Assembly (NCBI GenBank): GCA_020723935.1
Contig: DYHY01000001.1
Location: 4,604 to 51,254 of the forward strand
Source: Candidatus Micrarchaeum sp.
GTDB lineage: Archaea; SpSt-1190; DYHY01
Length of the DNA stretch: 46,651 nt
Reading direction: 5' to 3'
Positions 1-46,651 of the stretch are shown piece by piece. The notes beneath the pieces were generated by a model. It did not search any database and was not told the DNA's origin. It saw only the letters and a list, made by a program, of their open reading frames with translations. Every line of letters starts with the position of its first letter. Positions within the stretch are counted from its first letter, which is position 1. Both the position numbers and the translations under genes were made by a program.

Positions 1-1774
1 CGCGCAGCCGGTGCATCAGCTCGTGCAGCAGCAGGTGGAAGGCGTAGGACACCTCCACGAACTCGATGCGCGACGACTCGCCGCATATCGGGCAGTAGCT
101 CTTCTCCTTGGCCTTGTCGTAGATGGCGGCTATCCCGCAGTTCTCGCAGACGGGGATGGACGTCTTGTCGGAGTCGAAGCGCTCCTTAAGGAGGAGTGAT
201 GCTCCGTGCGCAACGAGGCAGTCCTTTTCCATCTCCCCCATCCTGAGGCCGCCCTTCTTGCTGCGCCCTTCCGTGGGCTGGCGCGTGAGGATCTGCACCG
301 GGCCCCTGGAGCGCGCGTGCATCTTGTTGAGGACCATGTGCCTCAGCTTGTGGTAGTAGATGACCCCGACGAATATCTCGGCCTCGAACTGCTTGCCGGT
401 TATGCCGTCGTAGAAGACCTCCTTGCCGTCGGGCCTGAAGCCCGCCTCGAGGAGGACGCCCTTCATCCCCTCCACGGGGTTCTCGGCAAAAGCCGTCCCG
501 TCGACGTACTCGCCGCCGACGCAGGCGCCCTTGCCCGTGAGGAGCTCCATGAGCTGGGAGACTGTCATGCGCGAAGGTATGCCGTGGGGGTTGGCGATCA
601 TGTCCGGGACTATCCCGTTCTCCGAGAACGGCATGTCCTCGGGCGCGACTATCATCCCGATGACTCCCTTCTGGCCGTGCCTGGACGAGAACTTGTCGCC
701 TAGCTCCGGCGTGCGGTCGTCCCTCACGCGGACCTTGACCATCTTGTGGCCATCCTGGTCCTCAGTTAGGACGACCATGTCGGCCCATCCGCCCTCGCCG
801 TGGCGGACCACGACGGAGGATTCGTGGCGGTTCTCGACGCCGCGCCTGAATATGTCCACTGCCCCGAGGAACCTCGGCGGGCTCGTGCGCCCGATTATGA
901 CGTCGTCGCTGTCTAGCTTGCATTCGAGCTCGACGACCCCGTCCTCTCCGAGGTTGCGGTAGAGGGTCTCCATCCTGTAGCCGACGATGTCCTTCTGGGG
1001 GGCTTCTATTGTGTCTTCTTGTCCCGACGGATGGCGCTGCTCGCGCGACTCGTAGGGGCGGTAGAAGGTGCTCCTCCCGAGGCCGCGCTCGATCGCGCCG
1101 CGGTTCACGACCACGGCGTCCTCCATGTTGTACCCTTCCCAGGGCATCAGGGCCACCACGAAGTTCTGCCCGGCCGCGTGCGCGTCGAAGCCCACCGTCG
1201 TCGTCAGGCGCGAGCGCACTATCGGCTTCTGCGGGTAGTGCAGGATGTTGGAATATGTGTCGAAGCGCGTCAGGTAGTTGGACGTGTAGATGCCTAGGCC
1301 CTGCTTGACGCCCTTGGACGCGCCGTAATTCACGCGGTCCCCACGGGAATAGTTCGCGAACGGGACGAGGCTTGCCGGGAGGCCCAGGATCGTCACTGGG
1401 TCAACTTCCAGGTGCGTGTGCTCGGGCGTTATGTCCTTGGCGCGCAGCGCGATGAGCGCGCCCTCCTCCTCCTCGGCGTCCAGGAACTCGATCTTCCCCT
1501 GCGCGAGGAGGTCCTTGAAGGTGAGCTCGCCCTTGCGAAGCTTCGGCACGTCCTCCTTGGTCATGAGGGGCCTGCCGTTCTCGACTATCACCAACGGGCG
1601 CACGACGCGGCCGGCGTCCGTGAAGAGGCGGACCTCGTCCATGTGCGGGAGGTATGCTATCGTCGTCTCGGGGGCGATCTTCCCGCTCCTCCTCTGCGTC
1701 CTGAGCTTCTGGACGAGGACCTTGGGGTCCTGGTGCTTGCCTACGAACCTGCCGTTGAGGAATACGTCTGCCAT
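1..1774 (-). CDS. rpoB1: DNA-directed RNA polymerase subunit B' (C-terminal half of split B), partial
   Basis: Catalytic core subunit of archaeal RNA polymerase and counterpart of the C-terminal half of bacterial beta. The reading frame starts at ATG 1774-1772 (MADVFLNGRFVG) and runs off the left edge, leaving 591 visible codons. It contains the RPB2-type block GDKFSSRHGQKG near residue 358, the stretch KMHARSRGPVQ near residue 486, and a C-terminal zinc ribbon with paired cysteines (CENCG and CPICG) near residues 535-555. A GGAGG Shine-Dalgarno sequence lies just upstream, and the start is 4 nt after the rpoB2 stop, so the two are co-transcribed and probably translationally coupled. The missing part is only the extreme C terminus. 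Function is certain from the family; completeness cannot be judged here. Confidence 0.97.
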   Translation of the reverse strand, partial: MADVFLNGRFVGKHQDPKVLVQKLRTQRRSGKIAPETTIAYLPHMDEVRLFTDAGRVVRPLVIVENGRPLMTKEDVPKLRKGELTFKDLLAQGKIEFLDAEEEEGALIALRAKDITPEHTHLEVDPVTILGLPASLVPFANYSRGDRVNYGASKGVKQGLGIYTSNYLTRFDTYSNILHYPQKPIVRSRLTTTVGFDAHAAGQNFVVALMPWEGYNMEDAVVVNRGAIERGLGRSTFYRPYESREQRHPSGQEDTIEAPQKDIVGYRMETLYRNLGEDGVVELECKLDSDDVIIGRTSPPRFLGAVDIFRRGVENRHESSVVVRHGEGGWADMVVLTEDQDGHKMVKVRVRDDRTPELGDKFSSRHGQKGVIGMIVAPEDMPFSENGIVPDMIANPHGIPSRMTVSQLMELLTGKGACVGGEYVDGTAFAENPVEGMKGVLLEAGFRPDGKEVFYDGITGKQFEAEIFVGVIYYHKLRHMVLNKMHARSRGPVQILTRQPTEGRSKKGGLRMGEMEKDCLVAHGASLLLKERFDSDKTSIPVCENCGIAAIYDKAKEKSYCPICGESSRIEFVEVSYAFHLLLHELMHRLR

Positions 1775-1778
1775 CTCG

Positions 1779-3269
1779 CTAGTTGCCTCCTTCCACGCCC
1801 ACCGCGAGGAGGAGCTTCCTTATCTGCTCGTCCTCGGCGCCGTGCGTGACCTTCGCTATGAGCGCCAGGTTTTTCCTCAGGCCGATGTTCTGGCCCTCCG
1901 GAGTCTCGGATGCGCACAGCTTCCCCCAGTGCGTCGGGTGGAGCTCGCGCGCCTCGAAGTGCGGCTGGCTCGTCGTCAGCGGCGAGAGGACCCTCCTGAG
2001 GTGCGAGAGGGTGTCCAGGTAGTTGAGCCGCTGCAGGTGCTGGGAGACGCCCGTCCTGCTCCCGACCCAGTATCCGGTGGCGAGGGCCGACTGCAAGCGG
2101 CTCGTCAGGAGCTGGCTCCTGATGATCGTCTCGATGGGCGGCTCCCTGCCCCGCTTGGTTATGCGCTCGAAGGAGTACTTCATATCGTTCACTATCGCCT
2201 TGAACGCGGCGCGGAAGAGCTGCTCCATGAGCTCGCCGGCTAGCTTCAGGCGCTTGTTTGCGTAGTGGTCCTTGTCGTCGTCCTGGATGAGGTCGTAGTG
2301 GCGCTTGATCAGGCGCTCGGAGATGCGGCCCAGGTAGATCGCCTTCTCCTTCCTCGCGGAATTGAGCCTGCCTATGTGCGGGAGGAGGTACTGGTCGAGG
2401 AGCTCCTGCACCCTCTGGATGCGGTACTCGCGGCTCTGCCCGATCTTCATCTGGCGTCCGATCCAGTCGAGGGCGTCCTCGGCGCTGTTGCACTCCTCTA
2501 TCGCCTCGAGGTTTACCATTATGTCCTCGGCGAGGTCCTCGTTCTCGGAGATGGAGCTGGAGATCTCCTCGTCGCTCTCGAGGCCGAGGGCCATCTGCAG
2601 CGTCCCGACCGGGATCTTGGTGATGCGCCCGAAGCTCACGCGGATGGTGCCGTCGTGTATCCTCTCGAAGAGGTGCGGGATGCGGAAGCCGGGGGCCTCC
2701 GAGAATAGGCGCGCCGCGTGCGTGACGGGGCCCGTCTTCTTGGTCTCGATGAGCGGGGTGTTGGGGCCCAGGTCCTCGATCGCTATCAGGACGCGCTCGG
2801 TCCCGTTGATTATGAAATATCCTCCGGGGTCGGAGGGGTCCTCGCCCTGCTCGACGAGCTTTGCCCCAGGGAGCTTGGAGAGGTAGCAGGGATCGCTCTT
2901 GAGCATTATCGGGAGGGATCCGATCTCTGTTATGCGCGGCTCCTTCCTCACGCCGTCGGACTCGATTATGAGCTCCAGGGTTATGGGCGCCTCGTAGGTG
3001 ATCTGCCTCACGCGCGCCTCGAGGGGGTAGAGCGGGTTGACCGAGCCGTCGGCTTCCTTGACTATCGGCTGGCCGACCGCGATCTTGCCGAACCTGATCT
3101 TGTACTCCTTGGCCCCCTGCGGGATTATCGCGGGGATGAGCTCGCCAGTCTCGTCCACGACGGCCTGTATGCCCTTCGTCACGAACCGGTTGAACGAGTC
3201 GATGTGGTGGCGCACCATACCGTACTCGGCAAAGAAAGACTTCACAATTTCCTCTCCCAGGTCGTCCAT
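1779..3269 (-). CDS. rpoB2: DNA-directed RNA polymerase subunit B'' (N-terminal half of split B)
   Basis: N-terminal half of the second-largest RNA polymerase subunit, 496 residues, the usual size for archaeal B''. It begins MDDLGEEIVKSFFAEYGMVR and carries lobe and fork sequences typical of the family, including YFIINGTERVL near residue 150 and the C-terminal segment HPTHWGKLCASETPEGQNIG. The start is preceded by a GGAGGAGCTGAT ribosome-binding region. The stop (TAG) is 4 nt before rpoB1. In many archaea rpoH precedes rpoB2; here the upstream neighbour is tRNA-Lys and no rpoH is visible. Splitting of B into B'' and B' is known from several euryarchaeal and other archaeal lineages. The gene is intact. 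Confidence 0.97.
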   Translation of the reverse strand: MDDLGEEIVKSFFAEYGMVRHHIDSFNRFVTKGIQAVVDETGELIPAIIPQGAKEYKIRFGKIAVGQPIVKEADGSVNPLYPLEARVRQITYEAPITLELIIESDGVRKEPRITEIGSLPIMLKSDPCYLSKLPGAKLVEQGEDPSDPGGYFIINGTERVLIAIEDLGPNTPLIETKKTGPVTHAARLFSEAPGFRIPHLFERIHDGTIRVSFGRITKIPVGTLQMALGLESDEEISSSISENEDLAEDIMVNLEAIEECNSAEDALDWIGRQMKIGQSREYRIQRVQELLDQYLLPHIGRLNSARKEKAIYLGRISERLIKRHYDLIQDDDKDHYANKRLKLAGELMEQLFRAAFKAIVNDMKYSFERITKRGREPPIETIIRSQLLTSRLQSALATGYWVGSRTGVSQHLQRLNYLDTLSHLRRVLSPLTTSQPHFEARELHPTHWGKLCASETPEGQNIGLRKNLALIAKVTHGAEDEQIRKLLLAVGVEGGN

Positions 3270-3289
3270 TTTTCCTAGATCAGCTCCTC

Positions 3290-3303
3290 CGAAACGCGTT
3301 TCG
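3290..3303. promoter_or_regulatory. 14-bp perfect palindrome upstream of rpoB2
   Basis: The sequence CGAAACGCGTTTCG is its own reverse complement and lies about 20 nt upstream of the rpoB2 start codon, next to its ribosome-binding site. It could be an operator or a leader hairpin. There is no functional evidence beyond position and symmetry. Confidence 0.35.
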
Positions 3304-3381
3304 CACGAAAGTGAAGCGAGAAGGATGCGGCTCGCCCGGCGCCAGCAGGTTTTTTGGCCGCCGTGGAAATGATCGAGGATG

Positions 3382-3490
3382 TGGCGGGCCGGGTGGGATT
3401 TGGACCCACGACCGCCTGGTTTCTTTCCTGGGCGGCCGAAACCGCGCCGGGGTAAAAGCCAGACGCTCTACCATGCTGAGCTACCGGCCC
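3382..3490 (-). tRNA. tRNA-Lys(TTT) with a 32-nt intron
   Basis: Reading the minus strand from 3490, the acceptor GGGCCGG pairs with CCGGCCC, followed by discriminator G and an encoded CCA (3384-3382). The D arm is GCTC/GAGC, the anticodon stem TCTGG/CCAGG, and the T arm GTGGG-TCCAAAT-CCCAC. The anticodon loop is CTTTTA plus A38, giving anticodon TTT. A 32-nt insertion (3452-3421) sits between positions 37 and 38, the canonical archaeal intron site removed by the splicing endonuclease at a bulge-helix-bulge. Confidence 0.93.
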
Positions 3491-3562
3491 AGCTTCAGAA
3501 AGCCGGAAAAGGCAGGAGGAAGGGAGGACGACGTCGCGGATGTTGTCGATCGGGGAGAATGA

Positions 3563-3638
3563 TGGCGTCCCGGTCGGGATTCGAACCCGAGTCATAAGCG
3601 TGACAGGCTCATATGCTAGACCACTACACCACCGGGAC
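3563..3638 (-). tRNA. tRNA-Asp(GTC)
   Basis: Acceptor GTCCCGG/CCGGGAC, discriminator G and encoded CCA (3565-3563). The D stem is GTGT/GCAT, the anticodon stem TGAGC/GCTTA, the loop CTGTCAC (anticodon GTC), and the T arm TCGGG-TTCGAAT-CCCGA. There is no intron. It lies 72 nt upstream of tRNA-Lys in the same orientation, so the two may share a transcript. Confidence 0.95.
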
Positions 3639-3915
3639 GCGTTTTGGTCCTTCCCTCGCGGCTCTCGCAGGCCACCCGGGCTGTTTTCTGCCAAGAATTC
3701 TGCCACATCCGCAAAGGACGACCGCCGGCGCACGCTATTGAGTCCGAAAAACGCTTTATAAGCCTTTTGGTTGATGAAAACGGGCGTTTGGGTCGCTCCC
3801 AGAGGGCGGTTTTCCTGGGGGGGCAGTTCGCGTGATAACTTGGCGTCAATAATTGGAACCAGTCCCCCGGGCTGAGGCTTGACATGCGCAGTCAACAATC
3901 CGAAGTAAGTCCAGA

Positions 3916-3959
3916 GGACCGGTCCGGATGGCTTGACCCGAAAAAATTAGGACCGGTCC
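3916..3959. repeat. Two copies of palindrome GGACCGGTCC
   Basis: Perfect 10-bp palindromes at 3916-3925 and 3950-3959, 34 bp apart centre to centre. They flank an A-rich spacer, an arrangement reminiscent of paired operator half-sites. They lie downstream of tRNA-Tyr on its strand. Function unknown. Confidence 0.5.
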
Positions 3960-3962
3960 CCT

Positions 3963-4004
3963 GGAGCAGCGCTCCGCAGAGCGTCCGTGGCGGACGCGCC
4001 ACGG
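3963..4004. other. Overlapping, mutually exclusive hairpins
   Basis: GCGTCC (3981-3986) can pair with GGACGC (3992-3997). Alternatively CCGTGGCG (3985-3992) can pair with CGCCACGG (3997-4004) over a 4-nt loop. A further small stem, GGAGC/GCTCC, lies at 3963-3975. The two larger stems cannot form together. This may be a terminator or processing structure for the upstream minus-strand tRNA-Tyr transcript. Confidence 0.4.
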
Positions 4005-4058
4005 GGATTTGGATTCCGTGCCCAGGGGTCACGCAGGTAGGTTTGTAGGGAGATTGCG

Positions 4059-4222
4059 TGGTCCCCTGGGCAGGATTTGAACCTGCGACATGTCGATGGC
4101 TGCGCCGTCCGGGCGTCTTCCCCGCCATCTGTGCGAGCGGACACTAATTGAGCATCACATGCGGCCAGCGGACCGCAAACGGCTCTACAGTCGACCACTC
4201 TACCAGGCTGAGTTACCAGGGG
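4059..4222 (-). tRNA. tRNA-Tyr(GTA) with an 87-nt intron
   Basis: Acceptor CCCCTGG/CCAGGGG with the C1-G72 pair characteristic of archaeal and eukaryotic tRNA-Tyr, discriminator A and encoded CCA (4061-4059). The D stem is ACTC/GAGT, the anticodon stem GTCGA/TCGAC, and the loop CTGTAG plus A38 (anticodon GTA). The T arm is GCAGG-TTCAAAT-CCTGC. The intron occupies 4184-4098, between positions 37 and 38. A TATA-like box CCTTTAAATGG lies about 28 nt upstream. Confidence 0.93.
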
Positions 4223-4246
4223 TAGGCCAAGGCTCCGGCAAGAGCC

Positions 4247-4255
4247 ATTTAAAGG
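4247..4255 (-). promoter_or_regulatory. TATA box of tRNA-Tyr
   Basis: Minus-strand CCTTTAAATG centred about 28 nt upstream of the first tRNA-Tyr base, the normal archaeal TATA spacing. Confidence 0.6.
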
Positions 4256-4316
4256 TTTTCTTCCGGCGAATAGGCAACTCCGCACAGGACCGGCTCTCTA
4301 AACCCGTTAGGAAGGT

Positions 4317-5156
4317 CTTCCGAGTCGGCTTGAAGTTATCTGAAGTACTTGGGAAATTTTACTCTTTAGCATCTCTGCTGCGGCCGTCATGTCGCTATCA
4401 ATTGACTCGAAAGTGTATGCAGAGACCGAGTCTGCTATGAATGCAAATCTGTCATTCAAACAGTAAACTTCTCCAGTAGCACTACTTGTGCAGGGATCTT
4501 CTTTGTATGTGAAACATCCGGCAAAATCTATTTTTTGTATCCACCAGTATTTTTTATTTCGTTAATAGATGCATCGTACCATGCTTTCGCCAAATCGGGG
4601 TTCGAAAATTTGTAAACAAAATATTTGATAACAATTACGCCCATTCCTACTTGTTTTTGTGTCCTAAGCGAGTTACCGCTTTCGAATCCAGTAGCATTTT
4701 TTGTTATGTTTTCAGATAGTGAAGCGGTGTACTCAGTCGAGATCTTATCTATGTCGTTCCGAGTTGGCATAAAATCTGAGGGGATTTTGACGCAAGCAAC
4801 GGTGTTGCTGCAGTGGGAGTTGCTGTTTCAGCTCCTTGTGTTTCGGATCCTGAGAAGGCAGTTACGCCAGCAACAAAAAGTCCGAAAACTAATGCGATTC
4901 GCAACCATTTTGATAGTTCTATTCTCGTAAGATTGCTCAACTTCGAATACGTGAACGGAATGCAGATGAGTGCACCTATCAATACAAATGTCCCTTTAAT
5001 CGCACTCGTTGAGAAAACAGCAAGACTAAGAAGTATCATGAACGGTCCTAAAAATCACCCAAAAACGCTTCCAAGTGTTATTTTGGTCTTCGCAGGAAGT
5101 TCTCCCTGCTTGTGTTTTTCCTTGTTTTCACTCGCGTTTGCTAACTTTGATTGCAT
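4317..5156 (-). pseudogene. Decayed two-segment membrane/extracytoplasmic protein in an AT-rich island
   Basis: A gene reconstructed from four reading-frame pieces. Translation from ATG 5156 gives MQSKLANASENKEKHKQ and reaches GSVFG, then an in-frame TGA (5057-5055). The same frame continues FLGPFMILLSLAVF and a second hydrophobic segment (WLRIALVFGLFVAGVTAF), ending near 4749. Between about 4830 and 4775 the coding signal shifts frame to CVKIPSDFMPTRNDIDKIST, which runs to TAG at 4528. In an A6 tract there (about 4545) it shifts again to YWWIQKIDFAGCFTYK and ends at TAA 4317. The pieces join smoothly: two membrane segments followed by an outer domain of about 160 residues. Base composition is far more AT-rich than its surroundings, suggesting acquisition by transfer. 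Family not recognised. A sequencing-error explanation would need three independent errors. Confidence 0.7.
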
Positions 5157-5278
5157 ATTTAAAAAAGAATCTGAAAAATCAACTACACCTAAGCAGGTTG
5201 GGAGAAAACAACGAACGCGGCTCACAAATGCGTATCAACTCGGCACTAATTTCTCAGTTCGTCTTCCGGCCGTCCCGC

Positions 5279-6811
5279 TCAGACGTTCTTCCCGCACTCG
5301 GCGGTGTTGGAGCGCACTATCTTCCTCTTGTTGTCGAGGGTCACGAACTCGATGCTCGCCGCCGGGAGGTCGATTGAGCCCAGGACCCCGACGGTCGTCC
5401 TTATTTTGTAGGTGACGACCCGCTCCTCGCCGGGCTTGAGGTCCCCCAGGTCCCAGACGAGCACCGTCTCGAGGCGCTCCTTCCTGGTGTGCGCGGGCTC
5501 CGCGGTCCCGTATTCCACCGCCTTGGCGAGGTTGGGCACGTAGTCGGTGAGCGCGACCTGCGAGACCGTCTTGTCGGTGAGGTTCTTCGCGTGCAGCGTG
5601 AGGGTGGCCTCAAGGACGTTCTGCGCGATGCGCTGCTTGATCACTTCCTTCGACAGGGAGACCGGCTTGAACTGCTGCCAGACCACGACGAGGATCAGCA
5701 CCGCGAGGATCGCGCCCAGGACGAGGGGCAAGTAGGATATTGAGTAGGAATACGTCGGCGTCCTCTGGCCCGGGGCGAGGTCTCCGTACGTCCAGACCGC
5801 GTTGAGGGCATTCCCTCCGGACGGGACGAACAAGGGCAGGGGGCTGGCGGTCAGGAGGAACTTCTCGTACCATGAGATCCTCTCGACGACCGTCCCGCCG
5901 GAGACGATGTTTCCGAGATTCTCGACGTAGATGGAGACCTTCCTTGACAGGAAGCCCGTCTGGACCGCGCGCCTCTGCTCGGTCTTCCTGACCGAGTCGA
6001 CGGTGACGAGCCTGCGCGTAATCGCGACCTGCCCCTTGTCCGACACGAGCTCGGCGACGACGTAGTATTCGCCGGGGATCGTCTGGAGGGAGAGCGGGAT
6101 GTTGTGCGAGATGGGCTTTATCGGCTCCTTCTGGCTGGTGACGGGCGCGGTGTATCCGTAGACGGGGCGGCCCGCGGAGTCCAGGAACTGGAGGTTGACG
6201 TCCAGCTGCGCGAAGAGCTCCTTGAGGGAATATATCTGCGCCTGGACCTGTACCGCGTCCCCGGGCCAGTAGGTCGCCTTCTCGTCGAATATGGAAAGGT
6301 AGATGCGCCCCAGCTCCGTGAAGGTCGTCGTCGGCTGCTTCACCTCCATGAGGAGGGTCGGGGGGTTTTCGAGTTGGACCCAGCCGCTCTCCTCGGAGAT
6401 CTTGGCCTGGAGGAGGAGTGAATACGCATAGTTCCCTCCGGCGGCGTCCGGGAGCGGCCTTATCGCGAGGGGGACTTTGAGTATCCCGGCGGCGGGCACC
6501 ACGACCGAATAGTCGTAGGGCTGTACCCAGGAGTCTGCCTTGGGCCCGGAGATTGTGAGGACGACGGACACCGGGACGGGCTCGTTGTTGATGAGGACTG
6601 CGTTGTAGCGGGCCGTCTCGCCCGCGAAGACGGTGGAGTTGACGTTCTCGATGGATGCGCCAATCTGCGGGCCGCCAGGTATCGCGGAAGCGCCCGATAA
6701 GAAGAAGAGGAGGAGGAGGAGGAAGCTTGCCAGGAAAATTACCGATATCGCGAGCATTGCGGCGGCCGGACCGGAAACCTTTGAATTTTTCGCCAAGTTG
6801 GAGCTTGTCAC
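5279..6811 (-). CDS. Membrane-anchored extracytoplasmic Ig-like/NEW3-type protein
   Basis: A 510-residue protein starting at GTG 6811, chosen because a TATA box lies 30 nt upstream. An N-terminal hydrophobic segment (about residues 16-42, AMLAISVIFLASFLLLLLFF) acts as signal or anchor. Several beta-rich domains follow; phrases such as GETARYNAVLINNEPVPVSV and WPGDAVQVQAQIY resemble NPCBM/NEW3-like or Ig-like repeats. A second membrane segment near residues 356-375 (LVLGAILAVLILVVVW) is followed by a C-terminal domain with LKPGEERVVTYKI, resembling a DUF11-type conserved repeat. It shares its general architecture with the surface proteins at the right of the window. The role is probably in the cell envelope; substrate unknown. 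It is intact and monocistronic. Confidence 0.8.
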   Translation of the reverse strand: MTSSNLAKNSKVSGPAAAMLAISVIFLASFLLLLLFFLSGASAIPGGPQIGASIENVNSTVFAGETARYNAVLINNEPVPVSVVLTISGPKADSWVQPYDYSVVVPAAGILKVPLAIRPLPDAAGGNYAYSLLLQAKISEESGWVQLENPPTLLMEVKQPTTTFTELGRIYLSIFDEKATYWPGDAVQVQAQIYSLKELFAQLDVNLQFLDSAGRPVYGYTAPVTSQKEPIKPISHNIPLSLQTIPGEYYVVAELVSDKGQVAITRRLVTVDSVRKTEQRRAVQTGFLSRKVSIYVENLGNIVSGGTVVERISWYEKFLLTASPLPLFVPSGGNALNAVWTYGDLAPGQRTPTYSYSISYLPLVLGAILAVLILVVVWQQFKPVSLSKEVIKQRIAQNVLEATLTLHAKNLTDKTVSQVALTDYVPNLAKAVEYGTAEPAHTRKERLETVLVWDLGDLKPGEERVVTYKIRTTVGVLGSIDLPAASIEFVTLDNKRKIVRSNTAECGKNV

Positions 6812-6836
6812 CCGATGCAGTTACCTTACCGGCCTT

Positions 6837-6845
6837 CTATAAAAG
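6837..6845 (-). promoter_or_regulatory. TATA box for the 5279-6811 gene
   Basis: Minus-strand CTTTTATAG centred about 30 nt upstream of the GTG start, consistent with a leaderless or near-leaderless transcript. The 200 nt beyond it up to tRNA-Pro show no gene. Confidence 0.6.
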
Positions 6846-7055
6846 GGTTGCCGTTTTTGCGGCCTCTCCTTGAAACCGGCCGGAAGGCGCGAAAACCGGG
6901 AACTCGGATCGTCATGGGGGCCGACTGAAGGGAGGCGCTACACCGGAGCGCGGCCGGAGGGCTCCGGAACCCGCGGATTATTGTGGGGCCGCAGGGATGC
7001 CGGAGCGACCGAATAAGTCCCGCTCGTACGGTAAGACGGAAGATAAATGCGCAAG

Positions 7056-7130
7056 TGGGGGAACCGAGATTTGAACTCGGGTCGCGAGGTCCCAAACCTC
7101 GAAGCCTGGACCAAGCTAGCCTATTCCCCC
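7056..7130 (-). tRNA. tRNA-Pro(TGG)
   Basis: Acceptor GGGGGAA/TTCCCCC, discriminator A, no encoded CCA. The anticodon stem is CGAGG/CCTCG with loop TTTGGGA (anticodon TGG), and the T arm CCGAG-TTCAAAT-CTCGG. There is no intron. A TATA-like ACCTATAAAA (7161-7170) lies about 35 nt upstream and overlaps the 3' end of the glycosyltransferase gene. Confidence 0.95.
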
Positions 7131-7162
7131 TTGCAGGTCTTGAGGCCCTGCCAAGTTCTCTT

Positions 7163-8311
7163 TTATAGGTTGGCCCGGTATGCCGCAAGCGTGCGCTCGG
7201 CGACCTTCTTCCAGCTGAAATGCTCCACCGCCCGCTTCCTCCCCGCCTTCCCCAGGCGCTCGCGCAGCTTCCCGTCGGAGAGGAGCCGTTCCATCGCCTC
7301 CTTGAGTGCTACGGGGTTCGCGGGCGGGACGAGGAGCCCGGCGTCGCCTATCACCTCAGGTATCCCGTCCGTGTCGCTCCCGATGACGGGCCTCCCGCAG
7401 CCCATCGCCTCGAGGAGGACTATCCCGAACGCCTCCCAGGTCGAGGGCAGGACGAAGAAGAGGCAGTTCCTGTATGCGGAGACAAGCTCGTCCTCGCTCA
7501 CGTATTCGCTCACGAAATGGACCCGGTCGTGGATGCGAAGGTACCTAGCTAGGATCTTCAGGGTGTACTCGTCGGAGCCGCGGCTGATGAGGACGAGGTG
7601 CAGGCTTTTGTCCTTGAGCGCCGAGAACGCGCGAAGGAGGTGCTTCAATCCCTTCTCAGGGACGGCCCGCCCGACGAAGAGGACGTACCTCCTGCTCTCG
7701 ACGCCGAACTTCTTGGTGAAAAGGCAGTCGGAATCCGATGGGGTGAAGAGGGTCCTCGCGTCGACGCCGTTGTAGACGACCCACGCCTTCTTCCGGTAGG
7801 CCCTCTCAAAGCCCCTCGCGACGTACTTGGAGACCGCGAGGACCGTCGCGTCGCGCACGATGCGCTTCGTGATCACGTCGTTGTATATCTGGGTGGCGGC
7901 GATGCTCGCAGGGTCTATCCTCCTCTCGAGGGGCTCGTGCGCGGTGAAGAATCCAGGGATCGCCCTGCATACCTTGAGGAATGCCAGGGCGTAGTCGATG
8001 CACCAGAGGCGGTGGAGGTGGACGAGGTCGTACTCCTTCGAGCGCCTGATGACTGCCTCGGTGAGCTTGGTCGATATGTAGTATTTTGGTGGCGAGTAGA
8101 AGGGGAAGTTCACGCCGTGCGCCGGGACCACCTCGACGTTCAGGTCCTTGTCGGGCTTGCCGTCGCCGGTGTTGGAGCACACGATGCCGACCTCGTGGCC
8201 CATGCGCTTGAACTCGTGGGCTATCTTGTAGATGTGCCACTCAACCCCCCCTTGATAGGGCCAAAAGAAAGTGCTCAGGAGGAGGATTTTGAGCTTCCCT
8301 CGCGAGGCCAT
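7163..8311 (-). CDS. Glycosyltransferase family 4 (GT-B fold)
   Basis: A 382-residue cytosolic or membrane-associated glycosyltransferase transferring a nucleotide-activated sugar, probably in surface-glycan or N-glycan assembly. The N-terminal GT-B domain has the glycine-rich opening FFWPYQGGVEWHIYKIAHEF. The C-terminal GT4 domain starts near residue 205 (YVLFVGRAVPEKGLKHLL). The retaining-enzyme E-x7-E motif is seen in WEAFGIVLLEAMGCGRP near residue 293, followed by SDTDGIPEVIGDAGLLVP. It is the last gene of a three-gene minus-strand operon (epimerase, GT2, GT4) with a 9-nt gap after the GT2 stop. Donor and acceptor cannot be assigned. Confidence 0.92.
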   Translation of the reverse strand: MASRGKLKILLLSTFFWPYQGGVEWHIYKIAHEFKRMGHEVGIVCSNTGDGKPDKDLNVEVVPAHGVNFPFYSPPKYYISTKLTEAVIRRSKEYDLVHLHRLWCIDYALAFLKVCRAIPGFFTAHEPLERRIDPASIAATQIYNDVITKRIVRDATVLAVSKYVARGFERAYRKKAWVVYNGVDARTLFTPSDSDCLFTKKFGVESRRYVLFVGRAVPEKGLKHLLRAFSALKDKSLHLVLISRGSDEYTLKILARYLRIHDRVHFVSEYVSEDELVSAYRNCLFFVLPSTWEAFGIVLLEAMGCGRPVIGSDTDGIPEVIGDAGLLVPPANPVALKEAMERLLSDGKLRERLGKAGRKRAVEHFSWKKVAERTLAAYRANL

Positions 8312-8320
8312 CGGGCCCTC

Positions 8321-9319
8321 TCACCCGTTTTTTAGCCTTTTAAAGAGATTCCCGAATCGTGCCCTGACCGCGGAAAGCCGCCGCCCGCCCATCCTGCGCA
8401 GGCGCCCGATCCTGTCCCTGACATAGGCGCGGGTCCTCGGCCCGTAGCGCATCGCAAGGGCCCTGATCTCGCGCTTCACGGCGCCCCACCTCGCCCGCAC
8501 GGCGCCCGCCCTTTCGGAGGGCCGCCCGGCCGCGCGGGCGCCCTTCTTCCCAGATCCGTCGGACTTGTCCAGGATCTTGCCGTATTCTATCGGGAACTCC
8601 GTCCCCGTGAAAAGGCACCAGTAGCTCAGAGCGTACTGGGCGGCTAGCTTGGGTATCCCCGTCTGCTGGACGCGCCTCGTGGAGCTCGCCATCTTGAGCT
8701 CGGGCACTATCCTGCACCTGCCGTGCGAGCGCATGCGAAGGCCCAGGTCAATGTCCTCGGTGCACTTGAGGCGCGGGTTGAAGCCGCCGGCGGCGAAGAA
8801 CTGCTTCCTGCGGTAGGCGCAGTTGAAGCCCACGAAAAGGGTGAAGCCCGCCTTGGAGGATGCCGAAAGCATCGCGTTTGACACGGAATAGATGGCGCGC
8901 ATCCTCCTTCCGCCCTCGGTGGGATAGATGTAGCCGCTTATCCCCGCGAGCCTGCGGTCGCGCAGGAAGGACCTCCTTATCACGGAGAGCCAGTTTCTGG
9001 GCGCGACAGAGTCAGCGTCTATGAACGCGAGTATCTCGCCGCGCGACGCGCGGGCGCCGACGTTCCTCGCGTGGCCTATCGATCCCTTGTCCTCGGAGAG
9101 GACCTTGTCTGCGTACCTCCTCGCCACCCTCACCGTCTTGTCCGCGGATCTCCCGTCGACAACAATTATCTCATAGTCGTCCTTGGGCACGGACTGGTCG
9201 AGGAGCGAGCGCAGGGTGCGCCCGATGTATTTCTCCTCGTTCCAGGAGGGGATTATGACCGATATCCGCAGGGGCCGAGCCAGCCCCTTCCCGCTTCCCG
9301 CCGCCCGGCGCCTCCTCAT
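8321..9319 (-). CDS. Glycosyltransferase family 2
   Basis: A 332-residue GT-A enzyme. The nucleotide-binding opening ISVIIPSWNEEKYIGRTLRS is followed by EIIVVDGRSADKT and the metal-binding DxD within FIDADSVAPRNWL near residue 101. The acceptor-side motif KCTEDIDLGLRMRSHGRC (ED near residue 190) is present. There is no clear membrane helix. The C-terminal 100 residues are Arg-rich and not found in the two GT2 paralogues of this window. The start overlaps the epimerase stop by 4 nt. It shares long stretches (LRSLLDQS, ARNVGARAS, IDADSVAPRNWL) with the two GT2 genes downstream on this strand, so these are recent paralogues. Likely role is surface polysaccharide or glycolipid synthesis. Confidence 0.92.
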   Translation of the reverse strand: MRRRRAAGSGKGLARPLRISVIIPSWNEEKYIGRTLRSLLDQSVPKDDYEIIVVDGRSADKTVRVARRYADKVLSEDKGSIGHARNVGARASRGEILAFIDADSVAPRNWLSVIRRSFLRDRRLAGISGYIYPTEGGRRMRAIYSVSNAMLSASSKAGFTLFVGFNCAYRRKQFFAAGGFNPRLKCTEDIDLGLRMRSHGRCRIVPELKMASSTRRVQQTGIPKLAAQYALSYWCLFTGTEFPIEYGKILDKSDGSGKKGARAAGRPSERAGAVRARWGAVKREIRALAMRYGPRTRAYVRDRIGRLRRMGGRRLSAVRARFGNLFKRLKNG

Positions 9320-10251
9320 CGCCCCGCTCCCTGCGCGCCGGAGGAGAGCTCGCCGACCGCGCGCTCGACGGCGGCGAGGCTCCTCATCTTCGGCTGCCAG
9401 CCGAGGCTCTTGAGCTTCCTGATGTTCAGGCCCATCGCGGGTATGTCGCCGGTCCAGGTCCTGCCGCCGGCGTAGGAGACGGACCGGAAGCCCGCCCTTC
9501 GCCTGACGAGCTCCGCCACCTTCCTCACGGAAATCCTGTCGTCGGATGCGACGTTCCAGACTTCCGCCGCGCCCTTCCTGACGTGGCGCGACGCGAGGAG
9601 CATCCCGTCCACGGCGTCCGACACGTGGACGTAGGACTTGACCTGGCTCCCGTCCCCCAGGACCCTGACCGCCGGCTCGCCCCTCTGCCTGAGGAGGTCG
9701 CCTATTATCCCGCTCCTCTGACGCGGGCCGACGACGTTCGCGAGGCGGAAGATGCCGCCGGCCAGCCCGTAGCCGACGCAGTAAGCGGAGACGAACCCCT
9801 CGGCAGCGAGCTTCAATGCGCCGTAGGTGGATATGGGAAGAAGGGGCCCGGAGCTTTCCCTAGGCCTCCTCGCGCAGGCGAGGCCGTAGACCGCCGAGGA
9901 GGAGGCGAGGATGAACTGCCCGACACCGGAATCGGCGCACGCCTCAAGGAGCCGGGAGGTCGCCAGCACGTTCTGCTCGAAGTGCACCGTGCGGTTGGAT
10001 TCCATCGCGCGTATGGAGCAGTTCGTGGCGAAATGCCACACCGTCCCCGCGCCGCGGATCGCCGCGGCGATGTCGCGCACGGGCGCCTTCGAGAGATCCA
10101 TGGGGACGAACGCGGCGCGCGGGCTCACGTTGCCCTTGAAGCCCGTCGAGAGGTTGTCCAGGACTACGACCTCACCCGGCTCCCGCACGAGCCTGTCGAC
10201 GACGTGCGAGCCGATGAAGCCGGCGCCCCCCGTGACGCAAACCCTCTGCAT
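9316..10251 (-). CDS. NAD-dependent nucleotide-sugar epimerase/dehydratase (extended SDR)
   Basis: A 311-residue extended short-chain dehydrogenase/reductase, most like UDP-glucose 4-epimerase. The Rossmann motif GGAGFIGSHV is at residues 8-17. The aspartate VVLDNLSTG binds the NAD ribose. The catalytic set is SSSAVYG near residue 120 and YGALK (Y-x3-K) near residue 142. Its likely job is to supply an epimerised or modified nucleotide sugar for the linked glycosyltransferases. It is the first gene of the operon, with a TATA box 27 nt upstream of the ATG. Exact substrate cannot be read from sequence. Confidence 0.9.
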   Translation of the reverse strand: MQRVCVTGGAGFIGSHVVDRLVREPGEVVVLDNLSTGFKGNVSPRAAFVPMDLSKAPVRDIAAAIRGAGTVWHFATNCSIRAMESNRTVHFEQNVLATSRLLEACADSGVGQFILASSSAVYGLACARRPRESSGPLLPISTYGALKLAAEGFVSAYCVGYGLAGGIFRLANVVGPRQRSGIIGDLLRQRGEPAVRVLGDGSQVKSYVHVSDAVDGMLLASRHVRKGAAEVWNVASDDRISVRKVAELVRRRAGFRSVSYAGGRTWTGDIPAMGLNIRKLKSLGWQPKMRSLAAVERAVGELSSGAQGAGR

Positions 10252-10273
10252 TAGCGCAGGGCGGGGAGAGCCG

Positions 10274-10283
10274 CTTTATTAAG
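10274..10283 (-). promoter_or_regulatory. TATA box of the epimerase-GT2-GT4 operon
   Basis: Minus-strand CTTAATAAAG centred 27 nt upstream of the epimerase ATG, implying a leaderless mRNA. Confidence 0.6.
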
Positions 10284-10316
10284 GGTTTTCCCGCGCAGCG
10301 CACGATATCCAGCCGC

Positions 10317-11069
10317 CTAGCGATCAACCTTGCCGTGCTTGTCTATTTCGTGGGCGTAGTCCCAGGGGAAGCGGGTCTTCGTCAGGAGGCACCAGTATCC
10401 GACGACGCAGATGCCTAGTATCCTGAGGAGGCCCTTTTGGGAGATGCGGCGGGGCGACGTTAGGACCTTAAGGCGGCGCGAGACTTTGCACCTGTTCCCG
10501 AGGCTCCTGAAGCGGATGGAGAGCTCCACGTCCTCGAGGAACCTTATGTCTGGGTTGTAGCCGCCGGCGGCGAGGAACTCCTTGCGCCGGTATGCGCAGT
10601 TGAAGCCGACGAAATGATAGATGCCCAGCCACGAGGTGAGCTTCCAGTAGTAGTTGAGGAGGAGGAATGCGAACCTGTCTTTGGGCGTGGGGTTTATCGG
10701 GACGCCGAAGCCCCCAACCCCCGCAAGGCTCCTCCTCCGGAAGATCTTCTTTATCCTGAGGAGCCAGTTCCTCGTCGCTATGGAATCGGCGTCGATGAAG
10801 GCAACTATCTCGCCGCTCGCCGCCCTGGCCCCGACGTTCCTCGCGTAGCCGATGGATTTCCTGTCCTCGAAGAGGACGCGGTCGACCAGTTTCCTCGCGA
10901 TCGCGACCGTCCCGTCCTTGGAGTGGCCGTCGACGACAATGATCTCGTATTCGGAGCGCTCGAGGGACTGGTCCAAGAGCGAGCGCAGGGTCCGGCCGAT
11001 GTACTTCTCCTCGTTCCACGCAGGGACCACCACCGAGATGTAGGGCGCGGCGAACCTTCCTTTGCGCAT
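10317..11069 (-). CDS. Glycosyltransferase family 2
   Basis: A 250-residue GT-A enzyme of minimal family size. It contains ISVVVPAWNEEKYIGRTLRS, EIIVVDGHSKDGTVAIAR, the DxD in FIDADSIATRNWL and FNCAYRRKEFLAAGGYN followed by FLEDVELSIRF. It is clearly paralogous to the GT2 genes at 8321 and 11126. A T-rich TATA element (minus-strand TTTTTTTATA, 11101-11110) lies about 35 nt upstream, and the gene appears to be transcribed alone. Donor sugar unknown. Confidence 0.92.
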   Translation of the reverse strand: MRKGRFAAPYISVVVPAWNEEKYIGRTLRSLLDQSLERSEYEIIVVDGHSKDGTVAIARKLVDRVLFEDRKSIGYARNVGARAASGEIVAFIDADSIATRNWLLRIKKIFRRRSLAGVGGFGVPINPTPKDRFAFLLLNYYWKLTSWLGIYHFVGFNCAYRRKEFLAAGGYNPDIRFLEDVELSIRFRSLGNRCKVSRRLKVLTSPRRISQKGLLRILGICVVGYWCLLTKTRFPWDYAHEIDKHGKVDR

Positions 11070-11125
11070 TTTCCCGCGGATGAGGGCGCAAAAGCCTCCT
11101 TATAAAAAAAGCGGATGGGGCGCCC

Positions 11126-11893
11126 CTAGCGGTCCAGCTCGCGGCCGGCCTTGGAGACCTCGCCGCTGTATCCGTCCCAGGGGATCTTCTTCCCGGAGAA
11201 GAGCTTCCAGTATCCGACGAGGACCCTCGCGCCCGCCTTCATGACGCCCTGCTGCACGAGCCTGCGCGGCGAGGTGCCGATGCAGAGCCTGCGTGAGAAC
11301 TTGCACTTCTTGGAGCGCGCGCCCAGGCGCAGGGAGAACTCCGAGTCCTCCAGGAAGTGCAGCTTCCCGTCGAAGCCCCCGGCGGCCAGGAACTCGCGGC
11401 GCCTGTAGGCGCAGTTGTACCCGAGGAACTGGTAGATGCCGGCCCAGGAGGCGAGCTTGCAGTAGGAGTTCATCGCAAGGAAGGCGAACTTGTCGCGCAT
11501 CCTGCCGCGTATGGGATAGGCCATCCCGCCGAGACCCACGAGCTTGGCGTTCCGAAACGTCTTCCTTATCCTCATGAGCCAGTTCCTGGGCGCGACAGAG
11601 TCGGCGTCAATGAAGGCAACTATCTCGCCGCTCGCCGCCCTGGCCCCGACGTTCCTCGCCCCGCCTATCGTCCCGATTCCCTCGAAGATGACGCGGTCCG
11701 CTAGCTTCCTGGAAACCGCCACAGTCCCGTCCGTCGAATGGCCGTCGACGACTATTATCTCGTATTCGGAGCGCTCGAGGGACTGGTCCAGGAGCGAGCG
11801 CAGGGCGCGGCCGACGTACCTCTCCTCGTTGAGCGCCGGGATGATGACCGATATCTGCGGCGCCCCGCCCCCCCTTCTCTTCGTCCCCGCCAT
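11126..11893 (-). CDS. Glycosyltransferase family 2
   Basis: A 255-residue GT2 from ATG 11893 (MAGTKRRGGGAPQISVIIPA). The frame is open further upstream to 12049, but that part crosses the likely promoter (TTTATATGAC, 11931-11940) and lacks homology to the paralogues, so the shorter start is chosen. An AGGGA ribosome-binding site precedes it. Motifs are IIVVDGHSTDGTVAVSR, DxD in FIDADSVAPRNWL, and YNCAYRRREFLAAGGFD followed by FLEDSEFSLRL. It is the third GT2 paralogue of the locus and divergent from the GT4 gene at 12005. Confidence 0.9.
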   Translation of the reverse strand: MAGTKRRGGGAPQISVIIPALNEERYVGRALRSLLDQSLERSEYEIIVVDGHSTDGTVAVSRKLADRVIFEGIGTIGGARNVGARAASGEIVAFIDADSVAPRNWLMRIRKTFRNAKLVGLGGMAYPIRGRMRDKFAFLAMNSYCKLASWAGIYQFLGYNCAYRRREFLAAGGFDGKLHFLEDSEFSLRLGARSKKCKFSRRLCIGTSPRRLVQQGVMKAGARVLVGYWKLFSGKKIPWDGYSGEVSKAGRELDR

Positions 11894-11970
11894 CAGCTGT
11901 CCCTTTTCTTCGGAGTAGCCTTGCGCGCACGTCATATAAAACGGATTTCCGCCTGCGGCGTCCGGCGCGG

Positions 11971-11980
11971 CTATAAAAAG
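11971..11980 (+). promoter_or_regulatory. TATA box for the 12005 glycosyltransferase
   Basis: CTATAAAAAG centred about 29 nt before ATG 12005. It lies in the roughly 110-bp divergent promoter region shared with the minus-strand GT2 gene. Confidence 0.65.
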
Positions 11981-12004
11981 GGCCGCGAAGGCGCGGCAGG
12001 CTGG

Positions 12005-13290
12005 ATGATAGGGAGGCGCGCGCCCGGCGAGACAATAGCACACTTCCACGACTTGTACAGGGCCCTCGCCGACGGCGTCACGACGTCCATACGCCTCCTG
12101 TCCCAGGGCCAGAGGCTCTTAGGAAGGAGGCCCCTTGTCATCTCCGGCTCGCAGGATTCGGGCCACTATCTGGAGAAGGGGGCGCGGAGGTCTTCCAGTT
12201 CAAGGGCACGTCCATCGGCAGGTTCTACCCTGGCTATTTCGTGAGCAACATCAGCCTCAACAGGATGCTGGACCTCTGCAGGGCCCGGGGCGCGGGGCTC
12301 GTGCACATACACACCCCCTCGACGAACGGCCTGAACGGCCTCTACGTGCAGAAGATCCTCAAGGTCCCCTGCGTTTCCACGTTCCACACGATGTGGGACA
12401 AGTACACGCCCTACCTCTTCGGCAGCAGGCTCAACCGGCTCTTCAAGAACCCGATACGCGGGTCCACCTGGCTTTACATACGCTCGTTCCACTCGCACTG
12501 CGACGCGACAATAGCCCCCTCGATGCTGGTCAAGGGGGAGCTGGAGCGCCACGGGATCGAGAATGTGCATTTCGTGCCGACCGCCGTCGACGTGTCGCGG
12601 CTCCGGCCGCCGACGAGGAGGGAGACCGCGGCCGCGAGGAGGAGGTTCGGCGTCCCGACGGACAGGAAGGTGATACTGTACCTGGGGCGGATGGGCTTTG
12701 AGAAGAACATCCCGTTCCTCCTCAGGACGCTGGAGGCGACGCAGGATTCGGTCCTCGTCCTCGGCGGCAAGGGGCCGGCCCTCGAGCTGGCGATGGAGGC
12801 CGCGAGGAAGGCGGGCCTCTCGGGGAAGACGATATATGCCGGGTTCGTGAGGGATGAGGACCTGGGGAGGTTCTACAGGATGGCCGACGTCTTCGCGATG
12901 CCCTCGCGCACGGAGACGCAGGGCCTCACCGTCCTCGAGGCGATGGCGTGTGGCAGGCCCGTCGTCGTCTTCGGCGGGGCGACGAGCGAGCTCGTCGGGG
13001 ACAGGGGCGTCGTCGCGGGGAGCGATTCGGAGTTCGTGGACGCCGTGAAAGAGCTCCTGGGAAATCCCCGGACGGGGGGCGGCCTCGGGCGCACCGGGAG
13101 GAGGATCGCCGCCTCGAGGAGCCTGAGGAGGATGGCGATGGAGGTGGACGGCGTCTACGCGCGGGCGCGGGAGATCTTCAGGAGGACAACCGCGGGCAGG
13201 GGGGATTTCTGGACTGCGGTCGTTCGCAAGTTCAAGGGGTACGAGAGCCTCGAGGAGACATTCAGGAGAGGCGCGCGCCTGGGGCGCTGA
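12005..13290 (+). pseudogene. Glycosyltransferase family 4 with one frameshift in a G5 run
   Basis: Reading from ATG 12005 (MIGRRAPGETIAHFHDLYRA) gives a GT4 N terminus up to SQDSGHYLEKG. There the frame is lost at a run of five G residues (12178-12182). One additional G restores KGGAEVFQFKGTSIGRFYPG, and the rest is continuous to TGA 13290. The restored protein is about 428 residues with a GT-B fold. It has the linker region STFHTMWDKYTPYLF, the C-terminal domain from VILYLGRMGFEKNIPFLL, and the E-x7-E motif in ETQGLTVLEAMACGRP. All catalytic features survive. This may therefore be a real pseudogene, a phase-variable tract or a sequencing indel. If functional, it would add a sugar to the same glycan as the neighbouring enzymes. 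Confidence 0.75.
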
Positions 13291-13401
13291 GCGGGTCCCC
13301 TGGAGGCAAAGGGGTCGCGCTTCGCGCCCGCGTTTGCGGGGAAAAAACTACAAGGCGCCTTCTGGGCAGGAGCCAACCGGAAAAACATAAGGCACGGCTG
13401 C

Positions 13402-13891
13402 GTGATTGTGTCGGGGGGGGGGAGGAGCTCGTGAGCTGCGTCGCGGCCCTCGTATCCGGCGGCCTCACGTCGGGCGAGAAGGTGATAGTGGTCGTAAAGT
13501 CCGCCCATTTCTCCGGCATCTTCGGCAGGCTCCAGTAGTTCTTCCCCTCCGCCCTCGAGCAGGCGATACTCAAGAGACAGCTATCATTCAGGACGCCGGA
13601 GGAGGTCTACCTGGTCGGCGGGAAGTTCTCCCCGGAAAGGATGGAGGAGATCTGGGGGGCCTCGTCGCGGAGGCGCGCAGGGCCGGATTCGAGAGGGTGC
13701 GCGGCATCGGGGACACCTCCTGGGCGGCGAGCAGGGCTCCCGGATGCGAGAAGATCTTCCAGTACGAGGCCGACATCAACCGGAAGTTTTGGAAGCTCCC
13801 GAACCTGCGCTTCGCGTGTATCTACGATTCGAGCGCGTTCTCCAGAAGCGTCATTGAAGAGGCGCTGCTCGTTCACGGCCGGACGCGCTGA
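13402..13891 (+). pseudogene. MEDS-domain-like sensory protein, copy 1, multiply broken
   Basis: A decayed gene resembling the MEDS (methanogen/methylotroph, DcmR sensory) family. In order: a G10 tract (13413-13422) where the N-terminal frame is lost, EELVSCVAALVSGGLTSGEK, an in-frame TAG at 13536-13538 (after FGRLQ), FFPSALEQAILKRQLSFRT, a frame change in a G6 run (13654-13659), then LVAEARRAGFERVRGIGDTS and EKIFQYEADINRKFWKLPN, ending at TGA 13891. It aligns along its length with copy 2 at 13972: PEEVYLVGGKFSPERM against PEETYILSGVFSPAKM, and IIEEAQLVH against VIEEALLVH. The upstream GGAAAAACATAAGG resembles the promoter of copy 2. The family assignment is a pattern match from memory. Confidence 0.65.
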
Positions 13892-13943
13892 CCCGCAGAA
13901 GGGCAAGAGCCGAGCCCCGCTGGGGAAAAACCTTTAAGGTCGT

Positions 13944-13962
13944 GTTGTAAGTTTCTTACAAC
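13944..13962. promoter_or_regulatory. Inverted repeat between TATA box and start of MEDS copy 2
   Basis: GTTGTAAG, spacer TTT, CTTACAAC: a perfect 8-bp inverted repeat. It lies directly downstream of a TATA-like CCTTTAAGG (13931-13939) and upstream of the coding start, so it is placed as an operator overlapping the transcription start. It could equally form a leader hairpin. Confidence 0.55.
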
Positions 13963-13971
13963 GCACAGGAG

Positions 13972-14497
13972 ATTGCGATACAGCACATATGCCTCGCTCC
14001 GAAGGACAACTCCGAGTTCTACAAGGGGCTTTCCTCGTTCGTCCTCGAAGGCCTGCGCAAGGGCGAGATGGTCGCCTGTCATCGTCGGCAAGGACAAGAT
14101 AAGCCGCCTGTTCAAGACCCTTGAGGAGGCGGACATGGAGCTGATCGAGAGCGCGACGAGGGACGAGCAGCTCGCCGTGAGGACGCCCGAAGAGACCTAC
14201 ATCCTGAGCGGCGTGTTCTCGCCCGCCAAGATGATATCGCTCATCCAGGGGATAATCGAGTACTCGAAGAGGCGCGGCTTCGTGAGGTTCCGGGGCGCGG
14301 GCGAGCTCAACTGGGCGATGACAGGGATGCCCGGGAGCGAGAACCTGTTCAACTACGAGGCGAGCCTCAACAAGTTCTTGAAGGAGCGCCCGGACGTCTC
14401 GATCCTCTGCCTCTACGACAGGCGCGTCTTCCCGCCCAGGATCATCGAGGAGGCGCAGCTAGTCCACGCAGCGAGCACCGTCAGGGGCAGGGTCTAG
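13972..14497 (+). pseudogene. MEDS-domain-like sensory protein, copy 2, one frameshift
   Basis: Second tandem copy. The N-terminal frame reads IQHICLAPKDNSEFYKGL and FVLEGLRKGEMVA. A single extra T near 14077 then shifts the frame; removing it continues VIVGKDKISRLFKTLEEADM through RGAGELNWAMTGMPGSENLF, NYEASLNKF and LCLYDRRVFPPRIIEEAQL to the stop at 14497. The C-terminal signatures (glycine-rich R-x-x-G-E-x-x-W, YE-x-x-LN, C-x-YD, H) match MEDS domains, thought to sense C1 compounds or other small ligands and often fused to regulators; here the domain is alone. No ATG is seen in frame: the expected site reads GAGATTGCG, so the start codon may also be lost. A copy with this much conserved sequence was probably functional recently. 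Confidence 0.68.
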
Positions 14498-14561
14498 GGC
14501 AATTAGCGGAAAGGCGCTGCCTCTTCCCCGATATAAGCGCGAAAGCCAGGGCTGTGTCATC

Positions 14562-14795
14562 ATGGAAAGAAGCGGGCAGGATGGCGGGGAAACGGTCGAG
14601 CTTGTTTTCTACGGATCAAAGGACGCGGGGACGGTGATCCTCAGGAAGGAAAGGAGGAGGCTCGTCGCGGCGGGGGATTTCGAGGACGAGAGCGAGACTG
14701 CCGTCGGCTTCCTGGGCGAGCCGGCGGGCCTGGGCTCCGCCCTCCGGGACGCGATAAGATCGCTGGACCTGGAGCTTGAGGAAGGGGCCTTCTAG
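14562..14795 (+). CDS. Small acidic hypothetical protein
   Basis: 77 residues, opening MERSGQDGGETVELVFYGSK and ending LDLELEEGAF. No signal peptide or membrane segment. It is rich in Asp/Glu with a central basic stretch (ILRKERRRLV). A TATA-like GATATAAGCG (14530-14540) sits 27 nt before the ATG, the same spacing as the surrounding real genes, which is the main reason to believe it is expressed. Function not recognised. It stands alone between the MEDS pair and tRNA-Thr. Confidence 0.6.
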   Translation: MERSGQDGGETVELVFYGSKDAGTVILRKERRRLVAAGDFEDESETAVGFLGEPAGLGSALRDAIRSLDLELEEGAF

Positions 14796-14891
14796 AAGGG
14801 CGCCTGGGAAGGACTTCTTTTTGGCCGTGAGTCACTGGCAGCGACTGGGCTGAGGCGTCAGCCGAGGTCCGGCGGCGAGACCGGGAGGGCG

Positions 14892-14964
14892 AGCCACCAG
14901 TGGGATTTGAACCCACGACCTGCGGTTTACAAAACCGCCGCTCTGCCGACTGAGCTATGGTGGC
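14892..14964 (-). tRNA. tRNA-Thr(TGT)
   Basis: Acceptor GCCACCA/TGGTGGC, discriminator T, no encoded CCA. The D stem is GCTC/GAGC, the anticodon stem GCGGT/ACCGC with loop TTTGTAA (anticodon TGT), and the T arm GTGGG-TTCAAAT-CCCAC. There is no intron. Confidence 0.95.
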
Positions 14965-15080
14965 ATGCTCCGCTGAGCATGGCGCGCATGCTCCGAGGAG
15001 CGTGGTGGCGATGACCCGGCGCGCCGGGAAACCGTCCTTCCCGAGTCTTTTAAAAGGTGCGCCGCGGGCCCGGGGACGGC

Positions 15081-15845
15081 ATGCCGATAGAGCTCGGGGA
15101 CGCGGTCCTCCTGGTGGACGAGGAGAGTGGGGACACCTTCCTCGTCAGGGTCTCGGAGAGGACGAGGGTGATGACGGGCCACGGCTTCATAGATGCCGGG
15201 GAGATCCTGAGGAGGAACTATGGGGACATCATCCATTCCTCCACGCGGGGGAACTTCCTCGCGATAAAGCCCTCTGTCCCCGACTTCGTGGAGAAGCTTC
15301 GCCGCGGCCCGCAGATAATAACGCTCAAGGACATGGGCTCCATCGCCGCCTACTGCGGGATAGGGCCCGGCCAGAAGGTGATAGAAGGCGGCGGGGGGAG
15401 CGGCGCGGCGACGGTCTTCCTCGCGAGCCTCGTCGGCCCCGAGGGCAAGGTCCACTGCTACGAGATACGCGAGGATTTCCTGAAGCTAGTCGAGGAGAAC
15501 GTATCGCGGTCGGGCCTCTCGGACAGAGTCGACCTGAAGCTGGCCGACGTCTACCTGGGGATAGCCGAGAGGGACGCGGACGCCGTGCTCCTGGACATCC
15601 CCGAGCCCTGGCGGATGCTCGCCCATGCAAGCGACGCGCTGAGGGCGGGCGGATACCTCGCCTGCTACGTCCCGACGACCGACCAGATGGAGCGCCTCGT
15701 GTGCTCGGACCCGGAGGGGCCGTTCAAGTCCTTCCGCTGCTTTGCCGTGATAGAGATGGAATACCAGGTCAAGGCGAACGCGACTAGGCCAAAGAACATG
15801 GGCCTCGTGCACACGGGCTTCATCTGCATAGCAAGGAAGCTCTAG
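15081..15845 (+). CDS. trmI: tRNA (adenine-N1)-methyltransferase, TrmI-like
   Basis: A 254-residue class I SAM-dependent methyltransferase expected to make m1A at position 58 (and in archaea possibly 57) of the tRNA T-loop. The small N-terminal beta domain (IELGDAVLLVDEESGDTFLV) is typical of TrmI/Trm61. The SAM motif KVIEGGGGSGAATVFLASLV is at about residues 97-116. The acidic ribose-binding residue lies in CYEIREDFL, and the catalytic-site motif is LLDIPEPWRML near residue 172. Start ATG 15081 (MPIELGD) is preferred over an in-frame GTG at 15057 because a TATA box (CTTTTAAAAGG, 15047-15056) lies 29 nt upstream. It overlaps the next gene by 4 nt, tail to tail. Confidence 0.9.
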   Translation: MPIELGDAVLLVDEESGDTFLVRVSERTRVMTGHGFIDAGEILRRNYGDIIHSSTRGNFLAIKPSVPDFVEKLRRGPQIITLKDMGSIAAYCGIGPGQKVIEGGGGSGAATVFLASLVGPEGKVHCYEIREDFLKLVEENVSRSGLSDRVDLKLADVYLGIAERDADAVLLDIPEPWRMLAHASDALRAGGYLACYVPTTDQMERLVCSDPEGPFKSFRCFAVIEMEYQVKANATRPKNMGLVHTGFICIARKL

Positions 15846-16672
15846 AAGTCCGTTTTACCGCCGGCCGCGCGCTCCAGTACCCGCACTTCCCAGTATTTCC
15901 CGGCTGCGATGAGGATCGCTGAGAGAACCCAGAGGACGCCGGCGAGGTTCTGGACGGAGAACGTGACGTCCAGCACCGCGTTGTGGTAATAGAACATGTC
16001 TCCGAGAACGAAGAGCGCGAAGGCCGCGAGGACGAGAAGAGTCGGCAGGAAGAGCGCGCCCCTGCGCATCCCGATCGCGGCCGCCATTACGAGGGCGAGC
16101 ACCGAAAGGTCGGAGACTATGTAAGCGACGGAGACTGCCTTGGCGGGCAACGGGGCAAGGGAGGAGAGCGGGCCGATCAAGAGGAAGAAGCCGAGGACAG
16201 TGGACAATCCGGCCGAGGCCGCGACCTCCGGCCTCAGAAGGAGCCCCTTCACGTAGAAGAACCGCCTCAGGAAGAAGGCGAGGAGGAAAACGTTGGCTAG
16301 GAGGAAGAGGGCGTCGGGGAACGAGGGGAAGCGCATCATGCGCCCGGTGTAGACCTCTATCGCGAAGTAAAGGGTCCATGCGCCCAGCCATGAGACGCAG
16401 GCGAGGAGCAGGAAGAAGTTGGGGGAATCCTGCGGCCGCCCCCCCATGCGCACGTCGAAGAGGAGGGCGCGCGTGACGGAGAAGATAGCTATGAGGGTCG
16501 CAGCTATCGGTATCATATCCCTCAGCGCCAGGTTCCTCCACTGGACGGCGTAGAAGACGGCCGTTATAGCGAGGACCGCGAGGATGAGGAGCCAGAAGAG
16601 GGGGTCGTCGCGCAGGAAGCCGAAGGGCGACTCGTCCGCTGCGCGCCTTCTTCCCGCTTTCCCCTTGACCAT
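15842..16672 (-). CDS. Multi-pass membrane protein of unknown function
   Basis: 276 residues with about eight predicted hydrophobic helices after a basic cytoplasmic N terminus (MVKGKAGRRRAADESPFGFL). Helices include LFWLLILAVLAITAVFYAV, MIPIAATLIAIFSVTRALLF, FFLLLACVSWLGAWTLYFAI and VLGFFLLIGPL. The loop MRFPSFPDALFLLANVF resembles the PSxxD segment in membrane sensor domains that precede signalling modules in bacteria, but no output domain follows. A TATA-like GCATAAATCC lies about 37 nt upstream. Convergent with trmI. A sensor-like role is only a guess. Confidence 0.75.
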   Translation of the reverse strand: MVKGKAGRRRAADESPFGFLRDDPLFWLLILAVLAITAVFYAVQWRNLALRDMIPIAATLIAIFSVTRALLFDVRMGGRPQDSPNFFLLLACVSWLGAWTLYFAIEVYTGRMMRFPSFPDALFLLANVFLLAFFLRRFFYVKGLLLRPEVAASAGLSTVLGFFLLIGPLSSLAPLPAKAVSVAYIVSDLSVLALVMAAAIGMRRGALFLPTLLVLAAFALFVLGDMFYYHNAVLDVTFSVQNLAGVLWVLSAILIAAGKYWEVRVLERAAGGKTDF

Positions 16673-16839
16673 TGTCGGGCCTCCCGCCGGGGAAAGGCCG
16701 GGGGGATTTATGCTTTTTCGTGGGCGCGGCGGGCGCGAAAGCGGTGGGTGTAGAGTGTTTATAAATCCCGGATTGCGCGCTAGCCGGTTACCGAAGGTCC
16801 TTTGGAGACCTCAGCACAAATCCCTTGGGCGCGATAAAA

Positions 16840-16911
16840 GCCGAAGTAGCTCAGGGGTAGAGCGCGAGACTCATAATCTTGAGGTCGGGGGTTCGAGTCC
16901 CCCCTTCGGCA
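16840..16911 (+). tRNA. tRNA-Met(CAT), probably elongator
   Basis: Acceptor GCCGAAG/CTTCGGC, discriminator A, no encoded CCA. The D stem is GCTC/GAGC, the anticodon stem CGAGA/TCTTG with loop CTCATAA (anticodon CAT), and the T arm GGGGG-TTCGAGT-CCCCC. The elongator type is preferred because the acceptor is neither initiator-like nor the GGGCCCG-type of archaeal tRNA-Ile2, but lysidine-like modification cannot be excluded. A TATA-like TTTATAAAT lies about 75 nt upstream, implying a leader or an unrecognised promoter. Confidence 0.9.
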
Positions 16912-17014
16912 CTCGCATTCCTAGCCTCATCTGCCAAAGGGGACTTGCTTTCAGTCGGCCCCCGATCAGCGAGAATGGTCAGCAGACCATGAGAGTCCCC
17001 CCTTCGGCACTCGC
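16895..17014. repeat. 22-bp direct repeat of the tRNA-Met 3' end (att-like)
   Basis: The T-arm and acceptor end of tRNA-Met plus 5 nt (16895-16916) recur exactly at 16993-17014, with 76 nt between. Duplication of a tRNA 3' end is the classic trace of site-specific integration by tyrosine recombinases. The interval is too short for an element and contains no gene, so it may be the scar of a deleted element. The genes to the right (17174-18388) are both broken. Confidence 0.6.
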
Positions 17015-17173
17015 CCGTTTCATTCAGTTGCATTCTCGGCTCGCGCCTCAGATTTCGCGGTCCGCGGACCGCTCAACCTTCGGCGGAGCGTCAGCGACGT
17101 CCGGCCCGAGGAGCCGGATTGCGCGGCCCGCTTGTGGAATGCATTTAAACCTTTAAAGAGTGGTTAAGCTGTC

Positions 17174-17978
17174 TTGGCTGCGAAAGGCTCCGCTGCGGCT
17201 TCCGTCAGAAGGACGTACGACCTCGCCGCCGAAGCCCACCACGCGAAGCTCCTGGACCCTTCCGACAGCGCCTGGAACGTTTCCGAGAGGTACGCGATAC
17301 TGGAGTCGCTAGGCGACCTCTCCGGAAAATCCATCCTGGACGTAGGATGCGGCTCGGGCATCGCGACGGCGGGCCTCTTCGGGCGCGGGGCGGCCTCCAT
17401 CACTGGAGTCGACTTTTCGCGCGGGCAGATAGCAATAGCCGCGAGGGAGAACCCGGCGGCCCGCTTCGCGGTCGGGGACGCGGCGGCGCTCCCGCTCCCG
17501 GACGGGGCGTTCGATCTCGCGGTCGGGTCCTACCTGATACACTATTTCTCCCCGCAAACCCCTTGCCCGGCACTTCGCGGAAGTCGGGCGGGTCCTCGGA
17601 CCAGGGGGCAGGTACCATTTCTTCACGGACCATCCGGCGTTCGTTGACTACCTCCTCGGAGGCAACAGGCGCAGGAGGACCTACGACTGAGAGATGATGA
17701 GCGAGGGAGAGGTCCTCTTCAGGATGACCTCGTACCGCCATCCCCCTGGAGGAGATGATGGAGGCCGCGGGCAAGGCGGCCTGCGCGTCGAGAAGATACT
17801 CGTCCCCGAGCCCCCCGCGTTCACGAGGGACCTCAACCCAGCGTTCTTCGAGTTCGCGTCGGGCGTCCCCGTCCAGGGCGGAAACGACGCCGTAGCATTG
17901 GGCGGGCAGGGCGTAGCGAACGGAGATCGGCTGGTCCTCGGCCGCCCTTTCCGGATCGAAGTAGAACTGGTTGTCTAG
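17174..17978 (+). pseudogene. Class I SAM-dependent methyltransferase, multiply broken
   Basis: The frame starts at TTG 17174, about 22 nt after CTTTAAAG, and reads through RRTYDLAAEAHHAKLLDPSD, the SAM motif SILDVGCGSGIATAGLFGRG, the acidic loop ITGVDFSRGQIAIA and FAVGDAAALPLPDGAFDLAV. Near 17560 the frame is lost. The neighbouring frame continues RHFAEVGRVLGPGGRYHFFT to an in-frame TGA (17688-17690) followed by EMMSEGEVLFRMTSY. Two further shifts (C5 run at 17742-17746 and about 17775) recover EEMMEAAGKA and then LRVEKILVPEPPAFTRDLNP. The reconstructed protein would be about 235 residues. The 3' end is uncertain because the opposite-strand gene overlaps it. At least three frame changes and a stop make this a pseudogene. 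Confidence 0.72.
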
Positions 17979-18388
17979 CGCCACCCCCGCCGCGACGCGG
18001 GGCGCGCCGACCCAGAGCCACGAGGCTCCGCAGTAAGATTCCCTGCCGTCGTGATTGATCTTGGACATCTCCGGAGTTCCGTCGTAGCCGCCGCGGGTCG
18101 GATATCCCTCCCGCTCGAAGTGCAGCTTCATCAGCTCGAAAATGGCCTGCGCGTCTGAGACTTTCAGCTGGAACGGGAATCCGGCTTCGAGGGCCATGCC
18201 AATGCTGGGAGACGTCCCCAAGACCCGACCGAGACGGTCGCCTTGGGGAAGATTAGGCCGCTTTCGCCCTCGATCCACACCAGCTCCTTGTAAGTTGTAG
18301 AAAATATCCTGTCCGTCCTGAGGGAAGCCATCTGCGCGTCGACGAGGGCGGCGAGCGCGGGCCTCAGCGCGAGCGGCTTCTTTGCCAT
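17840..18388 (-). pseudogene. Unknown soluble protein with a frameshift
   Basis: ATG 18388 opens MAKKPLALRPALAALVDAQM and reads FSTTYKELVWIEGESGLIFP. One G missing from a short G run (about 18225) then changes the frame, and reading continues TSPSIGMALEAGFPFQLKVS, SKINHDGRESYCGASWLWVG and DNQFYFDPERAAEDQPISVR. A TATA-like ATTATTTAAG lies 27 nt upstream of the ATG, so it was once a proper gene. The second frame is open to 17400, but left of about 17880 the other strand reads as methyltransferase C terminus, so the real end is probably near 17850-17900. No family recognised; no membrane segments. Confidence 0.6.
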
Positions 18389-18479
18389 CCGCGGCCGGCC
18401 CGCAGAACGACTTAAATAATTGAGGTCTAATTCACCTTTCCAGAGTAGTCTATCTGGTTTCTTTTTTTCTTCCTTCCTG

Positions 18480-21020
18480 CTAATCCCCGCCGCCCGAAAC
18501 TAGGCGCGCGACGGTCGACTCGCCGGCCTTGGACCTCTCAAGGCTGTAGCAGTTCCCGGTTGCGGCGGCCTCCAGGTCCTCCTCGTGCGTTATGAGGATC
18601 ACCTGCTCAAGAACGCCCGCCATCCTCTCGCGCAGGACGGATGCCAGCTCCGAGACCGCGGACGCGTCAAGGTTGTGCGTGGGCTCGTCCAGAATCAGGA
18701 GGCGCAGGCGCGGCGCGAGGACCTTGGCGAAGGCGATGCGCAGGGCCAGGCATGCTATCGAGCGCTCGCCCCCCGAGGCTATCTTGTCCACGTCCTCCCA
18801 GTCCCCGGCGGGCGAGCGCAGCTGCAGGAGGTAGTCCTGCTCGTCGGGGAAGAGGCGCAAGGCCGTGAAATCCTCGTAGGGGTAGAGGGAGGACCAGAAG
18901 GAAGATAGCTGCGCGTTCACAGCCCCCATGAGCTCGGAGCGGAGGCGCTCCTCTGTCGCCCTCAGGGCGCGGTCCAGCGAGCGCGAGAAGTCCAGCGCTC
19001 CCTGGACGCGCGACTTCCTCGCGAGGCGCCCCGAGACTTCGGAGAGCTCCTTCTCCAGCTGCGCGGCGCGCGATCTCCTCTCCGAAAGGGCCGCGGGGAT
19101 TGAGGATGCGGAAAATAAGAGCTCCGCCTTGCTCGAAAGCAGCGCCGAATGCGCGGCTTTCGCGCGGGCGAGCGCCTCGGCGGAGAACTTGGACGAGACA
19201 TCCGCTAGCGAGCGGGCGCACTCCTCCTGCGAGGATTTCTCCGCCAAGAGGTCGCGGGAGATGCGGAACGATTCAGCAAGGGCCCTCGCCTCGTCGACCG
19301 CCGCGGAGACGGATTCTGGGGTGCGGCCGTTCAGGGTCTTCCTTATCTCGGCGGCCCGCGCATCCTCCGCCAAAACGCTCCTCGTGAGAGCCTTTGCCTC
19401 AGAGGAGAGGCGCGCAGCCTCCCGGGACGAAAGGAACTCCTTCTCGCGGGCAGCCTTGCCCTCGGAAGCTTCGGAAAGATTCTTCTCAAGGGATGCTAGC
19501 TCGGCTTCCTTGCGATCCTGTGAGGAGAGATCATTCCTGAGGGCCGATATCTCGGATGCCAGGACCGCGTTAGACCTGCTCTTCTGGCGGAGGATGACGA
19601 CGCGCGCATCGAGGGCGCGCCTCTCGGAGGAAGCGGCAAGGAGCTGCGCCGAGAGCTTGGAAACCTTCAGGGCTTTGTCGTCCCTCATCTTGCAAACCCT
19701 GTCGTGGCCCAGGGCCGAGCCGCAGACAGGGCACGCATCCCTGCCGCGCGACAGGATCGCGAGGGCGTCCTCCTCCAGGCGCTTCTCGGCGTCCAGGGCG
19801 TCCTGCCTCTTGGAGGCCGCCGCAAGCTCGCCTTCGGCGCGCGAGAGCTCCCCGTCGATCCCCGCGGCAAGGGAAGCCTCCTTCGCCCTGAGCATCCCGG
19901 CCTTGCGGGAGAGCTCCTTGCCTTCGGAGCGCGCCACCTGGACGCGCCCCTTGAGGTCGGAAACGTGCCGTTCCGCCTCCCGCAAGGATCTCTCCGCTTC
20001 CGCTATTGGAGGGGCTCCGGCAAGCTTGGAAAGTTGCGCTTCTGTCTGCGAAGCCATCTGGGCGAGGGAAGATTTCCGCCCAAGCGAGACGGAGAGGCTC
20101 GCTGCGAGCGGCCCCACCTCGCATACCTCGGAAAGGAGCCCGGCGAGACGCTTCTCCGCCCCGGCGTCGCCGACCGCCTTGTATTCCGAGAGCCGCGCCT
20201 CCAGCTCGCGGATCCTCTTCCTCCTGACGCCCTCCTCGACGGAAAGCCGCTCGGCAGAGGAGCGCAGGGCCTCCAGCTTCTCCAGGTCCTGCCTCGCCGC
20301 GGCCTCCGCGGAGGTCGCCTTGGAAAGCTCGTGCGCTTTGGCGACCAGCTCCTCCCCGAGGCGCGCGGCCTGCGCCCTCTCGGATTCAAGCGATGCCGCC
20401 GCGGATTTGGCGGCTTCCTCCAGGCCCTCGCGCGAGAGGATTTCGGTCTCCTTCTCGAATGAGGCGGAAATCAAGAGGAGGGTCTTCCTCGCGTCCTCGA
20501 TCGCGGTCACGCCGAAAAAATCGTCCAGCTTCTCGCGCCGCCTGCCTTTGGGGGCGGCGAGGAAGGAATCAAGCTGGTTTTGCTCTGAGAACACGGCCTG
20601 CATGAAGAGGTCGTAGTTGAGCTCCAGGATCTTGCATATGGCGTCGGTCACCTTCGCCGGCTGCGGGCCCTCGACGAGCCGGCCGGCTTTCTCGCGAAGC
20701 TCCGCCGAGACCGACCCCGCGCCGCGCTCTATCCGCCTGCCGACGGAATAGCTCTTCCCGGAAAAGGAGAAATCGAGGCTCACCGCCGCGGATTTGGCCT
20801 GCCCGGGCCTCGAGAGTATCAGGTCGTCGAGCTTCGCGCGCCTCGAGCGGGTCTCCGGCGTCTCCCCGAAGAGGGCGAAGGATACCGCCGAGAGCAGGCT
20901 GCTCTTCCCGGAGCCCATTATGCCGACGAGGACGTTCGTCCCGCGCGAGAAGAAGAGCTCGCTAGCCGAATGGCTCTTCCAGTTCTCCATTGAGATGCGG
21001 GTGATGATGAGATCGGTCAT
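18480..21020 (-). CDS. rad50: DNA double-strand break repair ATPase Rad50
   Basis: An 846-residue SMC-like ATPase that works with Mre11 in double-strand-break end processing. The N-terminal ATPase half has Walker A GIMGSGKSSLLSAVSFALFG near residues 33-52 and a Q-loop region (AVFSEQNQLDSF). Long Ala/Glu/Arg/Leu-rich coiled coils flank the zinc hook ACPVCGSALG near residue 427, close to mid-protein as expected. The C-terminal half carries the ABC signature IASGGERSIACLALRIAF near residue 745, Walker B LRLLILDEPTHNLDA near residue 777, and the H-loop VILITHEEDL. The start overlaps the mre11 stop by 4 nt. It is fully intact despite many homopolymers. No nurA or herA is seen nearby. Confidence 0.96.
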   Translation of the reverse strand: MTDLIITRISMENWKSHSASELFFSRGTNVLVGIMGSGKSSLLSAVSFALFGETPETRSRRAKLDDLILSRPGQAKSAAVSLDFSFSGKSYSVGRRIERGAGSVSAELREKAGRLVEGPQPAKVTDAICKILELNYDLFMQAVFSEQNQLDSFLAAPKGRRREKLDDFFGVTAIEDARKTLLLISASFEKETEILSREGLEEAAKSAAASLESERAQAARLGEELVAKAHELSKATSAEAAARQDLEKLEALRSSAERLSVEEGVRRKRIRELEARLSEYKAVGDAGAEKRLAGLLSEVCEVGPLAASLSVSLGRKSSLAQMASQTEAQLSKLAGAPPIAEAERSLREAERHVSDLKGRVQVARSEGKELSRKAGMLRAKEASLAAGIDGELSRAEGELAAASKRQDALDAEKRLEEDALAILSRGRDACPVCGSALGHDRVCKMRDDKALKVSKLSAQLLAASSERRALDARVVILRQKSRSNAVLASEISALRNDLSSQDRKEAELASLEKNLSEASEGKAAREKEFLSSREAARLSSEAKALTRSVLAEDARAAEIRKTLNGRTPESVSAAVDEARALAESFRISRDLLAEKSSQEECARSLADVSSKFSAEALARAKAAHSALLSSKAELLFSASSIPAALSERRSRAAQLEKELSEVSGRLARKSRVQGALDFSRSLDRALRATEERLRSELMGAVNAQLSSFWSSLYPYEDFTALRLFPDEQDYLLQLRSPAGDWEDVDKIASGGERSIACLALRIAFAKVLAPRLRLLILDEPTHNLDASAVSELASVLRERMAGVLEQVILITHEEDLEAAATGNCYSLERSKAGESTVARLVSGGGD

Positions 21021-22210
21021 TCCTTCTTGGCCGCCTCCCCGTTCCCGAGAATCGCGTCCGATGCTTCGGCGACCTTGCCCTGCAAGAGGAGGGAATAGAT
21101 CTCCTCCAGGTTCTGCGGCGCGCCGGGAATGAGCTCAGAGAGGATCTTCATCGCCCGCTGCTCAAGGCTTTCCTGGGCCTTCTCTGGAATTTCCCCTTCC
21201 GCGGCCCCCCGCCCGGGCCCCTTGGGCTCCTCCTCGGGTTTCGAGGCGTCGACGTGCAGCAACATCCTGTTCGAGAACTCGGCTTGGAGGGGGAATGACT
21301 CCTCTCCCGCCGGAAGCTTGACGCGCACGAGGGGCTTCGCGTCCCCGGCGGGCATCCGTCTCAATTCCTCGGCGGCTTTCGCGCAGCTTTCCACCTCGAG
21401 GAGGACGACCCGCCTTATCGACGGGAAGTCCTTCTTCCTTATCTCGGCCTGGCCCGAGACCGGGATGTCGATTATCCAGACAGACTTGTCCACGCCCGCC
21501 TCGTTCTTCCTCACCTGGGTGACGATCGTTGAGCCCGAGAAGAGGATGGGCGCGCCGCAGGGATGCTTCTCGACGAAGCCCCAGTGTATGTGGCCGTCGA
21601 CGTAGAGATCGAAGCCCGCGGGCAGGTCCTCTATTGTGAAGCCCTCCCTTTCCTTCGTGAAGACAAAGGGGCGCACCGACTGGTGGAAGAGGAGGACGTT
21701 CCTCGCGCCGCTCCTGGGCTTTGGATTGACAACCTCCTTGAGCGCGACGAGGGCGTGGGCTTCCGGGACGCCGCCGAAGCCGGAGAACGCGAGGAGCGCG
21801 CCATCCTTCTCGAAGACAAAAGTGGAGTTCTGCAAGTAGAGGATGGTCCCGGCGTTCGAGAGGACGTGCAGGGGGTTCGTCAGGCCCTTGATGCGCCGCT
21901 CGTGCGTGCCGTGTATCGCGACTATCGGTATCCCTTTGATCGGCGCGTGCGCCTGCTGGGGCTCCAGGAGCCTTGCCTGCGACTCCGGAGCCCTTGCGGC
22001 GGCAGAGAGGACCTGGGCCGCACGGGCGAGGGTCTCCTGCCGGGGTATGGGCGTGTCGAAGACGTCGCCCGTGAGGACGATGACGTCGGGCTTCTCCTCG
22101 ATGGCCGCGATGAAAGCCCGGCGGGCCTGCTCGTAGCAGTCCTCGGAGCGCTCCGTCCCGTGGGCGAAGCCGAAATGCGTGTCCCCGACGACTGCGATGC
22201 GGAAGAGCAT
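21017..22210 (-). CDS. mre11: DNA double-strand break repair nuclease Mre11
   Basis: A 397-residue metallophosphoesterase, the nuclease partner of Rad50. Metal-binding motifs in order: GDTHFG (residues 9-14), TGDVFD, IHGTHERR, LLFHQSVRP and DGHIHWG. The third motif is GTHE rather than the usual GNHD, so a normally metal-ligating Asn is Thr. The remaining ligands are present. The C-terminal part carries the capping and Rad50-binding region (ADAKPLVRVKLPAGEESFPL onward) and ends in an acidic, helical tail. It is the first gene of the mre11-rad50 operon, starting at ATG 22210 with a palindromic TATA element 27 nt upstream. Confidence 0.95.
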   Translation of the reverse strand: MLFRIAVVGDTHFGFAHGTERSEDCYEQARRAFIAAIEEKPDVIVLTGDVFDTPIPRQETLARAAQVLSAAARAPESQARLLEPQQAHAPIKGIPIVAIHGTHERRIKGLTNPLHVLSNAGTILYLQNSTFVFEKDGALLAFSGFGGVPEAHALVALKEVVNPKPRSGARNVLLFHQSVRPFVFTKEREGFTIEDLPAGFDLYVDGHIHWGFVEKHPCGAPILFSGSTIVTQVRKNEAGVDKSVWIIDIPVSGQAEIRKKDFPSIRRVVLLEVESCAKAAEELRRMPAGDAKPLVRVKLPAGEESFPLQAEFSNRMLLHVDASKPEEEPKGPGRGAAEGEIPEKAQESLEQRAMKILSELIPGAPQNLEEIYSLLLQGKVAEASDAILGNGEAAKKE

Positions 22211-22230
22211 CCTTGCAGGGGGAGGCGCGC

Positions 22231-22244
22231 ACGGTTTAAACCGT
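22231..22244. promoter_or_regulatory. Palindromic TATA element of the mre11-rad50 operon
   Basis: ACGGTTTAAACCGT is a perfect 14-bp palindrome whose TTTAAA core sits 27 nt from the mre11 ATG. It is both a TATA box and a symmetric potential repressor site. Confidence 0.55.
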
Positions 22245-22337
22245 TTTTCGCCGGGGATTTTCCGTTAATCCGGGATAAAGGAAAATAAATTCACTCCTTA
22301 ATGGTAAATTATTTAAAGGAACCCCTTGGGCCCGCCC

Positions 22338-22617
22338 GTGACAACCAAGAGAATACATGTTGTTGGAAGGGCGCTTTTCGCCGAACCGGAAGCCTGGGCT
22401 GCCGCCCTTTCCGGGGAAGAGCGGGCCGCGAACGCGACCGGAAGGCCCGAATCCCGGAGGACTAAGGACGCCTACGTCGCCCTGCTTTCCGAGGCGGGCT
22501 TCGAGGGGCCGACCTGCGCCAAGTATTCCATGGACTACCGCGCCGGCGCCCTAGTGCCCGACCCGGAAGGATCCGTCTTCGTCGAAGGCGTACAAGCCGG
22601 CCGCCGCGAAGGAATAG
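22338..22617 (+). CDS. Small hypothetical protein, probably frameshifted near its C terminus
   Basis: Start GTG 22338 (TTKRIHVVGRALFAEPEAW) is chosen because TATTTAAAG (22310-22318) lies 24 nt upstream. The reading continues KDAYVALLSEAGFEGPTCAK and YSMDYRAGALVP. In the start frame it stays open to 22775, but that part crosses a T-rich terminator and the 3' end of the opposite kinase gene. In the next frame, after about 22560, the sequence reads TRKDPSSSKAYKPAAAKE and stops at 22617 just before the terminator. A one-base change in the CCC at about 22558 is therefore likely. About 92 residues; function not recognised. Confidence 0.5.
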
Positions 22618-22650
22618 GTGGCCGCCGGGCGGGGATTTTCCGGCCCAGCA

Positions 22651-22666
22651 TCTTTTTCTTCTTTTT
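22651..22666 (+). terminator. T-rich transcription terminator
   Basis: TCTTTTTCTTCTTTTTC follows the small plus-strand gene. Archaeal intrinsic termination uses such U-rich tracts without an obligatory hairpin. Confidence 0.55.
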
Positions 22667-22675
22667 CGTCCCCTT

Positions 22676-23596
22676 TCAGAACCTGACCAGGCCGCGGAAG
22701 GCCGAATACCTTCTTGCCACCTGCCTGCGGCCCGCGCCCGCAAGGGCGCTCGTCCCGAAGCTCTCGACGGTGTAGCTTGCGGCGGCGCCCGCCCAGACGA
22801 TTGCCTGGCGCACGAGGGATTCGGTCACCTTGCCTTTGGACGCGAGGAAGCCGACGAGGGCCCCTCCGAAGGAGTCGCCCGCCCCGGTGGGGTCGATCAC
22901 GCGGCGCACGGGGTAGCTGGGGGAGAAGAAGTGGCTGCGCCGGTTGCCCCTCTCGCCGGCGAGGAGGGTGCCGTGCTCGCCCTTCTTGATTATCACGTAG
23001 CTTGGGCCCATCCTCACGAGCCTCGCCGCAGCGGAGACGAGGCCGTGCTCGCCCGTGAGCTGGCGCGCCTCCCCCTCGTTCACAAGGAGCGCGTCGCAGC
23101 GCGCGATCACCTCGAGGAGCCTCCCGCGCTTGCTCGAGATCCAGTAGTTCATTGTGTCGAGGGCGACGAACCTGGGCTGCCTCATCATCGAGAGGAATTC
23201 TAGCTGGGTGTCGGGGTCGGCGTTCCCGAGGAACACGTACCTTCCCGGCGCGCGGTAGAACTCCGGGACCTGCGGCCGCCTGCTCGCGACGACGTTGAGG
23301 TCTGTGCGGATCGTCTCAGCGCAGTCCATGCTCCCAGTGTACCTTCCTTTCCAGCGGAAAGTGAGCTCGCTGCGGTGGACACAGAGGCCCGAGAGGTCTA
23401 TCCCCGAGAGCGCCTTCCTGTGCTTTGCGGAAAAGTCCCTGCCGACGACTGAGACTATCCCCGTCGGCGCGAAGAGCCTCGAGGCCAGCGCCGCGTAGAC
23501 TGCAGGCCCCCCGAGGACGCCGCGCACCCTCCCGGCGGGCGTTTCAAGGTCGTCTATCCCGACGACGCCATAGATGATGGAGGACGGCGGCTTCAT
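22676..23596 (-). CDS. PfkB-family sugar/nucleoside kinase
   Basis: A 306-residue ribokinase-family kinase that phosphorylates a sugar or nucleoside with ATP. N-terminal substrate motif: GGPAVYAALASRLFAP near residue 29. The C-terminal PfkB signature DPTGAGDSFGGALVGFLAS is near residue 234, with the catalytic Asp in GAGD. Between them are FVALDTMNYWI and the conserved CDALLVNEGEARQLTG. It starts 12 nt after the proS stop behind an AGGGG ribosome-binding site, so the two form an operon. Substrate cannot be determined (ribokinase, adenosine kinase and fructokinase branches share these motifs). Confidence 0.9.
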   Translation of the reverse strand: MKPPSSIIYGVVGIDDLETPAGRVRGVLGGPAVYAALASRLFAPTGIVSVVGRDFSAKHRKALSGIDLSGLCVHRSELTFRWKGRYTGSMDCAETIRTDLNVVASRRPQVPEFYRAPGRYVFLGNADPDTQLEFLSMMRQPRFVALDTMNYWISSKRGRLLEVIARCDALLVNEGEARQLTGEHGLVSAAARLVRMGPSYVIIKKGEHGTLLAGERGNRRSHFFSPSYPVRRVIDPTGAGDSFGGALVGFLASKGKVTESLVRQAIVWAGAAASYTVESFGTSALAGAGRRQVARRYSAFRGLVRF

Positions 23597-23608
23597 TTCT
23601 TTTCCCCT

Positions 23609-25090
23609 TCAGTACGCGCGGGAGAAGTAGGCGACCGTCTTTGCGGGCAGCCCGCAGCCGACGCACGTCCCGGAAGGCGCGGCTGCCGCTATCTCGGCGG
23701 AGGAGGCGGGCTTGCCGAAGGGTATCATCCTGGTGGAGGCGCCCGTCTTCTCCTGCGTCTCCTTCTCGCATTCGGGGGAGCCGCACCAGGGGGCGATCGC
23801 GAAGCCCTTCTGGTTCTCCACGACGTCCAGGAACTCCTTCTTCGTCGAGACGGTGAAAGTCATTCTCGAGAGCCTCTCCCTAGCGCGCGCGAGCATGTCG
23901 GACTGGATCCTGTCCAGGAGCGCCGATGCGTCCGTGCCTATCGACGCCGCCGGCGCGAACGACTTCTCGCCCGTGTCGCGCCTGACAAGGACAGTCTGGT
24001 CCTTCTCCACGTCGCGCGGGCCTATCTCGACGCGCAGGGGGACGCCCAGCATCTCGTAGTTGTTGAACTTCCAGCCCGGCGTCTTGTCGGTCCTGCCGTC
24101 CAGCTGCACGCGGATCCCCGCGTCCGAGAGGCGCGCCGCGACCTTCATCGCGGCGGAGACGACAGCCTCCTTCTGGGAGTCCTTGAAGTATATCGGGATG
24201 ACGACCGCCTGCGTCTCGGCGACCTTCGGCGGGAGGGCTATCCCCCGATCGTCGCCGTGGAGCATCACGAGGCCCCCGATCATCCGCGTCGAGGAGCCCC
24301 ACGTGTTGTAGTAGGCGAGCTTCTCTTTGTTGTCGGGGTCGAGGAACTTCACGCCGAAGGCCCTCGAGAAGCCCTGGCCGAGGTGGTGGCTCGTGCCGAA
24401 CTGCAGCGCCCGGCCGTCGGGCATCATCGCCTCCATGCAGGTCGTGTACTCGGCGCCCGCGAACTTCTCGCTCTCGGACTTCTGCCCGAGGACCACGGGC
24501 ACGCAGAGCAGGTCCTCGGCGACCATCTTGTAGAAGCCCAGAATCCGCAGGACCTCGGCCTCCGCCTCGGGCTTGCCGGCCCAGAAGGTGTGCCCCTCCT
24601 GCCAGAGGAACTCGCGGGTCCTCAGGAAGAGGCGCGTGGTCTTTGTCTCCCAGCGCAGGACCGAGCACCACTGGTTCAGGCGGACGGGAAGGCCCCGGTG
24701 GCTCCTCACCCATCCGGCGACCTCCGAGCAGATTATCGTCTCGCTCGTCGGGCGTATCGCTAGGCGCTCCCCTTCGCCCTCCTTCTCGCCCTTGTCGCTC
24801 CCGCTCGTCCATGCGACCTCGGGCGTGAAGCCCGCGAAATGGTCGGCCTCCTTCCGAAGGAGGCTCTCCGGGATGAGGAGCGGGAAATAGGCGTTCCGCA
24901 CGCCGTCAGGCTTGATGAGGGCGTTGAGGAACTCCTGGACCCTCTCCCAGACGTAGTATCCGTTGGGCTTCACCACCATACACCCCTTGACGGCGGAATA
25001 GTCCGCGAGGTCGCCCTTCCTGACGGCCTGGACGTACCAGTCGGAAAAGTTGTCGGCCTTCTTGGCCGTTATCCCTTCCTCTTCGGACAT
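23609..25090 (-). CDS. proS: Prolyl-tRNA synthetase, archaeal/eukaryotic type
   Basis: A class II aminoacyl-tRNA synthetase that charges tRNA-Pro; 493 residues from ATG 25090 (MSEEEGITAKKADNFSDWYV). An upstream in-frame start at 25165 is rejected because a TATA box lies between the two. Class II motifs include PTSETIICSEVAGWVRSHRG (motif 2 region begins RLNQWCSVLRWE) and the motif 3 region (WGSSTRMIGGLVMLHGDDRG). The anticodon-binding domain begins near residue 280. The C-terminal zinc-binding-like domain has paired cysteines (APWCGSPECE, CVGCGLP), and the protein ends in the family-typical tyrosine (SRAY). It lacks the bacterial-type editing insertion. The matching tRNA-Pro(TGG) is at 7056. 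Confidence 0.95.
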   Translation of the reverse strand: MSEEEGITAKKADNFSDWYVQAVRKGDLADYSAVKGCMVVKPNGYYVWERVQEFLNALIKPDGVRNAYFPLLIPESLLRKEADHFAGFTPEVAWTSGSDKGEKEGEGERLAIRPTSETIICSEVAGWVRSHRGLPVRLNQWCSVLRWETKTTRLFLRTREFLWQEGHTFWAGKPEAEAEVLRILGFYKMVAEDLLCVPVVLGQKSESEKFAGAEYTTCMEAMMPDGRALQFGTSHHLGQGFSRAFGVKFLDPDNKEKLAYYNTWGSSTRMIGGLVMLHGDDRGIALPPKVAETQAVVIPIYFKDSQKEAVVSAAMKVAARLSDAGIRVQLDGRTDKTPGWKFNNYEMLGVPLRVEIGPRDVEKDQTVLVRRDTGEKSFAPAASIGTDASALLDRIQSDMLARARERLSRMTFTVSTKKEFLDVVENQKGFAIAPWCGSPECEKETQEKTGASTRMIPFGKPASSAEIAAAAPSGTCVGCGLPAKTVAYFSRAY

Positions 25091-25112
25091 TTCAGGTGGC
25101 AAGCCCGCGCCG

Positions 25113-25124
25113 GCCTTTTTAATT
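25113..25124 (-). promoter_or_regulatory. TATA box of proS
   Basis: Minus-strand AATTAAAAAGG centred 28 nt before ATG 25090, which also decides the choice of start codon. Confidence 0.6.
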
Positions 25125-25225
25125 GTTGGTCGGGAGGCGGCGGGAGGCGGCCTTGAGGCGCGCAAACCCCTCCGCGGGCGCCTGGGAAACCTTTAAAAAG
25201 CGGCTCGGAGAGCAATCAGTAGCTT

Positions 25226-25275
25226 CTTGCGGCGAGCTTATGCATTAAGGCCACTACCCAAGCGCGCGCCGCAAG
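25226..25275 (+). promoter_or_regulatory. Long stem-loop in the psmB leader
   Basis: CTTGCGGCG (25226-25234) is perfectly complementary to CGCCGCAAG (25267-25275). After a small internal loop the helix continues GCTT/AAGC, closing a loop of about 20 nt. It lies between a TATA box (CTTTAAAAAG, near 25190-25200) and the psmB start about 100 nt downstream. A long structured 5' leader is unusual in this window, where most genes look leaderless. Confidence 0.5.
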
Positions 25276-25296
25276 CGGGCGGACGGATGCTGCAAG

Positions 25297-25968
25297 ATGA
25301 CGACAAGCGGGACTGTGATGAACCCAATGGACATGATCGATAAGGCGATGAAAGACGTTAGGAAGGGGACTACCACCGTGGGCCTAGTGTGCTCGGACGG
25401 GGTCGTCCTTGCCGCGGACAAGAAGGCGACGTCCGGCTACATCGAGAACAGGTACGAGACGAAGGTCTTTGCGATAAACGGCCGCGTGGCGATAACCACC
25501 GCCGGGAGCGTCGGGGACCTGCAGTACCTGACGCGCGTCCTGCGCGCGGAAGCATCCCTGCAGGAGACGCGGGGCAGCGTAATGACGACAAGGAGCATCG
25601 GGACGCTCCTCTCCAACATCCTCCAGTCCAACAAGTTCTACCCCTACCTCGTCATGATACTCGTCGCGGGATACGACGACGAGGGGGCGGGCCTCTACTC
25701 AATAGACCCGATAGGCGGGATGGTCACGGGCGAGAAGGTCTTCTCGACCGGATCCGGCGGGCCGATAGCCCTCGGGGTCCTAGACTCCACCTACAAAGAG
25801 GGCATGACCGCCGAGGAGGGCGTCGCCGTCGCGGTCAAGGCGCTCAAGGCGGCGCGCGAGCGCGACATGTACACGGGCGGGGTCAGCTTCAACATAGTGA
25901 CCGTTACCAAGTCCGGGATGAAGGAATTCAACCAGGACGAGATAAGGAAGCTCATAGAGAAGAACTGA
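25297..25968 (+). CDS. psmB: Archaeal 20S proteasome beta subunit (precursor)
   Basis: A 223-residue Ntn-hydrolase forming the proteolytic rings of the 20S proteasome. A short propeptide ends at KG before Thr25 (TTTVGLVCSDGVVLAADKKA), which becomes the catalytic N-terminal Thr after autocleavage. The active-site Asp (LAAD, mature position 17) and a Lys equivalent to mature Lys33 (YETKVFAI) are present. The GSGG motif (FSTGSGGPIALGVLD) near residue 155 completes the site. Start ATG 25297 is the first in frame; starts at 25318 or 25327 would only shorten the propeptide. No alpha subunit is in the window. Confidence 0.96.
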   Translation: MTTSGTVMNPMDMIDKAMKDVRKGTTTVGLVCSDGVVLAADKKATSGYIENRYETKVFAINGRVAITTAGSVGDLQYLTRVLRAEASLQETRGSVMTTRSIGTLLSNILQSNKFYPYLVMILVAGYDDEGAGLYSIDPIGGMVTGEKVFSTGSGGPIALGVLDSTYKEGMTAEEGVAVAVKALKAARERDMYTGGVSFNIVTVTKSGMKEFNQDEIRKLIEKN

Positions 25969-26188
25969 AAGCAGCAGGGCTTCCCGGCGCGCAGGAAAAG
26001 GGAGTGGCAGTCGCATCCGGCGGGCCCCGCGCTTTTGGGCGGGGGCTGGGAGGCTGCCCCCGGGAAAGCGGGGGACGCACGCACAGGAAATAATCGGGCG
26101 CTTCGCGCGGGGGAACGCGTGGAGGCTGCCGAGCAAGACAAGAACGCGATCGAATCAGAACATGAAACCAAGGAGTGACGAGTGAAAG

Positions 26189-28090
26189 ATGCCGATGCTG
26201 ACGAGGGACGAGATATTCGACAAGATAAAGTCGATGCTCCCGAAGGATGCGAAGATCAACGACCACAAGTTCGAGGGGGCGAACATCGTCCTCTTCACCG
26301 AGAACCCCAAGTTCTACGTGGCCTGCCTTGACTCGGTGAAGAAGATAGCAAAGGAGGTCAAGAAGAGGATAGAGGTGCGCGCCGACTCGACGCTCCTCCT
26401 GCCCCTCGAGAACGCGGAGGAGGAGATCAGGAAGATCGTCCCGCAGGAGGCCGGGATAACGAGCATTGACTTCGATTCCGGTGGGTGCAGGGTCCTCATC
26501 GACGCCGAGAAGCCGGGCCTCGTCATAGGGAAGAACGGAGAGACGGGCGCGCAGATCAAGGAGAGGACGTTCTGGACGCCCGAGGTCTTCCGCACCTCGC
26601 CCACGAAGAGCGACATCGTGACGACCATCCGCCGCATACTCATCAAGCGCTCCAAGGAGCGGGCGACCTTCCTCAACGGCGTCGGGAACAGGATCTACAC
26701 CGGGACCAAGCCCCCGACGTGGGTGCGCCTCTCGGCGTTCGGGGGCTACCGCGAGGTCGGGAGGAGCTGCATGCTGCTCCAGACGCCGGAGAGCCGCGTG
26801 CTCTTCGACTGCGGGATAAACGTCGCTAGCGAGGAGAACGCCTTCCCGTTCCTGGAGGCGCCGGAGTTCGACGTCTCAAAGCTGGATGCCGTCGTCATAT
26901 CCCACGCGCACATGGACCACATCGGCCTCCTCCCGATACTCTTCAAGTATGGTTACACCGGCCCAGTGTACTGCACGGCCCCGACGCGCGCCCTAATGGC
27001 CCTGCTGCAGCTCGACTACATCGACATCGCGCAGGCGGAGAACAAGAAGGCTCCCTACTCCTCAAACGAGATCCACGAGGAGATATTGCACACAATAACC
27101 CTGGACTACGGGGAGGTGACCGACATCACACCGGACCTGCGGATAACCTTCTACGAGGGCGGGCACATAATAGGATCGGCCGTCACGCACGTGCACGTCG
27201 GGGACGGGGTCTACAACCTCGTCTACTCCGGGGACATAAAGTACGTAAAGACAAGGCTCCTTGACCCCGCGTGGAACCAGTTCCCGCGCTGCGAGGCGCT
27301 GATACTCGAGTCCACCTACGGCGCGAGCCAGGACTTCCAGCCGCCCATCGCGCAGGCGGAGGCCGAGGTCGTGAGGGTCATAAAAGACACCATCGCCCGC
27401 GAGGGCAAGCTCCTGATACCGGTCCTGGGCGTCGGGCGCTCGCAGGAGATAATGCTCCTCATCGAGGAGCTCATGAGGAAGGGCGAGATCCCGAAGATCC
27501 CCATCTACCTGAACGGGATGATGTGGGACGCGACCGCCATATACACGACCTACCCCGAGTTCCTCTCCGAGCGCGTGAGGAACCAGATACTTTCCCGCGA
27601 GGAGAACCCCCTCCTCTCCAGTGTATTCACAAGGGTCGGGAGCAGGGCGGAGAGGGAGGCGATAATCACCGGGCCCCCCTGCGTCATAATGGCGACGAGC
27701 GGCATGCTCACGGGCGGGCCCTCGGTCGAATACCTCAAGCAGCTCTGCGACAACCCACTCAACGCGATAATGTTCATCAACTACCAGGGCGAAGGGTCCC
27801 TCGGGAAGAAGATACAGCGGGGCCTCAAGCAAATACCTGTCTCTCACCAGAACGGCAGGAAGGAGGTGGCGGAGCTCAGGATGTCCGTCCACACGGTTGA
27901 CGGCTTCTCGGCGCACGCGGACCGGAACGAGCTGATGAACTTCGTCGGCAACATGCATTCCAAGCCCGGCCTCATAGTCGTCAACCACGGCGAGGCGAGC
28001 AAGTGCCTGGATCTCATGCGCTCGATGCACAAGACATTCCGCATCGAGTCGGTAGCGCCCAGGAACCTGGAGACGATAAGGCTGCGCTAG
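26189..28090 (+). CDS. KH/beta-CASP ribonuclease aCPSF1 (FttA), transcription termination factor
   Basis: A 633-residue archaeal member of the cleavage-and-polyadenylation specificity factor family. It cleaves nascent RNA at U-rich ends and, as FttA/aCPSF1, promotes transcription termination. Two N-terminal KH-type RNA-binding domains (residues 1-150) include the GxxG loop LVIGKNGETG near residue 115. The metallo-beta-lactamase domain has ISHAHMDHIGLLP near residue 240, GGHIIGSAVTHVHVG and VYSGDIKYVKT. The beta-CASP domain follows, with LILESTYGA, PVLGVGRSQEIMLLI and the late motif HTVDGFSAHADRNEL near residue 569. Length and order are typical. AAGGAG 13 nt upstream serves as ribosome-binding site. 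The 220 nt before it contain no separate gene. Confidence 0.95.
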   Translation: MPMLTRDEIFDKIKSMLPKDAKINDHKFEGANIVLFTENPKFYVACLDSVKKIAKEVKKRIEVRADSTLLLPLENAEEEIRKIVPQEAGITSIDFDSGGCRVLIDAEKPGLVIGKNGETGAQIKERTFWTPEVFRTSPTKSDIVTTIRRILIKRSKERATFLNGVGNRIYTGTKPPTWVRLSAFGGYREVGRSCMLLQTPESRVLFDCGINVASEENAFPFLEAPEFDVSKLDAVVISHAHMDHIGLLPILFKYGYTGPVYCTAPTRALMALLQLDYIDIAQAENKKAPYSSNEIHEEILHTITLDYGEVTDITPDLRITFYEGGHIIGSAVTHVHVGDGVYNLVYSGDIKYVKTRLLDPAWNQFPRCEALILESTYGASQDFQPPIAQAEAEVVRVIKDTIAREGKLLIPVLGVGRSQEIMLLIEELMRKGEIPKIPIYLNGMMWDATAIYTTYPEFLSERVRNQILSREENPLLSSVFTRVGSRAEREAIITGPPCVIMATSGMLTGGPSVEYLKQLCDNPLNAIMFINYQGEGSLGKKIQRGLKQIPVSHQNGRKEVAELRMSVHTVDGFSAHADRNELMNFVGNMHSKPGLIVVNHGEASKCLDLMRSMHKTFRIESVAPRNLETIRLR

Positions 28091-28867
28091 CTTCGCTAGC
28101 TTCGCCGGCCGGTCCGGCCAGCTTCAGTCCCAGGCGGGGCGCAAGATGTGGGCTTTCCGGGCCGGGGGCGCGCACGCCCAGCGACGGCCTGTAGAGGGGC
28201 GGCTCGCCGCCCATCGCATAGACGTTGACGACGGTGTTACTGTTGTAGACGCTTTCCGGATCCACCCTCGCCCTCTCGGAATTGCGGGCGAGGACGCCGT
28301 TCCAGCGCCCGAGGACAGGGCCCTCGCCGACCCGCATCTCGTCCTCGAAATCCTCGCCACCATAGCTCACGACGACGAGCGCGTTCTTGGGCCGCGGGGG
28401 CTCGACGACGCCCCCGACCACCCCGTCCGCGCCGAGGAAGAGCTACGCATAGCTTTCGTTCCCGTCCGCGTCGCGGGCGAGGACGGTGACGTCGTGATCC
28501 TCCCCCTCATCTAGGTAGAGGCTGGCCGAGCCGAAGAAGTAGGATTCTCCGTTGAAGTGGCGCTCGTAGACCTGCTCGCCGTTGTCGGTGATTTGCACAT
28601 ATGTCAGGTTGTCGTCGCCAAGGTCCACTTGCGCGCCCAGAGCCGCGGGCTTCACGTCCGATGCAACGGTCGTCCTGGGAATGAACAGCCCGTGGCCCAG
28701 GTCCTGCGAAGTCATCTGGATCTCGGTCCCGATCTCGATCATCGGCGCGAAGCCGACGGGCACCCCTTCTTCGCGGACTGCGAACAGGCCGGGAGGAGGG
28801 GGAGGAGGAGGACGGGGACAGTCAGGAAAGAAATCGCCGCGGCCGCCTTCCCCAGTCCCCCCGCCAC
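28014..28867 (-). pseudogene. Secreted lipoprotein-like gene with frameshift and in-frame TAG
   Basis: GTG 28867, 28 nt after the TATA-like ACCTATTAAA, opens a textbook lipoprotein signal: MAGGLGKAAAAISF, then LTVPVLLLPLLPAC with lipobox Cys28. At a G4 run (28763-28766) the frame changes; the adjacent frame continues VGFAPMIEIGTEIQMTSQDL and LGDDNLTYVQITDNGEQVYE. An in-frame TAG at 28445-28443 follows DADGNESYA, after which LFLGADGVVGGVVEPPRPKN and VVSYGGEDFEDEMRVGEGPV run on. That frame stays open to 28014, overlapping the convergent aCPSF1 end, so the true stop is unclear. The outer domain is beta-rich. Two lesions suggest decay of a surface lipoprotein. Confidence 0.68.
28086..28103. repeat. 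Tandem 9-bp repeat followed by an inverted repeat
   Basis: GCTAGCTTC occurs twice in tandem at the 3' end of the aCPSF1 gene and is followed by GGCCGG-T-CCGGCC (about 28107-28119). The hairpin lies just past the aCPSF1 stop and may terminate or protect its transcript. Confidence 0.5.
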
Positions 28868-28969
28868 GGGGGGAGGGCGCGCCTCCCCGGTTTAATAGGT
28901 TTGCCCGCCGCGGGCCGGGCAGCGGTTCGGGCGGTTTTAAAAAGGATAAAAAAAAATCCCCGGTTCTGC

Positions 28970-29044
28970 GCCCCAATAGCTCAGCGGTAGAGCGCTTCCT
29001 TGGTAAGGAAGAGGCCGCGAGTTCAAATCTCGCTTGGGGCTCCA
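28970..29044 (+). tRNA. tRNA-Thr(GGT)
   Basis: Acceptor GCCCCAA/TTGGGGC, discriminator T, encoded CCA (29042-29044). The anticodon stem is CTTCC/GGAAG with loop TTGGTAA (anticodon GGT), and the T arm GCGAG-TTCAAAT-CTCGC. No intron. A strong TATA box (GGTTTTAAAAAGG, 28934-28945) lies about 28 nt upstream. Confidence 0.95.
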
Positions 29045-29097
29045 TTTTCTCCACGGCGCGCGGATATTTAAACGGCGGGTCGGGCCTCGCCCCCGCA

Positions 29098-29550
29098 ATG
29101 AAACTCGCCTCTAGGATCGCGATCATGGTCGCATCAGTCCTCATCTCCGCCGTCTTCGGCGTGGTGCTCAAAAGGGTCTACAAGAACGGCGTCCCGCGGT
29201 TCACTGTCATGACCGTCTTGATGTTCGCGCTCTTCCTCGTCTCGCTCGTCTGCGCAGCCCTCTTCGAGGGCTTCCTCTTGCTGGGATGGGCGAAGCGCCC
29301 CCTTGACGTCGGCCCCCTCGTCCTCGCCGGCCTGCTCAACGCCGGCGCATTCTTCCTCGCCATCAAGGCGTACGATTCGATGCTCCTCTGGTAGCAGCGG
29401 CGGCAGCAGCAGCAGCAGCAGATGTTCATGCTCCTCCTGCCGGGCTTCACGGCGATCTTCGCCTTCCTCGTCCTAGGCGAGCCCGTCACGCTCAACATGT
29501 TCCTGGGCCTAGCGATAATCTCCCTGGGCTTCTACGTCGCGGTGAAGTGA
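29098..29550 (+). CDS. Small EamA/DMT-type transporter with an in-frame TAG before a CAG repeat
   Basis: A 150-codon frame from ATG 29098 (TATA GATATTTAAAC 30 nt upstream) to TGA 29550. Four hydrophobic helices are visible: RIAIMVASVLISAVFGVVL, VMTVLMFALFLVSLVCAALF, LVLAGLLNAGAFFLAIKAY, then after the interruption MFMLLLPGFTAIFAFLVLGE and MFLGLAIISLGFYVAV. The LGEPVT segment is typical of the last helices of EamA-like proteins. Codon 99 is TAG (29392-29394), immediately followed by CAG CGG CGG and six CAG codons (QRRQQQQQQ). The TAG may be a nonsense mutation of CAG within the expanding repeat. If translation stops there the product lacks the last two helices. Confidence 0.65.
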
Positions 29551-29591
29551 ACTGACTTGACTTGGAGCTGAGCTGGGGCCGTTCCCGTCCG

Positions 29592-29597
29592 TTTTTT
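29592..29597 (+). terminator. T6 tract after the EamA gene
   Basis: A run of six T about 40 nt past the EamA stop is a plausible archaeal terminator. Confidence 0.4.
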
Positions 29598-29617
29598 CCG
29601 GCGCGTCCCCGGTTTCC

Positions 29618-30243
29618 CTAGGGCGTCTTCCTCGCGAGGAGGCAGTAGTGCCACGTGCCGTCCTTGTGTACATCCAAGATCCTGAAGCGCGGCGAGAAAT
29701 CCTTCCTCAGGAGCGCCCTGGTATAGAGGTAGTGGACGACCCCCTTCTCCGGGCCGCCCGTCATGACGCACGTGCGCGGCGCGATCATCCTGTACGCCTC
29801 GGTGCGCGCCTTCGCGCCGAACTTGGCCACAGTGACGAACGCGAGGCCGCCGGGCGCAAGGACCCTCGCGATCTCGCGGATGCAGCGCCTTATCCGGGAG
29901 ATTCCGGCGTGGTGGACGGCCTGCGTGGAGACGACGGCGTCAAAGGAGCCGCGTCCCCGAAGGGGAGGCGGGCGTATGCCGAGGCGCGCACGAGGCGGGC
30001 GCCGAGCCCGCGGGATGCGAGCAACTTCCTCGCGAGGGCGAGGCTGGAGGGCGAGACGTCGGTCCCCGTGACCTCGAAGCCCTTGGAGGCGAGGAACATA
30101 GTGTGCCTCCCGCTCCCGCATCCGAGGTCCAGGATCCTGCGGATGCCCTCCCTGCGGAAGGTCTTGGCGAGGCGCGGGAGATCTTCCTAGGGTTTTTTGA
30201 ACACAACGCCGTCGCTCTCGAAGATGGAGTTCCAGTCAGCCAT
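29618..30243 (-). pseudogene. Class I SAM-dependent methyltransferase with TAG at codon 19 and a frameshift
   Basis: ATG 30243, 26 nt after a TATA-like GATTTAACC, reads MADWNSIFESDGVVFKKP, then TAG (30189-30187), then EDLPRLAKTFRREGIRRILD and the SAM motif LDLGCGSGRHTMFLASKGF. It continues with VTGTDVSPSSLALARKLLAS and YARLPFGD. One extra base near 29950 shifts the frame. The adjacent frame continues SFDAVVSTQAVHHAGISRIR, VLAPGGLAFVTVAKFG and WHYCLLARKTP to TAG 29618. The rebuilt protein of about 207 residues is a standard methyltransferase 11/25-type enzyme. Relatives often have His or Gln at the TAG position, from memory, so a CAG-to-TAG change is plausible. Confidence 0.72.
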
Positions 30244-30266
30244 CGGGGGGAGGCGCGGGCGGCGGG

Positions 30267-30844
30267 TTAAATCGTTTGGTCGTCCCGCCGGATGCCGGCG
30301 GAAAGCGCCTTGCTCACGAATTCCGGGATCGGGACTTTGTGGTAGTTCTCGGGCTTGAAATAGGTGTGCAGCCTACCGCAGGCGCCAGCAAGCCTCGCGT
30401 CGGCGGGGAGGGTCAGGTCGAAGCCCAGGGCGAGGTAGCCCTCCGCTCCGGGCTGGATGGGGTCGAGAAATCCGGCATGGACGCGCGAGATCCTGAGGCC
30501 GGGCTGCACGAGGTCCTTCCCCAGGATGAGGTCCGAGCACGAGGGCCCCCCCCTCCCTCGCGGGATTGTCGCGCACGCAGGGGGGAAAGGGAAACAGCAA
30601 TTTCCGAGCCCTCCGGCACCCTCCCGAAGAGGAGGGCGTGCTTCTCCACCGCCGCGCGCTCCGCATGGACGTACCTTCCGCCAGGGACCTGGCAGGAGTG
30701 CGCGAAGGTCGCCTTCCCGTCCGGAGCCCTCAGGCAGGCGACGACAATCTCCTTCTCCGGGTCCCGGCTTTCGAGCAGGAAAAGGAGGGGGCGCGCCAGG
30801 AGGCGGTCCATCTCCGCGACGTCCCTTGATCCGGAGGCTTCCAC
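30267..30844 (-). pseudogene. Cytidine-deaminase-like zinc protein broken at two homopolymers
   Basis: ATG 30844, 27 nt after TATA-like CTTTTAACG, reads MEASGSRDVAEMDRLLARPL, VACLRAPDGKATFAHSCQVP and the deaminase motif YVHAERAAVEKHALLFG. HAE supplies the zinc ligand and the catalytic Glu. Frame changes in a G6/C6 run (about 30579-30585) and a C8/G8 run (30546-30553) are needed to reach SPCVRDNPAREGG and then SCSDLILGKDL. Together these form the PC-x(n)-C zinc-ligand pair, with a longer spacer than usual that recalls RibD-type deaminases. The frame then runs to LHTYFKPENYHKVPIPEFVS and TAA 30267. About 193 residues if restored. Substrate unknown. Confidence 0.65.
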
Positions 30845-30992
30845 AGGAGGCGGACAGGGCGCCCGGCGTTAAAAGCGTTGCCCGGAAAATTTTACGGTGG
30901 AGCCTTCGCCGGTCGCAAAAATATTCCGAAAAGCCCGGGCAAGAAAGGCATAAAAGCTCCGGGCGCGTGCAGCCCTCCAGCCGACACCCGAA

Positions 30993-31109
30993 ATGCTGCC
31001 GACGTTCGAATTCCTTTGGGGGAACTACGACCCGCTCACATTGGTCATAGCCATCGGCGTGCCGCTGATGATGATGGTCTTCCTCACGAAAGAGAAGAAG
31101 AAAAAGTAG
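30993..31109 (+). CDS. 38-residue single-pass membrane peptide
   Basis: ATG 30993 to TAG 31109: MLPTFEFLWGNYDPL, a hydrophobic helix TLVIAIGVPLMMMVFL, then a lysine-rich tail TKEKKKKK. The topology is N-out with a cytoplasmic basic tail. A TATA-like GCATAAAAGC (30948-30957) lies about 40 nt upstream. It sits directly before the polyglutamine gene, separated by that gene's own TATA box. Small helix-plus-lysine-tail proteins are often subunits of larger membrane complexes; no family is recognised. Confidence 0.65.
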   Translation: MLPTFEFLWGNYDPLTLVIAIGVPLMMMVFLTKEKKKK

Positions 31110-31112
31110 AAG

Positions 31113-31120
31113 GTTTATAT
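31113..31120 (+). promoter_or_regulatory. TATA box of the polyglutamine gene
   Basis: GTTTATAT centred 31 nt before ATG 31147. Confidence 0.6.
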
Positions 31121-31146
31121 CCTGAAAAACCCATCTTGCGGCCGGC

Positions 31147-31572
31147 ATGGCAGCTCTTGACGATCTTCTTGCTAGGTTCAAGCCAAGGGAGCCGACAATC
31201 CAGCCGACCAACGAGCCCGTCCAGGGGCCGCAGACTCCCGGAGGGCTGGGCGCGCTCCAAGAGGAGAGGCCCACTGTCCCCAAGGTCTTCGGCCAGCAGC
31301 AGCAGCAGCAGCCGATGCAGGACAACTTCCAGTCGACGAGCCCGCACATGGGCCCGACCTTCACGCCCGGCTTCCCGTCGCAGGGCTTCGGTCTCCCCCA
31401 ACAACAACAACAACAACAACAACAGCAGCAGCAATCGTTCTCCGCGGCCGGCGATCTGGGCGAGCGCCTGATGAGGATAGAGGAGAAGCTCAAGATTCTC
31501 TCGGACAAGATAGATCTCATGTCCCAGCAGGTCTCCCTGATATGGGAGATGCAGCGGCGCAAGATGCAGTAA
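31147..31572 (+). CDS. Polyglutamine-containing coiled-coil protein
   Basis: 141 residues. A short helical N terminus (MAALDDLLARFKPREPTIQP) leads into a Pro/Gln-rich disordered region with two glutamine runs of six (31294-31311) and twelve (31399-31434). The C-terminal helix DLGERLMRIEEKLKILSDKI and following heptads (MSQQVSLIWEMQRRK) predict a coiled coil. There is no membrane segment. The architecture (disordered polyQ plus C-terminal coiled coil) suggests a self-assembling adaptor or phase-separating protein. The frame is open and followed 15 nt later by the DUF63 gene, so the two are probably co-transcribed. No family recognised. Confidence 0.8.
   Translation: MAALDDLLARFKPREPTIQPTNEPVQGPQTPGGLGALQEERPTVPKVFGQQQQQQPMQDNFQSTSPHMGPTFTPGFPSQGFGLPQQQQQQQQQQQQSFSAAGDLGERLMRIEEKLKILSDKIDLMSQQVSLIWEMQRRKMQ
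31294..31434 (+). repeat. CAG and CAA trinucleotide repeats
   Basis: (CAG)6 at 31294-31311, and (CAA)8(CAG)3 followed by one CAA at 31399-31434, both in frame and encoding glutamine runs. A related (CAG)6 lies at 29404-29421 in the EamA gene. Confidence 0.9.
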
Positions 31573-31587
31573 GGGCGCGGTGGAAGG

Positions 31588-32367
31588 ATGACGGGGCTTT
31601 CCGGTTTTCTCGACAGGTTCGTGGTCCTCCCGATGAAGGAGGGGACGGGATACAACATCGTCACGACGGCGATGATAGTCGTCCTCCTCGGCCTCGCGGC
31701 CTTCCTCCTGCTGAAAAGCGATTTCGTCAGGAAGAAGAAGCCCCTTTCCCTACTTGGGGACGTCGCGCCCTATTTGGTCTTGGGCGCCGCCGCGCGCTCC
31801 CTTGAGGACGCCTGCGTCTATCCCTGCTCCTGGCCCGCGAAGATCCTCTTCATAACACCGGGGATATGGGCCCTCGTCTTCCTCCTGTTCCTGGGAACCT
31901 CGCATTTCGCCCCCAAGAGGGCGCGCCTCGCCGGCTGGCTGCTTGCGGGCGCGAACGTCGCGATCGTCGCGGCGAGGCTCAAAAACCTCGAGGGGCTGAT
32001 GCTCGTCTTGGGCTTCTTCGTCTTGGGCTTCGCGGCGGTGACGATAATAAGGCAGGTGCTGAGAATGGAGCTGCCCCTCGCCACGTCCCTCGTCCTCGCC
32101 GCCCACGTCTTCGACGCGTCATCCACCCTCGTCGCGGTGAAGTTCTACAGCTATTTCGAGGAGCATGTGGTCGCGCGCGCCGTGATGGGCATCGGCGGCG
32201 CACCGGCGTTCTACCTCGTCAAGATCGCCGGGATGCTCCTGATTCTGGTCCTTTCGGAGAGGGCTGGATTCAGTGAGAGGGAGCGCGCGGTGCTCCTAGC
32301 TGCAATACTTGCGGTGGGCCTCGGGCCCGGCCTGCGAAACACAATGAGCCTTGCTATGGGCGCCTAG
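31588..32367 (+). CDS. DUF63-family archaeal membrane protein
   Basis: 259 residues with about seven or eight hydrophobic helices. Family-typical pieces include the N-terminal PMKEGTGYNIVTTAMIVVLL, a conserved acidic/arginine pair in GAAARSLEDACVYP, the central VLAAHVFDASSTLVAVKFYS and the terminal GLGPGLRNTMSLAMG (GPxxRN). DUF63 is widespread in archaea and its function is unknown. It starts 15 nt after the polyglutamine gene. The ribosome-binding site is weak (GGAAGG), so translation may depend on coupling. Confidence 0.85.
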   Translation: MTGLSGFLDRFVVLPMKEGTGYNIVTTAMIVVLLGLAAFLLLKSDFVRKKKPLSLLGDVAPYLVLGAAARSLEDACVYPCSWPAKILFITPGIWALVFLLFLGTSHFAPKRARLAGWLLAGANVAIVAARLKNLEGLMLVLGFFVLGFAAVTIIRQVLRMELPLATSLVLAAHVFDASSTLVAVKFYSYFEEHVVARAVMGIGGAPAFYLVKIAGMLLILVLSERAGFSERERAVLLAAILAVGLGPGLRNTMSLAMGA

Positions 32368-32423
32368 GGACGAAGCCAAGCAAGAAGTTGCATGCCGGAG
32401 CTGCGCGGCCGCAGGAGGCTGTC

Positions 32424-33011
32424 TTATTCGTCCTTCCAGGGGCCGCGCGTCCTGATGAGGTAGTACGCGACACCCACAAGGACTATCGCCGCAAAGAACG
32501 TGAAAAGCCTCGAGAGGAGGACGCTTTCGGGTGGGGAGAGGGTGAGGGGAGCGGTGGAGCTCACAACATAGTCCTTCTTCCCCGCTTCCGTGTTGAAGAA
32601 GAGCTTGAGGTTCCCGGACACCAAGCCCGGCGCCCCGGTCGAGGATTGCGCGGTGGCGACGACGGTGAGGACGTAGGCGCGCCCGTATTCGACGGGTCCG
32701 GCGGGCGCGACGTTCACGCGGAACTTCTCGGACTCGCCGGGCGCTATCGCCGCAGCTGACTTGTCAAGGGTGGCGAAGCCCGCCGCCTCGTCCGAGACCC
32801 TGACGGAGAAGATGGTGTTCTCGTCGCCGTAGTTCGAGACGAGGACGTCTATTGACCCGCCTTCCCTGTTGAGGAAATACTGGCCCGAGGAGGGGGATAT
32901 CGCGAGGCCAACCCTTGCCTGCGCGGGCGCGAAGAGGAGCGCCGCGAGGACGGCGATCACGAGCACCGCTGCGAAGCCTGCTGTCCGGATTTTCGGCCTA
33001 AATGTAACCAT
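32424..33011 (-). CDS. Single-pass surface protein, paralogue A (Ig-like ectodomain)
   Basis: 195 residues from ATG 33011 (TATA 33038-33046, about 30 nt upstream). Signal peptide TAGFAAVLVIAVLAALLFAP ends before QARVGLAISPSSGQYFLNRE. A beta-sandwich ectodomain contains GGSIDVLVSNYGDENTIFSV and APGESEKFRVNVAPAGPVEY. A C-terminal helix (LFTFFAAIVLVGVAYYLI) is followed by RTRGPWKDE. The opening G-x-x-x-SP-x-SG, the GG-x-I-x-x-x-V-x-N strand and the late Y-x-L-x-V strand recur in the genes at 34165, 37564 and 38153, making a four-member local family. The topology resembles WxL-interacting proteins of Gram-positive bacteria, but homology is not established. Confidence 0.8.
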   Translation of the reverse strand: MVTFRPKIRTAGFAAVLVIAVLAALLFAPAQARVGLAISPSSGQYFLNREGGSIDVLVSNYGDENTIFSVRVSDEAAGFATLDKSAAAIAPGESEKFRVNVAPAGPVEYGRAYVLTVVATAQSSTGAPGLVSGNLKLFFNTEAGKKDYVVSSTAPLTLSPPESVLLSRLFTFFAAIVLVGVAYYLIRTRGPWKDE

Positions 33012-33074
33012 ATCGGGTGACCGGGTGGCCCTGCCGGAATATAAACATTTCCCAAAAAGGCGCAGGACCCCTTT

Positions 33075-34196
33075 TCAGAGGCGCCTCGCCTTCCCGCGCA
33101 GGCCGGAGATGATTTCCCGTCTGAGGGCATGGAGGACGAGGACGGCCTTCTCGGGCAGCGTCAGGAGGCGTGTCGGGACGTGGACGCGCGAGGGGTCGCC
33201 CCCCAGCTCCTGCATCGCCTGCCGGGCGATCCATTGCGCCTCCCGGTAATCCCCGTCCGAGAAGGTTGCCTTGGCGAGGGACAGGAGCCCTTGGGAATGC
33301 TGGGCTGCCCGCAGGCGCGTCGTCGTGCGGATCCTCTCCTCGACCGCCGAGAAATGCGCCTTGGTCTCGACGAACTGCTCGGCAAGGGCGTCCCAATCCA
33401 CCTCATCCATCTTGCGGGAGGCGTACCTCTTGGCGGAGAGGAGGATCGCGACGATGATTGTCGCCGGGAGGAGGTAGAGGAAGAGGAGCTCATCTAGCCT
33501 GTCTATCAGGCGCGAGAGGAAGGTGGGCTCGCGCACGGTGATCGGATGGGCGCGCACAGCCGACTTCCCCGCCCCGTCGGAGACCGATATCTCGCAGTCC
33601 CATTTCCCGGGCCTCGCGAGCTTGTCGAAGGATATCCGGGCGCTGAGGCGCGAGGTCTTCGGGTCCCAGACCGGGACGCTGTCGAGGACCTTGAACTGGC
33701 CCGAGACCGAGCACTGCAGGTTCCTGCACGAGAATGTCTCCTTCTCCTTGGGCGCGGCGGCCGAGGTGAAGAGCTCGGCATAGGAGCAGCTCACGTTGCA
33801 GCCGCCCTTCGAGCAAATGTCCTCGGCGCCGTTGGGGTCGAAGATGACGGCGAGGAGGACCGCGTCGCGGCCCACGACCGCGTTCGTTGAGACCACCTCT
33901 ATCACGCGCGGGGGGAGGTTGGTGACCCCGAGGACCGGCGTCGCGCTCGGCAGGCCCCTGTCCTCGGAGACGTTCAGCAGGCCTGAGGACTCCCCCAATA
34001 TGTCGTCGGAGAGCGCCGGGGAGGCCGTGGGGAGGAGCAGGAGAAGGGCTGCGAGGGCGAGGGCGGGGCCCAGGAAAGGAAAAAATGGGGGCGTTTGGCT
34101 CCTTGCGCCCGGCGCTTCCCGCGCATCTCCCCTGCGGCCGTTCAGCCCGCCGCCGCCCTTCTTCCTAGGCCGGCTTTTCCGGGTTCTGCACGACAA
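33075..34196 (-). CDS. Membrane-anchored extracytoplasmic protein with a cytoplasmic helical domain
   Basis: 373 residues. A basic N terminus and signal helix (FLGPALALAALLLLLPTASP) are followed by an ectodomain of about 200 residues. It has paired cysteines (EDICSKGGCNVSCSYAELF, FSCRNLQCSVSGQF) and an Ig-like strand pattern ending RPGKWDCEISVSDGAGKSAV. A membrane helix (LFLYLLPATIIVAILLS) near residue 245 leads to a helical cytoplasmic domain of about 120 residues (DEVDWDALAEQFVETKAHFS onward). The start overlaps the preceding gene by 32 nt; a shorter start is possible. Unlike its neighbours it has a sizeable cytoplasmic part, so it could connect the surface proteins to the cell interior. 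Confidence 0.78.
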   Translation of the reverse strand: MSCRTRKSRPRKKGGGGLNGRRGDAREAPGARSQTPPFFPFLGPALALAALLLLLPTASPALSDDILGESSGLLNVSEDRGLPSATPVLGVTNLPPRVIEVVSTNAVVGRDAVLLAVIFDPNGAEDICSKGGCNVSCSYAELFTSAAAPKEKETFSCRNLQCSVSGQFKVLDSVPVWDPKTSRLSARISFDKLARPGKWDCEISVSDGAGKSAVRAHPITVREPTFLSRLIDRLDELLFLYLLPATIIVAILLSAKRYASRKMDEVDWDALAEQFVETKAHFSAVEERIRTTTRLRAAQHSQGLLSLAKATFSDGDYREAQWIARQAMQELGGDPSRVHVPTRLLTLPEKAVLVLHALRREIISGLRGKARRL

Positions 34197-34833
34197 TTTC
34201 TTCCTCTTCCTTCTCTTTCTTGCGCCTCTTCGCTATGAAGAAGAAGAGCCCCGCGAGGAGCAATATTATCAGCAGGATTGCCAGGATTAAAGGGAGGTAG
34301 TTGGGCTTCCTGTTGAGCTCCGCCTGGCGCTGCCTTGTCGCCTCCTCGTCGAAGCCCCCGTAGTTCACCGTCATCCCTTTGTTCTCGAAGACAACGTAGA
34401 AGCTCGCGTCGCTAGCCTCCTTGCCCCCGGCGCCGATGCCCGTCCCGGCCTCGGCCCCGCCGGCGTCCATGACCCGCAGCCCTATCACGTATTTCCTGCC
34501 GTATTCCACAGTGTTGTCCGGGACTATCTGCGCGTAGAATGTCTTGAAATCCCTGGCTTTGATCGTGACCAGGGGGTCCGGGATTATCTTCTTCACGAAC
34601 TTGTTCCCGTCCGCCGCGGCGCCCCCGAAGGTCGTGACCTCGAAGGTCCTCGCCTCGGTGTTGCTGTTCCCCACGACGAACTGGATCGTGCCGCCCTGTC
34701 GGGTTATTGTGTAGGTGCCGGATGCAGGCGACAAGCTCATGCCCGCGAAGGCGGGAGAAGTGGCGACGACGACCGCCAGGACTAGCGCCGCCAGAAGGGC
34801 GAGCAGGGGCTTTTTATCCATCCGTTCAGACAT
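34165..34833 (-). CDS. Single-pass surface protein, paralogue B
   Basis: 222 residues from ATG 34833; ATG 34821 (MDKKPLLALL) is equally possible, since a TATA-like TGATAAATA (34851-34859) lies 22-34 nt away. Signal peptide LLALLAALVLAVVVATSPAF is followed by GMSLSPASGTYTITRQGGTI, the same opening as paralogue A. The ectodomain contains VEYGRKYVIGLRVMDAGG. A glycine-rich loop and a C-terminal helix (YLPLILAILLIILLLAGLFF) precede a highly charged tail (AKRRKKEKEEEEIVVQ). It lies 60 nt after the 34894-37446 gene on the same strand and overlaps the next gene. Confidence 0.8.
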   Translation of the reverse strand: MSERMDKKPLLALLAALVLAVVVATSPAFAGMSLSPASGTYTITRQGGTIQFVVGNSNTEARTFEVTTFGGAAADGNKFVKKIIPDPLVTIKARDFKTFYAQIVPDNTVEYGRKYVIGLRVMDAGGAEAGTGIGAGGKEASDASFYVVFENKGMTVNYGGFDEEATRQRQAELNRKPNYLPLILAILLIILLLAGLFFFIAKRRKKEKEEEEIVVQNPEKPA

Positions 34834-34893
34834 CCTTTCAGAACCACCGTTATTTATCATTTCCTTCCGCCCCCTTGCATTTGCCATGGCAGC

Positions 34894-37446
34894 CTAGGAG
34901 CCTCCGTCGGTGCAAAGCGCGCCGCTCCTCAGGCATTTCCCGTCGACGAACGAGGTGTTGTAGTTGCCCATCGGGGTCCCGACCGGTATCGCGAGGCCTG
35001 CCGAAGAGTAGTGCCTCAGGTCGTTGGGGTAGTTGGCTATCGCGTCCTGGCACATCAGGGGCGAGCCGCCCAGGAACCTGTAGGTGTTGTTGAGGGGCCT
35101 GCAACCGTTGGACGTGCAGTCGGGGAAGGCCGATGTCGAGAGGTTCACCGAGAAGTTCCCGACTAGTATCAGCGTCGACCCGTCAGTCCCCTTGGTGAAG
35201 TTGTTGCCAAGATACCTCACATACTGGCAGGAGTTGCCCTTGTGCCTGTATTCGACGTAGTTCCCGCCGGAATAGGTGGACTGGTAGGTGGCGCCAGGCG
35301 AGCCCGAGAAGGCGTACGTTATGTAGTCGTGGTAGACGCTGCTCGAGTCGTAGTCGTCCGCGGCGAGGAGCTCGTTGACGTTGAAGTTGTTCTTGATGGC
35401 GGTCCAGGCGTAGCTGTTGTTGTTGTCGTTGACCCTCATTATGCACGACCAGGTGCCGTTCATCGTCTCGGACTCGAAGGCTGGGTTGAGGCTCAGAACC
35501 CTCGTGCCGTTGCCCCCGCCCGAGCATCCCGAGAACGCGCCAAGGTTGTCGGCTGTGGCGGCGGTGTAGTTCCTGACCGTGAAGTTCCACCATGCGTCGG
35601 AGACGCCCGTGGACGTGTTGGTGTCCGCGCCGTTCCCCTGCCAGCAGTGGACCTGGCAGCCGTTGGAGCCGCAGCTAGCCGTGTTGACATCGTCGTAGCC
35701 GTTCTTGTCGCGGTACGTCATGTTGAGCTTCTTCACGGCGGCCGCGGTCCCGGGGCCCGTCCAGACAAGCGTAATTGTGTCGCTGCCGTCGCTTGCCGAG
35801 ATGCCGGCCGTCACGACGGGCTGCGAGTTCGTCAGGACCTGCTGCAGCTGCGCCACCGGCGCGCCGCTAGTCTTGTTCTGGGCGAACTGGTTCGTGGCGT
35901 TCACTATGCACTGCCACGTGCCCTCGCTGTTGCGGCAGGGGCCCGCGTCGGTCGTTCCGCTCGTGTCTATCAGGAAGTTCGCCGAGCAGTTCTTGCCCGT
36001 GCTCCAGGCGGCCCCGACGCAGGAGCCGCTGACGTTCGCGCTCGTGTTGTCGTAGCTCGTGATGCTGCCGTTGGGCCCGTAGAGTATGAACCTGACGTCT
36101 GTGACAGCGTTGTCCGGGCTCTTGATGACGGCCGAGCAGTTCACCTTGTCGCCCACCTCGAAGACCCCTCCGACGTAGACGTCGGCGAGGGTCTGCTTGC
36201 CGAACGTGTAGTTAGTGAACGTTATGCCGTGGTCGACGTAGTAGTGGATGTTGACGGCGGCCGAGTTGTCGGTCGGCAGGCCGTAGCGGTCCCAGACGAA
36301 GGCGTAGACTGAGTTGTCGGCCGCGTCCCCCGCGCCGGTCAGGTAGTTGCAGGTGGCGTTAGCCACCGGGGGGGCGTTGACGCTCGAGCACAGGGTCGTA
36401 GCAGTACAGCCCGTGGGCGTCGCGGAGGCCGTCGAGCAGATGCGCATTATCGAGGGGGATGCGGTGTCGTCCTCGGCGTCCGCCCAGGTGACGTTGAACC
36501 TGACGTATTGGCCCTCGGTCGTCGGGGCCGCGGTGGTGCTGTTGACCCACGCCGTGGTCACCGTGGGCCTGGCGTTCGTTATGTTGAAGGTCGTCACGTA
36601 GACTGTTGAGTTCGCGTTGCCAGAGCCCGCAGTCAGGGACGTGCCGTCGTTTTCGTATATCCTGACGTAGTAGCGCGTCCTGGACGCCGTGGTGTTGTTG
36701 CTGTTCTCCCCGGGGCCGTACATGTCGGCAGAGGTGAGCGAATATGGAGTCGTGACGGTCGTGTTGGCGAGGACGTTGCCTGCGCCCGCGCTCGTCCCGA
36801 CGAACATCCTGTGCGTCAGGGCGTCCGTGTCAGGGTCGCTCCCGTACGTCCAGGAGACTGTCGCGTCGTTGCCGTGGTAGATGATCGTCTCGGAGACGTT
36901 GAGGGCGCTGGGCGCGGTAGGCTGGCTGTTGTAGATCGTCAGGTTCAGCGCGAGGGGGAAAGTCATGTTGAAGGTCTGCGCCGCGCCGGAGGAGTCGTTC
37001 GAATACATGCAGAAATAGTAGGACTTTGTGTTGTTCGCGCCGCCGGACGCGGAATAGGTGAAGGTTGGGACGAGGGGCGTGCCGCTCCCTATTGTCATTG
37101 TGAAGGAGCTGTTCTGAGCTGCGAAGGCTGTGCCTGAGGTCCCCACCCAGTCCTGGCCGGTGAGGGCGCACCAGTTCGCAGAGTTCGTCGTCACGTTCAC
37201 GGTCGTGTTGACGGTATCGCCGTTGTTGTCTATGCCGCGGTAGAGGGCGATCGAAGGGGTAGTGGAGTGCACGAAGGTGTTGTTGATGTTGACGCCGTTC
37301 TTGACCGGCTGGTAGGGCAGGACGTTAGTCACGCTCGCCGTCGCGTTCACGACCTCCGCGAACGCCGGCCCCGCCATGGCGAGGACGACTCCGACAAACA
37401 GAACCGCCGCGAAAACACCGATCTTCCTGGAATCCACTTTGGCCAT
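34894..37446 (-). CDS. Large secreted, N-glycosylation-rich beta protein
   Basis: 850 residues from ATG 37446 (MAKVDSRKIGVFAAVLFVGV). This start is preferred to one at 37524 because of a GGGGTGA ribosome-binding site and the TATA box at 37495-37502. The signal peptide ends AMAGPAFAEVV. The mature part is Thr/Ser/Asn-rich with dozens of N-x-S/T sequons and repeated fibronectin-like pieces (APSALNVSETIIYHGNDATV, RPTVTTAWVNSTTAAPTTEG). Scattered cysteine pairs suggest disulphides (GSNGCQVHCWQGNG, SGSCVGAAWSTGKNCSANF). There is no C-terminal membrane helix; it ends RSGALCTDGGS. Likely a cell-surface protein held by partners such as the anchored paralogues alongside. Family not recognised beyond beta-sandwich repeats. 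Confidence 0.82.
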   Translation of the reverse strand: MAKVDSRKIGVFAAVLFVGVVLAMAGPAFAEVVNATASVTNVLPYQPVKNGVNINNTFVHSTTPSIALYRGIDNNGDTVNTTVNVTTNSANWCALTGQDWVGTSGTAFAAQNSSFTMTIGSGTPLVPTFTYSASGGANNTKSYYFCMYSNDSSGAAQTFNMTFPLALNLTIYNSQPTAPSALNVSETIIYHGNDATVSWTYGSDPDTDALTHRMFVGTSAGAGNVLANTTVTTPYSLTSADMYGPGENSNNTTASRTRYYVRIYENDGTSLTAGSGNANSTVYVTTFNITNARPTVTTAWVNSTTAAPTTEGQYVRFNVTWADAEDDTASPSIMRICSTASATPTGCTATTLCSSVNAPPVANATCNYLTGAGDAADNSVYAFVWDRYGLPTDNSAAVNIHYYVDHGITFTNYTFGKQTLADVYVGGVFEVGDKVNCSAVIKSPDNAVTDVRFILYGPNGSITSYDNTSANVSGSCVGAAWSTGKNCSANFLIDTSGTTDAGPCRNSEGTWQCIVNATNQFAQNKTSGAPVAQLQQVLTNSQPVVTAGISASDGSDTITLVWTGPGTAAAVKKLNMTYRDKNGYDDVNTASCGSNGCQVHCWQGNGADTNTSTGVSDAWWNFTVRNYTAATADNLGAFSGCSGGGNGTRVLSLNPAFESETMNGTWSCIMRVNDNNNSYAWTAIKNNFNVNELLAADDYDSSSVYHDYITYAFSGSPGATYQSTYSGGNYVEYRHKGNSCQYVRYLGNNFTKGTDGSTLILVGNFSVNLSTSAFPDCTSNGCRPLNNTYRFLGGSPLMCQDAIANYPNDLRHYSSAGLAIPVGTPMGNYNTSFVDGKCLRSGALCTDGGS

Positions 37447-37494
37447 TTTTGCGCATTCACCCCTGGTCTTCTTTCTGATAGTATCTGAAATGTC

Positions 37495-37502
37495 CTTATA
37501 AG
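37495..37502 (-). promoter_or_regulatory. TATA box of the 34894-37446 gene
   Basis: Minus-strand CTTATAAG, about 50 nt before the ATG. A second TATA-like CTTTTATATG lies at 37522-37531. Unlike most neighbours this gene has a leader and a ribosome-binding site. Confidence 0.5.
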
Positions 37503-37538
37503 GGGTGTTCGCCCTTGGAGGCATATAAAAGTATTTCC

Positions 37539-37548
37539 AAAAAAAAAA
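37539..37548 (-). terminator. T10 terminator of the giant-protein operon
   Basis: A run of ten T on the minus strand begins about 15 nt after the stop of the 37564-38151 gene, a strong archaeal-type U-tract terminator. It separates the upstream operon from the gene at 37446. Confidence 0.7.
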
Positions 37549-37563
37549 GTCATCTTGAGGGTG

Positions 37564-38151
37564 TTACTTCTTGGAAGACGCAAGAACCATTATTGTGGCT
37601 ATAACGGAGAGCACCAGGATGGAGACGCCGCCTATCAGGACCGTGACGGGTGTGAAGAAGGACGGAAGGGAGACTCCGGCAAAGGGAGTGGTCTTTACCT
37701 GGGTCGTGTTCCCTGTCCCGAACCTCACAGTGTAGGCCGATATAAGAACCTGCTGGAAGCCCGCTCCACCCGAGCCCGAGGAGGAAGCCTGGCCGCCCGC
37801 GGAGGAATCGCTCCTCAGCAAGAGCTCCAGGGAATAGGTGTCCCCGTCCTTGGTCCCGCGCGGCGGGGTGATTGTCACCGTTATCGTCTTGTAGGAGCTT
37901 GGATTGACTGTGAAGGCGGGCGAATCGACCTTCGAGAAGCCTGCGGCCGAGCCCGAGACCGAGATCCTGAAGGCTGCCGGAGCCCCGTCTGAATTGTCCA
38001 CGGAGACATTGAATGTGCCCGGCTTGTCGACGGGGATGTGGAAGGTGCCTCCGGAAGGGGAGATACCGTAGCCGGCGAGGGCCGGCGAGGCAATGAGGCC
38101 TGCGGCAAGGACGAGGATCGCTGCGGAAACGAGGAAAGCGGGGATGCGCAT
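37564..38151 (-). CDS. Single-pass surface protein, paralogue C
   Basis: 195 residues. Signal peptide AFLVSAAILVLAAGLIASPA is followed by GYGISPSGGTFHIPVDKPGT, then a beta ectodomain (FNVSVDNSDGAPAAFRISVS, SYKTITVTITPPRGTKDGDT). The segment GGAGFQQVLISAYTVRFGTG is nearly the same as GGAGFEQKLVSTYTIRFAAP in paralogue D. A C-terminal helix (VTVLIGGVSILVLSVIATIM) ends in a short SSKK tail. The start codon is 1 nt after the stop of paralogue D. It is the last gene of the operon beginning with the giant protein, with the T10 terminator immediately downstream. Confidence 0.83.
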   Translation of the reverse strand: MRIPAFLVSAAILVLAAGLIASPALAGYGISPSGGTFHIPVDKPGTFNVSVDNSDGAPAAFRISVSGSAAGFSKVDSPAFTVNPSSYKTITVTITPPRGTKDGDTYSLELLLRSDSSAGGQASSSGSGGAGFQQVLISAYTVRFGTGNTTQVKTTPFAGVSLPSFFTPVTVLIGGVSILVLSVIATIMVLASSKK

Positions 38152-38152
38152 C

Positions 38153-38845
38153 TTAAACCTTCTTTCTCCCCGAGCGGCGGTCCGCCGGAAGCCGTTTCCT
38201 CTTCGCGCCCGTCGCGGCCCGCGCCTTCTTTGCGCCGGCCGAGGGTGCCGGAACGGGCGCGGCCTTTTTCTTCCCTGCCCAGCCCATCAAGAACGCCGTG
38301 CAGGCTATCGCGAGGAGGATTGCCGCGGCTCCGCCGGCGAGGGCCAGGCTCCCATTCCCGGGAGCCGCCTGGGGCGGGAGGGCCGCCGCGGGCCCGACCT
38401 TCTCGGGGGCCGGGGGGGCCGCGAAGCGTATCGTGTAGGTGGAGACCAGCTTCTGCTCGAAGCCCGCTCCTCCGGCTTGGAGCGTTCCGGAACTTGCGTC
38501 CGTCGAGACAGTCACTATTAGGAAATAATTCTTGGCGGGGTCGGGGCTCTGCGGGGGGCTCACGCGCACGAGGAGGTCCTTGTAGGAATTGGGCTGCAGG
38601 ACGATCTTCTGTGAATCCATCGAGACGAGCGGCAGGGCGTCCCCGGAAAGGTCCAAGTGGAAGGTCAGCGGGGTCTTCTCCGTGTTGTCCAGCTGGAAGG
38701 CGATCGTGCCCCCTGAGGAGGGCGGGAACACGAAGGCGGAGGCTTCCGAGGAGATCCCGTAGCCGGCGAGGGCCGGCCTCATGGCCGCGAGCAGGAGGAG
38801 GAAAAGGCAGGCTGCGGGAAGCTTCCAGGCGCTCTTCGTTTCCAT
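38153..38845 (-). CDS. Single-pass surface protein, paralogue D
   Basis: 230 residues. Signal peptide LPAACLFLLLLAAMRPALAG leads to GYGISSEASAFVFPPSSGGT. Ectodomain strands include IAFQLDNTEKTPLTFHLDLS, SYKDLLVRVSPPQSPDPAKN and FLIVTVSTDASSGTLQAGGA. A Pro/Ala-rich stalk precedes the helix LALAGGAAAILLAIACTAFL and a long, strongly basic C-terminal tail (KKARAATGAKRKRLPADRRS). It starts 16 nt after the stop of the 2555-residue protein. Together with paralogue C it looks like a membrane partner for that protein. The basic cytoplasmic tail could bind DNA, acidic lipids or a cytoplasmic partner; unknown. Confidence 0.82.
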   Translation of the reverse strand: METKSAWKLPAACLFLLLLAAMRPALAGYGISSEASAFVFPPSSGGTIAFQLDNTEKTPLTFHLDLSGDALPLVSMDSQKIVLQPNSYKDLLVRVSPPQSPDPAKNYFLIVTVSTDASSGTLQAGGAGFEQKLVSTYTIRFAAPPAPEKVGPAAALPPQAAPGNGSLALAGGAAAILLAIACTAFLMGWAGKKKAAPVPAPSAGAKKARAATGAKRKRLPADRRSGRKKV

Positions 38846-38861
38846 CTTGTCCTAGGTTCTC

Positions 38862-38966
38862 CTACGGGGCCAGTGCTCCGGTGTCCGTCTCCCAGATCGT
38901 GAAGTTCGTGTAATACGTGCCGGCCTTCGTCCCCGCGGGGAGGGAGAGGCAGAGGTAGAGGCTCGC
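38862..38966. repeat. Direct repeat shared with 46545-46651
   Basis: About 105 nt at the 3' end of the 2555-residue gene recur at the right edge with about seven substitutions and one 4-nt insertion. This is a gene-level tandem duplication, not a mobile element: no transposase or terminal inverted repeats are visible. Confidence 0.85.
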
Positions 38967-41900
38967 GTTCGCGGGGTTCGGGAAGGTGCCCCTGGAGAGG
39001 AGCCCGCCGATCTTCTGCGTGGCGGACGTCACGAAAGAGCTCTGCGGGCAGGCCGCGGTGCCGAAGGTGGTTGTCTCGTTTATTAGGAATGTGTTGGGCG
39101 AGGGCTCGGGGAGCTGCGTCCAGTTGAGGCGCGACTGGTTTATCCACAGCTGCCTGTCGTAGTTTGAGCCGGTCGTTAGGTTGAGGACCTCAATCGCCGG
39201 CTGGCCAGGGTAGCAGGTGGATGAGATGTTGGAGGTCCCCGGGAGGCCCGAGAAGGCGCAGCTTCCGGAGGGCTGGCCGAGGGCTCCCTGCCTGATGTTG
39301 AACGCGAAGCTCAGCAAGCCGGTCGTGTTGGAATGGCCCGCCTTGTCCCTGAACCTCGCGCGGCAGTTCCAGGTGCCGTTTATCGAGTAGACGTAGGGCG
39401 TGAGCATCGCGGAGATGTTGAGATAGATGCCCTGGCCGGGCGTCCTGTTCGCGAGGCTCGCGTTGAGGTTGTCCCAGCTGTGGAGCCCGCCCTCGTTGGA
39501 TGCCGCAGTCGACCAGCAAGTCACGTTGCACTTGGCGTACGTTCCGTCGCAGTCCAGGTCCGATCCGCCGTCGTGGTCGAAGATCGTGAGGTTCATTGGG
39601 AACTGGAAGGCGGGGTTGATGTTGTTGCCGCCGTTGATCGTCGCGACCGTGTCGTTGGACTGGGGGGTCGCGCCCATGCCGGTGACGTTGACGCCCTCCA
39701 GCACTATCACGTCGTCGTACGTCACGTTCTCCCCTGCGGCTGCGGGCGTCCTCACGAAAGTCTGGACGCCGTAGCCGTTGCAGGCGGGATTGAACGTTGC
39801 AACCAGCGAATACCTCGCGTAGGAGGCCGTGAGCGTCGGGTTCATGTACAGATTGTATACGACGGTTCCGTTGCATCTCAATCCCAGGGAAGGGACCTGC
39901 ACGGGCGAGGTCGCCTTGGCATAGGTGGAGAAATAGAAGGTCTTGCCCCCGAGCGTGTAACCCCGGTTGTAGAAGCTTGACGCCGCGAGGGTCGATTGGG
40001 CACCGTACAGCTTCAAGGAGTAGAGACCGCTGTAGAGATCCGTGACGGCCCAGTGGTTGTTGCCGCCGAAGCTCCAGCCGGTGAAAGTGTCGTTCGCTGA
40101 ATCGCCGGCGGATCCGGTGAATGATTCGAACCCGGCGTTCGAGGCTATCGACTCGTTGTTCCCCGCCGCGTCTTCCGCCATCGAGAGGATGGTGGCCATG
40201 CCTGTTATCGCCGGAGCGCCGTAGGTCCAGGAGCCCGAACCGGTCGCGACGTCCCAGGTCTCTCCGCCGTCGTAGGAGACCCAGACGCGGGTCAGGCCCG
40301 AGCCGCCGGTATCGGAGGCTGTTCCGCTTATTGTGAAGGCGTCAGTCACCTGCTGCCCCTCGGTGGGCGAGGAAATGGAGCTTGTCGGGCCGGTCGAATC
40401 AACCCTTGTTATTCCGGCCGACGTGTAGTTGGTTGAGTTGCCCGCGCCGTTCACGGCCTGGAGAGTATAGTTGTAGCAGTAGCCACCAGAGACGGGGTCT
40501 CCGTAGTCGGCACCTATGTTGGTCGCGACGACCGTCCAGGCGCCGTATGATCCGCACGAGCCGGCTGCCAGGGCGGCACTCTGGCGCCAGAGCCTTGTGA
40601 GCGAGATCGCGCTCTCGGCGTCCGTGCCGTTCGCGATCGCAAGGTGTATCGTCGTCCCGCGGAAGTAGCCGTCGGGGTAGCTGATGGAGCCTCCGACCGG
40701 GTTGGTCGTGTCAACCTTGCACTCCGAGTAGGCCGAGTAGTTCGTGAGCCCGGCGTTGTTGTCGTTCCTTATCGCGTAGCGGTAGCAGTTGCCGCTCGTC
40801 CTGCCGCCATCGCTGAAGGGCGTCGGGGGGTTCGTCCAGATCTGGGAGTCGGCGCCGTAGCTGCCGCAGGACCCGGCGGTGAGGGTCGCCGCCCCGCGCA
40901 TCATGTACGCGACGGCGATCCCCGACTGCGCGTCGGTCCCGTTCGTGTAAGTCATGCCGCCGCAGGTGGTCGTGTAGGTGTAGTACGCCGCCGGGGCGAT
41001 GGTGCCCATGCTTGAGGCGTTCACGTCGACCTTGGCGATGTTTGTCGTGTTGTACTGGCTCGAGAGGCCGGCCCTGTCATAGGTGAAGAGCGTGTAGTTG
41101 TAGCAATAGCCGCCCGCGGCCGTGCCGTCGTTGTAGGATGATCCGGGGTTCGTCGCGACGAGCTGGTGCGCCGGGTTGAAGGCCCCGCACGCGCCTGCAG
41201 AGAGCGTCGCGTTCTGGCGCCAGATGCTCGTGTTGGCGACGCCCGAGCCCGAGTCAGTGCCGTTGACAATGGAGGATATCGTCAGGGGGAGGCCGACGAC
41301 GTAGCCGTTCGTGTAGGAGAGCGAGCCAGTGGTCGGCGGCGTGTTGTCTATCACGACGAGCTTAGTGTTGTTGTAGTGGAGCGTGGCGTTGTAGTAGAGG
41401 TACTTTATCTCGGCCTGGGAGAGGGCGCGACTGTAAAGGCGCAGGTCGTCCACCGAGGCGTTGAGGGGGAGGTCGTAGGTCGTGCTGGCGCTCTGGCGGT
41501 TGCCTATTGTGAACTCGTGGGCGTTCGCAGTCAGGGAGGCAGGCAAGCCCGTGCAGTTGGCGATGGACGTGCCGTTGGAATAGAGGCGCACCGTCCCGGT
41601 CGGGCCGTTGTAGGTGGCCGCGAGGAACTGCCAGGTGTTCCTCTTGCCCGCCACCCAGTTGGAGGATGTGCAGGTGTAGAGCACCGCGCTTATCCAGGCG
41701 TAGAAGCGTGTGTCGTTGCTGTTGGTGCCGAGGAAATCCCAGGCATAGGACTCGCCGCCGCCGTTGCCCTTGGCGAAGATGGCCGCTCCGTTCAGCTGGT
41801 CGTTCTTCCCCAAATTCACCCAGGCCGTCGCGGTCATGGCCCCGGTAAAGTCCAGGGAGTTCTTGTCCGTGACGTTGATGTAGGACCCTGCCGTCCCAGT

Positions 41901-44900
41901 GAAGTCGGCCGCGGCCCCGGTGTAGCCGGTGGCGTCCCAGCCCATCCCGCCGGTGATAGTCCCGTTGTTCGTCGAGTTCATTGTGAGGTCGTTTGCCTTT
42001 GTCCCGGCCCCCTCGTTGAAGTTCATGTAGAGGACCTCGCTGGAGTTCGTCGTGAGGTAGCTCTCCTCGGCGTTGATGGCGTTGTCGAAGCCCGTCGCGG
42101 AGAGGGTGCAGGGGCCGTCCAGGCGCGTCCGGGAATCGAAGTTGTAGGTCCAGGTGCTCGTGCCGACGGCGGAATTGACCTGGCCGCAGGTGTAGATGGT
42201 GACGTTCTTGATGCCGCTCCCGCCGGTGTCGTTCGTGGTCCCGGCCAGCTGCACCGTCCCGCTGACGTAGGCGTTCTGCGACGGGGAGCTTATAGTCGTG
42301 TTGGGGGCCGCCCAGTCGTACGCGCAGACGCTCAAGGCGTTGCACCAGAAGTTGTTGGTTGTGTAGCTCGTCGCGTCGATCGAGCAGCGGGAGTTCGTGT
42401 AGCCCGAGCAGGACGCGCGGCAGGTTCCGGCGACGCACGTGCCGCTCGTGCAGTCCGCGCCGGCCGTGCACGCCTGGCCGTCGGAGCAGAGCGTCTTGCA
42501 AGCCGCCGTGCCCGAATACGAGCCGGCGTTGAACGCAATGTCCCTGTTCTGGACCTGGAAGTTGTATGTCGTGCAGCTCGAAAGGCCCGTCATGTTGTAG
42601 CTTGCCGCGCTAAACCAGGGAGAATCGGCCACCTGCAATGCAGACTCGTGGATCCTGGATGGGAGGAGATCCAGGCCCGTCGTCGACTTGCCGATCCTGA
42701 CCATGTCCCATTCCACGTTGTCGTAGTTGACGCCGCCCGTCGAAAGGTCGCCGTAGAGGTAGACGCAGAAGTTGCTGCCGTTCGTGGGCCACTGGTCAGA
42801 ATCCATGAAAAGTGAGATGCGCGCCGGCTCCCAGTTGCCCGTGCAGGCGAAGGACGCGCTCGTCGTCCACTTGCCGTAGTTGACAGAGTCCCCGAAGAAG
42901 ATGTGGGCGGATCCCGAGCCGGAGGGGCACTTGTACATGAAGCTGGCTGTGTAGTTCCTCGGCGTCGTGTAGGAGCCGTACGCCTTGCACTGCCAGATGC
43001 CCGACCAGGAGCCGCCGTTGTATTTGAGGTAGGCGCCCTTGTAGCCGTTGAGGTATCCGCTAACAGGCGTCGTGTTGATGGAACCGTAGGTGCCAAAGCC
43101 CGACCAGGAGGCATTCCCCCGCTCGAAGCCGCCGTTGGAAAGGTAATTGGCTCTGTTCCCGGCGTCGTCGTAGGAGGTCGGGATGAAGAAGTAGTCTGTC
43201 CCCCGGTCCTCCCCGTTGGACCAGCCGCCTATTGAGCATGAGGTGGCCGTCTTGCTCTGTAGCGAGGGGGACGTGGGGGCTGCCGGGCCCGCATAGTCAA
43301 GGGCGTCGATGTCCAACACGGAGTTCGACGACGAGAGCGGCGTCACGCGCAGGTTGTCTATGTAGTACGTCGCGTCGTTCGTCGCGTAGCCGTAGTTTGC
43401 GAAGAATATGTACTTGAGGTTGGTGGCCTCGTTCCCCGTCCAGGGCTCCATCCCGGTCTCGGAGAGAAGGATGTCGTTGAGGTAGTGCTTCACGCGCCTG
43501 TCGTTGAAGTCAAGGATCATGCTGAAGTGGTATGTCTGGCCGGCCGTGAGTATCGGTGTTGAAGGTGTGTAGTATTCCCAGGCGTCGTTCTGGAGGAGGT
43601 TCCAATTGCCCGCCCCGGAGCTTGCGCTCCACACGGAATACAGGTTCCTCGTCGAGTCCAGCAGGCGCACGGCCAGGTTCCAGCTGTTTGCCCCTGACCA
43701 GACGATGTCGTATTCCACCTTGACCCTCCCCGACACCGGGGAGGCCAGGGTGAAGCGCGCGTATTCGTTGGATTCGGTGACCGCCGTACCCGGGAGGTAG
43801 AACTTGAAGCGGTTCTGGTCTATCGTGAAGGTGGAGCCGTTGCCGTTCGTGTATTTCGTCCAGCCGGAGAGGGTTGTGATGTCCGCCCCCTGCGTTCCCG
43901 TGAAATTCTCATAGTCTCCGCCGGTCGGGATGTAGGTGCCCGCGGCAGTCGTGCTCCTGAGGAGCGCATACTTGTTCGTCGTGAACGTCGTAGCTATGCT
44001 GTTGAGCTCGTCCATCTGCCAGCCGTAGTTACCGTCCAGGAGGCCGTACGCCGTTATCAGGCCGGACTTCGGGAACTCGGGCCAGAAGTTCTTGAATGCC
44101 GCCTCGGCGGAGGTCGAGGGGCTGATAGCGTTAGCGAACCTCAGGAGCGGCGCGTCCCAGCCGTAGGTGCCGTTCATGTGCAGCTCCGTCCAATACTCCG
44201 AGCCGGCCGAGGACATTCCGTACTTGGCGCCAAGCTGCGTGAGCGCGAAGCCGCCGCCTGTTGTGAAGTTCCAGTCCGTCCCGACGCGGAAAATTGTCTT
44301 GTGGCCCAGGGCGCCCCAGTTGAGGGACTCCTGCGTGCCGTTGTTCCTGCCCCGGTACCAGAAGCCAGGGGTGGAGGGGGCCACGAGGAGGCCGCCCGAA
44401 TCCACATACTGGCGCACGATTGATCCCGAACTCGGGTTGGTCTGGGTGTGTATCGTGTCCGGGACCGAGTACCCGTCCGTCATTATCACGACCGTCCCGG
44501 TCGCGTTGTTGAGCGTGATGTGGTTCTGCATCCACGTCGCGAGGGTGTCGGCGTTCTTCTCGGTGAACCCCTTGTTCACGAAATAGGTGCGCGCGACGGC
44601 GGGGTTCGAGAACCCAGGTTTCGGGTAGCGGGCGTCGTAGTAGATGATCTTGTCCGGGTCTGTGAAGTTCACCGTCACGGAGGCCCCGCTCGTGACCGTG
44701 CCGGTAGGCTGGCTGGGCGGGTCCCTGTCTGGGGTGACGAAATTGGCGTCCTGCATGTCTGCTATGACCTCCTGCTGGTTGAGGGGCCGATCGTAGATGT
44801 GGACGTTGTCTAGGATTATGCCCGCCGCTCTGCCCCAACTGAAGGCGCCCAGGTAGAACGGGCCCGCTCCGCTGCTCATCGTCGCCGGCGCCGCGGCCGT

Positions 44901-46529
44901 TCCGACGAACGCGCCGTCGATGTAGGCAGTCGCGGTAGTTCCGCTCTTTGCGACCGCGACGTGATACCAGCGTTTGAGGGCAAAGGCAGTGTTCTCCCCG
45001 CCCGGCCCGAGGCAGGAGAATCCGAGGTTCCCGGGGTCGAACTTCCAGTGGAAGCACTGCGTCGTCGTGTGCACCCATATTCCCGGCGACCGCTCGCCCG
45101 TCCCGTTCGTCTTGGCGAGGACCCTCCTCCACAAGCCGTCCGGTGCGTCGGTCATGTAGAACCAGAAGGAGACAGTGTGGTCGTTCAGCGAGTTGAACGT
45201 GGGGGTGGCTATGGAAACATTGTTGGTCGAGGCGCGGTTGAATACCATCCCGCTGTTGAAGCCCCTCTGGTCGACTGACCACTCCGCCCCGGACAAGAAG
45301 CCCAGGTTGCCCGCGGTGCCAGTCGCATCAAGCGTGTAGTTTCCGAGGTCCGTGTCTATGGGGGGGCCAGATTTCTCGTCGAAGGGGTAGTTGAGGACCA
45401 TCCTGGGGGTGTCCTGGCGCGCGCAGATCGTCGGCGACCAGACGCTGTATTTGGTCCCGTCCTCTTTCTGGACGCGCACGTGGTAGCAGTATTTCTCGTT
45501 GTCGATTAGGTTGTCGTGCGTGTAGGTCGCCGAGCTCCCCTGCGAGAGAAACGCCGTGGAGGGGTTGGTCTGCTCCATGAGGTATTCGTAGCCTTCCGGG
45601 AGGAAGCCGGTCCAGGCGATGCTGTTCTTCCTCAATCTCGAGTCCAGGGCCTTGTCGGAGGATGAGGTCGCGTACATGATGGTGGGCGCTCCTAAGGCCG
45701 TGCAGATGTAGTTCGGGCAATACTGGCTCACCACGCAGTCCGCGTCGATACAGCAGGCCCGGTAGCCGGGGTTGAGCGCGGCGTTGTTCGTGCGGTAGGT
45801 GGTCGGGGCGTTGGCGTCGTAGCAGCGGATGTAGACTATCTTCGCGCCGTAGCCGGTGGAGAGGTTCCATGACTGGTTAGCGCAGGCGTAGGAGCCGGCG
45901 GTGCAGCCGGAGGCGCAGCACTGGAAGGAGCCGCCCCAGACCGTGCCGTCGTTCGAGAGCTGGCAGCTTATCGGGTTCGCGCCCCCGGTGTTGGAGCCCG
46001 GGGTGGTTATTCCGCTGACCGTGATCAGCTGGGCGATCGTGCAGCTGGGGACCGTTAGCGTTGGCGTGCCGGCGAGAAGGGTGCCAGCGGTGAGGCGCGG
46101 CTTTGCGAAGATGAGCTCGAAGAACACGAAGATTATGGCCGCGACTATTATCGCGACGTCTGCGTTCCTCCTCACTATCCTGCCGGCCCTCGCGCCCTGC
46201 CTCTTGATTTTCTCGCGGCCATTCTTGGGGAGGCTGAAATAACCGAGTGTGAGGAGGGCGCCCGCTAGGATGAGGATTGCTGCTATCCCTGGAAGGGGCT
46301 TTCCCGCTGTGGCGGAGGGGCTTGAAGCGAAGGAGGGGAAAAGCGCGAGGAGCGGGACAGCCGCAATCAGTGAAAAAAGTGGCAGAAGGGCAGGCCTACG
46401 CTTCGCGTGAAGCCGTCTTCGCTGTCCCACAAGGCAGTCTTGAAACGGCCCCTTTTTTAGTCTTTTCCTTCGGGAAGCGCGCTCCTGTTGGAAAGCCATC
46501 CTAGGAAGCCCGGGCCGGCGAGGCTCCAT
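38862..46529 (-). CDS. Giant (2555-residue) LamG-containing cell-surface protein
   Basis: An intact frame of 7.7 kb. A basic N terminus is followed by three hydrophobic segments (near residues 48-70, 78-98 and 123-140; for example VAIIVAAIIFVFFELIFA). The outside part, in order: a Cys-rich region (SFQCCASGCTAGSYACANQS, YRACCIDADCVVSQYCPNYI); a fibronectin-like module; a LamG/concanavalin-like domain near residues 380-590 (MVLNYPFDEKSGPP to LDNVHIYDRPLNQQEVIADM); a central region with lectin-like jelly rolls; a Dickkopf-like Cys cluster (QACTAGADCTSGTCVAGTC) near residue 1340; a second LamG near residues 1460-1640; about three tandem modules of roughly 100 residues with paired cysteines near 1690-2060; and Ig-like modules. 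There is no C-terminal anchor. Start ATG 46529 is tentative (46499 is possible). Probably an adhesin or glycan-binding surface fibre. Confidence 0.88.
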   Translation of the reverse strand: MEPRRPGLPRMAFQQERASRRKRLKKGPFQDCLVGQRRRLHAKRRPALLPLFSLIAAVPLLALFPSFASSPSATAGKPLPGIAAILILAGALLTLGYFSLPKNGREKIKRQGARAGRIVRRNADVAIIVAAIIFVFFELIFAKPRLTAGTLLAGTPTLTVPSCTIAQLITVSGITTPGSNTGGANPISCQLSNDGTVWGGSFQCCASGCTAGSYACANQSWNLSTGYGAKIVYIRCYDANAPTTYRTNNAALNPGYRACCIDADCVVSQYCPNYICTALGAPTIMYATSSSDKALDSRLRKNSIAWTGFLPEGYEYLMEQTNPSTAFLSQGSSATYTHDNLIDNEKYCYHVRVQKEDGTKYSVWSPTICARQDTPRMVLNYPFDEKSGPPIDTDLGNYTLDATGTAGNLGFLSGAEWSVDQRGFNSGMVFNRASTNNVSIATPTFNSLNDHTVSFWFYMTDAPDGLWRRVLAKTNGTGERSPGIWVHTTTQCFHWKFDPGNLGFSCLGPGGENTAFALKRWYHVAVAKSGTTATAYIDGAFVGTAAAPATMSSGAGPFYLGAFSWGRAAGIILDNVHIYDRPLNQQEVIADMQDANFVTPDRDPPSQPTGTVTSGASVTVNFTDPDKIIYYDARYPKPGFSNPAVARTYFVNKGFTEKNADTLATWMQNHITLNNATGTVVIMTDGYSVPDTIHTQTNPSSGSIVRQYVDSGGLLVAPSTPGFWYRGRNNGTQESLNWGALGHKTIFRVGTDWNFTTGGGFALTQLGAKYGMSSAGSEYWTELHMNGTYGWDAPLLRFANAISPSTSAEAAFKNFWPEFPKSGLITAYGLLDGNYGWQMDELNSIATTFTTNKYALLRSTTAAGTYIPTGGDYENFTGTQGADITTLSGWTKYTNGNGSTFTIDQNRFKFYLPGTAVTESNEYARFTLASPVSGRVKVEYDIVWSGANSWNLAVRLLDSTRNLYSVWSASSGAGNWNLLQNDAWEYYTPSTPILTAGQTYHFSMILDFNDRRVKHYLNDILLSETGMEPWTGNEATNLKYIFFANYGYATNDATYYIDNLRVTPLSSSNSVLDIDALDYAGPAAPTSPSLQSKTATSCSIGGWSNGEDRGTDYFFIPTSYDDAGNRANYLSNGGFERGNASWSGFGTYGSINTTPVSGYLNGYKGAYLKYNGGSWSGIWQCKAYGSYTTPRNYTASFMYKCPSGSGSAHIFFGDSVNYGKWTTSASFACTGNWEPARISLFMDSDQWPTNGSNFCVYLYGDLSTGGVNYDNVEWDMVRIGKSTTGLDLLPSRIHESALQVADSPWFSAASYNMTGLSSCTTYNFQVQNRDIAFNAGSYSGTAACKTLCSDGQACTAGADCTSGTCVAGTCRASCSGYTNSRCSIDATSYTTNNFWCNALSVCAYDWAAPNTTISSPSQNAYVSGTVQLAGTTNDTGGSGIKNVTIYTCGQVNSAVGTSTWTYNFDSRTRLDGPCTLSATGFDNAINAEESYLTTNSSEVLYMNFNEGAGTKANDLTMNSTNNGTITGGMGWDATGYTGAAADFTGTAGSYINVTDKNSLDFTGAMTATAWVNLGKNDQLNGAAIFAKGNGGGESYAWDFLGTNSNDTRFYAWISAVLYTCTSSNWVAGKRNTWQFLAATYNGPTGTVRLYSNGTSIANCTGLPASLTANAHEFTIGNRQSASTTYDLPLNASVDDLRLYSRALSQAEIKYLYYNATLHYNNTKLVVIDNTPPTTGSLSYTNGYVVGLPLTISSIVNGTDSGSGVANTSIWRQNATLSAGACGAFNPAHQLVATNPGSSYNDGTAAGGYCYNYTLFTYDRAGLSSQYNTTNIAKVDVNASSMGTIAPAAYYTYTTTCGGMTYTNGTDAQSGIAVAYMMRGAATLTAGSCGSYGADSQIWTNPPTPFSDGGRTSGNCYRYAIRNDNNAGLTNYSAYSECKVDTTNPVGGSISYPDGYFRGTTIHLAIANGTDAESAISLTRLWRQSAALAAGSCGSYGAWTVVATNIGADYGDPVSGGYCYNYTLQAVNGAGNSTNYTSAGITRVDSTGPTSSISSPTEGQQVTDAFTISGTASDTGGSGLTRVWVSYDGGETWDVATGSGSWTYGAPAITGMATILSMAEDAAGNNESIASNAGFESFTGSAGDSANDTFTGWSFGGNNHWAVTDLYSGLYSLKLYGAQSTLAASSFYNRGYTLGGKTFYFSTYAKATSPVQVPSLGLRCNGTVVYNLYMNPTLTASYARYSLVATFNPACNGYGVQTFVRTPAAAGENVTYDDVIVLEGVNVTGMGATPQSNDTVATINGGNNINPAFQFPMNLTIFDHDGGSDLDCDGTYAKCNVTCWSTAASNEGGLHSWDNLNASLANRTPGQGIYLNISAMLTPYVYSINGTWNCRARFRDKAGHSNTTGLLSFAFNIRQGALGQPSGSCAFSGLPGTSNISSTCYPGQPAIEVLNLTTGSNYDRQLWINQSRLNWTQLPEPSPNTFLINETTTFGTAACPQSSFVTSATQKIGGLLSRGTFPNPANASLYLCLSLPAGTKAGTYYTNFTIWETDTGALAP

Positions 46530-46544
46530 GCTACCGCAGCCTTG

Positions 46545-46651
46545 TTACAGGGCCAGTTCTCCGGTATCCGTCTCCCAGATCGTGAAGTTTGTGTAATATG
46601 TGCCGGCCTTCCTTCGTCCCCGCGGGGAGGGAGAGGCAGAGGTAGAGGCTC
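46545..46651 (-). CDS. 3' end of a second giant surface-protein gene (partial, frame-disturbed)
   Basis: The last 107 nt of the window are nearly identical to the 3' end of the 38862-46529 gene. YYTNFTIWETDTGELAL and a stop at 46545 match YYTNFTIWETDTGALAP there. Relative to that copy there is a 4-nt duplication (AAGG, near 46608-46616) that changes frame after LSLPAGTK. In the shifted frame the first stop is TAG at 46533-46531, 1 nt before the ATG of the next gene. Other differences are mostly at third positions. This shows a tandem array of giant proteins extending beyond the window. Confidence 0.75.
   Translation of the reverse strand, partial: ASTSASPSPRGRRKAGTYYTNFTIWETDTGELAL

Follow-up and report, generated by a model that had tools for sequence, protein, structure and literature searches.

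The stretch of DNA that we analyzed (the window; 46,651 nucleotides) comes from an archaeal genome of 1.14 Mb that is assembled in 47 contigs and 91% complete. The original prediction of a one-strand cluster of surface proteins was borne out: seven genes lie on the minus strand between positions 32424 and 46529. Proceeding from right to left, GIANT (38862 to 46529; 2,555 codons) encodes a surface protein; IG2 (38153 to 38845; 230 aa) a protein with a signal peptide, a PapD-like domain, a transmembrane helix, and a long basic tail; IG1 (37564 to 38151; 195 aa) a protein with a signal peptide, a PapD-like domain (residues 27 to 145), and a transmembrane helix (168 to 194); SEQ (34894 to 37524; 876 codons) a sequon-rich protein with a signal peptide and without a transmembrane anchor; IG3 (34165 to 34887; 240 codons) a protein with a signal peptide, a PapD-like domain, a transmembrane helix, and a charged tail; REC (33075 to 34196; 373 codons) a protein with an Ig-like domain (~94 to 225), a transmembrane helix (233 to 257), and a cytoplasmic helical domain of ~115 aa, in line with the receptor-like protein that had been predicted; and IG4 (32424 to 33011; 195 aa) a protein with a signal peptide, a PapD-like domain, and a transmembrane helix. 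GIANT and IG2 are separated by 16 nt, IG2 and IG1 by 1 nt, and SEQ and IG3 by 6 nt, and the start of REC overlaps the end of IG3. The 39-nt intergenic gap between IG1 and SEQ (37525 to 37563, minus strand) contains a T10 run and a BRE/TATA-like stretch (TTTTTTTTTTGGAAATACTTTTAT), both read by eye, and is probably the end of one transcription unit and the start of the next; a further BRE/TATA-like stretch, also recognized by eye, lies ahead of IG4. Each large secreted protein (GIANT, SEQ) has two IG genes close behind it.

Downstream of the cluster, the plus strand of the window (31147 to 31572) encodes a 141-residue protein with a run of ~12 glutamines and another short run, which adjoins a gene for a DUF63 membrane protein (31588 to 32367). 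At the far end of the window (2 to 3269), RNA polymerase subunit B is apparently split into a 496-codon frame carrying Rpb2 domains 1 to 3 (1779 to 3269), followed by a separate frame (2 to 1774). Directly upstream of the cluster and on the same strand (L005 778 to 5224) are genes for two radical SAM proteins and for a polytopic membrane protein that matches no Pfam family, possibly surface-glycan genes. A further run of secreted, sequon-rich, Ig-like surface proteins is encoded on the same strand ~15 to 19 kb upstream of GIANT (L005 ~14931 to 19101; contig ~65830 to 70000).

At the right edge, two giants in tandem had originally been predicted, the second of them entering from outside the window, yet a second giant is absent from the assembly. 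The window ends in a 10-N scaffold gap (contig ~51255 to 51264), and the sequence running into it (46530 to 46651, minus strand) is a second copy of the GIANT tail, 94% identical to the first over 106 nt, with its frame broken by a 4-nt insertion. Past the gap (L005 366 to ~640), 33 nt identical to the GIANT tail are followed by the 5' half of a fifth IG paralogue containing an in-frame TAG, and this broken gene is followed in turn by one for an unrelated membrane protein. We rejected a full second giant because the assembly has only the frameshifted tail copy of it at the scaffold gap; what is found there is either a unit that decayed after duplication or a false join at a repeat.

GIANT contains two LamG domains (Laminin_G_3) and two Big_7 domains. 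The Laminin_G_3 match (PF13385), in two stretches, reaches 138.9 bits against a curated cutoff of 27.6, which places GIANT among LamG surface proteins, and we found no match to an ATPase or propeller domain in it. Its C-terminal part consists of a Cys-rich Ig-like domain (~2297 to 2426) followed by a tail domain (~2427 to 2555). SEQ ends in the same way: its residues 567 to 876 are homologous to GIANT 2297 to 2555, the last ~260 residues being 29% identical, and a comparison of the seven proteins, run with no composition correction, gave an E of ~1e-10. The Cys-rich Ig-like domain is common to GIANT (2297 to 2426), SEQ (567 to 720), and REC (94 to 225), and a structure model of the GIANT/SEQ tail reached a pLDDT of 35. 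Sequons number 38 in SEQ versus 17 in shuffled sequences (shuffle maximum, 31) and 60 in GIANT versus 36 (shuffle maximum, 51). Both proteins are probably N-glycosylated, and the genome encodes two STT3/AglB-type oligosaccharyltransferases. The SEQ product probably starts at Met27 of the 876 codons, matching the sequon-rich protein of 850 residues that had been predicted; its signal peptide looks cleavable, and the protein lacks an anchor.

The N terminus of GIANT is more complex. Hydrophobic segments occupy codons 45 to 72, 74 to 102, and 117 to 148, with basic stretches ahead of the first segment and between the second and third. Because codon statistics indicate that codons 1 to ~45 look noncoding and codons 61 to 118 look coding, with strong coding composition past the first codons, the start is probably either GTG34, which would retain three membrane segments, or GTG119, which would leave one signal sequence. 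The element CTAAAAAAGGGGCCG plus TTTC occurs twice (L005 233 to 790), once ahead of the broken fifth IG and once inside the 5' GIANT frame at codons ~23 to 28; its presence at both places is compatible with a regulatory element and with translation of GIANT beginning farther downstream. The earlier claim that the giants lack a C-terminal anchor holds, but GIANT may not be free of anchors, given up to three N-terminal hydrophobic segments. As judged from these segments, GIANT may be membrane-bound via its own N terminus, in which case an anchor partner would be unnecessary.

The small IG proteins had been described as four single-pass proteins of one architecture, and they are indeed true paralogues, with pairwise BLAST E values of 2e-29 (IG1/IG2), 7e-14 (IG1/IG3), 7e-13 (IG3/IG4), 2e-10 (IG1/IG4), 3e-7 (IG2/IG4), and 1e-6 (IG2/IG3). 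All four have a signal peptide followed by a single beta-sandwich domain and a single C-terminal helix, and most end in a charged tail. The opening motif ascribed to all four is present as GxxISPxxG in IG1 and IG4 and as GxxLSPxxG in IG3, but IG2 deviates from it (GYGISSEAS). Rather than the two or three beta strands first suggested, the domain is predicted to be a complete sandwich with roughly eight strands, according to a structure model of IG1 in which the domain has a pLDDT of 80 to 93 (block means of 82 to 93 from residue 31 to 110) and a low-confidence Gly/Ser-rich loop (118 to 132) precedes the last strand and then the membrane helix. The best structural matches of this model were MSP/VAP domains, FaeE, FimC, Caf1M, CsuC, and the ASH domain of CEP192. 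Many members of the PapD-like superfamily were matched with E values of 1e-7 to 1e-5, at moderate TM-scores (best about 0.6 by target length). Thus, the modeled IG1 ectodomain matches the PapD-like superfamily, with PapD/MSP topology; for IG2 to IG4, which share the domain by homology, the same fold is inferred from that relationship to IG1.

Profile searches of the genome revealed that the cluster is unique within it. The IG profile retrieved IG1 to IG4 and the broken fifth copy and nothing more, and the Cys-rich, tail, and IG domains are, within this genome, confined to the cluster. No orthologous locus was found in nine relatives of the same phylum, none of which yielded a full-strength match to any of these domains. 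Since the parts are confined to the cluster and absent from the nine relatives, they appear to belong together as a single lineage-specific device.

We propose that this device is a fiber-plus-anchor adhesion apparatus in which GIANT and SEQ are the fibers and the IGs their membrane anchors or caps, a reading to which we assign a probability of about one-half. GIANT and SEQ would each consist of a long series of beta-sandwich domains (LamG, Ig-like), probably N-glycosylated, that reaches outward and binds partner surfaces or glycans, both ending in the common C-terminal module; the single-pass IGs would hold or cap this module at the membrane with their extracellular PapD/MSP-fold domain, perhaps by beta-strand donation, as PapD-type chaperones do; and each fiber gene would have its own pair of IG genes behind it. 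REC, with the Cys-rich domain of the fibers outside and a helical domain inside, may sense or tether the assembly. We infer IG-fiber binding, strand donation, adhesion, and signaling; strand donation in particular is a guess that draws on the PapD-like fold and on the proposal of strand donation for DUF916 and WxL (PMC10599100). In small-genome archaea, pairing of a fiber with an anchor would be a concrete mechanism for attaching surface proteins of great size, which are believed to establish contact with partners.

The IGs could instead be membrane-bound secretion or assembly chaperones that serve export quality control of GIANT and SEQ and are not permanent anchors, the fibers being held by the GIANT N terminus or by a surface coat. 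Periplasmic chaperones are among the nearest solved folds of IG1, whose Gly/Ser-rich loop (118 to 132) before the last strand is likewise found in chaperones of the PapD fold, and the N-terminal hydrophobic segments of GIANT could hold that protein. However, a structural role better accounts for the lasting membrane helix and for four paralogues being intact, and SEQ, given its cleavable-looking signal peptide, would be left without an anchor of its own. We consider a chaperone role unlikely.

Gene neighborhoods in other archaea bear on the proposed pairing of fibers and anchors. Of 279 genomes from another archaeal phylum, 100 contain PapD-like domains that the IG-ectodomain profile detected, often inside unrelated multidomain proteins. 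From these we defined an anchor family, A6, of ~400 residues (signal peptide, PapD-like domain, two further Ig-like domains, and membrane helix); its members had initially been collected by means of the IG profile, and the A6 alignment does not contain the IGs. Secreted proteins encoded directly upstream of A6 genes have a common C-terminal domain, A7, which no Pfam family matches. Across 119 genomes of that phylum, 76 of the 106 strong A6 hits have an A7 protein encoded immediately upstream, on the same strand and within 1.5 kb (about 0.16 expected), a count that includes about six seed loci picked for showing the pairing and therefore not independent; none of the 106 anchors has an A7 gene close by on the opposite strand. 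By this gene-order evidence, the A6/A7 pairing in that phylum is strongly supported. The open frame of the upstream A7 partner ranges from 170 to 9180 residues (the longest being G170:C28), and among the A7 proteins listed with at least 2,000 residues, 13 of 14 have an anchor directly downstream. Typically, such a locus reads large partner, anchor, small partner, anchor, and small signal-peptide protein, and several loci add a single-pass protein with cytoplasmic helices, as in REC. This parts list is close to that of the window cluster. The A6/A7 pairing is a larger finding than the one originally made in the window and is worth a study of its own.

The order of secreted protein and anchor recurs in another phylum (76 of 106); the locus itself occurs in none of the nine relatives. 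The pairing had been said to lose support if the paralogues occur routinely without the giant proteins. This is in part the case, as similar domains are also present without giants, mostly beside small secreted partners or in other surface proteins. One could take GIANT and SEQ as ordinary surface glycoproteins that act as adhesins or in the coat, and the IGs as independent single-pass members of a common archaeal pool of Ig/NEW3-like domains, with no one-to-one partnership. The IGs, however, are found nowhere else in the genome and lie 1 to 16 nt behind the fiber genes, and the same pairing is seen at 76 of 106 anchors elsewhere, so that we hold independence to be improbable, even with PapD-like domains in 100 of the 279 genomes of the other phylum, often in unrelated multidomain proteins, and with the operons of LamG surface proteins known in nanohaloarchaea (PMC10266531).

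Least credible is a decaying, recently expanded family in which most copies may be redundant or nonfunctional and the pairs reflect repeated tandem duplication of a fiber-plus-IG unit: the frameshifted tail copy and the broken fifth IG at the right edge would suit it, but these lie next to a scaffold gap and possibly result from misassembly, long open frames are preserved in all seven intact genes (with strong coding composition in GIANT past its first codons), and duplication of a unit is no argument against the unit working as a pair. The anchor-plus-fiber pairs of the original prediction draw support from the shared PapD-like domain, the gene order, the uniqueness within the genome, and the recurrence at 76 of 106 anchors; against them stand the absence of a second giant, the possible self-anchoring of GIANT, and tails that match neither A7 nor WxL.

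We then compared the window cluster with the A6/A7 system by means of profiles. The IGs matched A6 at 97.5%, over the first A6 domain only, and the A6 profile recovered four of the five IG sequences from the window genome (E of 2e-10 to 6e-4). A specific kinship with A6 was weakened by a control, in which nonanchor multidomain archaeal PapD-like proteins matched the IGs equally well (97.4%), and the IGs do not have the A6 architecture of a PapD-like domain plus two further Ig-like domains in ~400 aa. Membership of the GIANT and SEQ tails in A7 was not supported, as hmmsearch returned no hit between them and hhalign gave 16%, with only the last ~33 residues aligned. The cluster is possibly a far-diverged relative of the A6/A7 system.

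Among known systems, the chaperones of chaperone-usher pili resemble IG1 in predicted fold and in the long loop before the last strand. They are, however, soluble, periplasmic, two-domain proteins that work with an usher, whereas the IGs have a single domain and a membrane helix and are encoded in a cluster in which we saw no usher. The window resembles the giant and LamG surface proteins of DPANN archaea (SPEARE proteins and LamG operons of nanohaloarchaea; PMC6642349, PMC10266531) in its very large Ig/LamG proteins, several of which are encoded per operon in a small genome. Paired PapD-like proteins, candidate anchors in the window, are not described in the sections of these papers that we consulted, and GIANT differs in having no ATPase or propeller match. 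The TasA/TapA filaments and archaeal threads or bundling pili (PMC10151520, PMC9715654) are reported to consist of beta-sandwich surface proteins whose fold is completed by a strand donated by a partner or neighbor, which offers an idea of how an IG might hold a tail; they are polymers of small subunits, whereas GIANT is a single long polypeptide, and the window proteins had no sequence match to these families.

The closest comparison is with the WxL/WxLIP systems of Gram-positive bacteria (DUF916-DUF3324; PMC10599100, PMC9772566). These likewise pair a large secreted multidomain protein bearing a C-terminal module with a membrane-anchored Ig-like/PapD-like protein, which has a signal peptide and a C-terminal helix and is encoded directly downstream. 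WxL has been described as exclusively bacterial (PMC9772566), and archaeal systems of the WxL type did not come up in a limited search of the literature, by which absence is not provable. For comparison we used eight WxLIP proteins and their WxL neighbors from plasmids of lactic acid bacteria, found via an approximate consensus query and represented in all comparisons by database sequences only; these plasmid loci show the same order of partner and anchor. WxLIP matched A6 by profile with 97 to 98% probability; with the signal peptide and helix removed, the value was 97.2% (E of 4e-11) over both Ig-like domains, versus 1.2% and 43% for two other archaeal PapD-like families used as controls, and Pfam WxLIP_HBD matched five of nine A6 members (best E, 2.5e-6). 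Thus, the archaeal A6 anchors resemble WxLIP specifically. In contrast, A7 versus WxL gave 0.3%.

The window proteins share part of this likeness. As in WxLIP, the IGs have a signal peptide, an Ig-like/PapD-like ectodomain, and a C-terminal membrane helix, and as in WxL clusters, the gene for a secreted partner lies upstream of and adjoining that for an anchor (GIANT-IG2, 16 nt; SEQ-IG3, 6 nt). The IG versus WxLIP profile comparison gave 45% (controls, 0.1 to 1.2%). WxLIP proteins have two ectodomains, whereas the IGs have one and hence not the second, DUF3324/WxLIP_HBD domain (PF11797). Searches of Pfam and NCBIfam found no match to WxL, DUF916, or DUF3324 in the window proteins, and DUF916/WxLIP_PGBD (PF06030) had no match at its curated threshold in IG1 to IG4 or in the whole genome; the IGs were accordingly rejected as WxLIP members. 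Nor are the GIANT and SEQ tails WxL domains: a profile match of 0.2 to 0.3% rules this out, and the two W-x-L motifs are absent from both ends. The WxL/WxLIP analogy of the original prediction is therefore sustained for gene order, topology, and predicted fold, but not for family matches, the tails matching neither WxL nor A7. Because the IG match is not specific to anchors and the tails belong to neither family, we regard the window cluster as a functional parallel of WxL/WxLIP and not as a member, the likeness extending to predicted fold, membrane topology, order of the genes, and set of parts. A bolder reading, which we offer only tentatively, is that the window holds a far-diverged member of an undescribed archaeal system present in at least two phyla, in which PapD-fold anchors related to WxLIP would hold the C-terminal module of giant fibers by strand complementation, a counterpart of WxL/WxLIP perhaps with common ancestry of the anchors. 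Taken with the A6 results, these comparisons suggest that a system described as restricted to bacteria has archaeal relatives on its anchor side, which work with a different fiber module.
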